Assembly: GCA_009360885.1 (NCBI GenBank)
Contig: SPEL01000002.1
Coordinates: 743,501-807,500, forward strand
DNA: 64,000 nt
Origin: Sphingobium sp.
GTDB taxonomy: Bacteria > Pseudomonadota > Alphaproteobacteria > Sphingomonadales > Sphingomonadaceae
Direction: 5' to 3'
In this document: positions 1 through 64,000 of the stretch, piece after piece
Position numbering within the stretch: position 1 is the stretch's first letter
How the letters are laid out: each line of letters starts with the position of its first letter
The notes under the pieces: generated by a model
The model's input: only the letters and a program-made list of their open reading frames with translations
Told to the model about the DNA's origin: nothing
The model's database searches: none
Translations under genes and position numbers: made by a program

Positions 1-1
1 C

Positions 2-757
2 GCACCCATCATATTCGACGATATGCAGGGTGACTGGTATCCTTTTGGCACGATGAATAAGATACTGACCAGCGAATGGATCAGCGGACGTATTCTGGGG
101 CAAAGCAAAACGGTCAGCGTCAGTACAAAGCGACTGGTAATCGGCACGGGCAACAATAGTGCGCCTATTGCTGATATGTGCCGAAGGGTTGTCACTTGCC
201 GCCTGTCAGCGGATTGTGCGAACCCTGCCCTGCGGACATTTAAAGGCAATCCCGAAGATGTGGTGAGAGAGAAGCGCAATCACTTTGTGACTCTGGCCCT
301 CACTATCATCATGGCCTATCGCAAAGCCGGTTCACCTAAAGCCAACGCGCCATCCATCGCCACTTATGGGCAATGGAGCGACATGTGCAGACAGCCGCTG
401 CTGTGGCTGGGCCTTGCTGACCCGGCATCCAGCCTGATCTCGCAGTTGAAGTCGGACCCCGACAAGGAAGACTTTGGGGTTGTGCTTGCACGCTGGCACG
501 ACCTTCATGGTGACAAGCCTATGCTTCTTCGCAAATTGCTGGAGTTCGACATGAGCAACCAAGCCAATGAGCTGGAATATGCCATATCCGACTTACCCGT
601 GATGGAGCGCGGCAATATTAACCACCATAAGCTGGGTTGGTTGTTCAGAAGGCGGGCAGGCCAACAGGTCAACGGGTACAAGCTGGAAAAGGCTGACCAC
701 TCTGAACGCAACGCATGGCGCGTTGTGAAAGTTGAGCCAAAACCAGCGGCAAACTGA
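2..757 (+). CDS. Primase/helicase-type ATPase of a mobile element, C-terminal part (5' end outside window)
   Basis: The reading frame is open to the left edge, so the gene starts outside the window; 251 residues are visible. The first residues (APIIFDDMQGD) look like a Walker B strand. VIGTGNN resembles a sensor-1 segment and MCRRVV an arginine-finger region. This order is typical of the helicase half of primase-helicase proteins in integrative elements and phages, which would open DNA for element replication. It lies 316 bp upstream of an integrase in the same direction, as expected for such an element. The exact family cannot be fixed without the N-terminal half; element-borne ATPase is fairly safe, primase-helicase is inference. 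Confidence 0.55.
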   Translation, partial: APIIFDDMQGDWYPFGTMNKILTSEWISGRILGQSKTVSVSTKRLVIGTGNNSAPIADMCRRVVTCRLSADCANPALRTFKGNPEDVVREKRNHFVTLALTIIMAYRKAGSPKANAPSIATYGQWSDMCRQPLLWLGLADPASSLISQLKSDPDKEDFGVVLARWHDLHGDKPMLLRKLLEFDMSNQANELEYAISDLPVMERGNINHHKLGWLFRRRAGQQVNGYKLEKADHSERNAWRVVKVEPKPAAN

Positions 758-804
758 CACTCTCACCTTCGGGGCGGGCAACTGCCTCGAAGCTCTGCCG
801 TCAC

Positions 805-893
805 CGACCCGAACAAAAGGGGGAAAAGGGGGAAAGGGGGATTTTACCTGTTTCCCTCTTTTACCCCTTTTATCCGGCCCCTCGCCGGGGCGA
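805..893. repeat. G-rich/C-rich inverted-repeat element, copy 1
   Basis: This lies in the 316-bp gap between the ATPase and the integrase. A run of AAAAGGGGG-type blocks is followed, after a short loop ending ACCTGTTTCCCT, by the matching CUUUU/CCCCUUUU blocks, so the transcript could fold into a hairpin of about 20 bp with a few mismatches. A clearly related stretch of about 90 bp lies at 58398-58487. Both copies continue into a GC-rich segment containing GCCGGGGCG. The rest of the gap is GC-rich with no convincing gene. It may be a terminator, a small RNA or a conserved part of the element; the sequence does not decide. Confidence 0.5.
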
Positions 894-1073
894 TGCACGG
901 CCCCGCAGCCACTGCATCTGGCCCATCTCCCCACAGCGCCCCACACGCCCATTTCGGCACCGGGGCATCCCCATCCCCCACCGGCGGCGGCTTCGTGCCT
1001 GCTGCCTTAGTCAAAATCCATTTTTGTAATGCGTGGCTCTGCGCCCGCTCCACCCCATTGAGGAGATATAGTC

Positions 1074-2231
1074 ATGCCTAAGATGAAACTTACCGCACCC
1101 TTCTGCACCATTGCCGATTGCGATGCAGACCGGAAACGCACTGATTTTTACGACACAGGCATCACTGGCTTTGTGCTGGAGTGCCACCAATCAGGTCATA
1201 AGTCCTACACCTTCCGTTACCATGATGAAACGGGACGGCAACGACAGACTAAAATTGGGAACTATACTGATGTGACGTTCGATCAGGCCAAACGGAAGGC
1301 TAAGGAATTGCGGTCCTCCGTCACCCTTGGCGGTGATCCTGTAGCGGTGAAGCAGGAGAAGAAGGCCGTGCCGCTCTACAGTCAGCTTGCAGAACAGCAT
1401 CTGGCTCATGCACGGACCTATCAGAAGACCCCGGCCAATACCGAAAGCATCCTCCGCCTGCATCTGCTGCCCCGTTGGGGACGGATGAGGCTGACCGACA
1501 TTAAGACACAGGACATTGCCCTGTGGCTGGCAGAAAAGGATATGGCCCCGGCCACCATCGAAAAGATACGCATTACGTTCAACCGTTCGTTCGAGTTGGC
1601 GGCTAAATGGGGGATGGCAGGGTCCGAGGTAAACCCGGTCAAGGCTGTTCCCCGTAAACGCTATAGCAATGCACGGGAACGGTTCCTCACCGCTAAAGAG
1701 GTCGAGCGATTAAAAGGGGCGCTGGAGGCATCGGGGAATACACAACTCCGGTTCATTGTGCCGCTGTTGCTGCTAACCGGCGCACGCAAGACGGAGCTGC
1801 TAACCGCCCGGTGGGAACATATCGACATGGAACGGCGCTCATGGCTCATTCCCACCAGCAAAACCGGCAAGCATCGCTATGTGCCGCTATCGCAACCAGC
1901 CGTTGACATCATCACTGCCTTGCCACGGTTTAAGGACTGTCCGTGGCTATTGCCCAATCCGGACACGCACAAGCCCTATACAGGCATCAAACGGGCATGG
2001 GAGACGGCAAGAAAGGCAGCGGGGTTGCCAGATGTACGGGTGCATGACCTTCGCCATAGTGCGGCATCGTTCATGATTAACGCCGGGGTCGATCTATACG
2101 CCGTTGGCCGCATCCTCGGTCATGCGGATCATAAATCCACCATGCGCTATTCGCACCTTGCCAATGATACACTGCTCGCAGCCGTCGAAGCAGGCGCATC
2201 ACGCATGAATGCCTCTGTAAAGGCCGCTTAA
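1074..2231 (+). CDS. int: Tyrosine recombinase/integrase
   Basis: A 385-residue site-specific recombinase that would insert and excise the left-hand element. The N-terminal ~95 residues resemble the DUF4102-type arm-binding domain of P4-like integrases, residues ~100-190 form the SAM-like core-binding domain, and the rest is catalytic. Catalytic residues are visible: R238 in TGARKTELL, H324 and R327 in HDLRHSAASF, H350 in GHADHKSTM and the nucleophile Y359 in MRYSHL. GAGGAG just upstream supports the ATG at 1074. The gene points towards the tRNA-Thr fragment at 4983, the likely attachment site. Length and motifs are normal, so it is probably intact. Confidence 0.93.
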   Translation: MPKMKLTAPFCTIADCDADRKRTDFYDTGITGFVLECHQSGHKSYTFRYHDETGRQRQTKIGNYTDVTFDQAKRKAKELRSSVTLGGDPVAVKQEKKAVPLYSQLAEQHLAHARTYQKTPANTESILRLHLLPRWGRMRLTDIKTQDIALWLAEKDMAPATIEKIRITFNRSFELAAKWGMAGSEVNPVKAVPRKRYSNARERFLTAKEVERLKGALEASGNTQLRFIVPLLLLTGARKTELLTARWEHIDMERRSWLIPTSKTGKHRYVPLSQPAVDIITALPRFKDCPWLLPNPDTHKPYTGIKRAWETARKAAGLPDVRVHDLRHSAASFMINAGVDLYAVGRILGHADHKSTMRYSHLANDTLLAAVEAGASRMNASVKAA

Positions 2232-2244
2232 CACATCACCCCAC

Positions 2245-2275
2245 CCCCGGCTCATCCACAATGGATGGGTCGGGG
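2245..2275. terminator. Hairpin terminator between convergent genes
   Basis: A 14-bp stem (CCCCGGCTCATCCA against TGGATGGGTCGGGG, with G-T pairs) closes a 3-nt loop, 14 nt after the integrase stop. The convergent DUF2806-like gene ends at 2286. No long T-run follows directly, but the position suggests it stops transcription from both sides. Confidence 0.65.
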
Positions 2276-2285
2276 TAAAGGGGCA

Positions 2286-3401
2286 TTATTTTTTCTGTGA
2301 GCGAAAATCAAAATTAAAATAATTATTGCTAGAAAGCCCAGAATTACTAACATTTAAAGGCGACAAAATTGGCAATATTTTTACAATGTTTATCACGTTA
2401 TTTCCACTAACATCACCAACACTCACATTATGGTAAATGTCTTTCGAAACTTTCCTTGCCAAGTTCCGAAGAACTGTATCCTCATCTTCTCGACCTAATA
2501 AATCAACAACTGCCTCACCAGCTCGTGTCAACTTTATCATTTTGAATGACAACTGCTGCCCCACCTTCATTGAGAAACCCACAACCTTCTTACGTCCGGG
2601 CAACCAGACCATTTCTTTATCTAGGGAAGCTCGTGGCCAGCTACGATTTAATGAATATGTGGAATCAAGAACAAGACCTGCATCAAGAAGAGGAATAAGA
2701 TAAGTAACCGCAGGTTCCTCTATATGTGAACAAGAAAGAATTTCATCACCCAAAACATATGGAATTACTCGCCTCATTGCATCAAGGTCAGCCTTTTCCA
2801 GCTCAACAATCTGCCGCACTGTGGCCCGCGAGTAGGTCCCTGGCGACATAAGTTCACCTGCCAAAATACGAGACAAACGATCGCGCAAGTCATTCGTAGT
2901 CGCATTCTCTGCAAAGTTAGAAAATGTAGCAGCCCAATCAGGATTTAATGGCTCTGGACTCCCCTCGTCTACCTTGGCTGCATTTTCACTTTCCGACGCA
3001 AAATTCGCAACAGAGCTATCCAGATCGGGAGGAGGTAAGGCTATAAGTTGCTCACTCGCACCCTCGATAACAGCTTCAAGGTTCTGTTGTTTTTGAAACG
3101 CAGTACCAAGGAAGCGAGCCTTTGCTCTCTCCATCAATTCAGGATCGTTCACGGATTGTTGCGCTACAGCCTCGGCCAGCGCCTTACTAACCGTAGTTCT
3201 TCCTTCGATGGTATCCAGACGGTCACGAACTTCACCATAGGCCACAGCACCTTTTTCACTCCCCACAATCAACTGTGCTGCGACTTTAGCTAACTTCATG
3301 CGCCACCCTTTTGGGGCAATGGCATCAATTTTCTCAATTACGCCACCAGCTTGCACCGAATTTGAGGTCACTGGCAAATTTGAATCATTTTCTTCGCTCA
3401 T
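2286..3401 (-). CDS. DUF2806-like protein of unknown function
   Basis: A 371-residue protein if started at the ATG at 3401. A TTG 24 codons upstream (3473) would add a hydrophobic leader but has no convincing ribosome site. The segment RDRLSRILAGELMSPGTYSRATVRQIVELEKAD carries the pattern I associate with DUF2806 (LAGE followed by PG-S/T-S/T-x-R-T). The C-terminus is rich in N, V and I with a repetitive look. Base composition is clearly more AT-rich than the neighbours, which suggests recent transfer. It sits between an integrase and a toxin-antitoxin module, a common place for defence genes, but no function can be read from the sequence. Confidence 0.7.
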   Translation of the reverse strand: MSEENDSNLPVTSNSVQAGGVIEKIDAIAPKGWRMKLAKVAAQLIVGSEKGAVAYGEVRDRLDTIEGRTTVSKALAEAVAQQSVNDPELMERAKARFLGTAFQKQQNLEAVIEGASEQLIALPPPDLDSSVANFASESENAAKVDEGSPEPLNPDWAATFSNFAENATTNDLRDRLSRILAGELMSPGTYSRATVRQIVELEKADLDAMRRVIPYVLGDEILSCSHIEEPAVTYLIPLLDAGLVLDSTYSLNRSWPRASLDKEMVWLPGRKKVVGFSMKVGQQLSFKMIKLTRAGEAVVDLLGREDEDTVLRNLARKVSKDIYHNVSVGDVSGNNVINIVKILPILSPLNVSNSGLSSNNYFNFDFRSQKK

Positions 3402-3596
3402 GCTATCAATAAATGAAGTAATATGCAGATGAGTCAAGATTGATATTACCAAACCAAATAAATGAATCTTCAATATTCCGATGAGTATTATATCTCACGA
3501 CGAGAGATATTTTCGTCAAATCTCAAAAGCAGGCACCTTTAATCAGCTGATAAGAATTCAACATTCGTGATCAACAGCACCTGCAACCATAATCTT

Positions 3597-3615
3597 GGTA
3601 TGAATTTTTCATACC
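3597..3615. promoter_or_regulatory. Inverted repeat upstream of the toxin-antitoxin genes
   Basis: GGTATGAA-TTT-TTCATACC is a perfect 8-bp inverted repeat 34 bp before the RHH antitoxin start. RHH antitoxins usually repress their own operon through such short palindromes, so this is the likely autoregulatory operator. That is inference from position and symmetry. Confidence 0.6.
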
Positions 3616-3648
3616 GCATGATGTACAACCGGACGGGAGGTAATTCAT

Positions 3649-3918
3649 ATGTCCGCTGTTGCAAAAAGGACCGTCAGCCTGCCAAGCGATCAGGCCGCTT
3701 TCATTGATGCCAAGGTGCAGTCTGGTGACTATGCCTCTGCCAGTGAAGTCGTCCGGGCGGGGCTGCGTGCATTGAAAGAGCGCGATGAGGCTGTTGAACG
3801 CTGGCTGCGTGGTAAAATCGCCATGAGCTATGACGCGATGCAGGCTGATCCTAGCCGTGCCATATCTATTGACGATGTCTTTGCCAGCGTCCGTGCTTAT
3901 CATTCAAAATGCCGGTAA
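3649..3918 (+). CDS. parD: ParD-family (RHH) antitoxin
   Basis: An 89-residue ribbon-helix-helix protein. RTVSLPSDQAAFIDAKVQSGDYASASEVVRAGLRALKERDEA matches the ParD/CC2985 pattern: a beta strand, a helix, then the S-E-V-V-R-x-G-L helix. The C-terminal tail (about residues 50-89) would bind a toxin. GGGAGG stands just before the ATG. ParD usually precedes parE. Here no RelE/ParE-like gene follows; instead a small unknown protein and a zeta-type kinase come next. It probably represses its own promoter through the palindrome at 3597. Confidence 0.88.
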   Translation: MSAVAKRTVSLPSDQAAFIDAKVQSGDYASASEVVRAGLRALKERDEAVERWLRGKIAMSYDAMQADPSRAISIDDVFASVRAYHSKCR

Positions 3919-3972
3919 AGCGATTGTAAACATCCAGTCGGCATATTAGTCTCTCTTTAAAGGAGATTCACA

Positions 3973-4182
3973 ATGCGTACCGTCAGGCTTATGGACCCTC
4001 AGACCGAGCCTACCGAATTGGATCTGATGGACTTGATGGAAAAGACCCACATCCGTGCGATTGAGCGCCGGAACATCGTCCGGTCCGAGTTTCAGGCCAA
4101 TTTACAGAAAATGATCTCTATGTCTCTCAATCGCTCTCGCAATCATATGGTCATTTCCCGCACAGCACATGACGGACAATAA
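3973..4182 (+). CDS. Small protein coupled to the zeta-like toxin, possible antitoxin
   Basis: A 69-residue ORF with a good ribosome site (AAGGAG, 8 nt before the ATG). Its last 14 bp overlap the zeta-like kinase start, so the two are probably translationally coupled. It is charged and predicted helical (acidic first half, Arg/Asn-rich end), with no motif I recognise. Its place directly before a kinase toxin fits an epsilon-like antitoxin, although the sequence does not resemble classical epsilon. Confidence 0.65.
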   Translation: MRTVRLMDPQTEPTELDLMDLMEKTHIRAIERRNIVRSEFQANLQKMISMSLNRSRNHMVISRTAHDGQ

Positions 4183-4795
4183 GCATCGGCCCGTTCTGCT
4201 TATCGTGGCAGGCCCCAATGGCTCAGGTAAGACGGAACTGACCACCAATATATTGGAGCATAACTGGGCGGAGGGTTGCGAATATATCAACCCAGATTTC
4301 ATTGCTCGCGATAAGTTCGGGGACTGGAACTCACCCGAAGCCGTACGCAGCGCCGCAGAATATGCGACAGCAAGGCGCTATCAGCTACTTGCCGAAAGGC
4401 AGTCTATCGCCTTTGAAACAGTGTTCTCCACATCTGAGAAAGTTGATTTTGTTCGGCAGGCTATAACAGCGGGATATTTTGTCAGAATTTTCTTCGTTGG
4501 CACCGAAACCCCCGAAATCAATGCTGCACGGGTGGCACGGCGTGTCATGGAAGGTGGGCATGATGTGCCTATTTCCAAAATTATCTCACGATATTCTAAA
4601 TCCATTGCCAATCTCGCAGAGGTGATCGCGGAAGTCGATCGAGCCTATGTCTATGACAATTCTATCGACGACCAAGCTGCCCAGCTCCAGTTCAGGACAG
4701 AGCGCGGTGAAATAACCAAAATCTATCATCAAGACCGTGCATGGGCGCTGGCTCTTTATAACAACCTTCCTGACGCCGATTTTGGAGGTGCATGA
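4169..4795 (+). CDS. Zeta-toxin-family P-loop kinase
   Basis: A 208-residue P-loop protein. GPNGSGKTE at residues ~15-23 is a Walker A motif, INPDFIAR follows at ~41-48, and AFETVFST at ~84-91 matches the substrate-binding region of small zeta-like toxins. Zeta toxins phosphorylate UDP-N-acetylglucosamine and block cell-wall synthesis; whether this short member uses the same substrate is not visible. The gene overlaps the preceding 69-codon ORF by 14 bp and is followed by non-coding DNA and the tRNA fragment at 4983. A role as a toxin that stabilises the element is likely. Confidence 0.83.
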   Translation: MTDNKHRPVLLIVAGPNGSGKTELTTNILEHNWAEGCEYINPDFIARDKFGDWNSPEAVRSAAEYATARRYQLLAERQSIAFETVFSTSEKVDFVRQAITAGYFVRIFFVGTETPEINAARVARRVMEGGHDVPISKIISRYSKSIANLAEVIAEVDRAYVYDNSIDDQAAQLQFRTERGEITKIYHQDRAWALALYNNLPDADFGGA

Positions 4796-4982
4796 CTATG
4801 CTATCCGGGCGGGGACCGGGTCGTTTTTTCCGATTTTATTGAGCTGACGCACTTTAGATAGGAAACGCTTCTAACTGGATGTTGGCGCAGTTTGGGCGGT
4901 TCGTGGGTCAATGCAGAAATGCCTGCCCATTATAGCATCAGTCCATTGATAATAAACGATATAGTCCCATAATCACCTCTCC

Positions 4983-5024
4983 TTCGTAATGATGGGGCCA
5001 GGTGTTCGAGTCACCTATCTTACA
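4983..5024 (+). other. 3' half of tRNA-Thr(CGT), presumed attachment site (element boundary)
   Basis: Read as tRNA positions 32-73 this is exact: anticodon loop TTCGTAA (anticodon CGT), 3' anticodon strand TGATG, five-base variable loop GGGCC, T stem AGGTG/CACCT closing the loop TTCGAGT, acceptor strand ATCTTAC, and discriminator A. The 5' strand is wrong: TGATG should face CATCA but TCTCC stands there, so the 5' half of the tRNA is absent. Tyrosine integrases often cross over in the anticodon loop and leave such a 3'-half copy at the far end of the element. It follows the integrase and toxin genes and so marks the right end. Nothing else recognisable lies in 4796-5265. Confidence 0.85.
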
Positions 5025-5265
5025 AAGCGGGGTATCTTACATAGTACCCGCTACGATCACCACGCCAGCGACTCTCTCCGCCATCGCGCTCGTCGCCACC
5101 GCTGCCACTACCGCCGGGTCGATCCTATCAAGCCTGTTCCAAATCCACCACAGCCCAAAATCATTGGGGTCACTACATCACACGGAAATCGAGAGCATTG
5201 CCTGCTATCTGGGGACGGCCATAAAGGATGCGCTCATTCTCGCGGAACGCGCCGAAATCTGACCA

Positions 5266-6342
5266 TCATTGCGGTCGTTGGGGGTAATCCAAAAGGTCAC
5301 CAAAGCTCATAGGATTATCAATCAATGTGGGGTGCGGGGAGTACCCATCATGCCAGAATTTAGGATCAACGATGTCCCTTGCTATGCTTATGCCGAAGAA
5401 TCTCCGAGGATGTGGCGATAGATTGTCAGGTCCAGCATGGAGCAAATCACTCCGATAGAGAATGACCGTACCTTTCCGAGGCGCCGTCTTTATCAATTGG
5501 AACTGATTACGAAGATCATCCCGGTGGCGATAAAGCTTCCACAATATATTCGGGCTAAGTATATGAATATCGAACTGGGAATTTTTCCCCAATAGAAAAC
5601 GCAACAAATTTGGCTGGTGCTGATCCCACTTGGTCGAAAACACCCGGTCAAGAAATTCACCGGATGCCAGAGGGGCGCTTTTACCCTTGCGCATACTCCA
5701 TAGTTTTTTCAGGTTATGAAGAAAAATGCGATAATTGCATTGTATCCGAAACAGGTTCATCAACGCATGAGCCTTGCCGCCATGCTTGTTTTCAGCACCG
5801 CCGTATATGTGTGTTCCGGGAACAAACACTGTCCCTCCCTGTTGCTCTGACACATCCTCCACGGCAACAAAAAGGCTGATAACGCCACCTGGATCCCGAT
5901 GAATATATTGATGTGATGAACCGAGATAGCTAGTCAATGTGGTGACTTCGAGAAGCGGACGTGACCGACCACAATATTCTGAGAGAACGCCTTCGAGACG
6001 TTGACACAATTTTGCAGCAAAGCTTGTGACACGTGGTGTTGAAGGAAGGGAGCAAAAGTCGCGACGCACATAAAGATTATCCGTCTCGCTGGCGAAGGAG
6101 CCCCGGTTTCGATCCGGATCGTCGATGGTTTGACGTATAAGCTCCAAGCCAACATTCGCTTCCTCATCCGACAGGAGGTTAGTCAAAATAACCAGACCAT
6201 GGGTGTCCATCATCGTCCGGGCCTGTCTGACGCAATCATCCGTAAGCTGGCCTTTTTCATCTAAGACAGCGGACACTTCAAACATGAACGTATCGTTGGA
6301 AACCTTGAGTTTGTTCACACCAATCTGCCTTATAATGACCAA
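5266..6342 (-). CDS. Phytanoyl-CoA dioxygenase (PhyH)-family Fe(II)/2-oxoglutarate oxygenase
   Basis: A 358-residue protein with the iron-binding triad of PhyH-type oxygenases: H148-R-D150 in QYIHRDPGG and the distal H302 in SDLLHAGPDN, with Arg (~313) in HPRRFFG to hold 2-oxoglutarate. SEQQGGTVFVPGTH is also typical. Such enzymes hydroxylate diverse small molecules; the substrate is not evident. The start is a TTG at 6342 with AAGGGA just upstream; an ATG 19 codons in (6285) is possible. It is a lone gene right after the island boundary, with a lower GC content than the core genes further right. Confidence 0.82.
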   Translation of the reverse strand: MVIIRQIGVNKLKVSNDTFMFEVSAVLDEKGQLTDDCVRQARTMMDTHGLVILTNLLSDEEANVGLELIRQTIDDPDRNRGSFASETDNLYVRRDFCSLPSTPRVTSFAAKLCQRLEGVLSEYCGRSRPLLEVTTLTSYLGSSHQYIHRDPGGVISLFVAVEDVSEQQGGTVFVPGTHIYGGAENKHGGKAHALMNLFRIQCNYRIFLHNLKKLWSMRKGKSAPLASGEFLDRVFSTKWDQHQPNLLRFLLGKNSQFDIHILSPNILWKLYRHRDDLRNQFQLIKTAPRKGTVILYRSDLLHAGPDNLSPHPRRFFGISIARDIVDPKFWHDGYSPHPTLIDNPMSFGDLLDYPQRPQ

Positions 6343-7073
6343 ATATTCCCTTAGTGGTCTGCCATTGTGTCGTCATATTCATGTGTAGCAATGCTGGAGG
6401 ATTTGGAGCCAGCCTAATTCATTTTTCATTGAAGCAGAAACTTCTATATCGGGTTAACCAGATGGTCATCAGGTTCGATAAATCAGCGTCGAGGGCCGGG
6501 GCTTCCCTGCCGATTTGCCTATGGCAGGATCGATCGGAATTACAGGATTGAAACTGTTTCGATTTCGGCGGAGAAGAAGCTACCAGAATTACAACACAAC
6601 CATCTGAATGATGCCCAACATATCGGTTTTTGATGCCTCTCCGAACATCCATTCCATCCTTCGATACTGCTTGTCCGTCACCTGAAGCGTTCTAACACTT
6701 TCTTCTTTGGGAAAAACTCAAACACTTACCTTTGCGTAGGACGCGCTTTGGGTAATGTCTGGGTGGTGCTTTGCCCAATGACCCGGTCTGACCCACGATA
6801 AAGGCCGTTAGCTTCAATGGCATTACCGCTTACTGCTGGAAGCGGGTTAATGCGCTTCAATACACCCCCCCCCATCATAGTCTCTGGGCTACTTAGCGGG
6901 GGAAGGCAGATCACGATGGAAAGCCGGAATATAGGAATATATTCAATTGTGATGCTTAATATCATATTGGCATACAAAAAACGCTTGCCTATGCGTAGGA
7001 GCAGGAATCACCGGAACTGAGCGGGCATGTCGCAAGGCAGGCAAACAGGGCTGACACAAAAGAGAATCGATCC
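6343..7073. other. Gene-free stretch between divergent genes
   Basis: About 730 bp separate the PhyH-like gene (minus) from the acyltransferase (plus). I see no ORF with a ribosome site and family resemblance, only short chance frames. A run of nine C residues lies near 6865-6873. It must contain the promoters of both genes, but none stands out. It may be decayed coding DNA near the island edge. Confidence 0.4.
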
Positions 7074-8972
7074 ATGTCTACAGAAGATGCTTCTGCAAAA
7101 GGCTCAGGTGCATACCGGCCCGATATTGATGGCTTGCGAACTATCGCCGTTCTCGCCGTATTTCTCTTTCATCTTAACATCCCCCCATTCTCAGGGGGCT
7201 TTACAGGCGTTGATATCTTTTTCGTTATATCCGGATATCTCATCACCAGCGTGATACAGCGCGACATTCACGAACAGCGTTTCACCATCGTACAATTTTA
7301 TGAACGGCGAGTCCGGCGCATTTTCCCCGCCTTACTAACGGTCATGGTATTAACCTTTTTTGTCGCTTGGCTCTTGTTTATGCCAGATGAGTTACGCGAC
7401 CTTGGCGCTAGCATGGCGGCGGCCATCACCTTTTCGTCCAATATCCTGTTCTGGATGCAAACGGATTATTTTTCCGGCCCCACCGACTTCAAGCCTCTAC
7501 TGCACACATGGTCTCTGGCCGTTGAAGAACAATTCTACATCTTCATCCCGCCCCTTATGGTAGCATTGCATCGCTGGCTCCCCAAATATGTACTTCCAAT
7601 ACTCGCAGCGCTCACTCTGATTTCGTTCGTTGCCAGTTGCGCGTGGGTGTGGATCGATCCATCAGGCAATTATTATTTGCCCCACACTCGTGCGTGGGAA
7701 TTGCTTGTTGGCTCTTTAGTCGCCCTGAGAATTACCCCTCCCATAGCCAGCAAACGCTGTCGCGATGCCTTGTCAGTCATCGGCTTGCTGCTACTGCTGC
7801 TACCTGTCTTCCTGTTATCAAAATCCAGCATATTCCCAGCATGGAATGCTATCCCAACATGTCTTGGCACCGCACTCTTGATAACAGCAGGGCAAGAGCA
7901 TCCGTCTCTTGCGGGTAGGCTGCTTTCCAATAAGCCGATGGTTGGCATTGGCCTCATCAGCTACTCGCTTTATCTGGTTCACTGGCCGCTGATTGTTTTT
8001 GCAAAATATGCATTGTTACGAGACCTTTATGCCAGCGAGAAAATCCTACTTCTCGGTGTTGCTTTTGTGCTGGCATGGGCTTCCTGGCGTTGGATTGAAC
8101 GCCCGTTTCGCAACCCGAAAGGGTTTTCCCGGAAACAAATTTTCGCAATGGCCCTCGCGCCCTCCCTTTTATGTGCGTTTGCTGGGCTGATCATATTCCG
8201 TATGGATGGCATACCTCAACGTTTCAAAGGCCAGATAGCTTTAGCAGTTCGTGATACAACACAGACAAAACAAAAAGATATCTGCTTTCTTCGAGACAAT
8301 ATGAAATGGGAACAATGGGCTGGCAAAAACTGCTTTTTAGTCTCTGGGGTAAAAAATGAACCGGTTACCTTGCTATGGGGCGACTCTCATGCCAATCATT
8401 ATATAAACGCCCTCAGGGACACCTCTGATCGATACCGCCAGCCCGTATTATTTTACGGAAGTGCAGGATGCCCGCCTATATTAGGTGTGAATTTCAAAGC
8501 TGCCGACTGCAACCGCAATAACAAACATATTGCTTCAATCATTCGTGACTTTGGCGTTAAAAGGGTCGTATTATCGGCCTATTGGCAACGCTACATGGAA
8601 AGCGATTGGTTCGGACGCGACGATCTGATCAGAACGATCCAACAATTACGAGATATGGGAACTCAGGTATTACTTATTGGGGATAACCCAGATTTCCCCT
8701 TTGCCAACCCTAATTATCTCGGAGTTAGACTGTCCAAAAGAGACAATCCCAATGCCCCCTTCTACTCCAGTGTACGCAATGATTTTTCATTCAATGCCCA
8801 GTTAGCGCCACTGGTCGGGAATGACAATTTCTACGATCCTCTAAAAGATTTTTGCTTAAACAAAAAATGCCTCGCTTATGACAATGGCAATCTACTAATG
8901 ATTGATAATGCGCATTACTCTAAATATGGATCAACAATGGCACTCAGTAAAATGAGCAACATCTTTCATTAA
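7074..8972 (+). CDS. OafA/YrhL-type membrane O-acyltransferase with SGNH domain
   Basis: A 632-residue protein. Residues ~15-380 are an acyltransferase-3 membrane domain with about ten hydrophobic segments and hallmark motifs YRPDIDGLRTIAVL, GGFTGVDIFFVISGYLIT, FYERRVRRIFPAL and HTWSLAVEEQFY. A periplasmic SGNH-like domain follows: the serine block is LLWGDSHANHY and the C-terminal Asp/His block is IDNAHYSKYG. Such fusions move acyl (often acetyl) groups onto surface polysaccharides. No polysaccharide cluster is adjacent, so the acceptor is unknown. The ATG at 7074 precedes the conserved YRPDIDGLR by a normal distance. Serotype-like or phage-receptor modification is a reasonable inference beside an island. 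Confidence 0.9.
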   Translation: MSTEDASAKGSGAYRPDIDGLRTIAVLAVFLFHLNIPPFSGGFTGVDIFFVISGYLITSVIQRDIHEQRFTIVQFYERRVRRIFPALLTVMVLTFFVAWLLFMPDELRDLGASMAAAITFSSNILFWMQTDYFSGPTDFKPLLHTWSLAVEEQFYIFIPPLMVALHRWLPKYVLPILAALTLISFVASCAWVWIDPSGNYYLPHTRAWELLVGSLVALRITPPIASKRCRDALSVIGLLLLLLPVFLLSKSSIFPAWNAIPTCLGTALLITAGQEHPSLAGRLLSNKPMVGIGLISYSLYLVHWPLIVFAKYALLRDLYASEKILLLGVAFVLAWASWRWIERPFRNPKGFSRKQIFAMALAPSLLCAFAGLIIFRMDGIPQRFKGQIALAVRDTTQTKQKDICFLRDNMKWEQWAGKNCFLVSGVKNEPVTLLWGDSHANHYINALRDTSDRYRQPVLFYGSAGCPPILGVNFKAADCNRNNKHIASIIRDFGVKRVVLSAYWQRYMESDWFGRDDLIRTIQQLRDMGTQVLLIGDNPDFPFANPNYLGVRLSKRDNPNAPFYSSVRNDFSFNAQLAPLVGNDNFYDPLKDFCLNKKCLAYDNGNLLMIDNAHYSKYGSTMALSKMSNIFH

Positions 8973-9201
8973 TTATATAACAAATCCTAGACCGAGTTGG
9001 CGCAGTCTCGAGTCAACGCCCCTATGCCCTTGTTCAAAGAGGACTCCAACAATCACTGACGAGGGAAATCACGCACCTCTGGTAAAAACCGACAGGCAGC
9101 ATCGCAGCTTATGCCAGCTGAGAGACTGACGCATGATGCAGTATATATGGGCAAGAGAATCCTGCCCTCATCCCAATAATCAGGATTAACGCGACGAGGG
9201 C

Positions 9202-9711
9202 TTAGCTCGCGACAAAAACGCCCTTCTCGCGGTTTTTCACTACCTTATCAGCCGGGAATATAGTGCCGCTCATCGCAATATAAATACCAGGTGCGGCAAT
9301 CTGGGCCGCAGCAAAGGCCATACCCAAATTAAAGGGCGCGTCCGTTTCAGCGAAGCGGGCGGGCTGCATCGCGCCCACGAAAATGATCGTCCTGCCTTCC
9401 AGAACATTAGCATCGGCAAGGGCCTGCGCCGTTTTCGTCATCGTATCGCTGCCATGGGTAATGACGATATGGCGGGCGGAGGATTCCGCAACGGCCTGCA
9501 CAATGACTGCACGATCTTCATCGGTCAGGTCAAGGCTGTCCTTACGCAGCAATTCCTGCACCCGGTACGGGCAATTTACCCGCGCCGTTTTCAATATATG
9601 CGGCGCCCTCGGTTCCCCGATTTTATAATCAGACAAGGCATCGAAATAAACTTTGTCAAAGGTGCCACCGGTCGTCAGCACCAATATTTCCATGTCCTTG
9701 TCCGCCATCAT
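9202..9711 (-). CDS. Asparaginase-domain protein (short form)
   Basis: A 169-residue protein with only the N-terminal domain of type I/II asparaginases. LTTGGTFDKVY near the start holds the first catalytic Thr and ITHGSDTM the second Thr/Asp region. Full asparaginases have about 330 residues and a second domain, absent here, so activity on asparagine is doubtful. Third gene of a minus-strand run with lepA and the PhnA-like gene (7-bp gap). Two adjacent ATGs (9711, 9708) and AAGGACAGG lie at the start. Confidence 0.8.
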   Translation of the reverse strand: MMADKDMEILVLTTGGTFDKVYFDALSDYKIGEPRAPHILKTARVNCPYRVQELLRKDSLDLTDEDRAVIVQAVAESSARHIVITHGSDTMTKTAQALADANVLEGRTIIFVGAMQPARFAETDAPFNLGMAFAAAQIAAPGIYIAMSGTIFPADKVVKNREKGVFVAS

Positions 9712-9718
9712 CCTGTCC

Positions 9719-10024
9719 TTACCGCTTCTTCACAAATTCCGCACGGAGGACGAGGCCCTTGATACCATCAAAGCGGCAATCAATTTCCTGCGGATCGCCG
9801 GTCAGGCGGATGGATTTAATGAGCGTGCCACGCTTCAGCGTCTGGCCTGCGCCTTTCACGTCCAAATCCTTAATCAGCGTCACCTGATCGCCATCGGCGA
9901 GGAGATTACCAACGGCATCGCGCACTTCGACATTATCAGCAGCAGCCTGCTTTGCAGCCAGTTCCGACGCGGGCATCCATTCACCGGATTCCTCATCGAA
10001 TACATAATCCTCGCTGTCGCTCAA
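9719..10024 (-). CDS. PhnA/YjdM-like protein
   Basis: A 101-residue protein. The central [42 protein letters not shown] is the SH3-like PhnA domain, and [22 protein letters not shown] is the usual C-terminus. The zinc ribbon of longer YjdM proteins is missing. Despite the historical phosphonate name, the role is not established. The start is probably a TTG that overlaps the lepA stop as TTGA, so translation would be coupled to lepA; the first residues ([16 protein letters not shown]) fit the family, and the next ATG is 16 codons in. Confidence 0.82.
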
Positions 10025-11826
10025 TTTTCATCTCCCATACGCAGGGCCGCAATGAAGGCCTCCTGCGGAATTTGCACATTGCCATATTCACGCATGCGCT
10101 TCTTACCCTCTTTCTGCTTCTCCAGCAGCTTTTTCTTACGGGTAATATCGCCGCCATAGCATTTGGCGGTCACATCCTTACGCAGCGCACCAATGGTTTC
10201 ACGCGCAATCACCTTGCCACCAATGGCCGCCTGAATCGGAATTTTGAACATATGGCGGGGGATGAGGTCCTTCAGCCGCTCACACATATGGCGTCCGCGC
10301 GCCTCTGCTGCACTGCGGTGAACGATCATCGACAGGGCATCAACCGGCTCATTATTGACGAGGATGCTCATCTTCACGAGATCCCCTTCGCGCAGACCAA
10401 TCTGATGATAATCAAAGCTGGCATAGCCACGCGAGATCGATTTCAACCGATCATAGAAATCGAACACCACTTCGTTGAGGGGAAGCTCATAGGTGATCTG
10501 CGCACGCCCCCCCACATAGGTGAGGTCTTTCTGAATACCGCGCCGATCCTGACAGAGCTTCAGCAATGAACCCAGATATTCATCAGGCACATAGATGGTT
10601 GCCTCAATCCATGGTTCCTCAATGCGGTCGATATAATTGGCATCCGGCATGTCGGCGGGGTTATGGAGCTGTTGCACCTCGCCATTATTCATGTGGATGT
10701 CGTAAACAACCGATGGCGCGGTCGTGATAAGGTCCAGATCATATTCGCGGCTAAGGCGTTCCTGAATAATCTCCAGATGGAGGAGACCAAGGAAACCGCA
10801 CCGAAAACCAAAGCCCAAGGCCGCCGATGTTTCCATTTCAAAGCTGAAACTGGCGTCGTTCAACCGCAGCTTCGAGATGGAATCCCGCAGCTTTTCAAAA
10901 TCATTGGCATCCACCGGGAAGAGGCCGCAGAACACCACCGGCTGCACTTCCTTAAAGCCCGGCAAAGGCTTGGCCGCCGGGTTCTTCACCGTGGTGATGG
11001 TGTCACCCACGCGGGTCTGGGCGATTTCCTTGATCTGCGCGGTGATGAAGCCAATATCGCCCGGCCCCAGTTCAGGAAGTTGCTCAATCTTGGGCCGCAT
11101 ACAACCGACGCGATCGATCAGATGCTCGGTGCCACCGATCATGAACTTGATCTGCTGGCCCTTTTTGATGACGCCGTTCATCACACGCACCAATATAACC
11201 ACACCCAGATAAGGATCATACCAGCTATCGACCAACATAGCCTCCAGCGGGGCATCACGGTCGCCCTTAGGCGCTGGGATTTTGGCGACGATCGCTTCTA
11301 ATATCTCATCAATGCCAATGCCCGATTTCGCGCTGGCCAGAACGGCCTCTGACGCATCAAGGCCGATAACTTCCTCAATCTCGGCCTTCACCTTTTCCGG
11401 TTCGGCGGCAGGCAGGTCAATCTTGTTGATGACCGGCACAATCTCATGGTCATGCTCAATGGATTGGTAGACGTTGGCGAGCGTCTGCGCCTCTACCCCT
11501 TGCGCGGCGTCCACCACAAGCAGCGCGCCCTCGCACGCGGCAAGGCTGCGTGATACCTCATAAGCAAAGTCCACATGGCCCGGCGTGTCCATCAGGTTGA
11601 GCTTATAGGTCTTGCCGTCCTTCGCGGTATAATCCAGCCGGACGGTCTGCGCCTTGATGGTGATGCCGCGTTCTTTTTCAATATCCATATTGTCCAGCAC
11701 CTGCGCGGTCATTTCCCTGTCGGAAAGGCCGCCACAGCGCTGAATCAACCGATCGGCCAGAGTAGATTTACCATGGTCGATATGGGCGATAATCGAAAAG
11801 TTACGAATAGAGTCAAGGTCGGTCAT
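10021..11826 (-). CDS. lepA: Elongation factor 4 (LepA) GTPase
   Basis: A 601-residue translational GTPase, close to the usual ~600. G1 is [10 protein letters not shown]3 is DTPGHVDF and G4 is NKIDLP; the C-terminal LepA-specific domain ends in [19 protein letters not shown] and [10 protein letters not shown]. It acts on stalled ribosomes and in ribosome assembly. I start at the ATG at 11826 ([13 protein letters not shown]) because the 13 upstream codons do not belong to the family. It heads a three-gene run with the PhnA-like and asparaginase-domain genes. Sequence and composition are core-like. Confidence 0.97.
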
Positions 11827-12039
11827 ATTAGCGCCGATAGCAGGGGGAAATGCCCCTGTCACCACCGGCTTTTACTATAGGGCTTTATCCCTATAAATGT
11901 TGAATAAACCGCCCATCCCAAAGCGGGTTGAGATTGAAAGCACAGACGGCTAAGGATCAAATCTGAAAATCAGAGTCTTATCCATAGTAAAACCGCTATT
12001 AATATATTGTTTTTCAACTTTTTGTCGAAGGGTGACACA

Positions 12040-12816
12040 ATGAAGAAAGCCTTTTTGCTGGCAGGGGCTTTATCCGCCACCGCTCTGATCGCAACCCCCG
12101 CTTTGGCTCAGAGCAAGAGCAAAGGTTCCTCCGCGCAACAGCAGCAGGCCAAAGGCACGCAGGAAATCCCCCGCTGCACCAAGAAGCTGGGCACTGTTGC
12201 GATCGTGGAACCGGAAACCCAGTGGTGGCGTGAACTCAACCTTGGTAGCCCCGAAGCCATCCTGCGCGTGTTCGTGCAGCAATCTGGTTGCTTCACCATG
12301 GTGAACCGTGGCCGTTCGATGGCCAACCGTAATATGGAACGCGCCCTTGCCGATAGCGGCGAATTGCAGGCTGGTTCCAACATTGGTCGCGGTCAGGTGA
12401 AGGCGGCCGATTATTTCCTCCAGCCTGATATTGTATCCGCAAATCGTAACAGCGGTGGCAACGCCCTTGGCGGCCTTGTCGGCGGCCTGTTGGGCGGGCG
12501 CACCTTTGGCGCGCTGGCTGGCGGCATTTCGATAAAGAAGAAAGAAGCGAACGTCACACTTTCCATCGTGAACGCCCGCACGACCGAAGAAGAAGCGCTG
12601 ACCGAAGGCTATGCCCGCAAGTCTGACCTTGGCTTTGGCGCATCGGGCGGCGCTGGCTGGTGGGGCGGTTTCGGCGCTGCTGGCGGCGGCGGTTACCAGA
12701 ACACCGAAATTGGTCAGGTCATCGTGCTGGCGTATCTCGATGCCTATACCAAGCTGGTGAGCGAACTGGGCGGCCTCCCCGCCAATGCATCAGCGGCGGC
12801 CCCACAGGCGCGCTAA
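12040..12816 (+). CDS. CsgG-like exported protein
   Basis: A 258-residue protein starting at the ATG at 12040, preceded by AAGGGTG. The N-terminus is a clear Sec signal ending ATPALAQS, with no lipobox, unlike E. coli CsgG. The body matches the CsgG/HfaB family: the strand TVAIVEP, FVQQSGCFTMVNRG, a glycine-rich loop ALGGLVGGLLGG, and a C-terminal IGQVIVLAYLDAYTKLV. CsgG forms outer-membrane pores for curli, but no csgA/B/E/F homologues are nearby. A role in envelope assembly or holdfast-like secretion is inference. Confidence 0.8.
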   Translation: MKKAFLLAGALSATALIATPALAQSKSKGSSAQQQQAKGTQEIPRCTKKLGTVAIVEPETQWWRELNLGSPEAILRVFVQQSGCFTMVNRGRSMANRNMERALADSGELQAGSNIGRGQVKAADYFLQPDIVSANRNSGGNALGGLVGGLLGGRTFGALAGGISIKKKEANVTLSIVNARTTEEEALTEGYARKSDLGFGASGGAGWWGGFGAAGGGGYQNTEIGQVIVLAYLDAYTKLVSELGGLPANASAAAPQAR

Positions 12817-12840
12817 GCCTTTCGTGCAATATTAAAGAAA

Positions 12841-12875
12841 ACGCCCGGTGTCCTATGCGGATGCCGGGCGTTTTT
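12841..12875 (+). terminator. Rho-independent terminator of the CsgG-like gene
   Basis: ACGCCCGG and CCGGGCGT form the outer stem with an inner TCC/GGA extension, followed directly by TTTTT. It stands 24 nt after the CsgG-like stop. Confidence 0.9.
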
Positions 12876-12901
12876 ATAGGGGATAGTGTGATCCGGTGGG
12901 A

Positions 12902-13741
12902 TCAATAAGGTTGCAACACACCACCCCATAACAGGCCGAGAATGACCACGCCCAGCGCAAGACGATACCAGACGAAGGGCATGAAGCTGCGGGTCGAAAC
13001 GATCTTCAGGAACAGCACAATCACGCCATAGCCAACGAAAAAGGCAATAGCCGTCGCCAATAACGTCGGCCCAACGCCATAAGGGCCAAATTCACCCCAG
13101 CTTTTGACAAGCTGATAAAAGCCCGACGCCAGCACTGCCGGAATAGCGAGCAGGAAGGAATAGCGCGCAGCGGCCTCCCGCGTGAAGCCCAGCAGCAAAC
13201 CGATGCTGATTGTTCCGCCAGAGCGGGACACACCGGGGATGAGGGCCATGGCCTGCGCAAAACCCAATAATATGCCATCCTTCACCGACATGGACGACAT
13301 ATCCTTAACCCGGCGGCCAAAATGATCCGCCAGCCCCAATATGATACCGAAGATGATGAGCATAGAGGCCGTGATATACAGGCTGCGCACCGATGTTTCG
13401 ATCATGTCCTTGAACAGCAGCCCCAGAACAACAATCGGCAGCGTACCGATGATAACCAGCCAGCCCAGCCGCACATCATTGGCAAGGTCTGGCTTGCCAC
13501 CCATGGGCGCGCGCAACCATGCGCTGGCGATACGCCATATATCCTTGCGGAAATAGAGCAGCACAGCAGCTTCTGTGCCGATTTGCGTGATGGCGGTAAA
13601 GGCCGCGCCGGGGTCTGTCGCTGATGGCAAAAATTCGCCCGCGATACGCAAATGCGCGCTGGACGATATGGGCAGAAATTCTGTTAAACCCTGCACGACC
13701 CCCAGAAAGGCGGCCTCAAGCCATGTTCCTGCCTCGCTCAC
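12902..13741 (-). CDS. uppP: Undecaprenyl-diphosphatase
   Basis: A 279-residue membrane enzyme that recycles undecaprenyl pyrophosphate to the monophosphate carrier for peptidoglycan and O-antigen synthesis. Family motifs are EFLPISSSAHL (residues ~21-31) and PGVSRSGGT (~168-176), with eight or so hydrophobic helices. Length is normal. The start is GTG at 13741 with AAGGAG seven bases upstream. It is convergent with the CsgG-like gene and its terminator. Confidence 0.96.
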   Translation of the reverse strand: MSEAGTWLEAAFLGVVQGLTEFLPISSSAHLRIAGEFLPSATDPGAAFTAITQIGTEAAVLLYFRKDIWRIASAWLRAPMGGKPDLANDVRLGWLVIIGTLPIVVLGLLFKDMIETSVRSLYITASMLIIFGIILGLADHFGRRVKDMSSMSVKDGILLGFAQAMALIPGVSRSGGTISIGLLLGFTREAAARYSFLLAIPAVLASGFYQLVKSWGEFGPYGVGPTLLATAIAFFVGYGVIVLFLKIVSTRSFMPFVWYRLALGVVILGLLWGGVLQPY

Positions 13742-13933
13742 GCAGCACTCCTTATTAGCCCAATTGCTCTACCCGCCCAAACCGACGGATAGAAACCCCG
13801 CCGGTTCAGCAGGCGGATTTCCTTAGCCCTATTTCAGAGAAAGAGATAGCGCGTTGCAGCAAAATCTGCCGCATTGATCGCACAATCTGGCAGCAAGAGT
13901 AGGAGCTTAAGATCAGGACCTCAGAGTAAAGGC

Positions 13934-14158
13934 CTAGCTTTTCTGCTCACGCAGCTTAGCCGCCCCACCTGCCTGATAGGCACGTACCGACGCCTCTGCA
14001 TTAACATAGGCTTCCTGATGTTCGGCGCTCCAGTACAAAAGGTCTTCCAACTCTATGCGCTGGCCTGTGACGGCGCACAGCACATAGGAACCGGGGCGAA
14101 GAATATCAAAATCCGATGCATCATAATGAAGCAGAGCGGGAGACAGAGAATTTTGCAT
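13934..14158 (-). CDS. DUF2093 protein
   Basis: A 74-residue protein with the DUF2093 pattern FDILRPGSYVLCAVTGQRIELEDLLYWSAEHQEAY, a small family of alphaproteobacteria with no known function. The start is the ATG at 14158 just after AGAGAG. It follows mlaA on the same strand (78-bp gap). Another 190 bp without a gene separate it from uppP. Confidence 0.85.
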   Translation of the reverse strand: MQNSLSPALLHYDASDFDILRPGSYVLCAVTGQRIELEDLLYWSAEHQEAYVNAEASVRAYQAGGAAKLREQKS

Positions 14159-14235
14159 CTCTCTATTGTGTCAGAAGCGCGCAGCAGCGTCCAGCCATCA
14201 TAGCCAGCGCCCCACAGAAACATACCGCTCCATCA

Positions 14236-15447
14236 TTACATGGCAGGTGCCATGACATCAGGTAGGACGATCGAAGGCGGCGGTAGCATCGCCTCCTCCG
14301 TCACATCCACCGGTACAATTTCATAAAGATCAGGCAGCACCACAGGCTCTATCGCGGGCATAGGTTTATCCTCCAGCCCATCCTGCGCGGCGGGCTTCTT
14401 CCCACGCAATGCATCAATCTCTGCCTGACGCCGTTTCAGATACGCATCGCGCATCGCGCCATAAGGATCACCCGAATTTGCAATCCGTTCATCTTCTTCC
14501 ACATCGCTCTCTGCCCGCTCATCCAGCAAGCGAAGAGTTGTCGTCGGAAGAGCGTAGAAGGGATCATTAAAGGGCGCGCCAATGGCAAAGGGCATCACCA
14601 TCATGTCCAATATACTGCCTGAAACATCGCGCAACGTGGTGGGACCAATGAAAGGTAGATAGAGAAACGGACCTGATTTCACACCGTAAAAGCCCAGCGT
14701 GTAACCAAAGCCATTATTACGATAGGGAAGGTTGAACGGTTCTTTCTTAGCCGTATCAAAAAGACCAGCCACCCCAAGGGTAGAGTTAATCGCAAAGCGC
14801 CCAGCCGTTTCCGCCGCCTTGCCCAGCTTGAACTGCAGCAGATAGTTCAGAAACACGACCGGCTCCGTCAGGTTACGCAAAAAATTACGCAGACCGCTAC
14901 GGATTGGGCGGGGGACGTTTTCCTTATAGGTCATCGCCATCGGGCCGACAAAGGCACGATCGAGCGACTGCACAACCTCATAAGATTTGACGTTCAGCCC
15001 CTCCAGCGGATCAATCGGAGAACGCTTACGCGCCACCACGATAATTTCGTTGATCTCTTCATCAGCCGATGGAGCCTCAGCGACGGTCACATCCGTACCA
15101 ACAGGACCATCCGAAACAGCGGATTCACCCGAATCGCCTGATGATGGGGCTACGACAGTGGTATCAGACGTCACCGCAGCAGCACCCACAGGCGCAGGAT
15201 TGGCGGGCACTTCCGATGTGAGCTGATCTGATTTGGGCTGATCAGGCGTAAGCCCGACATTATCAGAGGACGATTGAAGCGGAGATTCCGCCGCCGGTGC
15301 CAGCGCAGTTACAGCACCCCTTTCCTGCAGCGGAGCGGCCACCACAGGCGCCGATTGCGTCAGGTTAACGCTACCAATAGCAACCGCTTCAGCAGGCCCC
15401 GGCGTACCAGACAGTAATAAGGCAAGGGCAAAAGTCGAAATGCTCAA
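14236..15447 (-). CDS. mlaA: MlaA (VacJ)-family protein with a long disordered N-terminus
   Basis: A 403-residue protein. The core (~150-360) carries MlaA features: NVKSYEVVQSLDRAFVGPMAMTYK, PVVFLNYLLQFKLGKAAETAGRFAINSTLGVAGLFD, and GPFLYLPFIGPTTLRDVSG. MlaA pulls mislocalised phospholipids out of the outer-membrane leaflet and hands them to MlaC. Residues ~20-140 are an Ala/Pro/Ser/Asp-rich linker not seen in E. coli MlaA. A hydrophobic signal segment is present but no lipobox Cys is obvious. The frame begins at a TTG at 15447, so the exact start is uncertain. No mlaBCDEF genes are in the window. Confidence 0.9.
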   Translation of the reverse strand: MSISTFALALLLSGTPGPAEAVAIGSVNLTQSAPVVAAPLQERGAVTALAPAAESPLQSSSDNVGLTPDQPKSDQLTSEVPANPAPVGAAAVTSDTTVVAPSSGDSGESAVSDGPVGTDVTVAEAPSADEEINEIIVVARKRSPIDPLEGLNVKSYEVVQSLDRAFVGPMAMTYKENVPRPIRSGLRNFLRNLTEPVVFLNYLLQFKLGKAAETAGRFAINSTLGVAGLFDTAKKEPFNLPYRNNGFGYTLGFYGVKSGPFLYLPFIGPTTLRDVSGSILDMMVMPFAIGAPFNDPFYALPTTTLRLLDERAESDVEEDERIANSGDPYGAMRDAYLKRRQAEIDALRGKKPAAQDGLEDKPMPAIEPVVLPDLYEIVPVDVTEEAMLPPPSIVLPDVMAPAM

Positions 15448-15607
15448 ATCGTCGGTCTTTCTTTGATGCCGCCATGTGGAATGCTTGACTATCCCAAGGG
15501 GTTCCTACCCCAAGGCCTGACGAACGCAAATGGCAAGTAAAAATTCTACAGATCAGACATTCTTCCCTATTTGCGGTAGTCGTCCTGACACTTTCTCCAC
15601 AAAAAAC

Positions 15608-16675
15608 CTACACTTCACCCCTCTGCCAGAAACGTGCAATCACTCCGGCCAGCCAACCATAACGAACCAACATATAATCGTGGATTTCCGCGCCTTTTTC
15701 TGCGCCGATCTCTTTTTTATACCCGCTGTCACCTGCGCCCAGATCAATCCACTGCACCCCTTGTGCCAGAGCATGCTGAAATTGATGATAAGTTACAATT
15801 TTCCCCGGTCGAAAGGGGGCATAATCCTCATCATAGCTGCTGGCTATGCTATATTGCCCATCGCCAGAGCGCAGATCAAAACTGAATGCAATGGCGCGCT
15901 CCCCCGCAAACAATATGGTCGCCGACAGGGCCTTTGCTATGGCAGTATCCCTGACCGCTTTGGTCCAATAGCACCGGGCTTTCCTGTTCAGAAATTTGGT
16001 ATCCCCGCCATTTTCCTGCTTGCCGACCCAACTACGGCGTTCAATATCCGCCAGTACCCCGCAGACATTATCATTCCAATCTGCGCCGTTAATTACCTCA
16101 TATCGTATCGCACCATGGCGAGCGATTAGCTGGCGCTCATATCCACGCAAACGCTTTAAGGTGGATTTACGCGGCCACTTCCCTTCCCCGTGTAAACCCG
16201 CGAGACTGAGCCGCCATGTCGCGCCCATATTACGGGCCAGCACATGCCACCCATCATCGCGCATTCCCTGCAAAACCAGCGCAGCAGAAGGGTCATCTGC
16301 ATAAACCGGCCCTAAACGCCACATGGGCGAGAACATCCGCCGAAAATGGGGATGCGCAACCATCGCGCGTATCGCCTTAGGACAGGTATTGGCCTTTACC
16401 ACCAAGGTCCGGAAGGGCCAGTAGCTTCCCGCAACCGCACGCACTCCGGGCAGGAAAGGCCGCATCATGCGCGTAGGTAAAGCAGCAAAGGGGGTTCCGT
16501 CTCTCATTCGGGCGACCAGCGTCGCCGCTCCATCAGCGACATCCCCGGCATACCAGGCAGAGCGCAGGAAATTACGGCAGGATGGCGAACCATCCGCAAC
16601 ATCATCTATCACCGCAGGATAATGATGTTGCACATCTACAGTTATTGGATGGTCCGGGTGACCGCCCGTATGCAC
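15608..16675 (-). CDS. FemAB/BioF2-like (acetyltransf_6) GNAT protein 1
   Basis: A 355-residue protein of the FemAB-like acyltransferase group. The second half is most telling: FAGERAIAFSFDLRSGDGQYSIASSYDEDYAPFRPGKIVTYHQ, then WIDLGAGDSGYKKEIGAE. These proteins transfer acyl or aminoacyl groups in cell-envelope or polysaccharide pathways; the substrate is unknown. The start is GTG at 16675 with GAGGGGG four bases upstream. A paralogue lies next to it on the same strand (232-bp gap). The two share the order S-YDE-x(3-10)-G-K/A-K-I and L-G-D/A-G-DSGYK. Confidence 0.8.
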   Translation of the reverse strand: MHTGGHPDHPITVDVQHHYPAVIDDVADGSPSCRNFLRSAWYAGDVADGAATLVARMRDGTPFAALPTRMMRPFLPGVRAVAGSYWPFRTLVVKANTCPKAIRAMVAHPHFRRMFSPMWRLGPVYADDPSAALVLQGMRDDGWHVLARNMGATWRLSLAGLHGEGKWPRKSTLKRLRGYERQLIARHGAIRYEVINGADWNDNVCGVLADIERRSWVGKQENGGDTKFLNRKARCYWTKAVRDTAIAKALSATILFAGERAIAFSFDLRSGDGQYSIASSYDEDYAPFRPGKIVTYHQFQHALAQGVQWIDLGAGDSGYKKEIGAEKGAEIHDYMLVRYGWLAGVIARFWQRGEV

Positions 16676-16907
16676 ATTTCCCCCTCAGCTTATTATCGGG
16701 TATCTGACAGTAAGCATATTAATTCATGGATAGAAACACGCTATTCGTTCGAAATGAATATTTCCTTACCTCAAGTAGCTGCTTTAATCAGCATGATGAG
16801 CATATCTGCCGATGCATACTATAGTGCGGCACCACCCGGTCATTTGAGAATAACGACTTTATATCAGGCCCCTATGCGTCCAGACATATAACCGGACATA
16901 CCTATCT

Positions 16908-18011
16908 TCAGCGTTGCGCCCGGTTTTTGCGCCACAGGCTATAAGCGCGATGCCCACGCCCGACCCAATAGGCCAGCCTTCCCCCAATAGTCGGCGGGAA
17001 CACGATTATATCTACCAGATTGGCGCCCATTACCGCGCCCCAGCTTGCTTTATAGCCGGAATCGCCAAGACCTATGTTCACCCGGCCAATATCATTGCCA
17101 AAGGCATCCCGCATGATTTCGGAATAAATCTTCGCCCCGGTGCTATATTTAGCCACCGCCTCATCATAGCTATTGGCATATAGATAGCGCGTATCAACAG
17201 AATCGATCGCCAAAACGAAACTAACCGGTTTTTCTTCATGATACACCAGCCACATATGCAGAGCCTTGGCAAACCATGGGTCCTGAGCCAGACTGTTCCA
17301 ATAGAGCTGATTCTCCGCGCCCAGAAAGCGCGTCTCGCCCCTTTGGGAAACCCATGCCGCATTTTCCACCGCAGCGGCATCGCTAAATACCTGCGGCCAG
17401 TCAGTGTCCACCCCATTATAATGCCGCAACTCCGTCGGCCCGTTACGACACAGGCCGCGCCAGAGCTGCTCTATCTTTTTGAGGCGGCTTTTACTGCGGA
17501 CCGCCTCAAAAGCCTCCAGCCCGCCGGGATTATCCAGCACATGTTCCGTGCCAACCTCTTCCGTCAGCCATTTCCAGCCCATTTGCCGAAGCGCCGGTTC
17601 CAGCGCCCGCAGCAAAATATCATCATCCTGCACCGGCCCCAATCGAATGCCTGACACCCCCTTTATGCCACTAAAGGCACGGCCCAATAGCACCGCAACC
17701 TTTTGCGCGTCCCCACAGAAGGGAATGCCGCGTGACGGGAAATATCCACCGCACAGGGAGGCAAAACGAAACGGACCTATTTTCTGCACCGCATAAGGAA
17801 AAGCGCTGCCATTACCATTACCATCATCAACCGTGATCGTGCGGACCGGCGGAGACCAGTTCCCCTGCGCGCTATAGGCCTTTGCCCATGCATCATACCA
17901 TGTCGGGCGCAAATATGCCCTGCTGACAGGCCCGGCATCTGCAATATAAGTCCAGTCATCCCTGTGCTGATCTATGGTGCCGTACATAATGGCCGAGTCC
18001 TGATCTTTCAT
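16908..18011 (-). CDS. FemAB/BioF2-like (acetyltransf_6) GNAT protein 2
   Basis: A 367-residue paralogue of the downstream gene. Shared features are YLYANSYDEAVAKYSTGAKIYSE and VNIGLGDSGYKASWGA near the C-terminus, and RSKSRLKKIEQLWRGL at mid-length, the basic helix of this family. Divergence is large, so the duplication is old or the two act on different acceptors. The ATG at 18011 lacks a strong ribosome site; M9 (17987) is an alternative. It is divergent from the tannase-family gene at 18198. Confidence 0.8.
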   Translation of the reverse strand: MKDQDSAIMYGTIDQHRDDWTYIADAGPVSRAYLRPTWYDAWAKAYSAQGNWSPPVRTITVDDGNGNGSAFPYAVQKIGPFRFASLCGGYFPSRGIPFCGDAQKVAVLLGRAFSGIKGVSGIRLGPVQDDDILLRALEPALRQMGWKWLTEEVGTEHVLDNPGGLEAFEAVRSKSRLKKIEQLWRGLCRNGPTELRHYNGVDTDWPQVFSDAAAVENAAWVSQRGETRFLGAENQLYWNSLAQDPWFAKALHMWLVYHEEKPVSFVLAIDSVDTRYLYANSYDEAVAKYSTGAKIYSEIMRDAFGNDIGRVNIGLGDSGYKASWGAVMGANLVDIIVFPPTIGGRLAYWVGRGHRAYSLWRKNRAQR

Positions 18012-18197
18012 ATTATGCGGGACTGCCCATTATTTCATTATCGCGCAAGCGTACAATCAGCACCGCGCCTTATTGGCTGTATCATTATGTAAAACAAGGC
18101 GTGGCATATCCTCCGATGAACTTCTCTTGACGGGCAACGACTTTATCCCGCACCTTCTTTCCCAGTCATCCAAAATAATCATAGAAGCGGAGAGAAG

Positions 18198-19763
18198 ATG
18201 CGAAAGAAACAAGCCTTTCTTGCCCACGGCGCCGTCATGAATGCAGGAATGATGATAATCATGATGGGGGCGTCGCATCCGCTCTCGGCGCAAAATGTGG
18301 CGGCGCATTCGGCTTCCGCGCCTGTGGCGTGCAATGATGATGCGGCCCGTACACAACTGGGCGTGGATACCGCCCGCGCACGCACTGTTGCGGCAACGGA
18401 TGGCCCATCTGCCCCGCCCGCTTATTGCGAGATCAGCGCCACGCTATCCCCGGTGGAAGGCTCGGCCATTGGCGTCGTCTATCGCCTGCCCAATGACTGG
18501 AACGGCAAAATGCTAGGCCTTGGCGGGGGTGGATGGGCCGGCAATGTCACGATAGAGGCAGCGAGCGCTGGCCTGCGCGCCGGTTATGCCACGGCGCAAA
18601 CGGATGGCGGCCATGCGGACACCAGCCCATGGCAGAATGAATGGACCGCCAACCCCATTGCCGCCACGGATTTTTCATGGCGCGCCATTCACGAAATGAC
18701 GCAAGCGGGTAAGAAGCTGGTCACAGCTTATTATGGCAAAGCGCAGGACAAGGCCTATTTCCACGGCTGTTCCACCGGTGGCCGTATGGCCTTGATGGAG
18801 GCCCAGCGTTTCCCTGATGACTATGACGCCATTATCTCTGCCGCGCCGGTGTACAGCCTTCAGGTGCAGACAAGCGCGGTCCTGCGTAACAACGCCTTTG
18901 CCGTGCCAGGGGCTGGCCTTGACGCCAGCCATCTCAAGCTGGTCAACAATGCCGTGCTGGCGGCTTGTGACGCGAAGGACGGCGTCACCGATGGCATTAT
19001 CGCCAGCCCGCGCCAATGCGCATGGGACCCGTCCGTACTGAGTTGCAAGGCCGGACAGACTGACGGCTGCCTTTCCGCCCCTCAGATAAAGGCGCTGCGT
19101 ATCGCTTATGATGGCATTCGTGCGCCGGATGGTAGCTGGGCGCAAACGCCCCTTAGCCGAGGCGGAGAATTGGGCTGGCCGGTCTTTATCGCGGTGCAGG
19201 GCAGCGGGGCAGACGTCAGTAAAGGAGGCGGGATGCCCGGCCTTTCGCGGCCATTATTTGGTGTCGATGGGTTTGATTATGGCAAACTCGACCCGGCAAA
19301 AGATGTGCTGCGCGCCCGTTCCAGCGCCTTTGCAAAAACATATGAGGCGATAAATCCCGACCTCTCACCCTTTTTCGCACGCGGCGGGAAATTGCTGATG
19401 TGGCATGGGGAATCAGACCCCGGCCCCGCCCCCATTGGCACGATCGATTATGTTGAGGCCGTGCATAAAAACACCCCTGCCGCCTCCGGTAATCTGCGCA
19501 TGTTCCTCGCCCCCGGCGTGGAACATTGCCGGGGCGGACCGGGAACCGACCAGATTGACGTTCTTAGCGCGCTCGATCATTGGGTGAGCAGTGGCACCGC
19601 GCCCGAAACGCTGGTCGCCACTCGCGCCGATGGCAAAATGACGAGGCCATTATGCGTATGGCCATTGATTGCGCGCTATCAGGGCAAAGGGGATGTGAAC
19701 GACCCCGCCCACTATAGCTGCGTTAGAGCAATTTCCAAGCAGATGGCATCATCTGCTGGTTAA
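18198..19763 (+). CDS. Exported tannase/feruloyl-esterase-family hydrolase
   Basis: A 521-residue protein with a Sec signal ending near HPLSAQN. The serine nucleophile is S192 in HGCSTGGRMAL; the Asp is likely in HGESDPGPAP and the His in GVEHCRGGPG. The Cys beside Ser (C191) and the one beside His form the CS-D-HC arrangement of this family. It would cut galloyl, feruloyl or similar phenolic esters in the periplasm. GGAGAGAAG stands before the ATG. The last dozen codons (RAISKQMASSAG and stop) are read from an intergenic palindromic repeat (19723-19830), so the native C-terminus was probably replaced. Confidence 0.9.
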   Translation: MRKKQAFLAHGAVMNAGMMIIMMGASHPLSAQNVAAHSASAPVACNDDAARTQLGVDTARARTVAATDGPSAPPAYCEISATLSPVEGSAIGVVYRLPNDWNGKMLGLGGGGWAGNVTIEAASAGLRAGYATAQTDGGHADTSPWQNEWTANPIAATDFSWRAIHEMTQAGKKLVTAYYGKAQDKAYFHGCSTGGRMALMEAQRFPDDYDAIISAAPVYSLQVQTSAVLRNNAFAVPGAGLDASHLKLVNNAVLAACDAKDGVTDGIIASPRQCAWDPSVLSCKAGQTDGCLSAPQIKALRIAYDGIRAPDGSWAQTPLSRGGELGWPVFIAVQGSGADVSKGGGMPGLSRPLFGVDGFDYGKLDPAKDVLRARSSAFAKTYEAINPDLSPFFARGGKLLMWHGESDPGPAPIGTIDYVEAVHKNTPAASGNLRMFLAPGVEHCRGGPGTDQIDVLSALDHWVSSGTAPETLVATRADGKMTRPLCVWPLIARYQGKGDVNDPAHYSCVRAISKQMASSAG

Positions 19764-19830
19764 GAAATTGCGGTAAAACAAAATCTTAGAGCGGTTCATC
19801 CGATTCAAAATGATCGAAAACCGCTCTAAG
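19723..19830. repeat. Palindromic intergenic repeat family A, copy 1
   Basis: About 107 bp made of two palindromes. The first is GCAATTTC...GAAATTGC with inner GCAGATG/CATCTGC; the second is TTAGAGCGGTT...AACCGCTCTAA. The same sequence, inverted and differing at about five positions, lies at 36742-36848; a structural relative with changed arms lies at 56389-56495. It reaches into the tannase-family ORF and supplies its stop codon. Confidence 0.9.
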
Positions 19831-19835
19831 CGCGA

Positions 19836-19911
19836 CTAGTGACCTGAATCTGAAGTTCGTCATATTGTTAGGCAAAGGTTGAACGAACTTTAAATTCATG
19901 AAGGTCACTAG
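19836..19911. repeat. Palindromic intergenic repeat family B, copy 1
   Basis: A 76-bp imperfect palindrome with ends CTAGTGAC/GTCACTAG and inner arms AAGTTCGT/ACGAACTT. Its reverse complement recurs at 24035-24114. It sits six bases after repeat A copy 1. Confidence 0.9.
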
Positions 19912-19924
19912 CAAATATATGATT

Positions 19925-20002
19925 CTAGTGTGGTTTATGGATTTGAAATACGCTCTTGGCTTAGCCGTTATAATGTGACGTATTTCAAATCCACCACACT
20001 AG
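19925..20002. repeat. Palindromic intergenic repeat family C, copy 1
   Basis: A 78-bp palindrome with ends CTAGTGTGGT/ACCACACTAG and inner arms GGATTTGAAATACG/CGTATTTCAAATCC. A diverged reverse-complement copy lies at 23950-24016. It ends 43 bp past the symporter stop and could act as its terminator. Confidence 0.9.
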
Positions 20003-20045
20003 GCGAGAACAGCATAGGCGGGGCATCGATACCCCGCCTGCCCCC

Positions 20046-21392
20046 TCATACTTCCGTGACGACTTCACCGGAGCCGGAATAGGCGGCTTCATCCAATATA
20101 CCTTCGCGCTTGGACACGATGGTCGGCACCAGCGCCTGCCCCGTAACATTAATGGCAGTACGGCCCATATCAATGATCGGATCGATCGCCAGCAATAGCC
20201 CCACCCCCTCAAGCGGCAGGCCGAGGGTCGATAGGGTAAGCGTCAACATCACAATCGCGCCTGTCAGGCCCGCTGTCGCCGCAGACCCCAGCACCGACAC
20301 AAAGGCGATCAGCCCATAATCGGCAAGGCCAAGGGGGATCTGGTAAAATTGTGCGATGAACAGCGCCGCCACGGCGGGATAGATCGCCGCGCAGCCATCC
20401 ATTTTTGTGGTCGCTCCCAATGGCACAATGAAGGCCGCATAGCTGCGCGGGACGCCCAGCCTCTCTGTCACTTCCTCCGTCACCGGCAAAGTGCCGATAG
20501 AGGAACGCGTAACAAAGCCCACCTGCATCGCGGGCCATGCATGGCGGAAAAAGCTCACCGGGTTCAGCCCATGCGCCGCCAGCAACACCGGGTAAACCAC
20601 CAGTAACACCAGTGCCAGCCCTAGATAAACCGTCAGCGCAAAACCGCCCAGTTGCCCCAGAGTGTCCCAGCCATATTGCGCCACTGCATTACCCAGCAGA
20701 CCAACCGTGCCAATGGGTGTAAGCGCAATGAGCCAGCGCAGCACCCGCCGCACAATCGCCAGCAGGGATTTATTAAACGCCAGAAAAGGCTGTGCCGCCT
20801 CGCCTGTTTTCAGGGCTGCTATGCCGATGGTGATCGACAGGATGACCAGTTGCAGCGTGTTAAAACCGGGGACGGAGCTAACAGAACCATCCGTCAGACG
20901 GGATTTTATCTCCAGCGCAAAAATATTAGCCGGGACCAGCCCTTTCAGGAAATCAAACCAGCCACCGGATGTCGATGGCCGGCTATGGGCCACATCACCC
21001 GCACCGGCATGAATGCCGGGCTGCAACAACAGGCCCAGAACAATGCCGATGGAAACCGCAATCAGCGCGGTAATCGCGAACCAAAGGAGGCTCTGCCACA
21101 CCAGCCGGGCTGCATTACGCATTTCCCCGATGGTCGCAATACTGGCAACAATCGCGGTGAAAACCAGCGGAGGCACAATCACCTTCAGCAATTGCACGAA
21201 GATGGAGCCGACGGTTTCCAGCGTCACCGTCAGACCATTGGCTCCGCCATCGGCCAAAGGCCCCATCGCTTTTGCGATGAGACCCAGAACCAGTGCCAGA
21301 ATCGTCGCAATGAGGATTCTGAAACCAAAGCTATGATAGAAAGGCGCGGGCTTGCGCGCCCCTCCCTTACCAGTTGATGCCGATGCGGGCAT
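20046..21392 (-). CDS. DAACS-family dicarboxylate/amino acid:cation symporter
   Basis: A 448-residue inner-membrane transporter of the GltP/DctA family. HP1/HP2-like serine-rich and NMDG-like segments are visible: SSIGTLPVTEEV, GATTKMDGCAAIYP and the TM8 stretch GRTAINVTGQALVPTIVSKREGI. It would import a dicarboxylate or acidic amino acid with Na+ or H+. I start at the ATG at 21392, which has CGGAGA six bases upstream; a longer frame begins at 21416. The first 26 bp overlap the end of the TonB receptor gene, so the receptor and symporter are translationally coupled and probably handle the same substrate. Confidence 0.9.
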   Translation of the reverse strand: MPASASTGKGGARKPAPFYHSFGFRILIATILALVLGLIAKAMGPLADGGANGLTVTLETVGSIFVQLLKVIVPPLVFTAIVASIATIGEMRNAARLVWQSLLWFAITALIAVSIGIVLGLLLQPGIHAGAGDVAHSRPSTSGGWFDFLKGLVPANIFALEIKSRLTDGSVSSVPGFNTLQLVILSITIGIAALKTGEAAQPFLAFNKSLLAIVRRVLRWLIALTPIGTVGLLGNAVAQYGWDTLGQLGGFALTVYLGLALVLLVVYPVLLAAHGLNPVSFFRHAWPAMQVGFVTRSSIGTLPVTEEVTERLGVPRSYAAFIVPLGATTKMDGCAAIYPAVAALFIAQFYQIPLGLADYGLIAFVSVLGSAATAGLTGAIVMLTLTLSTLGLPLEGVGLLLAIDPIIDMGRTAINVTGQALVPTIVSKREGILDEAAYSGSGEVVTEV

Positions 21393-23790
21393 AAAGTCTC
21401 CGACCATTAAAGCCAAAAGGCGAATAGAACGGGAATGCCGTTACGCCGCCATTTTGCGTACCGCCCGTCGCGGTTAAGGGAACCCGGTCAGGATATACGT
21501 CAAACAGGTTATCCGCGCCGAGAGCAATCTGGAAATTCTTGTTGAACTGATAGCGTCCTTCCAGATCAACCAGCGTCTTCTTACCCGTGTGCCAGTCTGC
21601 TGCCGGAGTAGCAAAAGGCTGCGTCACGTCACCATAATAAGTGCCGCGAAGCGTGCTGGAGAAACCACCCAGTTTCCAGTCAACCGCACCCACAATCTTG
21701 GTGCGCGGCGTGCCTTCCTCAATGCTGAGGACACGCTGACGAGCAAACAAAGTCGGCGTCGGGTTGAGGGCTACCGCAGTCGATGCCGGAACCTTCTTCA
21801 CATCAATATCGCTGAAATTACCGGCGAGGCTCAGGTCAAATGTGCCTGCGCTTTCCGTTGGGATGCGATAGTTGGCGACGACATCAATGCCCTTGGTCGC
21901 GGTCTTGATACCATTGAGGAAGAAACGCGCTGCGCTGACCCCATAAGGCTCTAAGATCGCTGCGACCTGCGGGCTGAAACCGGCCTGAATATTTTCCGAC
22001 AGGCCAATCTGGTCACGAATGCGAATATAATAGCCGTCCACCGTCAGATTAAACCCACCAGAACGGAAGACAAAGCCAGCCGAATAATTCCACGATTTTT
22101 CGGCCTTCAGCGGAACCCCGCCTAATGCCTGAGCCACCGGACTGATGGATGGGAATGTGCCCGTTTCGATAATGGCGGGCAAACCATCGCTACCCGTACC
22201 GATAACCGACGTGGTCGAGGTATAATAAGACTGCTGAAGCGACGGCGCGCGGAAACCGGTGGACACCGCACCGCGCAGGGCAAGCCCGTCAGTCAGGTCA
22301 TAACGCGCAGAAACCTTGCCGGTGCCGGTGCTGCCGAAATCGGAATAATGTTCGCCGCGTGCGGCAACGCCAAGGCTGAACCGATCAGCAAAGCGGAATT
22401 CAAGATCAAGATAGCCGCTCACATTATCGCGATGCGCGCTGACCTTATTGGATGGCTGGAAGCCGGGGAAGCCCTGCGCACCACTGCTGCCGCTAAGGGG
22501 ACCGCGCGCCCAGCTATCAATATCACCGGGGCGTATCTTATAGCTTTCATTGCGATATTCAGCACCAAAGGCGACGTTCACGGTGTTATCACCGCCCAAT
22601 GTCAGTTCCTTGTTGAGATCAATACCGCCAATCCACTGATCGTAGATCGCTTTACCAGCATCAAAATCAGTAGGAGAACCAGAAACATAGGTAGCATTTA
22701 TGGAGTTCAGGGTGCGATAGGTCAGCGCATTACGGCCATAGCTGACGTTAATGTCGGTATTCCACCCGCCCAGTTCACCGCGCAAACCGATGGCCGAGTT
22801 AATATCGTCCGACCGCACAGAGATGATCGGCAGATAGCCATCGGGGTATACGGCATCAACCGCCGGGTTACCACTCTGCCCCGGATAACGCGGGAAAGCA
22901 GCACCATCGCTGTCACGACGCTGATATCCACCATGGCCGTAAAGTTCCCAGCCCCGGTCACCAATCGGCGTCGCGGCATTGGCGTAGATGCTATATTGTT
23001 CCACGTCCGGGTCACCAAAGCGAGACCGGATCTTGAACGGCGTCGAGCGGGTGTCATAATCACCGCGGCTGGTGGGGTTACGGTTGAGATACTCACCGGA
23101 TAAGGTCAGGAAACCTTCGCTGCCCAGCGCAAAGCCCTGCCAGCCAGAAACAGTCCATGTGCCGCCATCGCTGACATTACGGGACGGCGCGAGGGCCGGG
23201 TCCACCTTCGTAACATATTCGCCGTAGCTGACCGTCAGGCCGCCCCCAGAGCGCGCCTCACGCAGGCGCAGGTTTACAACGCCAGCAATAGCGTCGGAGC
23301 CATATTGCGCCGATGCACCGTCACGCAGCACTTCAATCTGGCCAATGGCAGCCGCCGGAATGGTGTTGAGGTCAACCGCGGCAGAACCACGCCCCACAGA
23401 GCCGTTAACATTGACCTGCGCCGAAGCATGGCCGCGCACGCCGTTAATCAGCACCAGCGTCTGGTCGGGGGAGAGACCACGCAGGGTTGCCGGACGGATA
23501 CTGTCCGTGCCATCCGTCGCCGATGCACGGGGGAAGGTGATGGACGGAGCAACCGTCGCCAGCGCACTCGCCAGCTCGGTTGTGCCCTGACGCTGCAATG
23601 TTTCAGCGCTCAGAACGTCTACCGGGGAAATTGTGTCGAGCCGTGAACGGCCAGCAGCGCGGCTACCGGTAACGACGATGTCTTCGGCGGAAGAGGCGCC
23701 ATCTTCAGGCGCGCTATCTTGCGCAAAAGCCGGGCTGCTAACAGCCAGTGCCAGCGAAGACACTGCGGCAAAACGATATTGTTTTCTCAT
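21367..23790 (-). CDS. TonB-dependent outer-membrane receptor
   Basis: An 807-residue receptor with a Sec signal ending SPAFAQD. A TonB-box-like segment (EDIVVTGSRA, ~37-46) precedes the plug domain, with IEVLRDGASAQYGSDAIAGVVNLRL at ~150-175, and the rest is the barrel, ending in the aromatic terminus YARIGINW. It takes up a substrate from outside using TonB energy. Its stop overlaps the start of the symporter gene. The two-gene unit is enclosed by mirror-image repeats B-C and C-B. The substrate is unknown; the neighbours suggest an ester, acidic sugar derivative or dicarboxylate. Confidence 0.95.
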   Translation of the reverse strand: MRKQYRFAAVSSLALAVSSPAFAQDSAPEDGASSAEDIVVTGSRAAGRSRLDTISPVDVLSAETLQRQGTTELASALATVAPSITFPRASATDGTDSIRPATLRGLSPDQTLVLINGVRGHASAQVNVNGSVGRGSAAVDLNTIPAAAIGQIEVLRDGASAQYGSDAIAGVVNLRLREARSGGGLTVSYGEYVTKVDPALAPSRNVSDGGTWTVSGWQGFALGSEGFLTLSGEYLNRNPTSRGDYDTRSTPFKIRSRFGDPDVEQYSIYANAATPIGDRGWELYGHGGYQRRDSDGAAFPRYPGQSGNPAVDAVYPDGYLPIISVRSDDINSAIGLRGELGGWNTDINVSYGRNALTYRTLNSINATYVSGSPTDFDAGKAIYDQWIGGIDLNKELTLGGDNTVNVAFGAEYRNESYKIRPGDIDSWARGPLSGSSGAQGFPGFQPSNKVSAHRDNVSGYLDLEFRFADRFSLGVAARGEHYSDFGSTGTGKVSARYDLTDGLALRGAVSTGFRAPSLQQSYYTSTTSVIGTGSDGLPAIIETGTFPSISPVAQALGGVPLKAEKSWNYSAGFVFRSGGFNLTVDGYYIRIRDQIGLSENIQAGFSPQVAAILEPYGVSAARFFLNGIKTATKGIDVVANYRIPTESAGTFDLSLAGNFSDIDVKKVPASTAVALNPTPTLFARQRVLSIEEGTPRTKIVGAVDWKLGGFSSTLRGTYYGDVTQPFATPAADWHTGKKTLVDLEGRYQFNKNFQIALGADNLFDVYPDRVPLTATGGTQNGGVTAFPFYSPFGFNGRRLYARIGINW

Positions 23791-23949
23791 ACTGGTCCCT
23801 TTCTTGCTTTATTTTGCGCCATGGGGGGGATGGCGTGGGTATATCTTCATCGTTGCATCGATGTTTTCTGATATGGGACGGCGATAGCCCATAGCAACCA
23901 GAATGGGCCAACTGCATTTTCTATCAGCCCTATAGGAAATAATATCAGC

Positions 23950-24016
23950 CGGTGTGGTGGATTTGAAATACGCCTCATTATTGGGGCAGATGCCGAGCAT
24001 ATTTCAAACCCACAAC
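23950..24016. repeat. Palindromic intergenic repeat family C, copy 2
   Basis: A diverged inverted copy of the 19925-20002 repeat. GGTGTGGTGGATTTGAAATA is nearly identical to the reverse strand of copy 1, while the right arm is less well kept. It lies about 160 bp upstream of the TonB receptor start. Confidence 0.8.
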
Positions 24017-24034
24017 GTCAGAATCATGATATTG

Positions 24035-24114
24035 CTAGTGACCTTCATGAATCTGAAGTTCGTTCAACCCCTGCCGAACAATGTGACGAACTGGAGATTC
24101 ATAAGAGTCACTAG
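24035..24114. repeat. Palindromic intergenic repeat family B, copy 2
   Basis: An 80-bp inverted copy of the 19836-19911 repeat, sharing the ends CTAGTGACCTTCATGAAT and GTCACTAG. Together with C copy 2 it mirrors the B-C pair on the other side of the receptor-symporter genes. The remaining 230 bp to the esterase gene show nothing clear. Confidence 0.85.
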
Positions 24115-24348
24115 CCGATGATGTCGTTTCACTACGCCATTAGCTCCTCGCCCGACCTATCCCCCGGCCTGCCGCAAGACAAACACAAAAAAGGCCGCCC
24201 CAGATTATAGGGCAGCCCCATTATTTCATCAGGCATGCCGCCTTTATCCGCTTAACAGGCTCCGCCCACATCATTTACAGGCAAAGCGCCAACCATCCTG
24301 CCCCCTGTGCCGCCTTGCCCTGTTCCATATAGGGGCAGCCCATCAGAA

Positions 24349-25812
24349 TCAGGGCCGGGGAGCAGCATTGGCAGCGTCCAGATCAGCCCCCCATGGGTCT
24401 TTGCCGGGGACCGCTTTGCCAGTGGGCGCAAAATCCATCATCTCGTCTTTACCACGGTCATAGCGCGGCCATTGAGGCAAACCGACCCCATTGGGATCAC
24501 CCTTTTTCACGAAATTGACCAGATAGGCGCTGGCCGCCTTGCCCATATTAATGTCACGCGGGGTTGTCGCCGTGCCATATTTAATTCTGGTCGTGTCGAA
24601 AAAATACGGGATTTCAGTCGCATGGCCCGCGCCTTCATCCTTCAGCGACGATGCCACATAAGAAAAGCGATAGGAATATACCGGCACGCCTTTATCCGCG
24701 ATACTGCCAGCGAGAGACCGCGCCCCTGCGACCATGAAGCCAGTCTTGCCGCCCAGATCGGCGCTGGTCGCCCCAATCATCACCGGCACCTTCGCAAAAT
24801 CACCGCTACGATAGGCTTTCCCGCTATCTACGGCCAGCTTTCCATCGGCAAAAGGACTAGCGAAAGTGCGCGGCCCCTGTGATGGCCTGAATAGCGCCAT
24901 CATGTTAAGGCCATCCGTCACCTGATCAGCCGAAAGCCCGCGCAATTTTACCAGAGCCTGAGGATCATCGACGGCGATATCTTTCGATGAAGCAAAATCC
25001 ACGCCAATTTTCTCTGCCGCAGCCAGCGCCCCTTCGCCCATGGAAGAACCATCCCCGCCAGACATTACCACCGCGCGGGCGAACAAGCCGCGTGCCATCG
25101 GGGATGTCACCAGCGTGTTCACCGACATTCCGCCCGCACTCTCACCAGCAATTGTCACATTATCCGGGTCGCCGCCAAAGGCCGCAATATTACGCTTCAC
25201 CCATTGAAGGGCGGCGAGTTGATCCATAAACCCATAATTGCCGACGAGACCATTATCGGCATTTTCCGCAGTCAACGCCGGGTGGGCAAAGGTGCCGAAA
25301 CGTCCCACCCGATAGTTGAAGCTCATCACCAATATGCCCTGCTGCGCAAGCTCTGCACCGGAATAAGTCGGCGGTGACGCCCCTCCGTTAACGAAGCCAC
25401 CCCCATAAATCCACACCATCACAGGCAGCTTACCGCTGGCTTTCGCAGGCCGCCAGACATTGGCATACAGACAATCTTCGGCCGGAGGTGTGCCTAAGGG
25501 CGCAGCATCGCTGGGGAAAGGCACCTGCATACAATCGCTACCATAAGCAGTCGTTTCCCTGATACCATTCCATGGCTTTACCGGTTGCGGCGCACGCCAG
25601 CGCAGCGGGCCAACAGGGGGCGCCGCAAAGGGAATGCCCTTCCAGCTCAGCACACCATTTTCGGCGCTGCCCTTTATGGCCCCACCATCAACGGTAATAT
25701 TTACATCACCGATGCGGGCATTATCTTTCTCTTTTGCCTGTATCGGCATCGCTATCGCCACAGAGGCCAGCAGAGCAGAAGTCACCATCATCCGACAAAT
25801 TGAATGCGCCAT
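24349..25812 (-). CDS. Exported type B carboxylesterase
   Basis: A 487-residue esterase with a Sec signal ending AMPIQAKE. Family marks are GIPFAAPPVGPLRW, EDCLYANVWRP, the oxyanion segment WIYGGGF and the nucleophile elbow IAGESAGGMS; the catalytic His is probably in EGAGHATEIPYFF. It would hydrolyse acyl or aryl esters in the periplasm. GAGGTG stands seven bases before the ATG. It lies 66 bp downstream of the sugar transporter gene on the same strand, so the two likely form an operon, pointing to esterified sugars or glycosides as substrates. Confidence 0.92.
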   Translation of the reverse strand: MAHSICRMMVTSALLASVAIAMPIQAKEKDNARIGDVNITVDGGAIKGSAENGVLSWKGIPFAAPPVGPLRWRAPQPVKPWNGIRETTAYGSDCMQVPFPSDAAPLGTPPAEDCLYANVWRPAKASGKLPVMVWIYGGGFVNGGASPPTYSGAELAQQGILVMSFNYRVGRFGTFAHPALTAENADNGLVGNYGFMDQLAALQWVKRNIAAFGGDPDNVTIAGESAGGMSVNTLVTSPMARGLFARAVVMSGGDGSSMGEGALAAAEKIGVDFASSKDIAVDDPQALVKLRGLSADQVTDGLNMMALFRPSQGPRTFASPFADGKLAVDSGKAYRSGDFAKVPVMIGATSADLGGKTGFMVAGARSLAGSIADKGVPVYSYRFSYVASSLKDEGAGHATEIPYFFDTTRIKYGTATTPRDINMGKAASAYLVNFVKKGDPNGVGLPQWPRYDRGKDEMMDFAPTGKAVPGKDPWGADLDAANAAPRP

Positions 25813-25878
25813 TTCTACACCTCAGATTTCAAAAGGAAAAGGAAGCAGGGTAAGCAAGCCCCCCTGATTAAACATCAT

Positions 25879-27174
25879 TTATTGCGCGGGCTTGCGCGCA
25901 AATATACCAAAGCCCCCGATGATCGCGTAACAAGCCGCAGGCAGCACCAGCGCAAAGGACAGGCTGCCGCTTGCATCCGCCACAGCACCGGTCAGCGGCG
26001 GAATGATTGCCCCACCAACAATCGCCATGCAAATCACGCCAGAACCATCTGCTGCTCGCTTCCCCAACCCCTCACAGGCCAGAGAAAAAATCGTCGGGAA
26101 CATGATGCTATTCATCAGGCCAATCGCCAACAGGCTGTATCCGGCCAGCATACCGCTGCTATTAGTGGACAGCAGGATAAGACCAATCGCACCGCAGGCG
26201 ACGGTCGCCAATATCTTGCCGGGGCTGGCCAGACGCAGCACCGCCGAACCAATGAAACGACCAATGAGCGCCCCGGCCCAATAAAGCGGGATGAGCTTGC
26301 CCGCGGCTTGTTCGCCAATATTCATTACATTCGACTGCATCAGATAATTGACGATCAGCGAACCAATGGCGACCTCAGCCCCCACATACAGGAAAATCGC
26401 CATCGCCCCCAAGCCAAAGCGCGGACGTTTCAGCAGATCAAGCCCGCCAAGACCATAGCTGGGCTCATGCTGTTCATTTTTCAGCCGGTTCCGAAATAGC
26501 CAGACAATCGCGGCTACAATCGCCAGTGCTACAGCCAAACCAATATAGGCATGAACAATCACTCGGCTTTCTTCAGCCCGATATGCATCCAGCGCCGGGC
26601 CGGAAAGCTCTGTTGCTGTCACGGTCGCAAGGCTACCCAATATCAGGATAGACCCAAAATAGGGGAACAGCGTCGTCCCCAATGCATTAAACGCCTGCGC
26701 GAAGGTAAGGCGGCTATGCGCGGTGCGAACCGGCCCCAGCAGGGAAATAAGCGGATTGGCAACCACCTGAACGATTGTCACGCCGCTCGCCAGCACAAAT
26801 AACGCCAATAAAAACACGCCGTATATCGCGGTCTGGGATGCCGGAATGAACAACAGGCACCCTGCCATCATCAGGAGCAGGCCGACCACCGCACCGCGCA
26901 TATAGCCCAGCTTCTTCACCAACGCCGCACCGGGCAGAGCGATAAAGAAATAGGCGGCGAAAAAGGCGCTTTGCACCAACATTGCCTGAAAATAACTGAG
27001 GGTGAACAGTTCCTTCAGCTTGGGGATAATCACATCATTCAGGGATGTAATGCCGCCAAAAATGAAAAACAAACCAAACACAAAGGGTTGTAAACCCGCA
27101 ATAGTGCCCTGTGCCCGATCATCCACATCCAATGCCGGATGCGCCCCTTGCGGTGGGCTTGTCATATGATCCAT
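25879..27174 (-). CDS. FHS-type sugar MFS transporter
   Basis: A 431-residue transporter with 12 hydrophobic segments. FGGITSLNDVIIPKLKELFTLSYFQAMLVQSAFFAAYF is the N-terminal signature of the fucose/glucose-galactose (FHS) subgroup, and ANPLISLLG and PTIFSLACEGLGKR are also typical. It would bring a monosaccharide into the cytoplasm by proton symport. AGGAGAGG precedes the ATG at 27174. It is divergent from the LacI regulator (197-bp gap with a candidate operator) and next to the carboxylesterase. Together with glk and the Entner-Doudoroff operon it could feed glucose to metabolism. Confidence 0.92.
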   Translation of the reverse strand: MDHMTSPPQGAHPALDVDDRAQGTIAGLQPFVFGLFFIFGGITSLNDVIIPKLKELFTLSYFQAMLVQSAFFAAYFFIALPGAALVKKLGYMRGAVVGLLLMMAGCLLFIPASQTAIYGVFLLALFVLASGVTIVQVVANPLISLLGPVRTAHSRLTFAQAFNALGTTLFPYFGSILILGSLATVTATELSGPALDAYRAEESRVIVHAYIGLAVALAIVAAIVWLFRNRLKNEQHEPSYGLGGLDLLKRPRFGLGAMAIFLYVGAEVAIGSLIVNYLMQSNVMNIGEQAAGKLIPLYWAGALIGRFIGSAVLRLASPGKILATVACGAIGLILLSTNSSGMLAGYSLLAIGLMNSIMFPTIFSLACEGLGKRAADGSGVICMAIVGGAIIPPLTGAVADASGSLSFALVLPAACYAIIGGFGIFARKPAQ

Positions 27175-27292
27175 AAATGGGCCTCTCCTGAATTTATTGG
27201 TCTGTTTTTATTAAATTGCTATTCAAACAAGCATCATGATGAGCAAATTGGGCCGCCATTATAAACGAGCCGATTACCAGACAATGCGGATA

Positions 27293-27309
27293 TTGACTTG
27301 CGCTGTCAA
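27293..27309. promoter_or_regulatory. Candidate LacI-family operator between transporter and regulator
   Basis: TTGAC-TTGCGCT-GTCAA is an inverted repeat with 5-bp arms in the divergent promoter region. On the reverse strand its half TTGACAGCG resembles TTGACAACG at the zwf palindrome (36376). Weak by itself; the shared half-site makes it worth listing. Confidence 0.4.
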
Positions 27310-27371
27310 GATTGCAATGAACGGTATATGCGGCGACAAGCATCCATTGGCCTGTGGGGAGTAGGATTGAT

Positions 27372-28424
27372 ATGAACGGGAACGGGACCCCGCGCGCAAC
27401 CATGATGGATGTCGCCCGAAAGGCCGGCGTTTCGCTCAAAAGCGTTTCCCGCGTCATCAATGGTGAAGATCATGTCTCGCAAAAATTACGGGACAAAGTG
27501 AAAACAGCGATAGAGGCGATGGGCTATGTGCCGGATGTGGCCGCCCGGTCTTTGGCAGGGAATCGCAATTTCACTATTGGCTTGCTGTTTGATAACCCAT
27601 CTGCCAATTATCGGATGAAAATACAGGCGGGCGCTTATGAAGCATGCCGTAATGCAGGCTATCATCTACGGATAGACAGCCTGAGCGCACAGGCCGAAGG
27701 AGCCGATTTGGAACAGCAAATCGCCGCTGTTGTGCGCCAGAATCGATGCGACGGGCTGGTACTGACACCGCCCCTGACCGATAATCTGCAAATATTGGAT
27801 ATATTGGAACGCAGCCAAATTCCATATGTTCGCATCGCCCCGGTGCTGGCCCCCGGGCGGTCAAAAGCCGTAGAAATGGATGATTATCAGGCGGGCTGTG
27901 ATGTTGCGCGGATGCTCCATGCCTTGGGGCATCGCCATTTCGCGGTCATTAACGGCCCGCTTTATCATGGCCGGGCAGGCTATCGCCGCAACGGCTTTGT
28001 CGAAACCTTCCGGTCTTTATGTCCCGATGCCGAAATAATGGAAGAGCCGGGCGATTTCACTTTTTACAGTGGGATGATCGCGGGAAAGAAAATTCTTAGC
28101 CGCTCCAATGGGCCGATTGCGATATTTGCGACTAATGATGACATGGCGGCAGGTGCGCTCAATGCTGCGCAGCAAATGGGCCTTCGTGTGCCAGAGGATG
28201 TTTCTGTTTGCGGTTTCGATGATGGTATCATCGCCATGACCGTCTGGCCTTATCTTACCACCATTCATCAGCCTATTGCCGAAATGGCCGAGGTTGCCGT
28301 TCAGATGTTGATTGACTGGGCTGATAAAGAACCCAGCCTACGTCATATTGATTATCATATGGTAGAGCGTGATTCCGTCGCCGCGCCCGGCGAAAACAGT
28401 AATAGCATATCATCGCAGCCATAA
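27372..28424 (+). CDS. LacI-family transcriptional regulator
   Basis: A 350-residue repressor. The helix-turn-helix reads ATMMDVARKAGVSLKSVSRVINGEDHVSQKLRDKV and the hinge YVPDVAARSLAG; the rest is the periplasmic-binding-like sensor (IGLLFDNPSANY, ATNDDMAAGAL, VSVCGFDDG). I prefer the ATG at 27372 (AGGA six bases upstream) to a GTG at 27354. Position, divergent from the transporter and upstream of the GH3 gene, suggests control of the sugar genes. The palindrome before zwf has the central CG typical of LacI-family operators. The effector may be a sugar or an Entner-Doudoroff intermediate. Confidence 0.93.
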   Translation: MNGNGTPRATMMDVARKAGVSLKSVSRVINGEDHVSQKLRDKVKTAIEAMGYVPDVAARSLAGNRNFTIGLLFDNPSANYRMKIQAGAYEACRNAGYHLRIDSLSAQAEGADLEQQIAAVVRQNRCDGLVLTPPLTDNLQILDILERSQIPYVRIAPVLAPGRSKAVEMDDYQAGCDVARMLHALGHRHFAVINGPLYHGRAGYRRNGFVETFRSLCPDAEIMEEPGDFTFYSGMIAGKKILSRSNGPIAIFATNDDMAAGALNAAQQMGLRVPEDVSVCGFDDGIIAMTVWPYLTTIHQPIAEMAEVAVQMLIDWADKEPSLRHIDYHMVERDSVAAPGENSNSISSQP

Positions 28425-28481
28425 CATAGCAGAGACAGGGCGATAGCACCCTGCCCCAACCATTCCCACAGGAGAAACAGG

Positions 28482-30512
28482 ATGCCCGATACGTCACCAG
28501 CCAGAAAGCCATCAAAAGCAAAAATGACAGCGCTGTTTATTGCAACATCATTGGGGGCAACAATGGTCGCAGAAAATGCTCAGGCATCCTCTGATGCTCC
28601 GACACAGCAGATCATATTAGGCAGCAAACATAAACCTGTCATTAAACAGGATGGTCTGTCCTTTCGTGATCTGGATGGCGACGGCAAACTCTCCCCTTTT
28701 GAGGACTGGCGCCTCCCTGCCAATCGCCGTTCAGCGGATCTTGTCACACGGATGACGCTGGAGGAAAAAGCAGGCGCGCTGCTGCATGGCACATTGCCGG
28801 GCAATGTCGGTCGTTTTAACGGGACGGATACCGCTTATGATCTTGCTGCTGTCGATAAAAGCTTAAATAGTCAGCATGTCACCAGCTATATCAGCCGCCT
28901 GAACATTGCCCCACAATTGCTAGCCGAGCAAAATAATGCAGTGCAGGAAGTTGCGGAAAAAAGCCGCCTTTCTATTCCCGTCACCATCAGCACCGACCCG
29001 CGCAACCATTTTCAATATGTTCTGGGTGCGAGCGAAGTGGGCGGTGGTTTCTCGCAATGGCCGGAATTGCTGGGGTTTGCAGCTATTGGCGATCGTGATC
29101 TGGTACGCCGCTTTGCCGATATGGCGCGGCAGGAATATCGCGCCGTGGGTATTCACATGACCCTGTCACCGCAGGCAGACCTTGCCACAGAACCACAATG
29201 GCCGCGTCAGGCGGGTACTTTTGGTAGTGATTCCGCCCTCACCAGCGCACTGGCCGGGGGCTATGTGGAAGGGTTTCAGGGCGGAGCCAATGGCCTGACC
29301 CCCAATGGCGTTATCAGCGTCATTAAGCATTTCGCGGGCTATGGCGCTCAGCCAGATGGTTGGGACGGGCATAATCATTATGGCCGCTTTGCTGATCTCG
29401 ATAACACATCCTTTGCCAATCATGTGGCGGCCTTTGACGGTGCGTTCAAGGTGAAGGTGGCGGGGGTAATGCCCGCTTACCCGATATTGCGCGGCGTCAC
29501 TGTAAACGGAAAACCGCTGGAGCCGGTTGGGGCAGGCTATAGCAAGCTGTTGCTGACGGATGTGCTGCGCGGTCAGCTTGGCTATAAGGGAATTATCCTT
29601 TCTGACTGGGCCATTACCCGCGACTGCACCGAAGAATGCATCAACCCAACGGCGGAAAAACCGCAATTACCGCAATATATCGCAACATCCTGGGGCGTTG
29701 AACATCTGAGCGAAACGGAGCGCTATGCGCTGGCAATGGATGCGGGCATGGATCAGTTTGGCGGTGTAGACGACCCCAAACCGATTTTAGACGCCGTAGC
29801 CGCTGGCAAGCTGACCGAAGATCGTATCAACGCCTCTGTCGCGCGAATAATGACCAGCAAATTTGAACTGGGCCTGTTTGATAATCCCTATGTCGATCCG
29901 GCAAAGGCCGCAACCATATTGGGCAATGCCGATTTTGCACGGGTTGCAGCAGATACACAACGCCGATCACAGATTGAGCTAAAGCGTTCTGCCAAAGTAT
30001 CTGCCAGTAACCTGACAGGCAAAAAGGTTTATCTTTACGGTGTTGATGCAAAGGCGGCGGAAGCTGCTGGCCTGACGGTTGTATCCTCCCCCAAACAAGC
30101 CGATTTCGCCATTATCCGCACCGAAACCGCGTCTGAAATGCTGCACCCCCATCATTTCTTTGGCCAGCGCCAGAAGGAAGGAAGGCTGGATTATCGCAAG
30201 GGTGACGCCCCTTATGATGAAATGCTGAAAGCCGCAAAGCATGTGCCGGTCGTCGTATCGATCTTCCTTGACCGGCCCGCCATCCTCACCAACATCATTG
30301 GCAAAGTGGATGGCATTATTGCCAATTTCGGCGCGAGTGATGACGCGGTGCTGGACGTCGTCCTTGGCAAGGCGCAGGCGCAGGGCAGACTGCCCTTCGA
30401 ACTTCCCTCCTCCATGCAGGAAGTGAAACTACAAAAACCTGGCATGCCCGATGACACGAAAAACCCGTTATTCCCGCGTGGCTGGGCGGCGGGTGATCCG
30501 GTCCGTTACTGA
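28482..30512 (+). CDS. Exported glycoside hydrolase family 3 protein
   Basis: A 676-residue enzyme with a signal-like segment ending AENAQASS after a basic start. Early on, FRDLDGDGKLSPFEDW has the spacing of an EF-hand-like calcium loop. The GH3 TIM-barrel follows: VTISTDPRNHF, VISVIKHFAGYGAQPDGWDGHNHYG, and the nucleophile Asp in GIILSDWAI; the second alpha/beta domain ends in ASDDAVLDVVLGKAQAQGRLPFELP. It most likely splits beta-glucosides in the periplasm. AGGAGA precedes the ATG. It follows the LacI gene by 57 bp and converges with the Entner-Doudoroff operon that would use the released glucose. Confidence 0.92.
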   Translation: MPDTSPARKPSKAKMTALFIATSLGATMVAENAQASSDAPTQQIILGSKHKPVIKQDGLSFRDLDGDGKLSPFEDWRLPANRRSADLVTRMTLEEKAGALLHGTLPGNVGRFNGTDTAYDLAAVDKSLNSQHVTSYISRLNIAPQLLAEQNNAVQEVAEKSRLSIPVTISTDPRNHFQYVLGASEVGGGFSQWPELLGFAAIGDRDLVRRFADMARQEYRAVGIHMTLSPQADLATEPQWPRQAGTFGSDSALTSALAGGYVEGFQGGANGLTPNGVISVIKHFAGYGAQPDGWDGHNHYGRFADLDNTSFANHVAAFDGAFKVKVAGVMPAYPILRGVTVNGKPLEPVGAGYSKLLLTDVLRGQLGYKGIILSDWAITRDCTEECINPTAEKPQLPQYIATSWGVEHLSETERYALAMDAGMDQFGGVDDPKPILDAVAAGKLTEDRINASVARIMTSKFELGLFDNPYVDPAKAATILGNADFARVAADTQRRSQIELKRSAKVSASNLTGKKVYLYGVDAKAAEAAGLTVVSSPKQADFAIIRTETASEMLHPHHFFGQRQKEGRLDYRKGDAPYDEMLKAAKHVPVVVSIFLDRPAILTNIIGKVDGIIANFGASDDAVLDVVLGKAQAQGRLPFELPSSMQEVKLQKPGMPDDTKNPLFPRGWAAGDPVRY

Positions 30513-30673
30513 CGGAATATAGGCTGCGCCCTGAAATGAGGGCGCAGCCATTCCACCAGAGCGCCAAAGATCACCAGAGCGTCAGCAGCCACCAAAGCAT
30601 CAGAGGGACGCCGCAAAAAGGGGACTTAACGCCCCCTTTTCCAATATATGCCTCTGTCAATCAGGATGAGCCG

Positions 30674-31285
30674 TCAGGCCACCAGAGCAGCAGCCTTGTG
30701 TGCCATATCGGTGATCGCAGCAACATCGGGCTGCCCCTTAGGTACGAGCCAGCTTCCGCCCACGCACAGCACCTGCTTTAATGCCAGCCATTCCGGTGCG
30801 TTATCCTGCGTAATCCCACCGGTGGGACAGAGTTTAATATCAGCAAAAGGACCGGTCAGCGCCTTTAGCGCGGGAACGCCACCGCTGGTGGCTGCCGGGA
30901 AGAATTTGAAATGCCCAAGGCCAAGGTCCAGCCCGCGCATGATGTCACCCGCATTGGCGACACCGGGCAGGAATGGCACTTTACGCTCTATCGCTGCCCG
31001 GCCCAACCCGTCGGTCAGCCCCGGTGAAACGATGAACCGCGCCCCGGCTTCCATTGCCTGATCGAGCTGCGCCTCATTCAACACAGTCCCTGCGCCGACA
31101 ACCGCCCCTTCAACCTTTGCCATCTCGGCAATCGCCTCCAGCGCCGCCGGGGTACGCAATGTCACCTCCAGCGCGAACAAGCCGCCCGCTACGAGGGCCT
31201 CCGCCACCGGGCGGGCATGGGCCGCATCTTCTATCACAATCACCGGAACGACCGGTGCCAGACGCATGATAGTTTCAATGCTCAT
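30674..31285 (-). CDS. eda: 2-Keto-3-deoxy-6-phosphogluconate aldolase
   Basis: A 203-residue aldolase that splits KDPG into pyruvate and glyceraldehyde-3-phosphate. Typical residues are the Glu in FALEVTLRTP, the loop VGAGTVLN and the Schiff-base Lys in GHFKFFPA, then LCPTGGITQDNAPEWLAL. I start at the ATG at 31285, with AGGAGC six bases upstream; it overlaps glk by 11 bp. It is the last gene of zwf-pgl-edd-glk-eda. A longer frame from 31303 has no ribosome site. Confidence 0.96.
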   Translation of the reverse strand: MSIETIMRLAPVVPVIVIEDAAHARPVAEALVAGGLFALEVTLRTPAALEAIAEMAKVEGAVVGAGTVLNEAQLDQAMEAGARFIVSPGLTDGLGRAAIERKVPFLPGVANAGDIMRGLDLGLGHFKFFPAATSGGVPALKALTGPFADIKLCPTGGITQDNAPEWLALKQVLCVGGSWLVPKGQPDVAAITDMAHKAAALVA

Positions 31286-32267
31286 GAAGATGCTCCTGTG
31301 CAAAAGCCGCCGCCGCGCCCAACAGGCCGGGTTGCGGATGGGTAATGAGCCGAACCGGCAGACGGTTCATCATTGCTTCAAAGCGGCCCTTGGCGGTAAA
31401 ACGTTCCTGAAAACCGGAATGGGGAAGATGGTTCGCCAGTCGATAGCCCAAACCACCCGCGATGACCATGGCAGACGCGCCCTGAACCAATGCGACATCC
31501 CCCGCAACTGAACCAAGGCTAAGGCAGAAACGATCCAGAGCCGCCACCGCCAATGCGTCACTGCCATCCAGCGCCGCCGCCCACAATGCCTTATCATCCG
31601 GCAGCGTGATGGCACGGCCTTCTATCGCCGCCAGCGTTTCATAAATATTCACGAGGCCGGGGCCGGAGAGGATACGTTCCACCGATACGCGCCGGAAACG
31701 CGGGCGCAGCCGTCGGGCAATGGCATCTTCGATACTATCGAGCGGCGCAAATTCGATATGCCCGCCTTCACTGGGCAGCACATGATAATCCGCCCCGCCA
31801 GCCCCCGCCCCGGTGCGCAGGAGACCACCAACACCAAGGCCCGTTCCGGGACCGACAATGCCAATCACCCCTTTATCTGGCAAAGGCACATCCGGCCCGC
31901 AGATATGATGCAAATGGCCCTCCTCCACCTGCGCAACGGCATGGGCCACGGCCGCAAAATCATTAACGAGGCTGAGGCGGTCCACGCCCAGTTGTTCAGG
32001 CAGGCGGGCGGGGTGAATGACCCACGGGTTGTTAGTGAGCTTCAGCACATCTCCGCTGATCGGGCAGGCAACGCAGATTGCCGCAGCCCGTGGCAAAGGC
32101 CGTCCGGCTTCCTCGCCAAAATGCTCCCACGCCAGTTGAAAGCTGGCATGTCCCGCCGTCTTCAGCGTGACTTCAGGACTGAGGGAGAGAATCTGACCGC
32201 CTTCAATTGTAGCAATAGCAAAACGAGTATGAGTTCCGCCAATATCGACGGCAACGATTTCTGTCAT
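31275..32267 (-). CDS. glk: Glucokinase
   Basis: A 330-residue enzyme that phosphorylates glucose with ATP. The phosphate loop is VAVDIGGTHTRFAIA, the sugar-binding Asn/Asp is in LVNDFAAVAHA, and IVGPGTGLGVGGLL is the second phosphate motif; EGGHIEFAP completes the site. Its ATG overlaps the edd stop as ATGA. It supplies glucose-6-phosphate to the zwf product of the same operon, so the operon carries glucose entry and cleavage together. Confidence 0.96.
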   Translation of the reverse strand: MTEIVAVDIGGTHTRFAIATIEGGQILSLSPEVTLKTAGHASFQLAWEHFGEEAGRPLPRAAAICVACPISGDVLKLTNNPWVIHPARLPEQLGVDRLSLVNDFAAVAHAVAQVEEGHLHHICGPDVPLPDKGVIGIVGPGTGLGVGGLLRTGAGAGGADYHVLPSEGGHIEFAPLDSIEDAIARRLRPRFRRVSVERILSGPGLVNIYETLAAIEGRAITLPDDKALWAAALDGSDALAVAALDRFCLSLGSVAGDVALVQGASAMVIAGGLGYRLANHLPHSGFQERFTAKGRFEAMMNRLPVRLITHPQPGLLGAAAAFAQEHLHEH

Positions 32268-34087
32268 AAATGGGCCTCTGCCAGCAGGGGACTGGCCCCT
32301 TGTTCCGCGCTATCGGCGGATTTGCGCATTAATGCGAATAATTCACGGCCCATACCAAAGGCCGGTGCAGGTGGCGTAGCGGGTTCCCGCGCCTGCCATA
32401 TGGCATCGTCCACCAGCACATCAAGGCTGCCATGCTCAGCGCATAGGCGAACCATATCGCCATCGCGCAGCCGGGCAATCGGGCCGTCATTGGCGGCCTC
32501 CGGGCTGACATGGATGGCGGCAGGAACCTTGCCGGATGCGCCGGACATACGCCCATCGGTAACAAGCGCAACGCGGAAACCCTTGTCCTGAAGCACACCC
32601 AAAGGCGGCGTTAGTTTGTGGAGTTCCGGCATGCCATTAGCGCGCGGCCCCTGAAACCGCACCACGACAATGACGTCGCGGTCCAGCTCCCCTGCCTTGA
32701 ACGCGGCCAGCACCTCATTCTGATCGGCAAAGACGCGCACGGGCGCCTCGATCGTCCAGCGATCTGGCGCAACCGCACTGTTTTTAAAGGTCGCCCGCCC
32801 CAGATTGCCCTGCACCAGACGCATGCCGCCATTGGGCTGAAACGGGCGGGAAACAGGCCGCAGCATATCCTCATTGCGGGACTGCGTAACCGGCTCACTC
32901 CACCGTAATTCATCGTCGATCAATTGCGGGGCGCGGGCATAATCGCCCATATCCCTGCCACCTACGGTTATAATATCCCGGTGCAGCAATCCGGCGTCCA
33001 GTAATGCCGATATGGTAAAGGCCATGCCGCCTGCGGCCTCAAACTCATTCACATCACCGGGGCCATTGGGATAGACATTGGCGATGAGCGGCACGGCGGA
33101 GGACAGCCGGTCGAGATCTTCCCAATCAATGATGATCCCCGCCGCACGCGCTATGGCGGGCAAATGAATGGCATGATTGGTAGAGCCACCGGTGGCCAGC
33201 AGGCCAATGGCAGCGTTCACAATCGCCTTTTCATCAACACAGTGGCCGATGGGGCGATAATCATCACCGCGATCCCCAATGGCAGCAAGACGATGCACGG
33301 CAGCGCGGGTCAGTTCCTGCCGCAATTTCGTGCCGGGCATCACAAAGGCACTGCCCGGCATATGGAGGCCCATCATCTCCATCATCATCTGATTGCTATT
33401 GGCAGTGCCGTAAAAGGTGCAGGTGCCCGGCGCATGATAGCTCGCGCTTTCCGACGCCAGCAACTCATCGCGGCTCGCCTTGCCCTCGGCATAGCGTTGG
33501 CGGACCTCCACCTTCTGCTTATTGGGGATACCCGATGGCATCGGGCCGGAGGGGATCAGCAGCATCGGCAAATGACCGAAACGCAGTGCCCCCATCAGCA
33601 ATCCGGGCACGATCTTGTCGCAAATACCGAGGAGCGCCGCACCCTCAAACATCGCATGGCTCAGCGCAACGGCAGTGGATAGTGCGATGGTATCACGAGA
33701 GAAAAGCGACAGTTCCATGCCGCTCTGCCCCTGTGTGACACCATCGCACATCGCAGGCACGCCGCCGGCAACCTGTGCAGTGGCACCGACTTCGCGCGCG
33801 AATATCTTTATCTGTTCCGGGTAACGGCCATAAGGCTGATGCGCAGACAGCATATCATTATAGGCAGTGACGATGCCGATATTCATCGCCCGCCCGCTTT
33901 GGATGACAGGTTTATCCCCCTCAGCGGCTGCAAAACCATGGGCGAGATTGCCGCAGGAGAGGCTGGGACGGTGAACGCCATTTTCGCGCTCTCGCCGGAT
34001 AAGGTCGAGATAGACCGTGCGCGATGATGCGCTGCGGCTGATGATACGGTCCGTTACCGCAGATATGACAGGGTGGAGGGCCGTCAT
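32264..34087 (-). CDS. edd: 6-Phosphogluconate dehydratase
   Basis: A 607-residue iron-sulfur dehydratase making KDPG. Cluster-type Cys residues are in AGGVPAMCDGVTQGQ, LLGICDKIVPG and SYHAPGTCTFYGTANSNQM; VALVTDGRMSGASGKVPAAIHVSPEA is the C-terminal signature of the IlvD/Edd family. The ATG at 34087 overlaps the pgl stop as ATGA and has GGAG six bases upstream, which I prefer to a TTG at 34099. Length matches Edd. Confidence 0.96.
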   Translation of the reverse strand: MTALHPVISAVTDRIISRSASSRTVYLDLIRRERENGVHRPSLSCGNLAHGFAAAEGDKPVIQSGRAMNIGIVTAYNDMLSAHQPYGRYPEQIKIFAREVGATAQVAGGVPAMCDGVTQGQSGMELSLFSRDTIALSTAVALSHAMFEGAALLGICDKIVPGLLMGALRFGHLPMLLIPSGPMPSGIPNKQKVEVRQRYAEGKASRDELLASESASYHAPGTCTFYGTANSNQMMMEMMGLHMPGSAFVMPGTKLRQELTRAAVHRLAAIGDRGDDYRPIGHCVDEKAIVNAAIGLLATGGSTNHAIHLPAIARAAGIIIDWEDLDRLSSAVPLIANVYPNGPGDVNEFEAAGGMAFTISALLDAGLLHRDIITVGGRDMGDYARAPQLIDDELRWSEPVTQSRNEDMLRPVSRPFQPNGGMRLVQGNLGRATFKNSAVAPDRWTIEAPVRVFADQNEVLAAFKAGELDRDVIVVVRFQGPRANGMPELHKLTPPLGVLQDKGFRVALVTDGRMSGASGKVPAAIHVSPEAANDGPIARLRDGDMVRLCAEHGSLDVLVDDAIWQAREPATPPAPAFGMGRELFALMRKSADSAEQGASPLLAEAHL

Positions 34088-34815
34088 GACTGACTCCAAT
34101 AAATATGGGGGGTATTATGGGCGGAGGAAAGAACGCGGCCAACGGGAAAGGTGGAGGCAGATCCTTCCGCAAGGGCGCGGTCCAGCACCTCGCGCTTTTC
34201 ATTGCCAGAGAGGGTGAGGAGGATATGCTTTGCCGTTATGATTGCGCCGCGCGTCAGGGTGATGCGCGCTACCGGCGCCTCTGGCGGTAAAGGATCAGGC
34301 AGCACGGAAACGGCGCGAGGACCAGTATCGGCAAGCGCAGCATCATAGTCCGGCCCCGGAAAGATGGAGGCAGTGTGACCATCCGTTCCCATGCCCAGCC
34401 AGACCAGATCAAGCGGCCAGTTGAGCGCGGAAAGACGCGCCTCTGCGCTGGCCGCAACGGCGGTGCGATCCTCCGAAACGCTATCGACCAATGTTATAAT
34501 CTGCGCGCCTGTCCCACCAAAGTGACGCCGCAACAGCGCAACATTGGAAAGCGGGCTATCCTCTGCCACAATACGATCATCTGCCGGAAAAAGCGTGACC
34601 TTGCCCCAGTCAATATCGGCCTCGCCTGCATCTACCCGCGCCAGTGCCTCAAACACCGCCACCGGGGATCGTCCGCCCGGCAGCGCCAGCACCGCACGCC
34701 CCCTATCCGCAATGGCAGCATGGATAACATCCGCCACAAACGTCGCGACATCCCGCGCCATATCATCGGCGCGGCCATATTCATGCAATTGGGGCGCGTT
34801 TCGGGGCTTATTCAT
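34084..34815 (-). CDS. pgl: 6-Phosphogluconolactonase
   Basis: A 243-residue enzyme of the DevB type that opens the lactone formed by Zwf. VLALPGGRSPVAVFEAL, VTLFPADDRIV and WLGMGTDGHTASIFPG are the family motifs, the last with the catalytic His. The start overlaps the zwf stop by 8 bp; the stop overlaps the edd start as ATGA. Confidence 0.95.
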   Translation of the reverse strand: MNKPRNAPQLHEYGRADDMARDVATFVADVIHAAIADRGRAVLALPGGRSPVAVFEALARVDAGEADIDWGKVTLFPADDRIVAEDSPLSNVALLRRHFGGTGAQIITLVDSVSEDRTAVAASAEARLSALNWPLDLVWLGMGTDGHTASIFPGPDYDAALADTGPRAVSVLPDPLPPEAPVARITLTRGAIITAKHILLTLSGNEKREVLDRALAEGSASTFPVGRVLSSAHNTPHIYWSQS

Positions 34816-36340
34816 GCCAACTCACCCCATCGCGTTCCACCAGCGCAATCGCCGCTGATGGCCCCCATGTACCAGCAGTATAAGAGCGCAGCGCCATATC
34901 CGTCGCCTGCCAGCCATCGCGGATCGCATCAATCCATGCCCATTGCGCCTCCACCTCATCCCGGCGGACGAACAATGTCGGATCGCCCTCAATCAGGTCC
35001 AGCATCAGGCGCTCATAAGCGATACGGCGGCGTGTATCGGCAAAGGCATTGGGCATATCAATGTCCAGCGGCACTTCGCGCAGGCGTATACCGTCACGAT
35101 CCAACCCCGGCTGCTTCGCCATCATCAACAGGCGAATATTCTCCTCCGGCTGAAGGCGGATAATCAGCCGGTTAGCTTGCAAGGTCGCCCCGGCACCAAA
35201 GATGCTATGAGGCACCGCCTTGAACTGAATGATTATTTCTGAACACCGCTTGGGCAACCGCTTACCCGTGCGCATGTAGAAGGGAACACCCTTCCACCGC
35301 CAATTGTCGACATGGGCCTTTAACGCGACAAAGGTTTCGGTGGCAGAACTGCGCCCCAACTCATCGGTATAGCCCGGCACCGGCTGTCCCGCGACCGCCC
35401 CGGCCTCATATTGGCCAATGACGCTGTGGGTCGCGACGCTCGCCCGGTCAATCGCACGCAAGGAACGCAGCACCTTCACCTTCTCATCACGCACCGATGT
35501 AGCATCAAAGCGCGCAGGCGGCTCCATCGCCACAAGCGCGAGAAGTTGCAGCATATGGTTCTGCACCATATCCCGCAAAGCCCCCAGATCCTCATAATAA
35601 GAGGTCCGCCCCTCCAGACCGACGGTTTCCGCAACCGTGATCTCTACATGGTCAATGCCAGACGCATTCCACAAAGGCTCAAACAACATATTGCCAAAGC
35701 GCAGGGCGAGCAGGTTCTGCACCGTTTCCTTGCCCAGATAATGATCTATGCGGAAAATGCGCTGTTCCGGAAAAGCGGCCTGCACCGCATCATTAATCGC
35801 CCGCGAAGAGGCCAGATCATGCCCCAATGGCTTTTCGAGCGCGAGGCGGCTCTGCGGCCCTGCAAGGCCCGATGCAGCAAGGCCGGTAATCGTACTTTCA
35901 AACAAGGAAGGGGCGGTTGAGAGGAAGATGGAGAGGTTCTGCGCCTTTGCCCCTACATGCTGCGCCAATGGCGCAAAATTATCGGGGTTGCTCGCGTCCA
36001 GCGATACATAGCTGAGGCGGCCCAGAAACCGCTGCACCACATCATCAGGGCGGCGCTCTACCTCTATGAAACGAGACAGCGCATCGGCGGCGACGGCGCG
36101 AAAACCCTCATCATCCTTCGCGCTGCGGGCAGTGCCGATAATCTGGAAATCAGGGGGCAGCAGGCCATCACTATCCAGCCCAAATAATGACGGTAACAAC
36201 ATGCGTTGCGACAGATCACCCGTCGCACCAAACAGCAATATAGCGCCGGATTTCGTCACTCCCCCTGCCGACTGGCCACCCCCGCCAACAGACGATAATG
36301 AATGCCCGGCAATATCCTCTACCTTATTCATTCCACTCAT
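34808..36340 (-). CDS. zwf: Glucose-6-phosphate dehydrogenase
   Basis: A 510-residue enzyme, first of the operon. The nucleotide-binding loop is LFGATGDLSQRMLLPSL and the active site is RIDHYLGKETVQNLLALRFGN. It oxidises glucose-6-phosphate and makes NAD(P)H. The first ~30 residues are a Gly/Ser-rich extension. GAGGGG stands eight bases before the ATG. A 12-bp perfect palindrome 36 bp upstream of the start is the likely control site. All five genes overlap, so one transcript and coupled translation are expected. Confidence 0.97.
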   Translation of the reverse strand: MSGMNKVEDIAGHSLSSVGGGGQSAGGVTKSGAILLFGATGDLSQRMLLPSLFGLDSDGLLPPDFQIIGTARSAKDDEGFRAVAADALSRFIEVERRPDDVVQRFLGRLSYVSLDASNPDNFAPLAQHVGAKAQNLSIFLSTAPSLFESTITGLAASGLAGPQSRLALEKPLGHDLASSRAINDAVQAAFPEQRIFRIDHYLGKETVQNLLALRFGNMLFEPLWNASGIDHVEITVAETVGLEGRTSYYEDLGALRDMVQNHMLQLLALVAMEPPARFDATSVRDEKVKVLRSLRAIDRASVATHSVIGQYEAGAVAGQPVPGYTDELGRSSATETFVALKAHVDNWRWKGVPFYMRTGKRLPKRCSEIIIQFKAVPHSIFGAGATLQANRLIIRLQPEENIRLLMMAKQPGLDRDGIRLREVPLDIDMPNAFADTRRRIAYERLMLDLIEGDPTLFVRRDEVEAQWAWIDAIRDGWQATDMALRSYTAGTWGPSAAIALVERDGVSWHE

Positions 36341-36375
36341 GCCTGACCCCTCAACTTCATTATCTAGACATTAAA

Positions 36376-36387
36376 GACAACGTTGTC
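36376..36387. promoter_or_regulatory. Palindromic operator of the zwf operon
   Basis: GACAACGTTGTC is a perfect 12-bp palindrome centred on CG, the symmetry favoured by LacI-family repressors. It lies 36 bp upstream of the zwf start. The LacI-type gene at 27372 is the only such regulator in the window. The DNA from here to 36741 shows no other recognisable feature. Confidence 0.65.
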
Positions 36388-36741
36388 AATTTCCGTTCCC
36401 CCCCATGTCGGGCTAACTTCATCTATGAAATCTCCCCATCATGCCAGCCTTCCTTCATGGAGACATACATAATGAAGCGGCATCTGCATCATTTTGTGCG
36501 GCGCACTGACGTGATGCTGTGACAAAAACATGACATCAGCAAGGCAATTCCAATCGCCCCTCCCCCTATCCAGTGGACACATATTTAAAATCAGGGGGAA
36601 GCATGAGATAAATTGGCGCGAAGGGATACCGCGATCATAGCACGCAGCCATGAATCTATATCCCTCTGGCCTCAACTCCTTACGGGGGCAAAAATGCCAG
36701 TGCCAGGAACGCCTGAACGGTTCGCGGGAAAGGTTGGGTAC

Positions 36742-36848
36742 TAGAGCGGTTTCCGATCATTTTGCATCGGCTGAACCGCTCTAAGGTTTTGTTTTACCGC
36801 AATTTCTTAACCAGCAGATGATGCCATCTGCCTGGAAATTGCTCTAAT
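36742..36848. repeat. Palindromic intergenic repeat family A, copy 2
   Basis: An inverted copy of 19723-19830, about 95% identical over 107 bp, with both palindromes intact. It lies between the zwf promoter region and the tracrRNA terminator. Confidence 0.92.
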
Positions 36849-36868
36849 CTTACATTGCGCTGAAACAG

Positions 36869-36953
36869 AAAAGGCAAGGCCGTAGCCTTGCCCTTATTTG
36901 GTGCAGTCAAACTGCTTGTTAACAGTTGGCCCTGCGATTTCTGAAGACCTGAG
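36869..36953 (-). ncRNA. tracrRNA of the type II-C CRISPR system
   Basis: Read on the minus strand, TTCAGAAATCGCAGG (36931-36945) is identical to the inner part of the CRISPR repeat, and the flanks (CAGGTC before, GGCCAAC after) still pair partly, so this is an anti-repeat able to bind the crRNA. Short hairpins follow (AACTG/CAGTT, GCAGT/ACTGC), then a strong terminator GGCAAGGC-CGTAG-type stem (36873-36892) and TTTT. Promoter-like TTGACG and TATCCT, 17 bp apart, lie on the minus strand, which would start the RNA close to the anti-repeat; an earlier start is possible. It is divergent from cas9. Ends are approximate. Confidence 0.87.
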
Positions 36954-37217
36954 GATATTCCAGATATTCTCCATCGTCAAGGACCAAATACAACCAAGTA
37001 CCATTGATTATGCTGCCATATTTTAAACGTGATTTTTCAACCTAATTTCATAATTGGGGTGCAAATCTGGGCTTCGTTCTCTGGCCTATATTTTAACCAG
37101 ATAAACATATACTCCAATTTGGATCATATTTCCCGTCACGCTTACTGTATAGCCCGTCTTAAGTGATTGACAATCCCCCAAGTACCGACGATGTTTTCAA
37201 GCAACGGAGAATTAAAT

Positions 37218-40200
37218 ATGCGCAGATTAGGCCTCGACATCGGCTCCAACAGTATCGGGTGGTGCCTTATAGATGACAAAGAAGGCAATATCGTTGATAT
37301 TGGTGTGCGCATTTTTCCAAATGGACGTGACCCGCAATCCGGCACTTCTCTGGCTGTTGATCGTAGGGAAGCACGATCGGCCCGACGCAGGAGGGACCGC
37401 TATCTTGGCAGACGCTCCGCATTTTTCGATACACTCGTCGCGCATGGTTTAATGCCCGCGGATACCGACGAAGCCAGATTGATCGCCGCTAAGGACCCTT
37501 ATGATGTGCGCGCCCGCGCCCTGAACGAAAAACTCACCCCCCACGAGATTGGCCGCGCTCTGTTCCATCTCAATCAGCGACGCGGATTCATATCCAATCG
37601 CAAGGCAGAGCGTAAATCTGCTGACAATGAGGACGGAAAAATCGCAACCGGCGCACAGGCGCTGGACCACGCAATGACGGAGGCTGGCGCGGACACGCTG
37701 GGCCAGTTTTTAGCGATGCGTCTTGCGCAAGGACAGTCTGCCCGCGTGCGGATGAATAGCGAAAGCCAGAGCTATGACTTCTATCCGCAACGTCGACATA
37801 TAGAATATGAATATGAACGCATATGGGGTGAACAAGCGAAACATCACCCTGAAATCCTCACCAAAGAGGCGCATGACGCCCTTCATCGCATTCTGTTTTT
37901 TCAGCGCCCATTGAAGGAGCAGGAAGTCGGCATCTGCACTTTCTGCCCGAATGAACGCCGCCTTGCAAAAGCGCATCCGCTTTTTCAGGAACGACGACTT
38001 TATGAAGAGGTCAATCATCTCGAAATAACGACGCCGGGTGCCCCCGATCGCAAGCTCACTCTGGACGAACGTGACCATCTGATCCTCAAATTGCGCGGTA
38101 AGAAAAACGTGACGTTTGAAAGTCTGGCCAAAGAGATCAAGCTCCAGCCGGGCCAAAGCTTTAATAAGGCAAGCGAGACGCGCACCTCTCTGGCGGGAAA
38201 CGAAATCTTCGCAACACTTTCTGACAAGAAGCGGTTTGGCAAGGCCTGGCCCAATTTCAGTCTCAGCCGACAATGGGAAATCATCGAAACGCTGATCGAG
38301 GAAGAAAACCCAGATACGCTCCATGATTTCCTGACAAAGGACTGTGGCCTCAATGAGGAAGCCGCCATACTGACCGCGCGCACAGCCTTGCCCGAAGGAT
38401 ATGGCAGGCTTGGCCTCACCGCTACCACGCGCATTCTGGATGAGCTGCGGAAAGGCGTCATAACCTATGATGTCGCGGTGAGAAACTGCGGCTGGCATCA
38501 TTCGGATAACCGGACAGGCGAGATACTACACCAACTCCCTTATTATGGTGAACTGCTGAACCGCGAAATTCCGCCGGGAACCCAAAACCCTGCAGATCCC
38601 CTTGAAAAACGCTGGGGTAAAATCACCAATCCCACAGTGCATATTGGGCTGCGTCAGCTCGAAAAGCTCGTCAACGCGCTCATTCAGGTGCATGGTCGCC
38701 CTGACCAGATCGTGGTGGAACTGGCACGCGAACTGAAACTCAACGAGAAAGAGAAGGAAGAGCATAATCGGCGAATACGGCGTGACACACAGGCCGCACA
38801 GGCGCGATCGGAAAAGCTGACCGAAGCCAATATCCCCGACACCGGCGCCAACCGCATGATGTTGCGCATGTGGGAAGAGCTGAACCCCGCCAACCCGCTG
38901 GACAGGCGTTGCCCCTATTGCGGTGAGCAAATTGGAATACGGGCGCTCTTTAGCGGAGAGGCCGACATCGACCATATCATTCCCTATTCGCGCTCGCTGG
39001 ATGATAGCGCCGCCAACAAGGTAGTCAGCCATCGCCGGTGCAACCGCATCAAGGGCAACAAGACCCCTTATGAAAAATGGGGCCATGACGAAGACGCATG
39101 GACGATTATCCGCGTTCAGGTGGCGCGCCTTCACCGTTCAAAACAATGGCGTTTCGGACCGGATGCGATGGAGCGGGTGGATAAGGATGGCGGCTTCATC
39201 GCGCGCCAGCTTACTGACACACAATATCTCTCCCGGATGGCCGGGCGCTATCTGCAAAGCCTGTATGCCGATAAGTCAGATGGAAGTGTTTATGTTATCC
39301 CCGGCAGAATGACTGCCATGTTGCGGCGGCTCTGGGGACTTAACAGCCTGCTGCCAGATCATAACATCGTCGAAAATAAACATAGCGATGCGCCAAAGAA
39401 CCGGCTCGATCACCGCCATCACGCAATTGATGCTGCGGTCGTTGCCGTAACGTCGCGCAGTTTGCTCATGCGGATCGCCCGCACCGCTGGTCTCGCCGAG
39501 GACAAAAATCTGGACCGCTTATTTGAGGATCTGGATCAACCATGGGATGGATTCCGCGAGGACTTATACGAAAAACTAAAAGCCATAACGGTCAGTCACA
39601 AGCCAAATCATGGACGAAAGGGCAAACCCGCACCGGGCAAGGATGCCACCACAGGCAGGCTTCATAACGACACGGCTTATGGTTTTACAGGCGAAACCAA
39701 TGAAAAAGGCGTACCTATCGTCGTACACCGGGTGCCGCTGAGCAGCCTGAAACCCGCCACCATCACTGATCCGGACCGCATCCCGGACCCAACGCTGCGC
39801 GAAGCACTATATCGGGCGACCCAAGGCACGAGTGGCAAGGATTTCGAGAAAGCACTGGCTGAATTTTCACGCTCCGGGGCAGGCAGCGATAAAAATGGCC
39901 GCCCATTGTTCAAGGGACTGCGCCATGTCCGCATAAGAGAACCACTCAACCTCATTCCCATCAGGGACAAGACGGGCCGGGTTTACAAAGGATATAAGGG
40001 CGATTCCAATGCCCGGTTCGATGTATGGAGAATGCCCGACGGCAAATGGGTGGCCGATGTACTATCCACATTTGATGCACATCAGGCAGACGGTCAAGAT
40101 CGCCGTCCGCATCCGGCGGCCAAAAAAGTCCTGAGCCTGCGTCAAAACGACGTCATTGCGGTTGAGCGCGATTCCGAAACGCAATTGCTTTTGGTTACCG

Positions 40201-40397
40201 GATTTAATCAACAAGGGAGTCTAACTTTAAGCCCTTTAAATGAAGCAGGCCCGCTAAAAGCGCGCAACTCAACCGCCAATGAAATTGACCCCTTTAAATA
40301 TACTTATTTATCAGCGAGTTCCCTCAAAAAATCACAAGCCCGGCAAGTCCGCATTGATCCGCTAGGCCGCGTTTTCGATCCCGGCCCAAGAGAATAA
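37218..40397 (+). CDS. cas9: Cas9 endonuclease, compact type II-C
   Basis: A 1059-residue RNA-guided nuclease. RuvC-I has D7 in LGLDIGSNSIGW; the Arg-rich bridge helix is ~49-66; RuvC-II has E501 in IVVELAREL; the HNH domain has D585-H586 in DIDHIIPYSRS and N609 in CNRIKGNK, preceded by a CPYC pair; RuvC-III has H735 and D738 in HHAIDAAVVA. Spacing matches N. meningitidis Cas9 closely (E504, H588, N611, D742 there), so all catalytic residues seem intact. The ATG at 37218 has CGGAGAA upstream; the 17 codons before it are not part of the family. It is followed after 10 bp by cas1. There is no csn2 or cas4, which defines II-C. Confidence 0.98.
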   Translation: MRRLGLDIGSNSIGWCLIDDKEGNIVDIGVRIFPNGRDPQSGTSLAVDRREARSARRRRDRYLGRRSAFFDTLVAHGLMPADTDEARLIAAKDPYDVRARALNEKLTPHEIGRALFHLNQRRGFISNRKAERKSADNEDGKIATGAQALDHAMTEAGADTLGQFLAMRLAQGQSARVRMNSESQSYDFYPQRRHIEYEYERIWGEQAKHHPEILTKEAHDALHRILFFQRPLKEQEVGICTFCPNERRLAKAHPLFQERRLYEEVNHLEITTPGAPDRKLTLDERDHLILKLRGKKNVTFESLAKEIKLQPGQSFNKASETRTSLAGNEIFATLSDKKRFGKAWPNFSLSRQWEIIETLIEEENPDTLHDFLTKDCGLNEEAAILTARTALPEGYGRLGLTATTRILDELRKGVITYDVAVRNCGWHHSDNRTGEILHQLPYYGELLNREIPPGTQNPADPLEKRWGKITNPTVHIGLRQLEKLVNALIQVHGRPDQIVVELARELKLNEKEKEEHNRRIRRDTQAAQARSEKLTEANIPDTGANRMMLRMWEELNPANPLDRRCPYCGEQIGIRALFSGEADIDHIIPYSRSLDDSAANKVVSHRRCNRIKGNKTPYEKWGHDEDAWTIIRVQVARLHRSKQWRFGPDAMERVDKDGGFIARQLTDTQYLSRMAGRYLQSLYADKSDGSVYVIPGRMTAMLRRLWGLNSLLPDHNIVENKHSDAPKNRLDHRHHAIDAAVVAVTSRSLLMRIARTAGLAEDKNLDRLFEDLDQPWDGFREDLYEKLKAITVSHKPNHGRKGKPAPGKDATTGRLHNDTAYGFTGETNEKGVPIVVHRVPLSSLKPATITDPDRIPDPTLREALYRATQGTSGKDFEKALAEFSRSGAGSDKNGRPLFKGLRHVRIREPLNLIPIRDKTGRVYKGYKGDSNARFDVWRMPDGKWVADVLSTFDAHQADGQDRRPHPAAKKVLSLRQNDVIAVERDSETQLLLVTGFNQQGSLTLSPLNEAGPLKARNSTANEIDPFKYTYLSASSLKKSQARQVRIDPLGRVFDPGPRE

Positions 40398-40407
40398 GGC
40401 ACAACCC

Positions 40408-41331
40408 ATGGAGCGTATTGTCGATATAGCAACGGACGGTATGCACCTTTCCCTGTATCGGGGCTTCCTGATCGTGGCCAAGGATAAGGAAGAAATCGGG
40501 CGCATCGCATTGGATGATGTGCATGCCGTCATTGTTCACGCACATGGCTGCACATGGTCGGGCAATATTGTATCCGCTTTGGCTGAGCGCGGCGCGCCCA
40601 TTGTCTATTGCGCCGCGAACCATAGCCCGGTCGCCGTCACCCTGCCGCTGGAGGGGCACCACGCACAAGGCGCACGCATTCGCGCACAGTGGGAGGCCGG
40701 ACGCCCCCTCGCAAAGCAGCTATGGCGGCAGATCATCGTCCTTAAAATCGCTATGCAAGGCGCCCTTCTTGCGGCACGGGCGCATCCCGGTGCCGAGGCG
40801 TTTGATTTACTCGCCCGCAAAGTCCGATCAGGCGATCCTGACAATATCGAGGCTCAGGCAGCACGGCGATACTGGCCTGCGCTAATGGGGAGCGATTTTA
40901 GGCGAGATCGCGACGCCGAAGGCGCAAATGCACTGCTCAACTATGGCTATACAGTCATGCGCGCCACTGTTGCCCGCGCCATCATCGCAGCGGGCCTACA
41001 TCCAACTATTGGCATACATCATGCCAATCGTGGTAACGCTTTTGCCCTGGCAGATGACTTGGTTGAGCCTTTCCGTGCGATCGTGGATGCGATGGTGATT
41101 GGCATGATCGCGCAGGGCGCAGCAACACTGAACCCCACCACAAAACGCCACTTTGCCCAACTCATAGCATATGATCTGAGGATAGGCGCGGAAACCTCTC
41201 CAGTGTCCGTTGCCGCACAAAAGCTGGCCCAGTCGCTCGCGCGTAGTTTCGAAAGTGGCAAAGCCGAACTTTCCCTTTTTGATATTCCCACCCCGATTGA
41301 GTGGGGCGGCCTGATGAACGCCGCAAAATGA
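40408..41331 (+). CDS. cas1: CRISPR integrase Cas1
   Basis: A 307-residue type II Cas1 that inserts new spacers together with Cas2. Metal-binding residues are visible: Glu in DNIEAQAARRYW, His in GIHHANRGN and Asp in LADDLVEPFR. Its stop overlaps the cas2 start as ATGA. Ten bases separate it from cas9. It appears intact. Confidence 0.97.
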   Translation: MERIVDIATDGMHLSLYRGFLIVAKDKEEIGRIALDDVHAVIVHAHGCTWSGNIVSALAERGAPIVYCAANHSPVAVTLPLEGHHAQGARIRAQWEAGRPLAKQLWRQIIVLKIAMQGALLAARAHPGAEAFDLLARKVRSGDPDNIEAQAARRYWPALMGSDFRRDRDAEGANALLNYGYTVMRATVARAIIAAGLHPTIGIHHANRGNAFALADDLVEPFRAIVDAMVIGMIAQGAATLNPTTKRHFAQLIAYDLRIGAETSPVSVAAQKLAQSLARSFESGKAELSLFDIPTPIEWGGLMNAAK

Positions 41332-41672
41332 CGACCGACATTACATATCTAAGTGGGTATCGGCTAATGTGGATTTTTGTGATGTTCGATCTGCCCGTGG
41401 GGACCAAACAGCAATCGCGCGAGGCAACCAAATTCAGAGAATTCTTACTCGATCAGGGGTTTGAGATGAGCCAGTTTTCGGTCTACGCTCGTTTCTGCAA
41501 CGGTAAAGACAGCTATGAGTCGCATCTCCGAAAGATTGAACGCAATCTGCCAGAGAAAGGCGACATCCACGTACTGACCTTCACGGACAAGCAATATGAA
41601 AATATCATACGATTTTCGAGTCAACGTCGCCAGAAACAACGAAAAAACCCAGATCAACTGGCGTTATTCTGA
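41328..41672 (+). CDS. cas2: CRISPR adaptation protein Cas2
   Basis: A 114-residue Cas2. MWIFVMFDLPVGTK is the first ferredoxin-fold strand with the usual Asp, FLLDQGFEMSQFSVYARFC the next element, and the C-terminus is basic (SSQRRQKQRKNPDQ). I start at the ATG at 41328, coupled to cas1 by ATGA; a later ATG at 41367 is less likely. With Cas1 it forms the spacer-insertion complex. Confidence 0.95.
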   Translation: MTTDITYLSGYRLMWIFVMFDLPVGTKQQSREATKFREFLLDQGFEMSQFSVYARFCNGKDSYESHLRKIERNLPEKGDIHVLTFTDKQYENIIRFSSQRRQKQRKNPDQLALF

Positions 41673-41692
41673 TAATCCGGCCCAAAAAGCCA

Positions 41693-41749
41693 AAGCCAGA
41701 TGCAGTGTTTTTTCATTTAAAAACAAAAATTTAACACCACATCTGGCTT
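41693..41749. terminator. Inverted repeat at the cas2 side of the array
   Basis: AAGCCAGATGCAGTGTT and AACACCACATCTGGCTT form a 17-bp stem with two mismatches around an AT-rich loop. The right arm includes the first five bases of the first repeat. Read on the minus strand, the stem is followed by TTTGGCTTTTT, so it would end a pre-crRNA coming from the right. On the plus strand no T-run follows. It could instead be an AT-rich leader signal. Confidence 0.6.
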
Positions 41750-43561
41750 AGCAGTTCAGAAATCGCAGGCCAAGCGCAACACGCTGCCAAAGGTTATAGC
41801 TTCTAGCGCAGGCTTAGCAGTTCAGAAATCGCAGGCCAAGCGCAACCAAGGACACGATAGTGTCCATCAGGAAGTTGGCTTAGCAGTTCAGAAATCGCAG
41901 GCCAAGCGCAACATACTTCAGGTCGATGACCTTCAGCCAACCGGCTTAGCAGTTCAGAAATCGCAGGCCAAGCGCAACAGAAAAGAGCGCCATAAGGAGA
42001 CTGCACCCGGCTTAGCAGTTCAGAAATCGCAGGCCAAGCGCAACTAGCCGGCAATACTGCCGTTCTTAGCGCGAGGCTTAGCAGTTCAGAAATCGCAGGC
42101 CAAGCGCAACATCGAAGCATTGGGCGTCCCATACCGCCTGGGCTTAGCAGTTCAGAAATCGCAGGCCAAGCGCAACAGGAGCTGTGGGGACGCGTCGACA
42201 TCGCGCGGCTTAGCAGTTCAGAAATCGCAGGCCAAGCGCAACATGAGCCGCCCCGATGCGCGGATCGTAGCGGGCTTAGCAGTTCAGAAATCGCAGGCCA
42301 AGCGCAACATCGTTGCTGCGGTAGCCTCGTTGATTACCGGCTTAGCAGTTCAGAAATCGCAGGCCAAGCGCAACATAACGCCATATTGAGCAAGGGCTAC
42401 CTCAGGCTTAGCAGTTCAGAAATCGCAGGCCAAGCGCAACTGGTCGCAGTCAGGCTGCGTCTGCTTGGAGGGCTTAGCAGTTCAGAAATCGCAGGCCAAG
42501 CGCAACAATGAATCAGATATAGCCAACAGCAAAACAGGCTTAGCAGTTCAGAAATCGCAGGCCAAGCGCAACACCGCCCGCGCTCGGTGATTTTGCCACA
42601 CTGGCTTAGCAGTTCAGAAATCGCAGGCCAAGCGCAACAAGCAAAAGCTGGCGTCTGATGTTAACATGGGCTTAGCAGTTCAGAAATCGCAGGCCAAGCG
42701 CAACGACGAACACCCGTCGTCGATGAACAATGGCGGCTTAGCAGTTCAGAAATCGCAGGCCAAGCGCAACGCGATAGCGCCATGATCGACCAGAACCTGC
42801 GGCTTAGCAGTTCAGAAATCGCAGGCCAAGCGCAACACCACGATTAACTGGGTGTTGGGGACCGAGGGCTTAGCAGTTCAGAAATCGCAGGCCAAGCGCA
42901 ACAGTGGCAACGCGCGCGTGTCGGAGCTTAGGGCTTAGCAGTTCAGAAATCGCAGGCCAAGCGCAACGTTTCGCGCGTCCTGCCCAAGCTGGTAGAAGGC
43001 TTAGCAGTTCAGAAATCGCAGGCCAAGCGCAACTGCGCTCCGCATAAGCCTTCAACCCGCCTCGGCTTAGCAGTTCAGAAATCGCAGGCCAAGCGCAACT
43101 CACAGTATAATGGCGTAGGTATTTTGTCTGGCTTAGCAGTTCAGAAATCGCAGGCCAAGCGCAACGCATCCTCTGATTGATGATGCGACCGGCGCGGCTT
43201 AGCAGTTCAGAAATCGCAGGCCAAGCGCAACAGATTTAACGGTCAAGGACCGGCGCGGGGCGGCTTAGCAGTTCAGAAATCGCAGGCCAAGCGCAACTGA
43301 CTTGCGCGGGGCAACGTGACGCGAAGTGGCTTAGCAGTTCAGAAATCGCAGGCCAAGCGCAACATATCTTTTGGGGTCCCATTTTGCCAAGAGGGCTTAG
43401 CAGTTCAGAAATCGCAGGCCAAGCGCAACGGTTCCCTCAGAGCTACCACCGCCCCGGAAGGCTTAGCAGTTCAGAAATCGCAGGCCAAGCGCAACCGCCG
43501 GTGACGCTGTGCCAGATGGCGCGCAGGCTTAGCAGTTCAGAAATCGCAGGCCAAGCGCAAC
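41745..43561 (-). CRISPR. Type II-C CRISPR array, 28 repeats
   Basis: Twenty-eight identical 36-bp repeats alternate with 27 spacers, all 30 bp except one of 29 bp (42903-42931). On the plus strand the repeat begins GGCTTAGCAG and ends AAGCGCAAC; the crRNA sense is the other strand, beginning GTTGCGCTTGG, because II-C repeats start with GTTG/GTTT and the tracrRNA anti-repeat pairs with that strand. No repeat shows a mutation, which suggests recent activity or copying. A possible 28th spacer (43562-43591) is followed only by a repeat-like AGCAGTTCAG inside a receptor gene. The repeat end lacks the clear -10 box present in Neisseria repeats. Confidence 0.99.
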
Positions 43562-43580
43562 CATCGGGTCACAAACAGCT

Positions 43581-44741
43581 TTGTTTAAGGCGCGCAGTAA
43601 GCAGTTCAGTCAGGAAATTCGTTTGTCCGGGGCTGCCTTTGATGATCTGATCGACTGGACCGTCGGGGGTTATTATTATCATGCAGATAATAATTTTTCC
43701 GGGTCCAATATATTATATCCCGGAAAGCCATTTCAGAATTTGAACGGGCCGGATGACGATATAACCTCAAAGAATAAGTCGCTCTTTGCGCAGCTTATTT
43801 TACACCCTACAGACAGGTTTAACGTCACTGGCGGCATCCGCTATACCAACGATAGCAAAGATTATATCTATCGTCGTTTTAACCCGTTCATGCCGGGCGT
43901 CCCGACATATACACCGGCTGGTATATTGACGGGCGTGACCAGTGACTATGAAGCGAACAAGGTCGATTATCGACTAAGTGTTGACTATCGCTGGTCCAGT
44001 GAACTCATGACTTATGCGCAGGTTTCCACGGGTTTCCGTGGTGGCGGTACAAATTCCCGCCCGTTCGTGCCAGAGCAAGCGGTTCCTTTTTATCCTGAAA
44101 CCATGACGGCCTATGAGGTTGGTTTCAAAAGCGATTTGCTTGATAGGCGGTTGCGGGTGAACGGATCATTTTTCATCAATGATTATCAGGATATTATTTT
44201 CACGAACCTCTCCCCCACACCCAATAGCCAGAATAACGCCACACCCACCAATGTCGGCACAGCTAAATTTAAGGGTGCTGAACTGGAAATCACCACACGA
44301 CCCGTTGATGGTTTATTGATTGACGGGAGTATTAGTTATCTCGACTTCCAGCTAAAATCCTTCACGGCCACAGGCGTGACAATTATAGGGGTAACACTGG
44401 ATAGTAAGGCACCATTTGTATCTAAATGGAAATTTGCGGCTGGCGTGCAATATGCCGTAGAAACTGAAATTGGTACAATCACCCCACGGCTTGACTATAA
44501 TTACCAATCTTCTTTCTATACCAACATTAATAATGATCCACTCTCGATGGTGCCGCGCCGTGGTATATTTAATGCCCGAATAACATTCGATTCTCTGGAT
44601 AAGGACTGGAGGCTATCGATTGCCGCAAAGAATCTGTTTGACAAATATTATTATAACAACAGATTTTTCAATGTGGGCCTTAGCTCTGCCCAGCCCGCAC
44701 CACCGCGTGAAATATCGGTAACGCTACGGCGTAATTTCTAA
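43581..44741 (+). pseudogene. TonB-dependent receptor, N-terminal half missing
   Basis: The frame encodes about 386 residues of barrel only: SKQFSQEIRLSGAAFDDLIDWTVGGYYYHA at the start is an internal segment of sphingomonad receptors, and the end (EISVTLRRNF) is a normal C-terminus. No signal, TonB box or plug is present, and none is found on the other side of the CRISPR locus. The protein cannot work as a receptor. Coding begins within ~25 bp of the last repeat, so the array edge and the gene were joined by a rearrangement. The sulfatase downstream was probably its partner. Confidence 0.9.
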
Positions 44742-44802
44742 CGAGTATGGGGAAGGCAAGATATGCCTTCCCTCTTCCATCCTTATGAAACAGGAGGATA
44801 TT

Positions 44803-46263
44803 TTGACAAATATTCCGTTATCCCGCCGATCTTTACTGACCTCGGTCGCCAGCGCAACGGGCGCGGTGATGCTATCCGGCGTGGTCGCCAATCCTGTTTC
44901 AGCGAAAAAGGCCGGGCCGACCAGTCAGGCCGGAACGTCTCGTCCCAATATCCTGTTCATTATGGCGGATGATCTCGGTTATGCTGATTTATCCTGTTAT
45001 GGCAGGCGGGAATATGAAACCCCCGCTATTGATAGCCTTGCAGCAAATGGAGTACGTTTCCTGCAGGGCTATGCCAATTCGGCGGTATGCTCGGCAACCC
45101 GCACGGGGCTGATTACGGGTCGGTATCAGAACCGCTTGCCTGTCGGGCTGGAAGAGCCTTTGGGGGTAAGGGATGTGGGCCTGCCACCAGAGCATCCCAC
45201 CCTGCCCTCTCTGCTGAAGAAGCAGGGCTATGAAACCAGCCTGATCGGAAAATGGCATTTAGGATCGCTTCCTAAATATGGGCCACTGCAAAGCGGCTAT
45301 GACCATTTCTGGGGCTTTCGCGGCGGCGGGGTCGATTATTTCACCCACAAAGGTTTTGCAGGGCCAGATTTATGGGATGGTGATGACCCTATCAACGCCG
45401 AAGGCTATATGACCGATCTGCTGGGCCAGCGGACCATCGATAGCATTTCCAACAGCGCCAAAGGGACAAAGCCCTTCTTCATATCCCTGCATTTCAGCGC
45501 CCCGCATTGGCCATGGGAAGGCCCCGGCGATGCAGCCGAAGCCAGAAGGCTGGATGAAAGCGGAAAACCCACCGCGATTTTCCATTATGATGGCGGGTCG
45601 ATGGAGATTTATTCTCAGATGGTCACGCGCATGGATATGCAGGTGGGCCGGATCATTGAGCATCTGAGCAATCTGAATTTGCTGGATAATACTATCATCA
45701 TCTTCACCAGTGATAATGGCGGAGAGCGTTTTTCCAACACATGGCCCTTTACCGGACGCAAGACAGAGTTGCTGGAGGGCGGACTGCGCATACCGACCAT
45801 AGTGCAATGGCCACGCCGAATAACGGGGGGCAAAACCAGCGATCAGGTCGTTATTTCCATGGACTGGCTACCAACATTATTGGCAGCAGCAGGCGGGGCA
45901 CCAGCCGCAGATTATCCATCGGACGGCATGAATTTAATACCACATATTGTTGATGGCGCGCCCTCCATCGAAAGAACATTAAGCTGGCGGTATAAGAATC
46001 TGGATCAGCAGGCTTGCCGTCAGGGAGATTGGAAATATCTCAAGATATTGGAAAACACGTTCCTGTTTAATGTGGTGGATGACCCGATGGAACGAGCCAA
46101 TCTGAAGGACCGCTTCCCGGAAAAATATGCGCAGGTGAAGGCTGCTTATGATGCGTGGGACGCACAGATGCTGCCATTGAGCCCGGACACGTCCAGTCAT
46201 GGCTTTACCGCAGACCAGCTCGCCGATCATTATGGCGCAAAAATGCAAAATAGCGTTCGGTAG
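44803..46263 (+). CDS. Tat-exported sulfatase (S1 family)
   Basis: A 486-residue sulfatase. AGGAGG lies six bases before a TTG at 44803, which I take as the start rather than the ATG at 44785, since the ribosome site lies inside that longer frame. SRRSLLTSVASATGAV is a Tat signal. Metal residues are in MADDLGYADLSCYG; the modified Cys is C96 in VCSATRTGLITGRY; IGKWHLG and SDNGGE complete the site. The motif is C-S-A-T-R, with Ala where C-x-P-x-R sulfatases have Pro. It would remove sulfate from a carbohydrate or aryl compound in the periplasm. It is 60 bp downstream of the broken receptor. Confidence 0.92.
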   Translation: MTNIPLSRRSLLTSVASATGAVMLSGVVANPVSAKKAGPTSQAGTSRPNILFIMADDLGYADLSCYGRREYETPAIDSLAANGVRFLQGYANSAVCSATRTGLITGRYQNRLPVGLEEPLGVRDVGLPPEHPTLPSLLKKQGYETSLIGKWHLGSLPKYGPLQSGYDHFWGFRGGGVDYFTHKGFAGPDLWDGDDPINAEGYMTDLLGQRTIDSISNSAKGTKPFFISLHFSAPHWPWEGPGDAAEARRLDESGKPTAIFHYDGGSMEIYSQMVTRMDMQVGRIIEHLSNLNLLDNTIIIFTSDNGGERFSNTWPFTGRKTELLEGGLRIPTIVQWPRRITGGKTSDQVVISMDWLPTLLAAAGGAPAADYPSDGMNLIPHIVDGAPSIERTLSWRYKNLDQQACRQGDWKYLKILENTFLFNVVDDPMERANLKDRFPEKYAQVKAAYDAWDAQMLPLSPDTSSHGFTADQLADHYGAKMQNSVR

Positions 46264-46299
46264 CCCCTCTTACTGAATCAAGATCCTGACCCATTAATT

Positions 46300-46649
46300 C
46301 CGTAAGCGCCAGCGCCTGCACTATTCGCGAGGTGAAACTCTCCCATAGGCCCAAAGAACTGATTGCGGTTTCTCCTGAGGCGACGGTCCCGGTGTTAGTG
46401 GAACCTGACGGCACGGTAATTGAGGAAAGCATCGACATCATGCGCCGGGCGTTAGAGCGCAACGCCCCGGAAGGATGGCTGGAACGTGAAGACCGGGCGC
46501 TGATCGAAGCCAATTCCCAGATTGCAGGCATGGCTATGCCGCCATCTTCGGTCAGAGCTGTTCCGTACGATCATGGTTCGCCTCGACCCATGGCAGCCAG
46601 AGGATGCTCCGATTTGCTTTCCTATATGATGGCCAGACTTTTCCGATGA
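46300..46649 (+). pseudogene. Glutathione S-transferase fragment
   Basis: IREVKLSHRPKELIAVSPEATVPVLVEPDGTVIEESIDIMRRALERNAPEGWLEREDRALIEAN is the N-terminal thioredoxin-like part of a GST. The first ~20 residues with the Cys/Ser site are gone, and after about residue 75 the sequence leaves the family, so the helical domain is lost. There is no proper start codon. It is a decayed gene between the sulfatase and the next fragment. Confidence 0.8.
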
Positions 46650-46671
46650 TAGTGCCAGCCTGTCGCCTGCC

Positions 46672-46875
46672 TTACCGTTCTGCATTCTCCTTGATTTCGC
46701 GATAGGCGGCCTCCCGCGCATCAGGCGTGAGAGATAAGAGATAGCGGGCCGCCTCCTTATAGGTAAGGAACAGCAGTCCAGCGGCGGAGACAGGCACCGT
46801 CCGTCCATTGAAAACCCGGCGTAGCAAACGCCGTTGCGGTCGACTCAGTGCTTGATCTTCTGCTTCTTCTGTCAT
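46672..46875 (-). CDS. Small conserved-looking protein of unknown function
   Basis: A 67-residue ORF with AGGA eight bases before its ATG. It is charged with one moderately hydrophobic middle (TVPVSAAGLLFLTYKEAARYLLSL) and an acidic-basic helix at the end. I do not recognise a family. Composition fits real coding better than chance, but there is no other support. Confidence 0.5.
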   Translation of the reverse strand: MTEEAEDQALSRPQRRLLRRVFNGRTVPVSAAGLLFLTYKEAARYLLSLTPDAREAAYREIKENAER

Positions 46876-46953
46876 GACACATCCTGATATGATCGCCGCC
46901 TGTTACCCCAACTATTTCTGGTTAGCGATGGGCCGGGTTGTGCCGCTGTACCA

Positions 46954-47172
46954 TCACGCTGCGAGTTTCAATCCATTTTCTATATCCACAAATCGCGTGA
47001 CGCCAACTTTGTCATAGTTACGTTCCGGTACAGGAATCGTATTTGGTGCCTCCCACGACAATTTTTGCGGGCTTCCGTCTTTAGAAACCGAAAGAGACGG
47101 CCGGTTCAGCAGGGAAGAATGTAGATTCTGCAATGGTTGATGGCGGCCATTGGAAAGGCCAGATTCATCGGT
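46954..47172 (-). pseudogene. C-terminal fragment of an unidentified protein
   Basis: An open frame of 72 codons without a start codon ends in PVPERNYDKVGVTRFVDIENGLKLAA and a stop; the upstream side is closed by TAA at 47173-47175. The sequence reads like a genuine protein end, but I cannot name the family. Together with the GST fragment it marks a decayed stretch. The rest of 46876-47344 is AT-rich, with a promoter-like TTGACA at 47260 before the next receptor gene. Confidence 0.45.
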
Positions 47173-47344
47173 TTAACCAGCGCCTCCCCCTCACTAAACA
47201 TCGCTTGATAAATATTCAACATATTGAAAATAAATGTTAAAATTAAAAACTCCATCCCCTTGACATAATATCTTTATAAGAATAGTTCTTTTGAAGAATT
47301 AAAAAATATCAAAAAACCCTTGCCGTAGGGGAGAGGAAAAAAAC

Positions 47345-50161
47345 ATGGGAAATAAAGACAGGATAATTGCGTCCGGCGTAGGTCGCCTTGTAGGTGGATC
47401 TTTGCTGGCGCTGGCCATCTCCATCGGGGTGGGCCATGCAAACACAGCCGATGACAGCGCCTCGCAGGAGGCAAATACCCCACAGGGAGACATCATCGTC
47501 ACCGCATCTCGTGCGGCGAGTTCGGGTATGCAGGCCCCCACCCCCACCACCGTCGTCGGGGCGGACCTGATTAACCAGCGCCAATCCGCCAACGTCGCCC
47601 AGATATTGAATGAAATTCCAGCCTTTAAGGCCAGCACAACCCCGGCGGCCAATGCCGTTCGTACGCAGACGCCCGGCGCGTCTACCGCAGATTTGCGTGG
47701 ACTTGGCGCGGCTCGTACGCTGGTGCTGGTCAATGGTGTGCGGGTTCCTCCGCTCGCCCCGGCCAGCAATGGCACGGGCACCATTCCCGTTGCGCCGGAC
47801 CTTAATACTGTTCCAGCCCTGATGGTTGAGCGTATGGAAGTTGTAACCGGCGGCGCATCGGCCCAATGGGGTTCTGATGCCGTTGCCGGTGTTGTAAACA
47901 TCATCCTGAAAAATAAATTCGAAGGGCTGGAGGCCCGCATTCAAGGCGGTATCAGCGGTCAGGGTGATGCCGGCCAATATCGCATTGGCGTGCTGGCAGG
48001 CACCAGCTTTGGTGAAGGCGGCCACATTGTTGCTGGTGCAGATTATGTGAAACAGAACGAGGTTGGCGATCTTTACACCCGGTCATGGGGCCGCAAGGAA
48101 TATGGACGCGTTGCCAATGCAGGATATGCCACCAATGGGCAGGCGGCCAATATCATCACCGAAAACGTCCATGCTTCTTCATCGCCTGGCGGTTTGATCC
48201 TTGGCCCGGTTGGTTTTTCGCTGCGTAATTATGAATTCACATCTGCCAACAGTGTCGCACCATTTGATATGGGCGGCATTCGCAATGCTTCCATGCAAAT
48301 TGGGGGACAGGGGCAGTCCCTTTCCAAAGGGATTTCGCTGGCACCGGGGGTAGAACGTTTTAACCCCTATGTGCGCGCGGAATATGAATTTAGTGATGCG
48401 TTCACACTATCTGTCGAAGGATCTTATTCCTATTCCAAGGGTAATGTAACGGTTCTGCCGTCCCGCGACAGCAGCATCACCATTTATAACGACAATGCCT
48501 ATTTGCCGCAGGTCGTGAAGGATGCACTTGGCACGGCACCCAGCTTTACCATGTCGCGCCTCAATTATGACCTCGGCCTTGCGATGATTGAAATCGTCAA
48601 CAAAACGCCGCGTATTACCATTGGGGCGTCTGGCGATCTGGGCGGTGGATGGTCATGGGATGGTCATCTGGGCTGGGGTCGTAACACCTATAAGGGATCG
48701 GCGTCCAATAACCGTCACAAAAACAATTTTGCCTTCGCAACAGATGCTGTCGAACATAATGGGGAAATAGTATGCCGGGCAACCATAGCAGGAGATGCGG
48801 CGTATAATCCTGCGGCGGCAGGATGCGTTCCTATCAACCTGTTTGGTAATGGCACGCCCGATCAGGATGCCATTGATTATGTATCGCGCACATCGCATTT
48901 CGGCGCGAAATACACCCAGAAAACGGCGGCGCTTAACCTGCGCGGGGAACCATTTTCGACATGGGCCGGGCCGGTTGCCTTTGCCATCGGCGCTGAATAC
49001 CGCAAGGAAGAACAGGTCGTGACGGCAGATGCCGGATCTGCGGCAGGCATTATGGAAACGTCCAATGCGGCCCCCTATTCCGGCAAATTTGACGTGAAAG
49101 AAGCCTATGCAGAAGTCGTGGTGCCGCTGGCAGCAGATACGCCTTTCCTGCGCAAGCTTGATGTAAACGGTGCCATTCGCGTGGCGGATTATAGCAGCGC
49201 TGGCACGCAAACCACATGGAAGCTCGGCGGAACATGGGAGCCTGTATCAGGCCTGCGTTTCCGCGCCACGCGGTCCCGCGACATTCGCGCACCTGCGATT
49301 TTCGAACTGGCAAGCAATGGTGCGGTTGCCTATCTGCCAGCGGTTGTGAATGGCGTGTCCACGGGGCCAATTGCCCAAAATGCAACGATCGGTAACCCCA
49401 ACTTGCGGCCAGAACGGGCCGATACCTTCACCGTTGGCGTGGTGGTGCAGCCTGCTGCTGTTCCGGGCTTTACTCTCAGCGTTGACTACTATGACATCAA
49501 CCTGAAGGATGCGATTACAACCGTGCCCGGTTCCACCGCAGGACCGCTTTGTTCCGCAGGCCAGACCTATTTCTGTTCGTTGTTTACATATGCAGGCGGG
49601 GTGCCGGTGGCATATAATTCCGGTTACATTAATGCGGCGACCATCAACCCGCGCGGTCTGGATATTGCGGGCAGCTATCGTCTGCCGCTTAATCGCCTGA
49701 GTGATGGATGGAATGGCAGCCTGACCCTGTCCTTCAGCGGGACTTATATTTTCCAATATGACAGCAACCTTGGCAATGGTTCTCGGACTATTGATTATGC
49801 GAGGGATAATAGCGCCGCAGGGATTGCCCGGTTCCGTTCCAATACGTCACTTACTTATGCAAATGGCGGCTTCTCCCTTACCGGACAGGTACTGACCATC
49901 TCATCCGGCAATATTGATAATACCGCCAATCTTAACCCGGCGACATCCATCAACACCAATCATGTTCCCGCCGTTGCCTATGCCAATTTACAGGCAAGCG
50001 TGGATGTGATGGACAATTTCCGTCTATTTGCCGGTATCAATAACCTGTTTGACAAAGATCCGCCGCCGCTTCCTTCGGCAACGCTCTTCAACGTCACCAA
50101 TGGTGTATATTATGACACGATTGGCCGCGCCTTCACCATCGGCGCGAACGTGAAGTTCTGA
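47345..50161 (+). CDS. TonB-dependent outer-membrane receptor of the catabolic cluster
   Basis: A 938-residue receptor: signal peptide ending near VGHANTAD, TonB-box-like GDIIVTASRA (~48-57), plug domain with VLVNGVRVPP and MEVVTGGASAQWGSDAVAGVVNIIL, and a barrel ending FTIGANVKF. GGGAGAGG lies before the ATG. The MmgE/PrpD gene starts 7 bp after its stop, so it heads the operon running to about 56387 or 57290. Upstream DNA is AT-rich with TTGACA at 47260 and a small palindrome AAGAATAGTTCTT (47279-47291) that may be a control site. It likely imports the pathway substrate. Confidence 0.95.
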   Translation: MGNKDRIIASGVGRLVGGSLLALAISIGVGHANTADDSASQEANTPQGDIIVTASRAASSGMQAPTPTTVVGADLINQRQSANVAQILNEIPAFKASTTPAANAVRTQTPGASTADLRGLGAARTLVLVNGVRVPPLAPASNGTGTIPVAPDLNTVPALMVERMEVVTGGASAQWGSDAVAGVVNIILKNKFEGLEARIQGGISGQGDAGQYRIGVLAGTSFGEGGHIVAGADYVKQNEVGDLYTRSWGRKEYGRVANAGYATNGQAANIITENVHASSSPGGLILGPVGFSLRNYEFTSANSVAPFDMGGIRNASMQIGGQGQSLSKGISLAPGVERFNPYVRAEYEFSDAFTLSVEGSYSYSKGNVTVLPSRDSSITIYNDNAYLPQVVKDALGTAPSFTMSRLNYDLGLAMIEIVNKTPRITIGASGDLGGGWSWDGHLGWGRNTYKGSASNNRHKNNFAFATDAVEHNGEIVCRATIAGDAAYNPAAAGCVPINLFGNGTPDQDAIDYVSRTSHFGAKYTQKTAALNLRGEPFSTWAGPVAFAIGAEYRKEEQVVTADAGSAAGIMETSNAAPYSGKFDVKEAYAEVVVPLAADTPFLRKLDVNGAIRVADYSSAGTQTTWKLGGTWEPVSGLRFRATRSRDIRAPAIFELASNGAVAYLPAVVNGVSTGPIAQNATIGNPNLRPERADTFTVGVVVQPAAVPGFTLSVDYYDINLKDAITTVPGSTAGPLCSAGQTYFCSLFTYAGGVPVAYNSGYINAATINPRGLDIAGSYRLPLNRLSDGWNGSLTLSFSGTYIFQYDSNLGNGSRTIDYARDNSAAGIARFRSNTSLTYANGGFSLTGQVLTISSGNIDNTANLNPATSINTNHVPAVAYANLQASVDVMDNFRLFAGINNLFDKDPPPLPSATLFNVTNGVYYDTIGRAFTIGANVKF

Positions 50162-50168
50162 GGGCGCC

Positions 50169-51734
50169 ATGAAGTCCGCTAAAAGCGCATTGGCCGTTAA
50201 CCGGCGGGGCTTTGTAACGGGCGCGGTGTTGGGGGCTTCGGCCCCCGCCCTTCCCGCCATGGCCCAGTTTTCGACGCAAAATACCAATGGTGGGTCAGCC
50301 ATTAAAGCGCGGCAGGCACCCGGTGTCGGACCGGAAGATGGTGGTGTTACCGGCCTTCTGTCATCACATATCGTCCGCGTAGATTATACGCAGATTGACG
50401 CGAAAATCCTCGCCAGCCTGAAGCTCCGCCTGCTTGATCTGATCGGTTGCGCGATTGGTGGCACGCGGGGAGAAGGAATGGCCGCCCTGGCAGCAACTGT
50501 CGCAGACAGCGGCAAAGAAGGCGCAAGCGTGCTGGGCACAGGGCGCACAGCCTCTGTGCGAGAGGCGGCCATGGCTAATGCTGTTCTGGCGCGGGCCTAT
50601 GATTTTGAGGTTATGCATGTGGTCGTGCAAGATGCACAGGTGCCATCGCATCATAGCCCCACCACAGTGATGAGCGCCCTTGGGCTGGCGGAACAGACCC
50701 ACGCCGATGGTCGCGCCTTTGTCACTGCCTTGTCGGTGGGGGATGACCTTGCCGCCCGCACACTTGCGGCATCGGGAATTGATTTTAACGATGGATGGGA
50801 TGGCGCACCGCTGCATTCCACCATGGCCGCCGCCGCCATCGCCGCCCGTTTTCTGGGCCTCGACACCGAACAAACACGCCAAGCCCTCGGTATGGCGGCG
50901 GATCAGCTAAGTGGTACGGTTCAAAGCCTTTGGGACGGCGGCGGCGCGTGGAAGGTGCAGCAAGGCACCGCTGCGCGTAACGGCATATATTCCGCCGAAC
51001 TTGCGAAGGCGGGATGGAGCGGGATGTCGGATGCTCTGCTGGCTCCCTGTGGTTTTTACCGCCAATATACGCCGGGCTGTGCGCGCCCCGAATTACTAAC
51101 AGCCGATTTGGGCAAAATCTGGTATGGGGAGACCTATTTCAAGCCATGGCCATCTTGTGCGGCCAACCATCCGACAATCGAAAGCGCCATTGCCCTGCGT
51201 CAGCGCACCGGCATTGCGCCCGCCGATATTGAGAAGGTCCGCATATATGTTCAGCCCCATGTACTGAAACTCTTTATCGCAAAACCATTGCGCCCCGGCC
51301 CTTCGCCGCATTCTCAGGCAAACTTCAACCTGAAATTTGCCTGCGCAACCGCCCTCCTTCGCGGCAATTTGCGGCAGGATGATTATGAACCGCAGGCTAT
51401 GGCTGATCCTGCCCTCCATGACCTGATGGCGCGGACAGAATTGCTGGCCCTGCCCACCGGGCAGAAGGGCGTTATCGTTGAGGTAACGCACAAAAATGGG
51501 CAGATTTCACGCGAAGCCCTGCCTGGCCGCCCCCGCCATTACGCCGATGTTGATGGCACCACATCAGCAGAGGTTGAAGCCAAGTTCCGCCAGCAGGTGG
51601 CCTTTGCAGGCAATGTTCCAACCACCCTTGCCGATCAGATTGTGCGCCGTGTTGCTGTCATTGAACAGGAAAAAGACATGGCCAGCTTTGTTGCGCTTCT
51701 GGCGCAGGCAACCCGTTTTCCCAAAGGACGCTAA
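50169..51734 (+). CDS. Tat-exported MmgE/PrpD-family protein
   Basis: A 521-residue protein. The N-terminus NRRGFVTGAVLGASAPALPAMAQ is a twin-arginine signal, so the protein is exported folded. From ~80 it follows the MmgE/PrpD fold: LLDLIGCAIGGTRGEGMAAL, AMANAVLARAYDFEVMH, HSPTTVMSALGLAE, LGMAADQLSGTVQSL and the C-terminal YFKPWPSCAANHPTIESAI. Known members are cytoplasmic dehydratases, isomerases or decarboxylases of carboxylic acids (2-methylcitrate, cis-aconitate), so an exported one is unusual. It lies between the receptor and a SnoaL-like gene and may act early on the imported compound. Confidence 0.88.
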   Translation: MKSAKSALAVNRRGFVTGAVLGASAPALPAMAQFSTQNTNGGSAIKARQAPGVGPEDGGVTGLLSSHIVRVDYTQIDAKILASLKLRLLDLIGCAIGGTRGEGMAALAATVADSGKEGASVLGTGRTASVREAAMANAVLARAYDFEVMHVVVQDAQVPSHHSPTTVMSALGLAEQTHADGRAFVTALSVGDDLAARTLAASGIDFNDGWDGAPLHSTMAAAAIAARFLGLDTEQTRQALGMAADQLSGTVQSLWDGGGAWKVQQGTAARNGIYSAELAKAGWSGMSDALLAPCGFYRQYTPGCARPELLTADLGKIWYGETYFKPWPSCAANHPTIESAIALRQRTGIAPADIEKVRIYVQPHVLKLFIAKPLRPGPSPHSQANFNLKFACATALLRGNLRQDDYEPQAMADPALHDLMARTELLALPTGQKGVIVEVTHKNGQISREALPGRPRHYADVDGTTSAEVEAKFRQQVAFAGNVPTTLADQIVRRVAVIEQEKDMASFVALLAQATRFPKGR

Positions 51735-51737
51735 ATT

Positions 51738-52670
51738 ATGACGACCAGCCCTTCCTCCGTTCAGGCCCGCCGAGACGCCCTTTCGGCGGTCATGACGACC
51801 TATCTTGATGCGCTGGTGGCGCACGATCCTTCACGGTTGCCACTCGCTGCGACATGCCGGTTCACCGAAAATGGCGCGGAAGTCCCGCTAGGTGAGGCTT
51901 TGTGGCAAACGATTGATCGTCTGGACAGCTATCGTGTGGATTATACCGACCCAGATTCCGGCCAGATTGGGTGTCATGTTTCCATCGTGGAAAACGACCT
52001 TGCCGGTTTGCTCGCCATTCGCCTGAAAATAGAAGATGGCCTGATTTCTGAGATAGAAACCATTTTGAACCGGGGGGCGCCCCTCGCCCTGTCTATGCCG
52101 CCGTGCGAAGGTTTATGGTTTGAGGCAGAGGCCCCGGAAACCCGGCTCGACCGTGAAACACTGGCGCGGGAGACCGAAAACTACCTTGATGCGGTGGCAT
52201 CCAGCGATGGCACCAAGGTTAAGTTTAACCCGGACTCCGCACTGCGTCTGGAAAATGGTACGTTGATGGCAATCGGCCCCAATGATTACTGGCCCTATCC
52301 CTTAAAGCCCATTGCGGACGAAGATAGCTGGTTTTTTGCTGTGCGGTCCAGCCTCGGCATGCCAGCGGATGAGCAACTGAGCACGGGCCTGTATTCCTTC
52401 ATCACCAGCTATGACAATGCGCGTTTCCCGATCATTGATGTGGAACGCCAGATTGTGTTCGGCGTCTGGAATTTCCGCCGCAAGGGCACAGTAAAAGGCG
52501 TCACATTCCGCGGTAAATATTACCCCCATATGGAGCGCACCCAATTCCCCAACGAAAACCTGCTGTTGCAGGCGTTCAAGTTCCGCAATGGCGGAATTAC
52601 GCGGGTTCAGGGCGTGTTCCTGAACGCCAATGTCTATCGCGCAGGAACCGGGTGGGACCAGCGCGGCTGA
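51738..52670 (+). CDS. Two-domain SnoaL/NTF2-like protein 1
   Basis: A 310-residue soluble protein with no signal. It seems to hold two similar halves, each beginning with a helix (LDALVAHDPSRLPLAATCRFTENGAEV; ENYLDAVASSDGTKVKFNPDSALRLENGT) and ending in a long strand pair, as in NTF2/SnoaL-like cone folds. A related protein is encoded at 55524. Such folds serve as isomerases, dehydratases or cyclases. It starts 4 bp after the MmgE/PrpD stop. The family may be the one named DUF8021, but I am not certain. Confidence 0.7.
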   Translation: MTTSPSSVQARRDALSAVMTTYLDALVAHDPSRLPLAATCRFTENGAEVPLGEALWQTIDRLDSYRVDYTDPDSGQIGCHVSIVENDLAGLLAIRLKIEDGLISEIETILNRGAPLALSMPPCEGLWFEAEAPETRLDRETLARETENYLDAVASSDGTKVKFNPDSALRLENGTLMAIGPNDYWPYPLKPIADEDSWFFAVRSSLGMPADEQLSTGLYSFITSYDNARFPIIDVERQIVFGVWNFRRKGTVKGVTFRGKYYPHMERTQFPNENLLLQAFKFRNGGITRVQGVFLNANVYRAGTGWDQRG

Positions 52671-52735
52671 ATATAAGGCAGCCCCCATTACCCGGCCTGC
52701 CTTTCTAATGCGGCCCTCTCCAGAGAGTGTATGAA

Positions 52736-54196
52736 ATGTCACAACAAACAGATTATTTTGCCCCGATGGCGTTTGAAGCCGATGTCGCGGATTGTCAGGT
52801 GGAAGGGACAATCCCGGATGGCCTCAATGGTGCCTTTGTCCGCGTTGGGGGCGATTGGGCATTTCCCCCCAAACATAAGGATGATTCCATCTTCAATCAG
52901 GATGGATATGTCAGCCGTTTCCGCATTAAAAATGGCCGGGTGGATTATAAGGGCCGCTGGATACAGACGGAGCGCTATAAAAATAACCGGGCGGCCGGAC
53001 GGCAGTTATATGGCTATTATCGCAATCCTTTCGATGCCGAACCAGAGGTCGCCCATGTTGACCAGCCATGGCGTAACACCGTTGCGAACACAGCGGTAGA
53101 GGTGAATGCCGGACGCGTTTTTGCGCTCAAGGAAGATGCTCTGCCAACGGAAATTAATCCTATTACGCTAGAAACAAAGGGGGCCTGTGATTTTGGCGGA
53201 AAGTATAAAAGCCAGACCTTCACCGCCCACCCGAAAATTGATCCGGTTACGGGCGAGTTACTGACCTTTGGATATGAAGCAACCGGGCTGGTCAGCGATG
53301 ATCTGTGGTTTTATGTTATTGATCGCAATGGCAATGTCACCCGCGAAACCCGCATCAAGGTGCCCTATGTCAGTATGGTTCATGACTGGGCGATCACCGA
53401 TAAGCACGTTATTTTCCCAGTCTTTGGCTATGTGACGGATATGGACCGGCTGAAGGCAGGTAAAATCCACTGGGCATGGGACCGCAACGCCCCCACTTAT
53501 TATGGTATCTTGCCGCGTGACGGGGATGCAAAGGACATAAGATGGTTCAAGGGGCCTAATCGTGGCATTGTCCACACCTTCAACGCCCGCACGGAAGGCG
53601 ATAAGGTGATATTGGAAGCCCCGATTTTTGATTCCAACCCCTTTCCTTTTTTCCCTTATCTGGATGGTTCCAAATGGAATGCGGCAGAAAGCCGTTCCTT
53701 CATTCGCCGGATCACTTTTGATCTTGGGTCAAAGGATGATGGCTATGTCGAGGACACGCTGTTCCCTGATGTACCTGTGGTTGATCTGGGGCGGGTGGAT
53801 GAACGCTTTATGGGCAAGGATAACCGCTATGCCTATACATCCTTCAACGATCCGACAAAGCCGCTGGACCGCGACAGGGTGGGAACTGGTGCCCGCCGCA
53901 TCACCAACAGCTATGGCATATTCGACATGAAGGACCAGACTATGCGGTCATTCTTCGCCGGCACCACCCACAGCCTTCAGGAGGTTAGCTTTGTTCCGCG
54001 AAGTGCGGATGCCGAAGAAGGGGATGGCTGGTTGATCGGGACGGCCAGCAACTATGCCAATATGAACACGGAAATGGTGATTGCGGATGCAACCCGGCCC
54101 GAAGAAGGGACCGTTGCCCGTATCATCCTGCCATTCCGGGCCAGCGCGCAGGTTCATGGCCGCTGGTATAATGACGATCAGGTCGATTTTGGGTGA
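52736..54196 (+). CDS. Carotenoid/lignostilbene-type cleavage oxygenase
   Basis: A 486-residue non-haem iron oxygenase. The four His ligands of the seven-bladed propeller are visible: H165 in FTAHPKID, H216 in MVHDWAI, H280 in GIVHTFNA and H474 in AQVHGRWY. GAFVRVGGDWAFPP and NQDGYVSRF at the start and the Glu in LQEVSFVPR fit the family. Members cut a C=C bond with O2, in carotenoids or in stilbenes from lignin; sphingomonads use the latter. I start at the ATG at 52736. The MFS gene overlaps or follows closely. The substrate is inferred only by context. Confidence 0.93.
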   Translation: MSQQTDYFAPMAFEADVADCQVEGTIPDGLNGAFVRVGGDWAFPPKHKDDSIFNQDGYVSRFRIKNGRVDYKGRWIQTERYKNNRAAGRQLYGYYRNPFDAEPEVAHVDQPWRNTVANTAVEVNAGRVFALKEDALPTEINPITLETKGACDFGGKYKSQTFTAHPKIDPVTGELLTFGYEATGLVSDDLWFYVIDRNGNVTRETRIKVPYVSMVHDWAITDKHVIFPVFGYVTDMDRLKAGKIHWAWDRNAPTYYGILPRDGDAKDIRWFKGPNRGIVHTFNARTEGDKVILEAPIFDSNPFPFFPYLDGSKWNAAESRSFIRRITFDLGSKDDGYVEDTLFPDVPVVDLGRVDERFMGKDNRYAYTSFNDPTKPLDRDRVGTGARRITNSYGIFDMKDQTMRSFFAGTTHSLQEVSFVPRSADAEEGDGWLIGTASNYANMNTEMVIADATRPEEGTVARIILPFRASAQVHGRWYNDDQVDFG

Positions 54197-54201
54197 ATCA
54201 T

Positions 54202-55527
54202 ATGAACAGCGCAGAAGGCGGAGCTGCCCCGCAAACGCAGCAGGAAAAAGACTGGACGCCAATGTCCATTTATACATTGGCAGTCATCACCATCATCTAT
54301 GCGCTCAGCTTTCTTGACCGCACGATCCTCAGCCTCGTTCTGCCGCTGATTAAGCAGGATCTGGAACTGTCGGATACAATGCTGGGTATCATTACTGGCT
54401 TTGCCTTTGTGTTGCTATATTCCGGCCTTGGTGTACCGATTGCGCGCCTTGCCGACCGCAGCAATCGTCGTAACATTTTGGCGATTGGGTGCGGCGCGTG
54501 GAGCGTGATGACTGTTGCCACGGGCGCTGTCACCAGCGTGTTTCAGCTTGCCCTCACACGGTTTCTGATGGGCGCGGGGGAGGCAGCCGGAATTGCCCCT
54601 TCAACGGCGCTGCTGTCTGATCGTTTCAGTGCCAAGGCCCGCCCGCTTGCGATGTCCATTATGACATCAGGTTCGGGTATTGCCGCACTGGTGATGCTGC
54701 CGATCATTGGCGTCATTGCCCAAAATCATGGCTGGCGCATGGCCTATTATGTGGCCGGCATAACCGGCATATTGATGGCTATATTGTTGTTCCTGACTGT
54801 GCCGGAACCGGCCCGGCGGAAATCACCCGATGGCAAAGCCCCCGAAGCCCTTCCGTTTAAGGTAGTTTTGCGTCAGTTGATGAAGCGCCGCAGCTTTCCA
54901 CTCATCTGTGTTGCGGGGGCGTTTCTGGCGATTAACGCTTATGCCATGCTGACATGGACACCGACCTTCCTGATGCGTGTCCATGGCTTTTCACCGGCAG
55001 AAGCCGGGGCGAGCTTTGGCCCCATAAAGGGCTTTTCCAATATTGTCGGGGTGATTTTCGGCGGGGCTATCACCACCTGGGCGGCCCGGCGTAATCCGCG
55101 CTGGCTATTGCTGGTCCCGGCCATTGGCGCGGCGGTGGCTATGCCTGCGGAATTGCTGTTCCTGCTGTCCGATCATATGCCATCGGCGTTTATCGGCCTC
55201 GCAATTGCCTCCTTTGCTGGCGTCATCCATTTCGGCCCGACTTATGCAGCCATTGCCGCCATTGTTCCGGGCACAATGCGGGCAACCACCGCCGCCATTT
55301 TCCTGTTCTGCGTCAACATAGTCGGGCAAATTGTGGGGCCGCTGGTCATTGGCTGGCTCAATGATGTGTGGGCAGTCCATTTCGGCGATGATGCGATACG
55401 CTATTCGATGATTATCGGCGGGATATGCGCCTTTATCGCATCCATCATATTGGTACTGGCATCGCGGCATATCGGCGCGGATATCAAAGCGCAGGAACAG
55501 GGTGAACTGAAAGGAAATGAGGCATGA
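54202..55527 (+). CDS. MFS transporter, aromatic/organic acid type
   Basis: A 441-residue transporter with 12 hydrophobic segments. SFLDRTILSLVLPLIKQDLELSDTMLGIITGFAFVLLYSGLGVPIARLADRSNRRN is the spinster-like MFS N-terminus common in sphingomonad aromatic degradation clusters. GGGTG lies eight bases before the ATG at 54202; a GTG at 54193 overlaps the oxygenase stop. Its stop overlaps the next gene start as ATGA, so it is part of the operon. It would move the substrate or a cleavage product across the inner membrane. Confidence 0.92.
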   Translation: MNSAEGGAAPQTQQEKDWTPMSIYTLAVITIIYALSFLDRTILSLVLPLIKQDLELSDTMLGIITGFAFVLLYSGLGVPIARLADRSNRRNILAIGCGAWSVMTVATGAVTSVFQLALTRFLMGAGEAAGIAPSTALLSDRFSAKARPLAMSIMTSGSGIAALVMLPIIGVIAQNHGWRMAYYVAGITGILMAILLFLTVPEPARRKSPDGKAPEALPFKVVLRQLMKRRSFPLICVAGAFLAINAYAMLTWTPTFLMRVHGFSPAEAGASFGPIKGFSNIVGVIFGGAITTWAARRNPRWLLLVPAIGAAVAMPAELLFLLSDHMPSAFIGLAIASFAGVIHFGPTYAAIAAIVPGTMRATTAAIFLFCVNIVGQIVGPLVIGWLNDVWAVHFGDDAIRYSMIIGGICAFIASIILVLASRHIGADIKAQEQGELKGNEA

Positions 55528-56387
55528 CGCCCAACCAGTCAACGCGGGAAGAACTGCATAAAATCGCGGATTTATACCGCAAGGCCTATGTTGCCCATCA
55601 GCCGGAAATAGCCCCGATTGCTGCCAATGTGCGCTTTAGCGAGAATAACGTCGCCTTATCCTTTCCCGATGGGACATGGGATACGGTTGGCGAGGAAGTC
55701 GGCCCGGCATTAACGCTGGTGGATGAAAAAAGCGGCGGCATTGGTATTTATACCGCCATTCGCACGCTGGATGTTCCGGGCTTCCTCGCCATACGGTTAA
55801 AGGTTAATGATGGGCAGATTATCGAGATTGAACATATAGTCTCGACGCGCCGAAACCTCTCCGGGCCGCCCACCCCCATTGGTGCGGTCGAAGATTTCAC
55901 CCACGATCCTGATCTGATACGGGACGTCGCCCCCCACGAAACAATGGCGCGGGATGACCTCATCCGTATTGCCAATGGATATTGGGATACGCTGGAAAAT
56001 AACACCGGCGAACTGCGCGGTGTGGCATTTAGCGCGGATTGCACCCGATTTGAAAATGGCATGGCTTTCCCAGATGTGGAACGACTGTTCACATTGGGGC
56101 GCTATCGTTTCAATGAGCGGGTACGTGACCGGGATTTCATGCTGGTGGATGAACCGCGTGGATTGGTGATGAGCCGCGCCTTCATCGATCATAAGGGGGT
56201 GCTGGATCAATATGAGCTGACCGACGGAACGATTGTGGATTCGATCTTCCGTGAACCCCATAGCTGGAGCGTGCTTGAGCTGTTCAAGATAAAATCAGGC
56301 ATCATCACGGCGATTGAGGCGACCTTCATAGCGGTGCCTTATTACATGCCTTCCCCATGGACGCCGACGCAGCGCTGGATGGCGTAA
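55524..56387 (+). CDS. Two-domain SnoaL/NTF2-like protein 2
   Basis: A 287-residue relative of the protein at 51738. Shared landmarks are AHxP near the start, RFxENxxxxxxxxxxWxTxxE/D, GxxxxxxxxxxxPGFLAIRLKxxDGxIxEIExI, the second-half helix with the Y-x-D/x-T segment, and FKxxxGxIxxxxxxFxxxxY at the end. The ATG overlaps the MFS stop (ATGA), with AAGGA upstream. Keeping two versions in one operon suggests that they act on successive intermediates or form a heteromer. Confidence 0.7.
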   Translation: MTPNQSTREELHKIADLYRKAYVAHQPEIAPIAANVRFSENNVALSFPDGTWDTVGEEVGPALTLVDEKSGGIGIYTAIRTLDVPGFLAIRLKVNDGQIIEIEHIVSTRRNLSGPPTPIGAVEDFTHDPDLIRDVAPHETMARDDLIRIANGYWDTLENNTGELRGVAFSADCTRFENGMAFPDVERLFTLGRYRFNERVRDRDFMLVDEPRGLVMSRAFIDHKGVLDQYELTDGTIVDSIFREPHSWSVLELFKIKSGIITAIEATFIAVPYYMPSPWTPTQRWMA

Positions 56388-56388
56388 T

Positions 56389-56495
56389 CTGGAGCATGAC
56401 CGGATCTACTGAACCGGATCATGCTCGCGTTATCTTTTGTTTTCCGCATTTTCCGAGCCAGCAGATGATCCCTTCTGCTTCGAAAATGCTCTAGA
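56389..56495. repeat. Palindromic intergenic repeat family A, diverged copy 3
   Basis: Same two-hairpin layout as the copies at 19723 and 36742, but with changed arms: GAGCATGA/TCATGCTC replaces GAGCGGTT/AACCGCTC, and GCATTTTC/GAAAATGC replaces GCAATTTC/GAAATTGC. The middle (TTTTGTTTTCCGCA, CCAGCAGATGAT) is still recognisable. It lies in the only sizeable gap of the catabolic operon. Confidence 0.8.
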
Positions 56496-56507
56496 TTCAG
56501 GAGTGAT

Positions 56508-57290
56508 ATGATGTTTGTGACCTCGCACGATGGCACCCGCCTCCATGTAAGCGTAGAAGGGGATGAAAACGCCCCTGCAATCCTGTTTTCCCATAATCTG
56601 GGTGGGGACTTGCATGGTTTTGATGGTCAGGCCGAAGCCTTTAAAAAGGACTATCGCGTTATTCGTTTTGACACGCGCGGTCATGGTCAGAGCGACGCAC
56701 CGGATAAGCCCTATGCGCTGGACGATCTGGGGCGCGATGCTCTGGCGATTTTGGATGCCCTTGGCATTGAACAAGTGGACTATGTTGGCGTTTCACAGGG
56801 CGGCATGACCGGCATGTGGTTGGCCGTCCATGCCCCGGACAGAATCCGTAAACTGGTTCTGGCGAACACCACCCCCTTCATCCCCAACAAACCCATATGG
56901 GATGAACAGGCAGCCCGTGCCCGCGCTGAGGGTATGGACAGGCTGGCCAGCGAAACGATCACAAGCTGGGTGAGTGAAGCTTTCCGCGAAACACATCCCG
57001 AAAAGCTGAAGCAGATGATCGGTGTGATGGCGGATATGCCGGTTGCCGGTTTTGCGGGCAATGTGTGCGTTCTACGCGATGTTGATATGCGCGAGGAACT
57101 ACCGAAAATAGCTATGCCGGTTCTGGTTATTGGCGGTGCGGAGGATGGCCCGCGTGGCGCAGCCTTGCCCATTATGACCGCCGCCGTGCAAAATGGCACA
57201 AGCTACATCATCGATGGGGCGGCGCATTTATCGCATATCGAAAATACAGATGCCTTTAATAAGGCCGTTCTGGGTCATCTAATTGCATAA
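56508..57290 (+). CDS. Alpha/beta hydrolase, 3-oxoadipate enol-lactonase-like
   Basis: A 260-residue hydrolase. The oxyanion region is FSHNLGGDLHGF, the nucleophile Ser is in VGVSQGGMTG, Asp in IGGAEDGPRG and His in GAAHLSHIEN. Overall it is PcaD-like, with VIRFDTRGHGQSDAP. PcaD opens the enol-lactone in protocatechuate breakdown; here no other pca genes are present, so it may open a related lactone or ester. AGGAG lies just before the ATG pair at 56508. It follows repeat A copy 3 and converges with the MarR gene. Confidence 0.88.
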   Translation: MMFVTSHDGTRLHVSVEGDENAPAILFSHNLGGDLHGFDGQAEAFKKDYRVIRFDTRGHGQSDAPDKPYALDDLGRDALAILDALGIEQVDYVGVSQGGMTGMWLAVHAPDRIRKLVLANTTPFIPNKPIWDEQAARARAEGMDRLASETITSWVSEAFRETHPEKLKQMIGVMADMPVAGFAGNVCVLRDVDMREELPKIAMPVLVIGGAEDGPRGAALPIMTAAVQNGTSYIIDGAAHLSHIENTDAFNKAVLGHLIA

Positions 57291-57332
57291 AATTGCCCGA
57301 CAGCCTATAAAATATCAGGAAGAGAAAGGGGA

Positions 57333-57824
57333 TTATTCCCCTTCTTTTTTATAGTCTTCCCCGCAATAGAGATATAACAGACGCAGAAATTCGCGGGCAT
57401 TTTCTTGCCCCATCCGTGCAACCACACGGGCGTGTACTTCATCATGCATTTTTGCCAGCTTGGCGGCATATTCCTCCCCCGCCGGGGTGAGGTGTAAATG
57501 CTTTATCCGTCGATCATTCTTGCTTTCCGTACGTTTGACGAAGCCCTGATCCACCAGATGAGCGATGCGCGGCACAAGATTATTGGGTGTCATGCCCAAT
57601 AAAGCCGAAAGATGGGATGGCTGGCACCCCGGATTACTACGCATCGTTAACAATATCGCATAATATTGCGTTGTAATTTCAAATGGTCCAAAAACATCAG
57701 AGAATATGGTATCCGCAACAGATATTGATCTTCTGATATAAAACCCTACCGCATTTTGAAGTTCAGGAGGAAGATTAATTCCATTTTTATCTTCTGATTC
57801 TTTTTTTCTTTTTGATTTTGTCAT
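57333..57824 (-). CDS. MarR-family transcriptional regulator
   Basis: A 163-residue winged-helix protein. The recognition part is LSALLGMTPNNLVPRIAHLVDQGFVKRTESKNDRRIKHLHLTPAGEEY, with the D-x-R wing typical of MarR. It begins with a highly basic tail (TKSKRKKESEDK). GAGAA lies upstream of the ATG at 57824. MarR proteins often answer to phenolic acids. Its place at the end of the catabolic operon, and the large palindrome in its own promoter, suggest that it controls both itself and the cluster. Confidence 0.92.
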   Translation of the reverse strand: MTKSKRKKESEDKNGINLPPELQNAVGFYIRRSISVADTIFSDVFGPFEITTQYYAILLTMRSNPGCQPSHLSALLGMTPNNLVPRIAHLVDQGFVKRTESKNDRRIKHLHLTPAGEEYAAKLAKMHDEVHARVVARMGQENAREFLRLLYLYCGEDYKKEGE

Positions 57825-57845
57825 TTATATTCTCATAAATACATG

Positions 57846-57876
57846 TTCTGATCATATAATGATCATAATATCAGAA
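57846..57876. promoter_or_regulatory. Palindromic operator upstream of marR-type gene
   Basis: TTCTGAT and ATCAGAA are 31 bp apart end to end around an inner ATGATCAT palindrome, 22 bp upstream of the MarR start. The surrounding DNA is very AT-rich. Likely the autoregulatory site. Confidence 0.65.
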
Positions 57877-58397
57877 TGATAATATAAACTCCTTTCTGCA
57901 TATTCCATATAATAATGATATTTTCGGCTCCATTCGGCGGGATATTACAGGCCGGTTCCAGCAACCGGCTGTTGTTGAACCATTGGATTCATTCCGCTTC
58001 AACCAACATCAATCAACTCGCTGCCATCATAGCCAACGAGATGGTAAATTTGAGGGGAATGCAATCAACGGGCAATGTCTGTTCCACATGGATACAGGAA
58101 AGCCTCAACTTCCGCCTTTTTACCCACTAATTTAGCAAAGACGGTCAGCAACCAACTTCCTTGCTCTTCAAATTACCCTCGCCCAGCGAGACTGGTAAAT
58201 CCAATCGAGAACCAGCACCCTGCGGATAACCCTCCCCGCACATGAGGTGCAAACTTCTTTCGCCTCCCTTGCTCAGCCTGACTCTTTTTACTCAAGAGTT
58301 TGAGCCTCCGGCATACACAGGGCGGGACATTCCGCTAATCTATCTTTTCGTAACTACGCCTACAAGTAACGCCCGAAAACCGAACCACACCGCCGTG
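57877..58397. other. Gene-free stretch
   Basis: No ORF here has a ribosome site or recognisable family. Short frames (for example around 57915-58130) look like chance. It may be decayed DNA of a former insertion, since an island-like repeat follows at 58398. Confidence 0.4.
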
Positions 58398-58487
58398 ATG
58401 AACAAAACAGGGAAAAGGGGTAAAAGGAGGCAATTTCACCTGTTTCCCTGTCCCCCCCTTTTTTCCGGCGGCGAGCCGGGGCGGTGG
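58398..58487. repeat. G-rich/C-rich inverted-repeat element, copy 2
   Basis: Related over about 90 bp to 805-893: AACAAAA, GGGAAAAGGGG, then TTTCACCTGTTTCCCT, a C/T-rich arm and CCGG...GCCGGGGCG. ACAGGGAAA pairs with TTTCCCTGT. No integrase or ATPase gene is next to this copy, so it may be the remnant of a second element or an independent feature. Confidence 0.55.
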
Positions 58488-58563
58488 TAACATTGCGCAT
58501 TTTCTTACCAAGAAGAGGCCGAATGATGGCGACCAAGGCGGTCACACTGCACCATGACCTCCT

Positions 58564-60087
58564 TTACCGGCTTGAAACCGCCCTACCCTGAAATTCTTCC
58601 TGCTCTGTTTGATTATCATTATTCAGCCACTCAAGGCCAAGGCGTCCGGATTTCTCCCCCGCTACCGCCCGCCCACCGCGCGTCACGATGCCTTCCGCAA
58701 CGGCCCTGCGCTGCGCGATCGTACCGCCCTCGACCAATATAGCTCTACTCAAACGCGCCGAAGCCCAACCCGCAAGGTCCAGCGCTTTGCCGTCAACCAC
58801 GCCTTCGGTGATGGACAGTGCCGGAAGCTCGGTATCCGCAGGCGGGGCCAAAGCCACCGACCATCCGGGCAAAGCACGGGCAGCTCTGCTTTCTAACGCA
58901 CGATAGCCCTCCATCTCCAGTCCGGGTAGCGGCGATGCCGACACAGAAAGGCGGTGCTCTTCGACCGCCGTGCGCACGGCTGTGGCATTCTGCCCTGCAA
59001 TCAACGCGAGCGTGTTAACCGCCTGTTCGCGCCCACGCGATGCACTGTTGGCACCTTCATTGGCCCGTGCAATCTGCGCTGCCTCGGCCGCTCCGACATC
59101 CGAAGAAGTACGAAGTTGATCGACATGTATATCCACGGGCCGCCCTAGGCGTTTATGCAGATCGACCGCAAGAAGCTCATCTGCCTTTGTGATAAGATCT
59201 GGCGTCAGCATCACTGCGCGCACCTGTATCGGCTTATGGCTGAAATCGATGTCGACCTGACTGAGACGCGATCCCTGCGGAAAATACGCACGCACCGTAT
59301 CCCTCACCTGCCGTTGTGCCACCGCTTCGAACGCGATCTGGCGCAGTGCGGTACCTAAGGGAATGGACAGCATGCCCAGCGCCACCACAAACAGAACAAG
59401 CTGCCAACCGGTATGATGGGGTGAGAGATGATGGCCAAAGCCATAAACCCGCGCCATCAGCGCCGCCGTCAGGGAAATGGTGACCGCATTGGTGAGAAAC
59501 AGCAGCAGCGATCCGGCGAATACCGTCCAGTTCCATGTTGCAATACCAAAGCCCACCACGACCAATGGCGGCATGAGAGCAATGGCGATAGCGACCCCCA
59601 CAACCGTACCGCTTTGCCTGCGAATGAGCGCATATGCCCCTGCAATAGCAGAGAGAAGCGCAACTAATAGATCGAACAAAGTCGGCTGCGTGCGGCCTGC
59701 GATCTCGCTGGTGATCGTCTGTACCGGTGATATGGAAACAAGGACAACCGACAATAGCACCGCAATTGCCGAACCCAGCCCTAATGCCGTGGCGGCGCGC
59801 CTTATCTCCTGAAAATCCAGTGTTGCGATACCGAAACCCAGACCGATGATGGGCATCATCAGGGGGGATAACAGCATTGCACCAATTAGCACCGCGACCG
59901 ACGGCATCAGCAGACCAAGAAGCGATATCGAGGCGGAGATCAGGATGAGGAAGGCATAGCGCCCGGACCAACCGCTATCCTCTGCTATTTGCTTCAGAAC
60001 AGCGGCATGATCGACCCCGCCGACAACCCATATGCCCCACCAGCGGCTCAGCTTACCTCGGCTTTCTCTTTCCACTATTTCTGCCAA
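58564..60087 (-). CDS. DUF389 membrane protein
   Basis: A 507-residue protein. The N-terminal two thirds have about six to eight membrane segments with the DUF389 hallmarks SAVLIGAMLLSPLMMPIIGLGFG (here SVAVLIGAMLLSPLM), SAIAGAYALIRR and GVAIAIALMPPLVVVGFG. The last ~200 residues are soluble, with alternating hydrophobic strands. The function is unknown; family members have been suggested as transporters. The start is TTG at 60087 with GAGGAG in front. Confidence 0.88.
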   Translation of the reverse strand: MAEIVERESRGKLSRWWGIWVVGGVDHAAVLKQIAEDSGWSGRYAFLILISASISLLGLLMPSVAVLIGAMLLSPLMMPIIGLGFGIATLDFQEIRRAATALGLGSAIAVLLSVVLVSISPVQTITSEIAGRTQPTLFDLLVALLSAIAGAYALIRRQSGTVVGVAIAIALMPPLVVVGFGIATWNWTVFAGSLLLFLTNAVTISLTAALMARVYGFGHHLSPHHTGWQLVLFVVALGMLSIPLGTALRQIAFEAVAQRQVRDTVRAYFPQGSRLSQVDIDFSHKPIQVRAVMLTPDLITKADELLAVDLHKRLGRPVDIHVDQLRTSSDVGAAEAAQIARANEGANSASRGREQAVNTLALIAGQNATAVRTAVEEHRLSVSASPLPGLEMEGYRALESRAARALPGWSVALAPPADTELPALSITEGVVDGKALDLAGWASARLSRAILVEGGTIAQRRAVAEGIVTRGGRAVAGEKSGRLGLEWLNNDNQTEQEEFQGRAVSSR

Positions 60088-60170
60088 ACTGATCTCCTCT
60101 GGAACATTAATGGAGGGCTAGACCGCCTGTCGGAGTAAAGCAAGATTCAGCCAATGGTTCCGCTGCTGGT

Positions 60171-60203
60171 TGCTATAATGAAGCGTATTTTACATCCACC
60201 GCG
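60171..60203. repeat. Possible half of a family C repeat
   Basis: CTATAATGAAGCGTATTTTACATCCACC resembles the right arm of the repeat at 19925-20002 (TATAATGTGACGTATTTCAAATCCACC). The left arm is absent. Weak. Confidence 0.35.
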
Positions 60204-60267
60204 ATGGCCTATCGCTTTAGCCTACTACCGGTTTGGTGGGAACTGAGATAAGGTGTTTATCAGGCTG

Positions 60268-60537
60268 GCGGACATGAATAGCGCGAAGGAAGTATGGCCG
60301 TGCGTTCAAGATTGAAGTGGCGAAGATGATCAGCGCTCATGGGATGAGCCTCGCCCAAACGTCCAGATATCTTGGTGTTCGTCGAACGATGTCGCGAAAA
60401 TGGATGAAGCCATTTTCTGGATCACCGGGAGAAGCGTCTTCAGCCATGGTCAGATGAAGACGGAACAGCGGGAAATCCAACGATTAAAGCGCAAAGTTGC
60501 GAAGCTCAAGGCGGAGCGTGACATACTAAAAAAGCCG
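60268..60537 (+). pseudogene. IS3-family transposase OrfA remnant (frameshifted)
   Basis: Frame 1 gives RRKYGRAFKIEVAKMISAHGMSLAQTSRYLGVRRTMSRKWM, the helix-turn-helix part of OrfA. It then shifts to another frame for FSHGQMKTEQREIQRLKRKVAKLKAERDILKK, the leucine-zipper part. There is no start codon, and OrfB with its DDE domain is absent. It ends exactly at the rRNA operon terminator, so one end of the element has been lost. Confidence 0.85.
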
Positions 60538-60558
60538 CAGCCTAGTTCGCCTGCGGCT
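60528..60558 (-). terminator. Distal terminator of the rRNA operon
   Basis: On the minus strand AGCCGCAG and CTGCGGCT form a stem around a 10-nt loop, followed by six T residues. It is the second hairpin terminator after tRNA-fMet and overlaps the end of the IS3 remnant. Confidence 0.85.
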
Positions 60559-60736
60559 ACCTTCCGTTCGCTGCCCCGACTGGAAGACACGGTGCTAAGA
60601 CGCGCGGCTTCCTCCTCAGCGAGAAGATTTCTCGGCCGACCGGGGCCGGAACGCGGCGAGATTTACGCAACGCTGCACGGCGAACTGGGCACGATCCTCG
60701 ACTGGACGGAGCGGCAAGCCGTTGGAAAGGCGGGTA

Positions 60737-60770
60737 AAACAACAAAACCCGCAGCGGAAGCTACGGGTTT
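60737..60770 (-). terminator. Terminator directly after tRNA-fMet
   Basis: On the minus strand AAACCCGTAGC and GCTGCGGGTTT pair around TTCC, followed by TGTTGTTTT. It is 12 nt past the tRNA 3' end. Confidence 0.85.
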
Positions 60771-60781
60771 GTTAGAATCGT

Positions 60782-60858
<77 letters not shown>

Positions 60859-60886
60859 ACGGCGCATGACATGCGCTAGAAACACA

Positions 60887-60913
60887 AAGAGCGGCCCTTT
60901 TGGGGCCGCTCTT
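60887..60913. terminator. Hairpin between 5S rRNA and tRNA-fMet
   Basis: AAGAGCGGCCC and GGGCCGCTCTT make an 11-bp perfect stem with a 5-nt loop. It could weaken transcription into the tRNA or serve as a processing signal. Confidence 0.7.
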
Positions 60914-60956
60914 GTTGTTGTGAATGGGTTTTACACTCTCATGCGCTGGCTTCAAT

Positions 60957-61072
60957 GCCTGGCGACGCCCTACTCTTCCGGTGCTTAAGCAACAGTACCA
61001 TCGGCGCAGTCAGGTTTCACGGTCGAGTTCGGGATGGGATCGAGTGGGTCACTGACGCTATGGTCACCAAGC
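60957..61072 (-). rRNA. rrf: 5S ribosomal RNA
   Basis: About 116 nt. The end helix pairs GCTTGGTGAC with GTCGCCAGGC. Internal conserved stretches are GATCCCATCCCGAACTCG and GCGCCGATGGTA, followed by AGAGTAGGGCG. Ends are set by the helix and may be off by a few bases. Confidence 0.95.
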
Positions 61073-61167
61073 AATGGAGCAAGCGCATAAGGGGTTTTTA
61101 ATCGCGCACAATCTGGATGAGGCTTAGTTATCAGCCATCAGACAGTCGGTGCTGTCATTGATGGTGG

Positions 61168-63973
<2,806 letters not shown>

Positions 63974-64000
63974 CACACCACCAATGACAACATCGAAATG

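Follow-up and report, generated by a model that had tools for sequence, protein, structure and literature searches.

Organization of the gene cluster and its candidate regulatory sequences

The cluster is located at positions 47345–57876 of the window (the whole 64,000-nucleotide stretch of Sphingobium sp. DNA that was analyzed), and its features are listed in Table 1. All eight open reading frames of the original prediction were present in the ORF list of the window at the positions given for them, and Pfam models matched six of the eight proteins (Plug/TonB barrel, MmgE_PrpD N and C, RPE65, MFS_1, Abhydrolase_1 and MarR). The genes for the receptor, a Tat-type MmgE/PrpD protein (hereafter PrpD), Sno1, the oxygenase, the MFS transporter, Sno2 and the PcaD-like hydrolase lie in this order on one strand, with the MarR gene convergent to them. 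From the receptor gene to the hydrolase gene, the gaps were 7, 3, 56, −4, −4 and 120 bp, so the tight packing described earlier, with genes overlapping or a few bases apart, holds for most of the cluster, but not for the 120-bp gap or the convergent MarR gene. Even with up to 3 mismatches allowed, no second copy of the inverted repeat in this gap was found in the window.

Table 1. Genes and sequence features of the cluster (positions in the window)
Feature	Position	Strand	Evidence
TTGACA (−35-like), then 16 bases, ATAGTT (−10-like), overlapping the palindrome	47260..47265 (TTGACA)	+	sequence
Candidate MarR operator TAGTTCTT-TTG-AAGAATTA, 43 bp before the receptor ATG	47283..47301	+	pattern search
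TonB-dependent receptor, 938 aa	47345..50161	+	Pfam PF07715 (Plug), PF00593 (barrel); 70% in G144, G175, G206
MmgE/PrpD-family protein, Tat-type signal, 521 aa	50169..51734	+	PF03972, PF19305
Sno1, tandem NTF2-like protein, 310 aa	51738..52670	+	AlphaFold pLDDT 86.7
LSD8-type lignostilbene-dioxygenase homologue, 489 aa	52727..54196	+	RPE65 PF03055, 378.8 bits
MFS transporter, 444 aa	54193..55527	+	MFS_1 181.3 bits; 67–70% in L079, L089, L090
Sno2, tandem NTF2-like protein, 287 aa, module marker	55524..56387	+	AlphaFold pLDDT 92.3
Inverted repeat, Sno2/hydrolase gap (120 bp); possible attenuator or terminator	56392..56426	.	sequence
PcaD-like alpha/beta hydrolase, 260 aa	56508..57290	+	Abhydrolase_1; 57–58% in L079, L089, L090; 44% in L041
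MarR-family regulator, 163 aa, convergent	57333..57824	−	PF01047; 48–50% in L079, L089, L090

The TTGACA and ATAGTT elements were also found before the receptor gene at the loci L079, L089 and L090, with a 17-base spacer. When the operator pattern was searched, one match was obtained in the window and none in 100 shuffles; a single place was found in each of the genomes G000, G144 and G175 and none in G206, which carries a TAGTTCTATATAAAGAACTA variant of the palindrome (at L089). In the window copy, the arms contain a single mismatch and the spacer is shortened by one base. The receptor-promoter palindrome recurs, with variations, in four genomes. The TAGTTCTT palindrome was absent from the MarR upstream stretches inspected. 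The MarR protein has a winged helix (PF01047, 36.4 bits, above the cut-off of 24.6), and its best NCBIfam match was the Saro_0803 family (52.3 bits against a cut-off of 200). MarR is predicted to bind the palindrome over the receptor promoter, a site that is seen in the sequence, and would act from there as a repressor. Local control, as originally proposed, is backed by this conserved palindrome and by the MarR gene in the cluster.

The oxygenase and the conservation of the cluster

The window oxygenase has the RPE65/CCD domain and the four Fe-binding His residues of the LSD family. In the alignment, His was found at LSD4 positions 167, 218, 284 and 476, which we take to be the iron ligands, and Phe-59, Tyr-101, Lys-134 and Asn-120 (LSD4 numbering) were also kept. 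Phe-59, Tyr-101 and Lys-134 of the LSD family have been described as holding the 4-hydroxyphenyl ring (PMC8191317). Among 50 aligned rows besides three PDB chains, Tyr-101 was present in 50 and Lys-134 in 49, and position 59 was often Leu among the linked relatives. The PDB matches obtained by sequence search were led by LSD4 and LSD-I; the scores fell below both LSD equivalog cut-offs (NF053778, 483 against 800 bits; NF053780, 400.4 against 650 bits). In a tree for which the LSD8-type group was named after an earlier tree had been inspected, the LSD8-type CCOs formed one clade (support 100/99), apart from LSD4, LSD5, LSD6, LSD7, LSD-I and NOV1. Six further CCOs from Sno2 loci fell outside this clade, among them the sole CCO seen at each of L041 and L061. 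LSD8-type orthologues also occur at L039 (77%) and L045 (74%). By these sequence comparisons, the oxygenase is a lignostilbene-dioxygenase homologue, predicted to cleave a 4-hydroxystilbene-like C=C bond, as in the stilbene-type cleavage first suggested for it. The LSD8 clade is already known and is functionally orphan: when produced in E. coli, LSD8 was not soluble, and the lysate gave no detectable cleavage of lignostilbene or DCA-S (PMC8191317). Beyond this paper, the openly licensed literature yielded nothing on LSD8 clusters.

The window gene order, without Sno1 and with two DUF3237 genes beyond MarR, was found by tblastn and Pfam in the genomes G144, G175 and G206 (G144 and G175 being near-identical). 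Identities in these genomes were 70% for the receptor, 59–61% for PrpD, 73–75% for the oxygenase, 67–70% for the MFS transporter, 69–71% for Sno2, 57–58% for the PcaD-like hydrolase and 48–50% for MarR. G144 was identified from its sequence as SYK-6 or a strain alike, because its LSD4 matches the PDB chain at 100% identity across 475 aa, it has eight CCOs, and its cluster oxygenase has Ile at the LSD4 Ser-283 position, as LSD8 does (PMC8191317). The copy in this genome, 73–74% identical to the window oxygenase, was therefore taken as LSD8/LsdE (SLG_27300). The window thus differs from the SYK-6 LSD8 neighborhood by the presence of Sno1 and the lack of the two DUF3237 genes, to which the queries used gave no tblastn match in the window. 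Since seven of the eight genes keep their order in three other same-genus genomes, a chance arrangement is ruled out; in the nearest relatives the genes are kept together rather than dispersed, and the view of the cluster as one catabolic unit is supported.

Of 94 same-genus genomes, the 10 that held an orthologue of Sno2 (E < 1e-90, a gap seen afterwards, with the next best at 3.7e-56) were also the 10 that held one of the oxygenase (E < 1e-120). In the genome contigs searched, 31 Sno2 loci were found, and the fetched flanks of 26 held a CCO match (24 at an identity of at least 44%). Sno-family clusters lay within 10 kb of a CCO in 23 of 82 cases, against 3.0 expected under random placement. 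Among the loci compared, PrpD and PcaD-like genes accompanied the core only in the window and the three same-genus genomes; both were also present at L041, with a more distant CCO, and L045 had only a 27% PrpD.

Searches of the openly licensed literature found no characterized cluster of this make-up and no paper joining lignostilbene with SnoaL, and nothing on point for MmgE with a carotenoid oxygenase and a receptor or for SYK-6 locus tags near SLG_27300. No reaction was found in print for orthologues of any of the eight proteins. The claim that no described pathway has this set of genes stands in this respect; what it missed are the LdpA/PcfL, PhcF/PhcG and PinX pathways, which are parallel in logic.

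PrpD, the hydrolase and the tandem NTF2-like proteins

The N-terminus of PrpD is of the Tat type (NRRGFVTGAVLGASAPALPAMAQ, read from the translation), in agreement with the predicted export, and Tat-type PrpD N-termini were also found at L079, L089 and L090. Signal sequences were called by hydropathy and motif, and none was found at the starts of Sno1, Sno2 and the oxygenase of the window. PrpD belongs to the MmgE/PrpD superfamily by Pfam, and its nearest solved relative by sequence was the IDS-epimerase 2hp0. A role as the methylcitrate-cycle enzyme was rejected, as the 2-methylcitrate dehydratase equivalog TIGR02330 gave 30.6 bits against a cut-off of 458. Relatives of PrpD (57–59% identity) were found in 3 of 93 other same-genus genomes, every one inside this cluster. 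The hydrolase is near to PcaD (3-oxoadipate enol-lactonase), but not a member of its family (TIGR02427, 229.5 bits, below the cut-off of 255.85).

Sno1 and Sno2 gave no Pfam match at E 0.01, including SnoaL_4 (PF13577), the family of the LdpA/PcfL lyases, and Sno1 gave no NCBIfam match at this threshold. Each was predicted by AlphaFold as two NTF2-like halves, which upholds the idea of a SnoaL-like pair. The top 50 PDB matches listed for the Sno2 model comprised limonene-epoxide-hydrolase-, ketosteroid-isomerase- and SnoaL-like folds together with de novo designs, the first six being designed NTF2-like proteins, and each match listed spanned just 101–160 alignment columns of the 287-residue model. 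The NTF2-like fold is thus shared with LdpA/PcfL. The Sno1 model has the same order of structural elements as the Sno2 model, and the single-sequence PDB search with Sno1 gave weak, chance-like matches only. Relatives of Sno1 were found at L039 (71%), L035 (57%), L044 (56%) and L045 (53%).

In 31 aligned rows of Sno2, H25, E40, N41, D49, R91, E101, E103, D222, H223 and K224 were invariant. A signal-like start with a CxxxC motif was observed in 27 of the 31 Sno2 relatives, in both alpha- and gammaproteobacterial genomes, whereas most linked oxygenases lacked a signal-like start; Sno2 and the oxygenase need therefore not share a compartment. The signal-like starts of Sno1 and Sno2 go together, both being present at L035, L044 and L045 and neither in the window or at L039.

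Near the core, exactly one of DUF3237, SnoaL_4 and Sno1 was found in 29 of 36 loci (permutation mean 16.6), two in 3 and none in 4; this three-way test was post hoc (made after the locus table was seen), is threshold-dependent and ignores kinship. For Sno1 against DUF3237 alone, the Fisher P was 0.028. One clade of eight bears Sno1, but a SYK-6-type subclade of three rows within it has no Sno1 and carries the DUF3237 pair. In relatives, DUF3237 or SnoaL_4 genes seem to occupy the place of Sno1. DUF3237 genes were found near the core in 15 of the 36 loci, GMC oxidoreductase genes in 4 and VAO-type flavoprotein genes in 3, the one at L048 being accompanied by a cytochrome c gene (Pfam). The locus maps rest on tblastn labels, and the 36 loci are the window, 24 genome-contig loci, 2 plasmid loci (L035, L038) and 9 loci from other genomes. 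L091, L093 and L088 (same contigs as L045, L053 and L042), and L084–L087 (other places in the own genome) were dropped beforehand, L096–L099 were either fetched at a later stage or omitted, and outside the set lie L041, L046, L047, L049, L061, L067 and L068 (no CCO of at least 44%; L041 and L061 have a match at 36–39%) and L083 (no Sno2 at 48%). The 36 rows are not independent, since L042 and L082 are two places in one genome and L051/L052, L058/L065, L059/L062 and L079/L090 are near copies.

Proposed pathway and alternatives

The cluster is best read, with a probability of about 60%, as an operon under MarR control for the catabolism of a phenolic dimer related to lignin, lignans or stilbenoids, in which import is followed by C=C-forming elimination and cleavage. 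Judged from their families, the TonB receptor would pass the dimer, which probably needs transport, through the outer membrane, and the MFS transporter would move substrate or product across the inner membrane. The Tat-type PrpD and the intracellular Sno1 and Sno2 may catalyze eliminations without a cofactor (by dehydration, deformylation or decarboxylation through a quinone methide), whose product would have a C=C bond conjugated to a 4-hydroxyphenyl ring; we infer this role from the position of their genes beside the oxygenase, the NTF2 fold and the partial swap of Sno1 for DUF3237/SnoaL_4. The rearrangement originally assigned to the SnoaL-like pair appears less likely than such an elimination. 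The LSD8-type iron dioxygenase, with its kept active-site residues, would then convert the C=C bond into two aromatic aldehydes. Opening of a lactone, or of an ester, by the PcaD-like hydrolase is possible from its family. Both the substrate and the steps assigned to PrpD, Sno1, Sno2 and the hydrolase are putative.

This logic resembles that of known lignin-dimer pathways, in which the C=C bond cleaved by an LSD-family dioxygenase arises, directly or indirectly, from a preceding step catalyzed by the NTF2-superfamily lyases LdpA and PcfL or the DUF3237 decarboxylases PhcF/PhcG and PinX (PMC12997858, PMC11323797, PMC12607616). In the LdpA/LsdA (beta-1) and PcfL/LsdD (beta-5) pairs, the NTF2-superfamily protein makes the stilbene (PMC12997858, PMC11323797). 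However, the LdpA candidate of G144 is a single SnoaL_4 protein, whereas Sno1 and Sno2 are tandem, and the 31-row Sno2 profile showed no relation to it (hhalign probability 0.2%). Moreover, no transporter has been implicated for beta-1 and beta-5 dimers (PMC12997858), whereas the window operon holds a receptor and an MFS transporter. The uptake of DDVA in SYK-6, for which the receptor is DdvT, offers a likeness by gene type. It employs a TonB receptor and an MFS transporter (DdvK) for a lignin-derived dimer (PMC12997858).

DUF3237, GMC and VAO-type genes, the last being the type of the cresol dehydrogenase family, adjoin Sno2 and LSD8-type genes in relatives, as a likeness to the Phc (PhcC/D, PhcF/G, LsdD) and Pin (PinX, PinVW, PinU) pathways. 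PhcC/PhcD are GMC enzymes (PMC8191317), the flavocytochrome PinVW belongs to the cresol dehydrogenase family (PMC12997858), and PinX is a DUF3237 protein 42% identical to PhcG and 38% to PhcF (PMC12607616). The DUF3237 genes of L079 were 30–38% identical to the pair taken, by position, as SYK-6 phcF/phcG. In contrast, all three families are absent from the window cluster, and PrpD, tandem NTF2 proteins and a PcaD-like hydrolase are not named for the Phc/Pin pathways in the available portions of the literature.

A broader and more speculative proposal, possible but doubtful, is that the tandem-NTF2 proteins of the Sno1/Sno2 type form a third, as yet undescribed class of C=C-forming lyases beside LdpA/PcfL and PhcF/PhcG/PinX, with Sno2 periplasmic in most lineages, and provide together with the LSD8-clade dioxygenase a widespread route for carboxylated phenylpropanoid dimers, such as the 8-8' or 8-5' diferulates of cell walls. 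On such a route, the PcaD-like hydrolase would open a lactone, loss of carboxyl or formyl groups would give a stilbene or diaryl-butadiene, and cleavage would follow; because these dimers are charged, the receptor and the MFS transporter would be needed.

Sno1 and Sno2 might instead be binding or carrier proteins or post-cleavage isomerases, with PrpD and the PcaD-like hydrolase acting on acyclic products. NTF2-like folds can bind without catalysis, and the signal-like start of 27 of the 31 Sno2 relatives but not of most linked oxygenases is consistent with such a role, which we nevertheless consider unlikely: ten polar residues of Sno2 are invariant, and the DUF3237 and SnoaL_4 proteins that seem to fill the place of Sno1 have characterized members that make C=C bonds (PMC12997858). 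It is distinctly unlikely that the operon detoxifies or uses a simple plant stilbenoid such as resveratrol or pterostilbene, with the dioxygenase cleaving the C=C bond already present and the remaining enzymes acting on side groups, esters or the released products. The kept 4-OH-binding residues would suit this substrate, as would the cleavage of resveratrol and pterostilbene by LSD4, less well than lignostilbene (PMC8191317), and the nearest, below-cut-off NCBIfam of MarR, Saro_0803, whose number adjoins that of lsdD/NOV1 (Saro_0802; PMC12997858, PMC8191317). However, it leaves unexplained both the frequent partner Sno2 and the DUF3237, SnoaL_4 or Sno1 gene near the core in 32 of the 36 loci. 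Cleavage of a carotenoid, apocarotenoid or other polyene, as also envisaged in the original prediction, would fit the RPE65 superfamily (Pfam) but is very improbable, given 195.6 bits against a cut-off of 675 for the 8'-apo-carotenoid 13,14-cleaving NCBIfam model (LSD models, 400–483 bits), the near-invariant Tyr-101 and Lys-134, the kept Asn-120 and four His, and the lead of LSD4 and LSD-I among the PDB matches.

Through this cluster, the orphan LSD8/LsdE gains a conserved partner in Sno2, probable co-workers, a candidate operator and a defined set of genes for deletion, which opens its role to direct testing. If the proposed operon is confirmed, a protein family without a Pfam model would be added to the enzymes by which lignin- or lignan-type dimers are made ready for cleavage.

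Gene content and conservation of the cluster

All eight genes of the catabolic cluster claimed in the original prediction were found where it had placed them. Pfam matches supported the receptor, the MmgE/PrpD protein (PrpD), the RPE65-type oxygenase (CCO), the MFS transporter, the alpha/beta hydrolase and the MarR regulator. The remaining two proteins, Sno1 (310 aa) and Sno2 (287 aa), share 27% identity, had no Pfam or NCBIfam match at E 0.01, and are each predicted from models to consist of two NTF2-like halves. Among the best 50 PDB matches of the Sno2 model, de novo designed NTF2-like proteins ranked first, and below them came folds resembling limonene-epoxide hydrolase, ketosteroid isomerase and SnoaL; every one of the 50 was partial (query-normalised TM 0.23 to 0.32). 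No published description of a cluster with this make-up turned up in searches of a collection of open-licence papers.

The matching clusters of three other genomes of the genus (G144, G175 and G206) have the order receptor-PrpD-CCO-MFS-Sno2-PcaD-like hydrolase, then MarR on the other strand and, past MarR, two DUF3237 genes, and Sno1 is missing from them; since G144 and G175 are very close kin, these are not three independent cases. Orthologues of Sno2 (E <1e-90) and CCO (E <1e-120) occurred in an identical set of 10 of the 94 same-genus genomes, and weaker Sno-family matches in 6 additional ones (16/94 in all at E 0.001). With the threshold set at E 1e-40, nine of the 94 had a PrpD match: four sit in this cluster (the window copy and three at 57-59% identity) and five showed 30-32% identity. 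A single Sno2-profile scan of genome contigs yielded 31 loci, including ones from Sphingomonadales, gammaproteobacterial MAGs and a Variovorax MAG. The fetched flanks held a CCO match in 26 of them (24 at ≥44% identity), and in the other five the contig ended <10 kb from Sno2 on one side or both. Sno matches were present in 23 of 149 genomes of the family; of the 82 Sno-family clusters in these, 23 lay <10 kb from a CCO, whereas 3.0 were expected under random placement.

A palindrome, TAGTTCTT-TTG-AAGAATTA, lies 43 bp before the receptor gene and overlaps a promoter-like TTGACA-N16-ATAGTT. The perfect form, TAGTTCTTN4AAGAACTA, was found at the equivalent place in G144 and G175; compared with it, the copy in the window is mismatched at one arm position and its spacer is shorter by one base. 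The pattern occurs once each in the source genome, G144 and G175, and is replaced by a variant in G206. We infer that the adjacent MarR protein binds this candidate operator. Other features of the window and of the compared genomes are collected in the table.

Coordinates of the cluster, the candidate operator and other features
Feature	Location	Remark
Cas9	window 37167-40397	no relation to the catabolic cluster
Cas1	window 40408-41331	as for Cas9
Cas9, Cas1 and CRISPR array	window 37167-42974	array after Cas1; 36-base repeat present at least 19 times, 66-base period
TonB receptor barrel and sulfatase	window 43581-46263	upstream of cluster; 386-aa barrel without plug match, possibly truncated, then sulfatase with Tat-like start
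Candidate operator	window 47283-47301	
Catabolic cluster	window 47345-57876	
Inverted repeat GAGCATGACCGG...CCGGATCATGCTC	window 56392-56426	between Sno2 and hydrolase genes; sole copy within the window at ≤3 mismatches; possible attenuator or mobile repeat
Sno-family locus L099	G144:C1:3014025-3019149	38% to Sno2
Nearest LdpA homologue, source genome	C6:26218-26904	68%; in-frame TAA within matched stretch
LdpA-like gene, source genome	C4:566186-566875	2.1 kb from NOV1/LSD4-group oxygenase
Sno-family locus L085, source genome	C3:217155-220516	one TGA in matched stretch of the Sno-family gene
Protein-identical oxygenases, source genome	C3:147039-148442; C6:40924-42327	separate contigs

The oxygenase and its relation to LSD8

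By sequence, the window oxygenase is closest to lignostilbene dioxygenases (LSDs; PDB 6xm6, 6ojr, 7qr6), and scored under the cut-off of both named LSD equivalogs (483/800 and 400/650 bits). Apocarotenoid cleavage was rejected, the score being far under the cut-off of the apocarotenoid model. All four iron positions are occupied by His, and Phe-59, Tyr-101 and Lys-134, which hold the 4-hydroxyphenyl ring according to PMC8191317, are conserved.

A maximum-likelihood analysis of 56 rows (without LSD2 and LSD3, and with LSD5-LSD7 labelled by position in G144) gave the LSD8-type clade, a group defined post hoc once the first tree was known, support of 100/99. It comprised 37 oxygenases of Sno2 loci and one row, L083, without a Sno2 neighbour; LSD4, LSD5, LSD6, LSD7, LSD-I and NOV1 fell outside, as did six more oxygenases of Sno2 loci. 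At L035, L044, L066 and L081 the outside oxygenase is a second one alongside an LSD8-type copy; at L041 and L061 it is the only one seen.

G144 encodes eight CCOs, one of which is 100% identical to the SYK-6 LSD4 PDB chain over 475 aa, and their order is consistent with the SYK-6 locus tags in PMC12997858. The oxygenase of its matching cluster carries Ile at the position of LSD4 Ser-283, as does LSD8 (PMC8191317). From these three points we conclude that G144 is SYK-6 or a strain alike, and the window oxygenase an orthologue of LSD8/LsdE (SLG_27300). PMC8191317 describes LSD8 from E. coli as insoluble, chaperones included, with undetectable cleavage of lignostilbene and DCA-S in lysate. The Sno-family protein of L099 in G144 lies 2.9 kb from the presumed LSD5/LsdF oxygenase, so the Sno-LSD association extends beyond LSD8.

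Third-slot genes and predicted compartments

In relatives, the place near Sno2 and the LSD8-type CCO (the third slot) is held by DUF3237 genes, often as a tandem pair, by a SnoaL_4 protein of ~190 aa or by Sno1 (Pfam assignment checked on four DUF3237 genes and one SnoaL_4 protein). Exactly one type was present in 29 of 36 loci, while 3 loci had two types and 4 lacked all three, whereas permuted labels gave a mean of 16.6 loci with exactly one (sd 3.0; P 0.00005) in a post hoc test, uncorrected for kinship, whose hypothesis came from the same 36-locus table. Mapped onto an oxygenase tree of 35 rows, the labels require a minimum of 11 changes overall, and the window's own eight-row clade includes three SYK-6-type rows with a DUF3237 pair and without Sno1. 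This variation resembles the published beta-5 pathway, which can employ either the DUF3237 decarboxylases PhcF/PhcG or the NTF2-type PcfL (PMC11323797 and PMC12997858). Recurrent neighbours were a GMC oxidoreductase (4/36 loci) and a VAO-type flavoprotein (3/36).

Compartments were called from motif and hydropathy. In 27 of 31 Sno2 relatives the protein is extended at its N-terminus by a stretch with a CxxxC motif, hydrophobic wherever scored and with a lipobox-like cysteine in some; the Sno2 proteins of L039, L040, L041 and L043 are without both, as is the window protein. Sno1 matches Sno2 in the five loci compared, with extensions on both (L035, L044, L045) or on neither (window, L039). The CCO starts with a twin-arginine motif and hydrophobic stretch at L038, L058, L064 and L065; RR pairs at L048 and L060 lie within over-long upstream frames and were discounted. 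The N-terminus of PrpD is of Tat type in the window protein and in the three matching clusters (L079, L089, L090).

Proposed reaction and genome background

The analysis shows which genes are present and in what order, their conservation, the oxygenase residues, the fold class of Sno2 and the palindrome at the promoter; the substrate, the direction of transport and the chemistry carried out by PrpD, Sno1, Sno2 and the hydrolase are inferred. By analogy, the preferred reading is an elimination that would yield a bond of the 4-hydroxystilbene or diene type, since such bonds are formed by characterised members of both known third-slot families. Two points speak against this: Sno2 showed no sequence relation to the LdpA candidate, and in many relatives it and the oxygenase appear to lie in different compartments. 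Our guess of a charged, carboxylated substrate comes from the receptor and MFS transporter in the cluster, together with a review remark (PMC12997858) that transporters matter for DDVA and are not implicated for the other dimers reviewed.

At L085, the Sno-family gene lies beside a DUF3237 gene and the gene of a GMC oxidoreductase that matches its L050 counterpart at 73%; the locus reads as another lignan-type neighbourhood. The protein-identical oxygenases, each with receptor, GMC and DUF3237 matches <10 kb away, are either genuinely duplicated or an artefact of assembly. The source genome (79.6% complete) holds seven CCOs, six DUF3237 matches, four LdpA-like matches and three LigB matches, a gene background consistent with an organism equipped to handle dimers of the lignin type.
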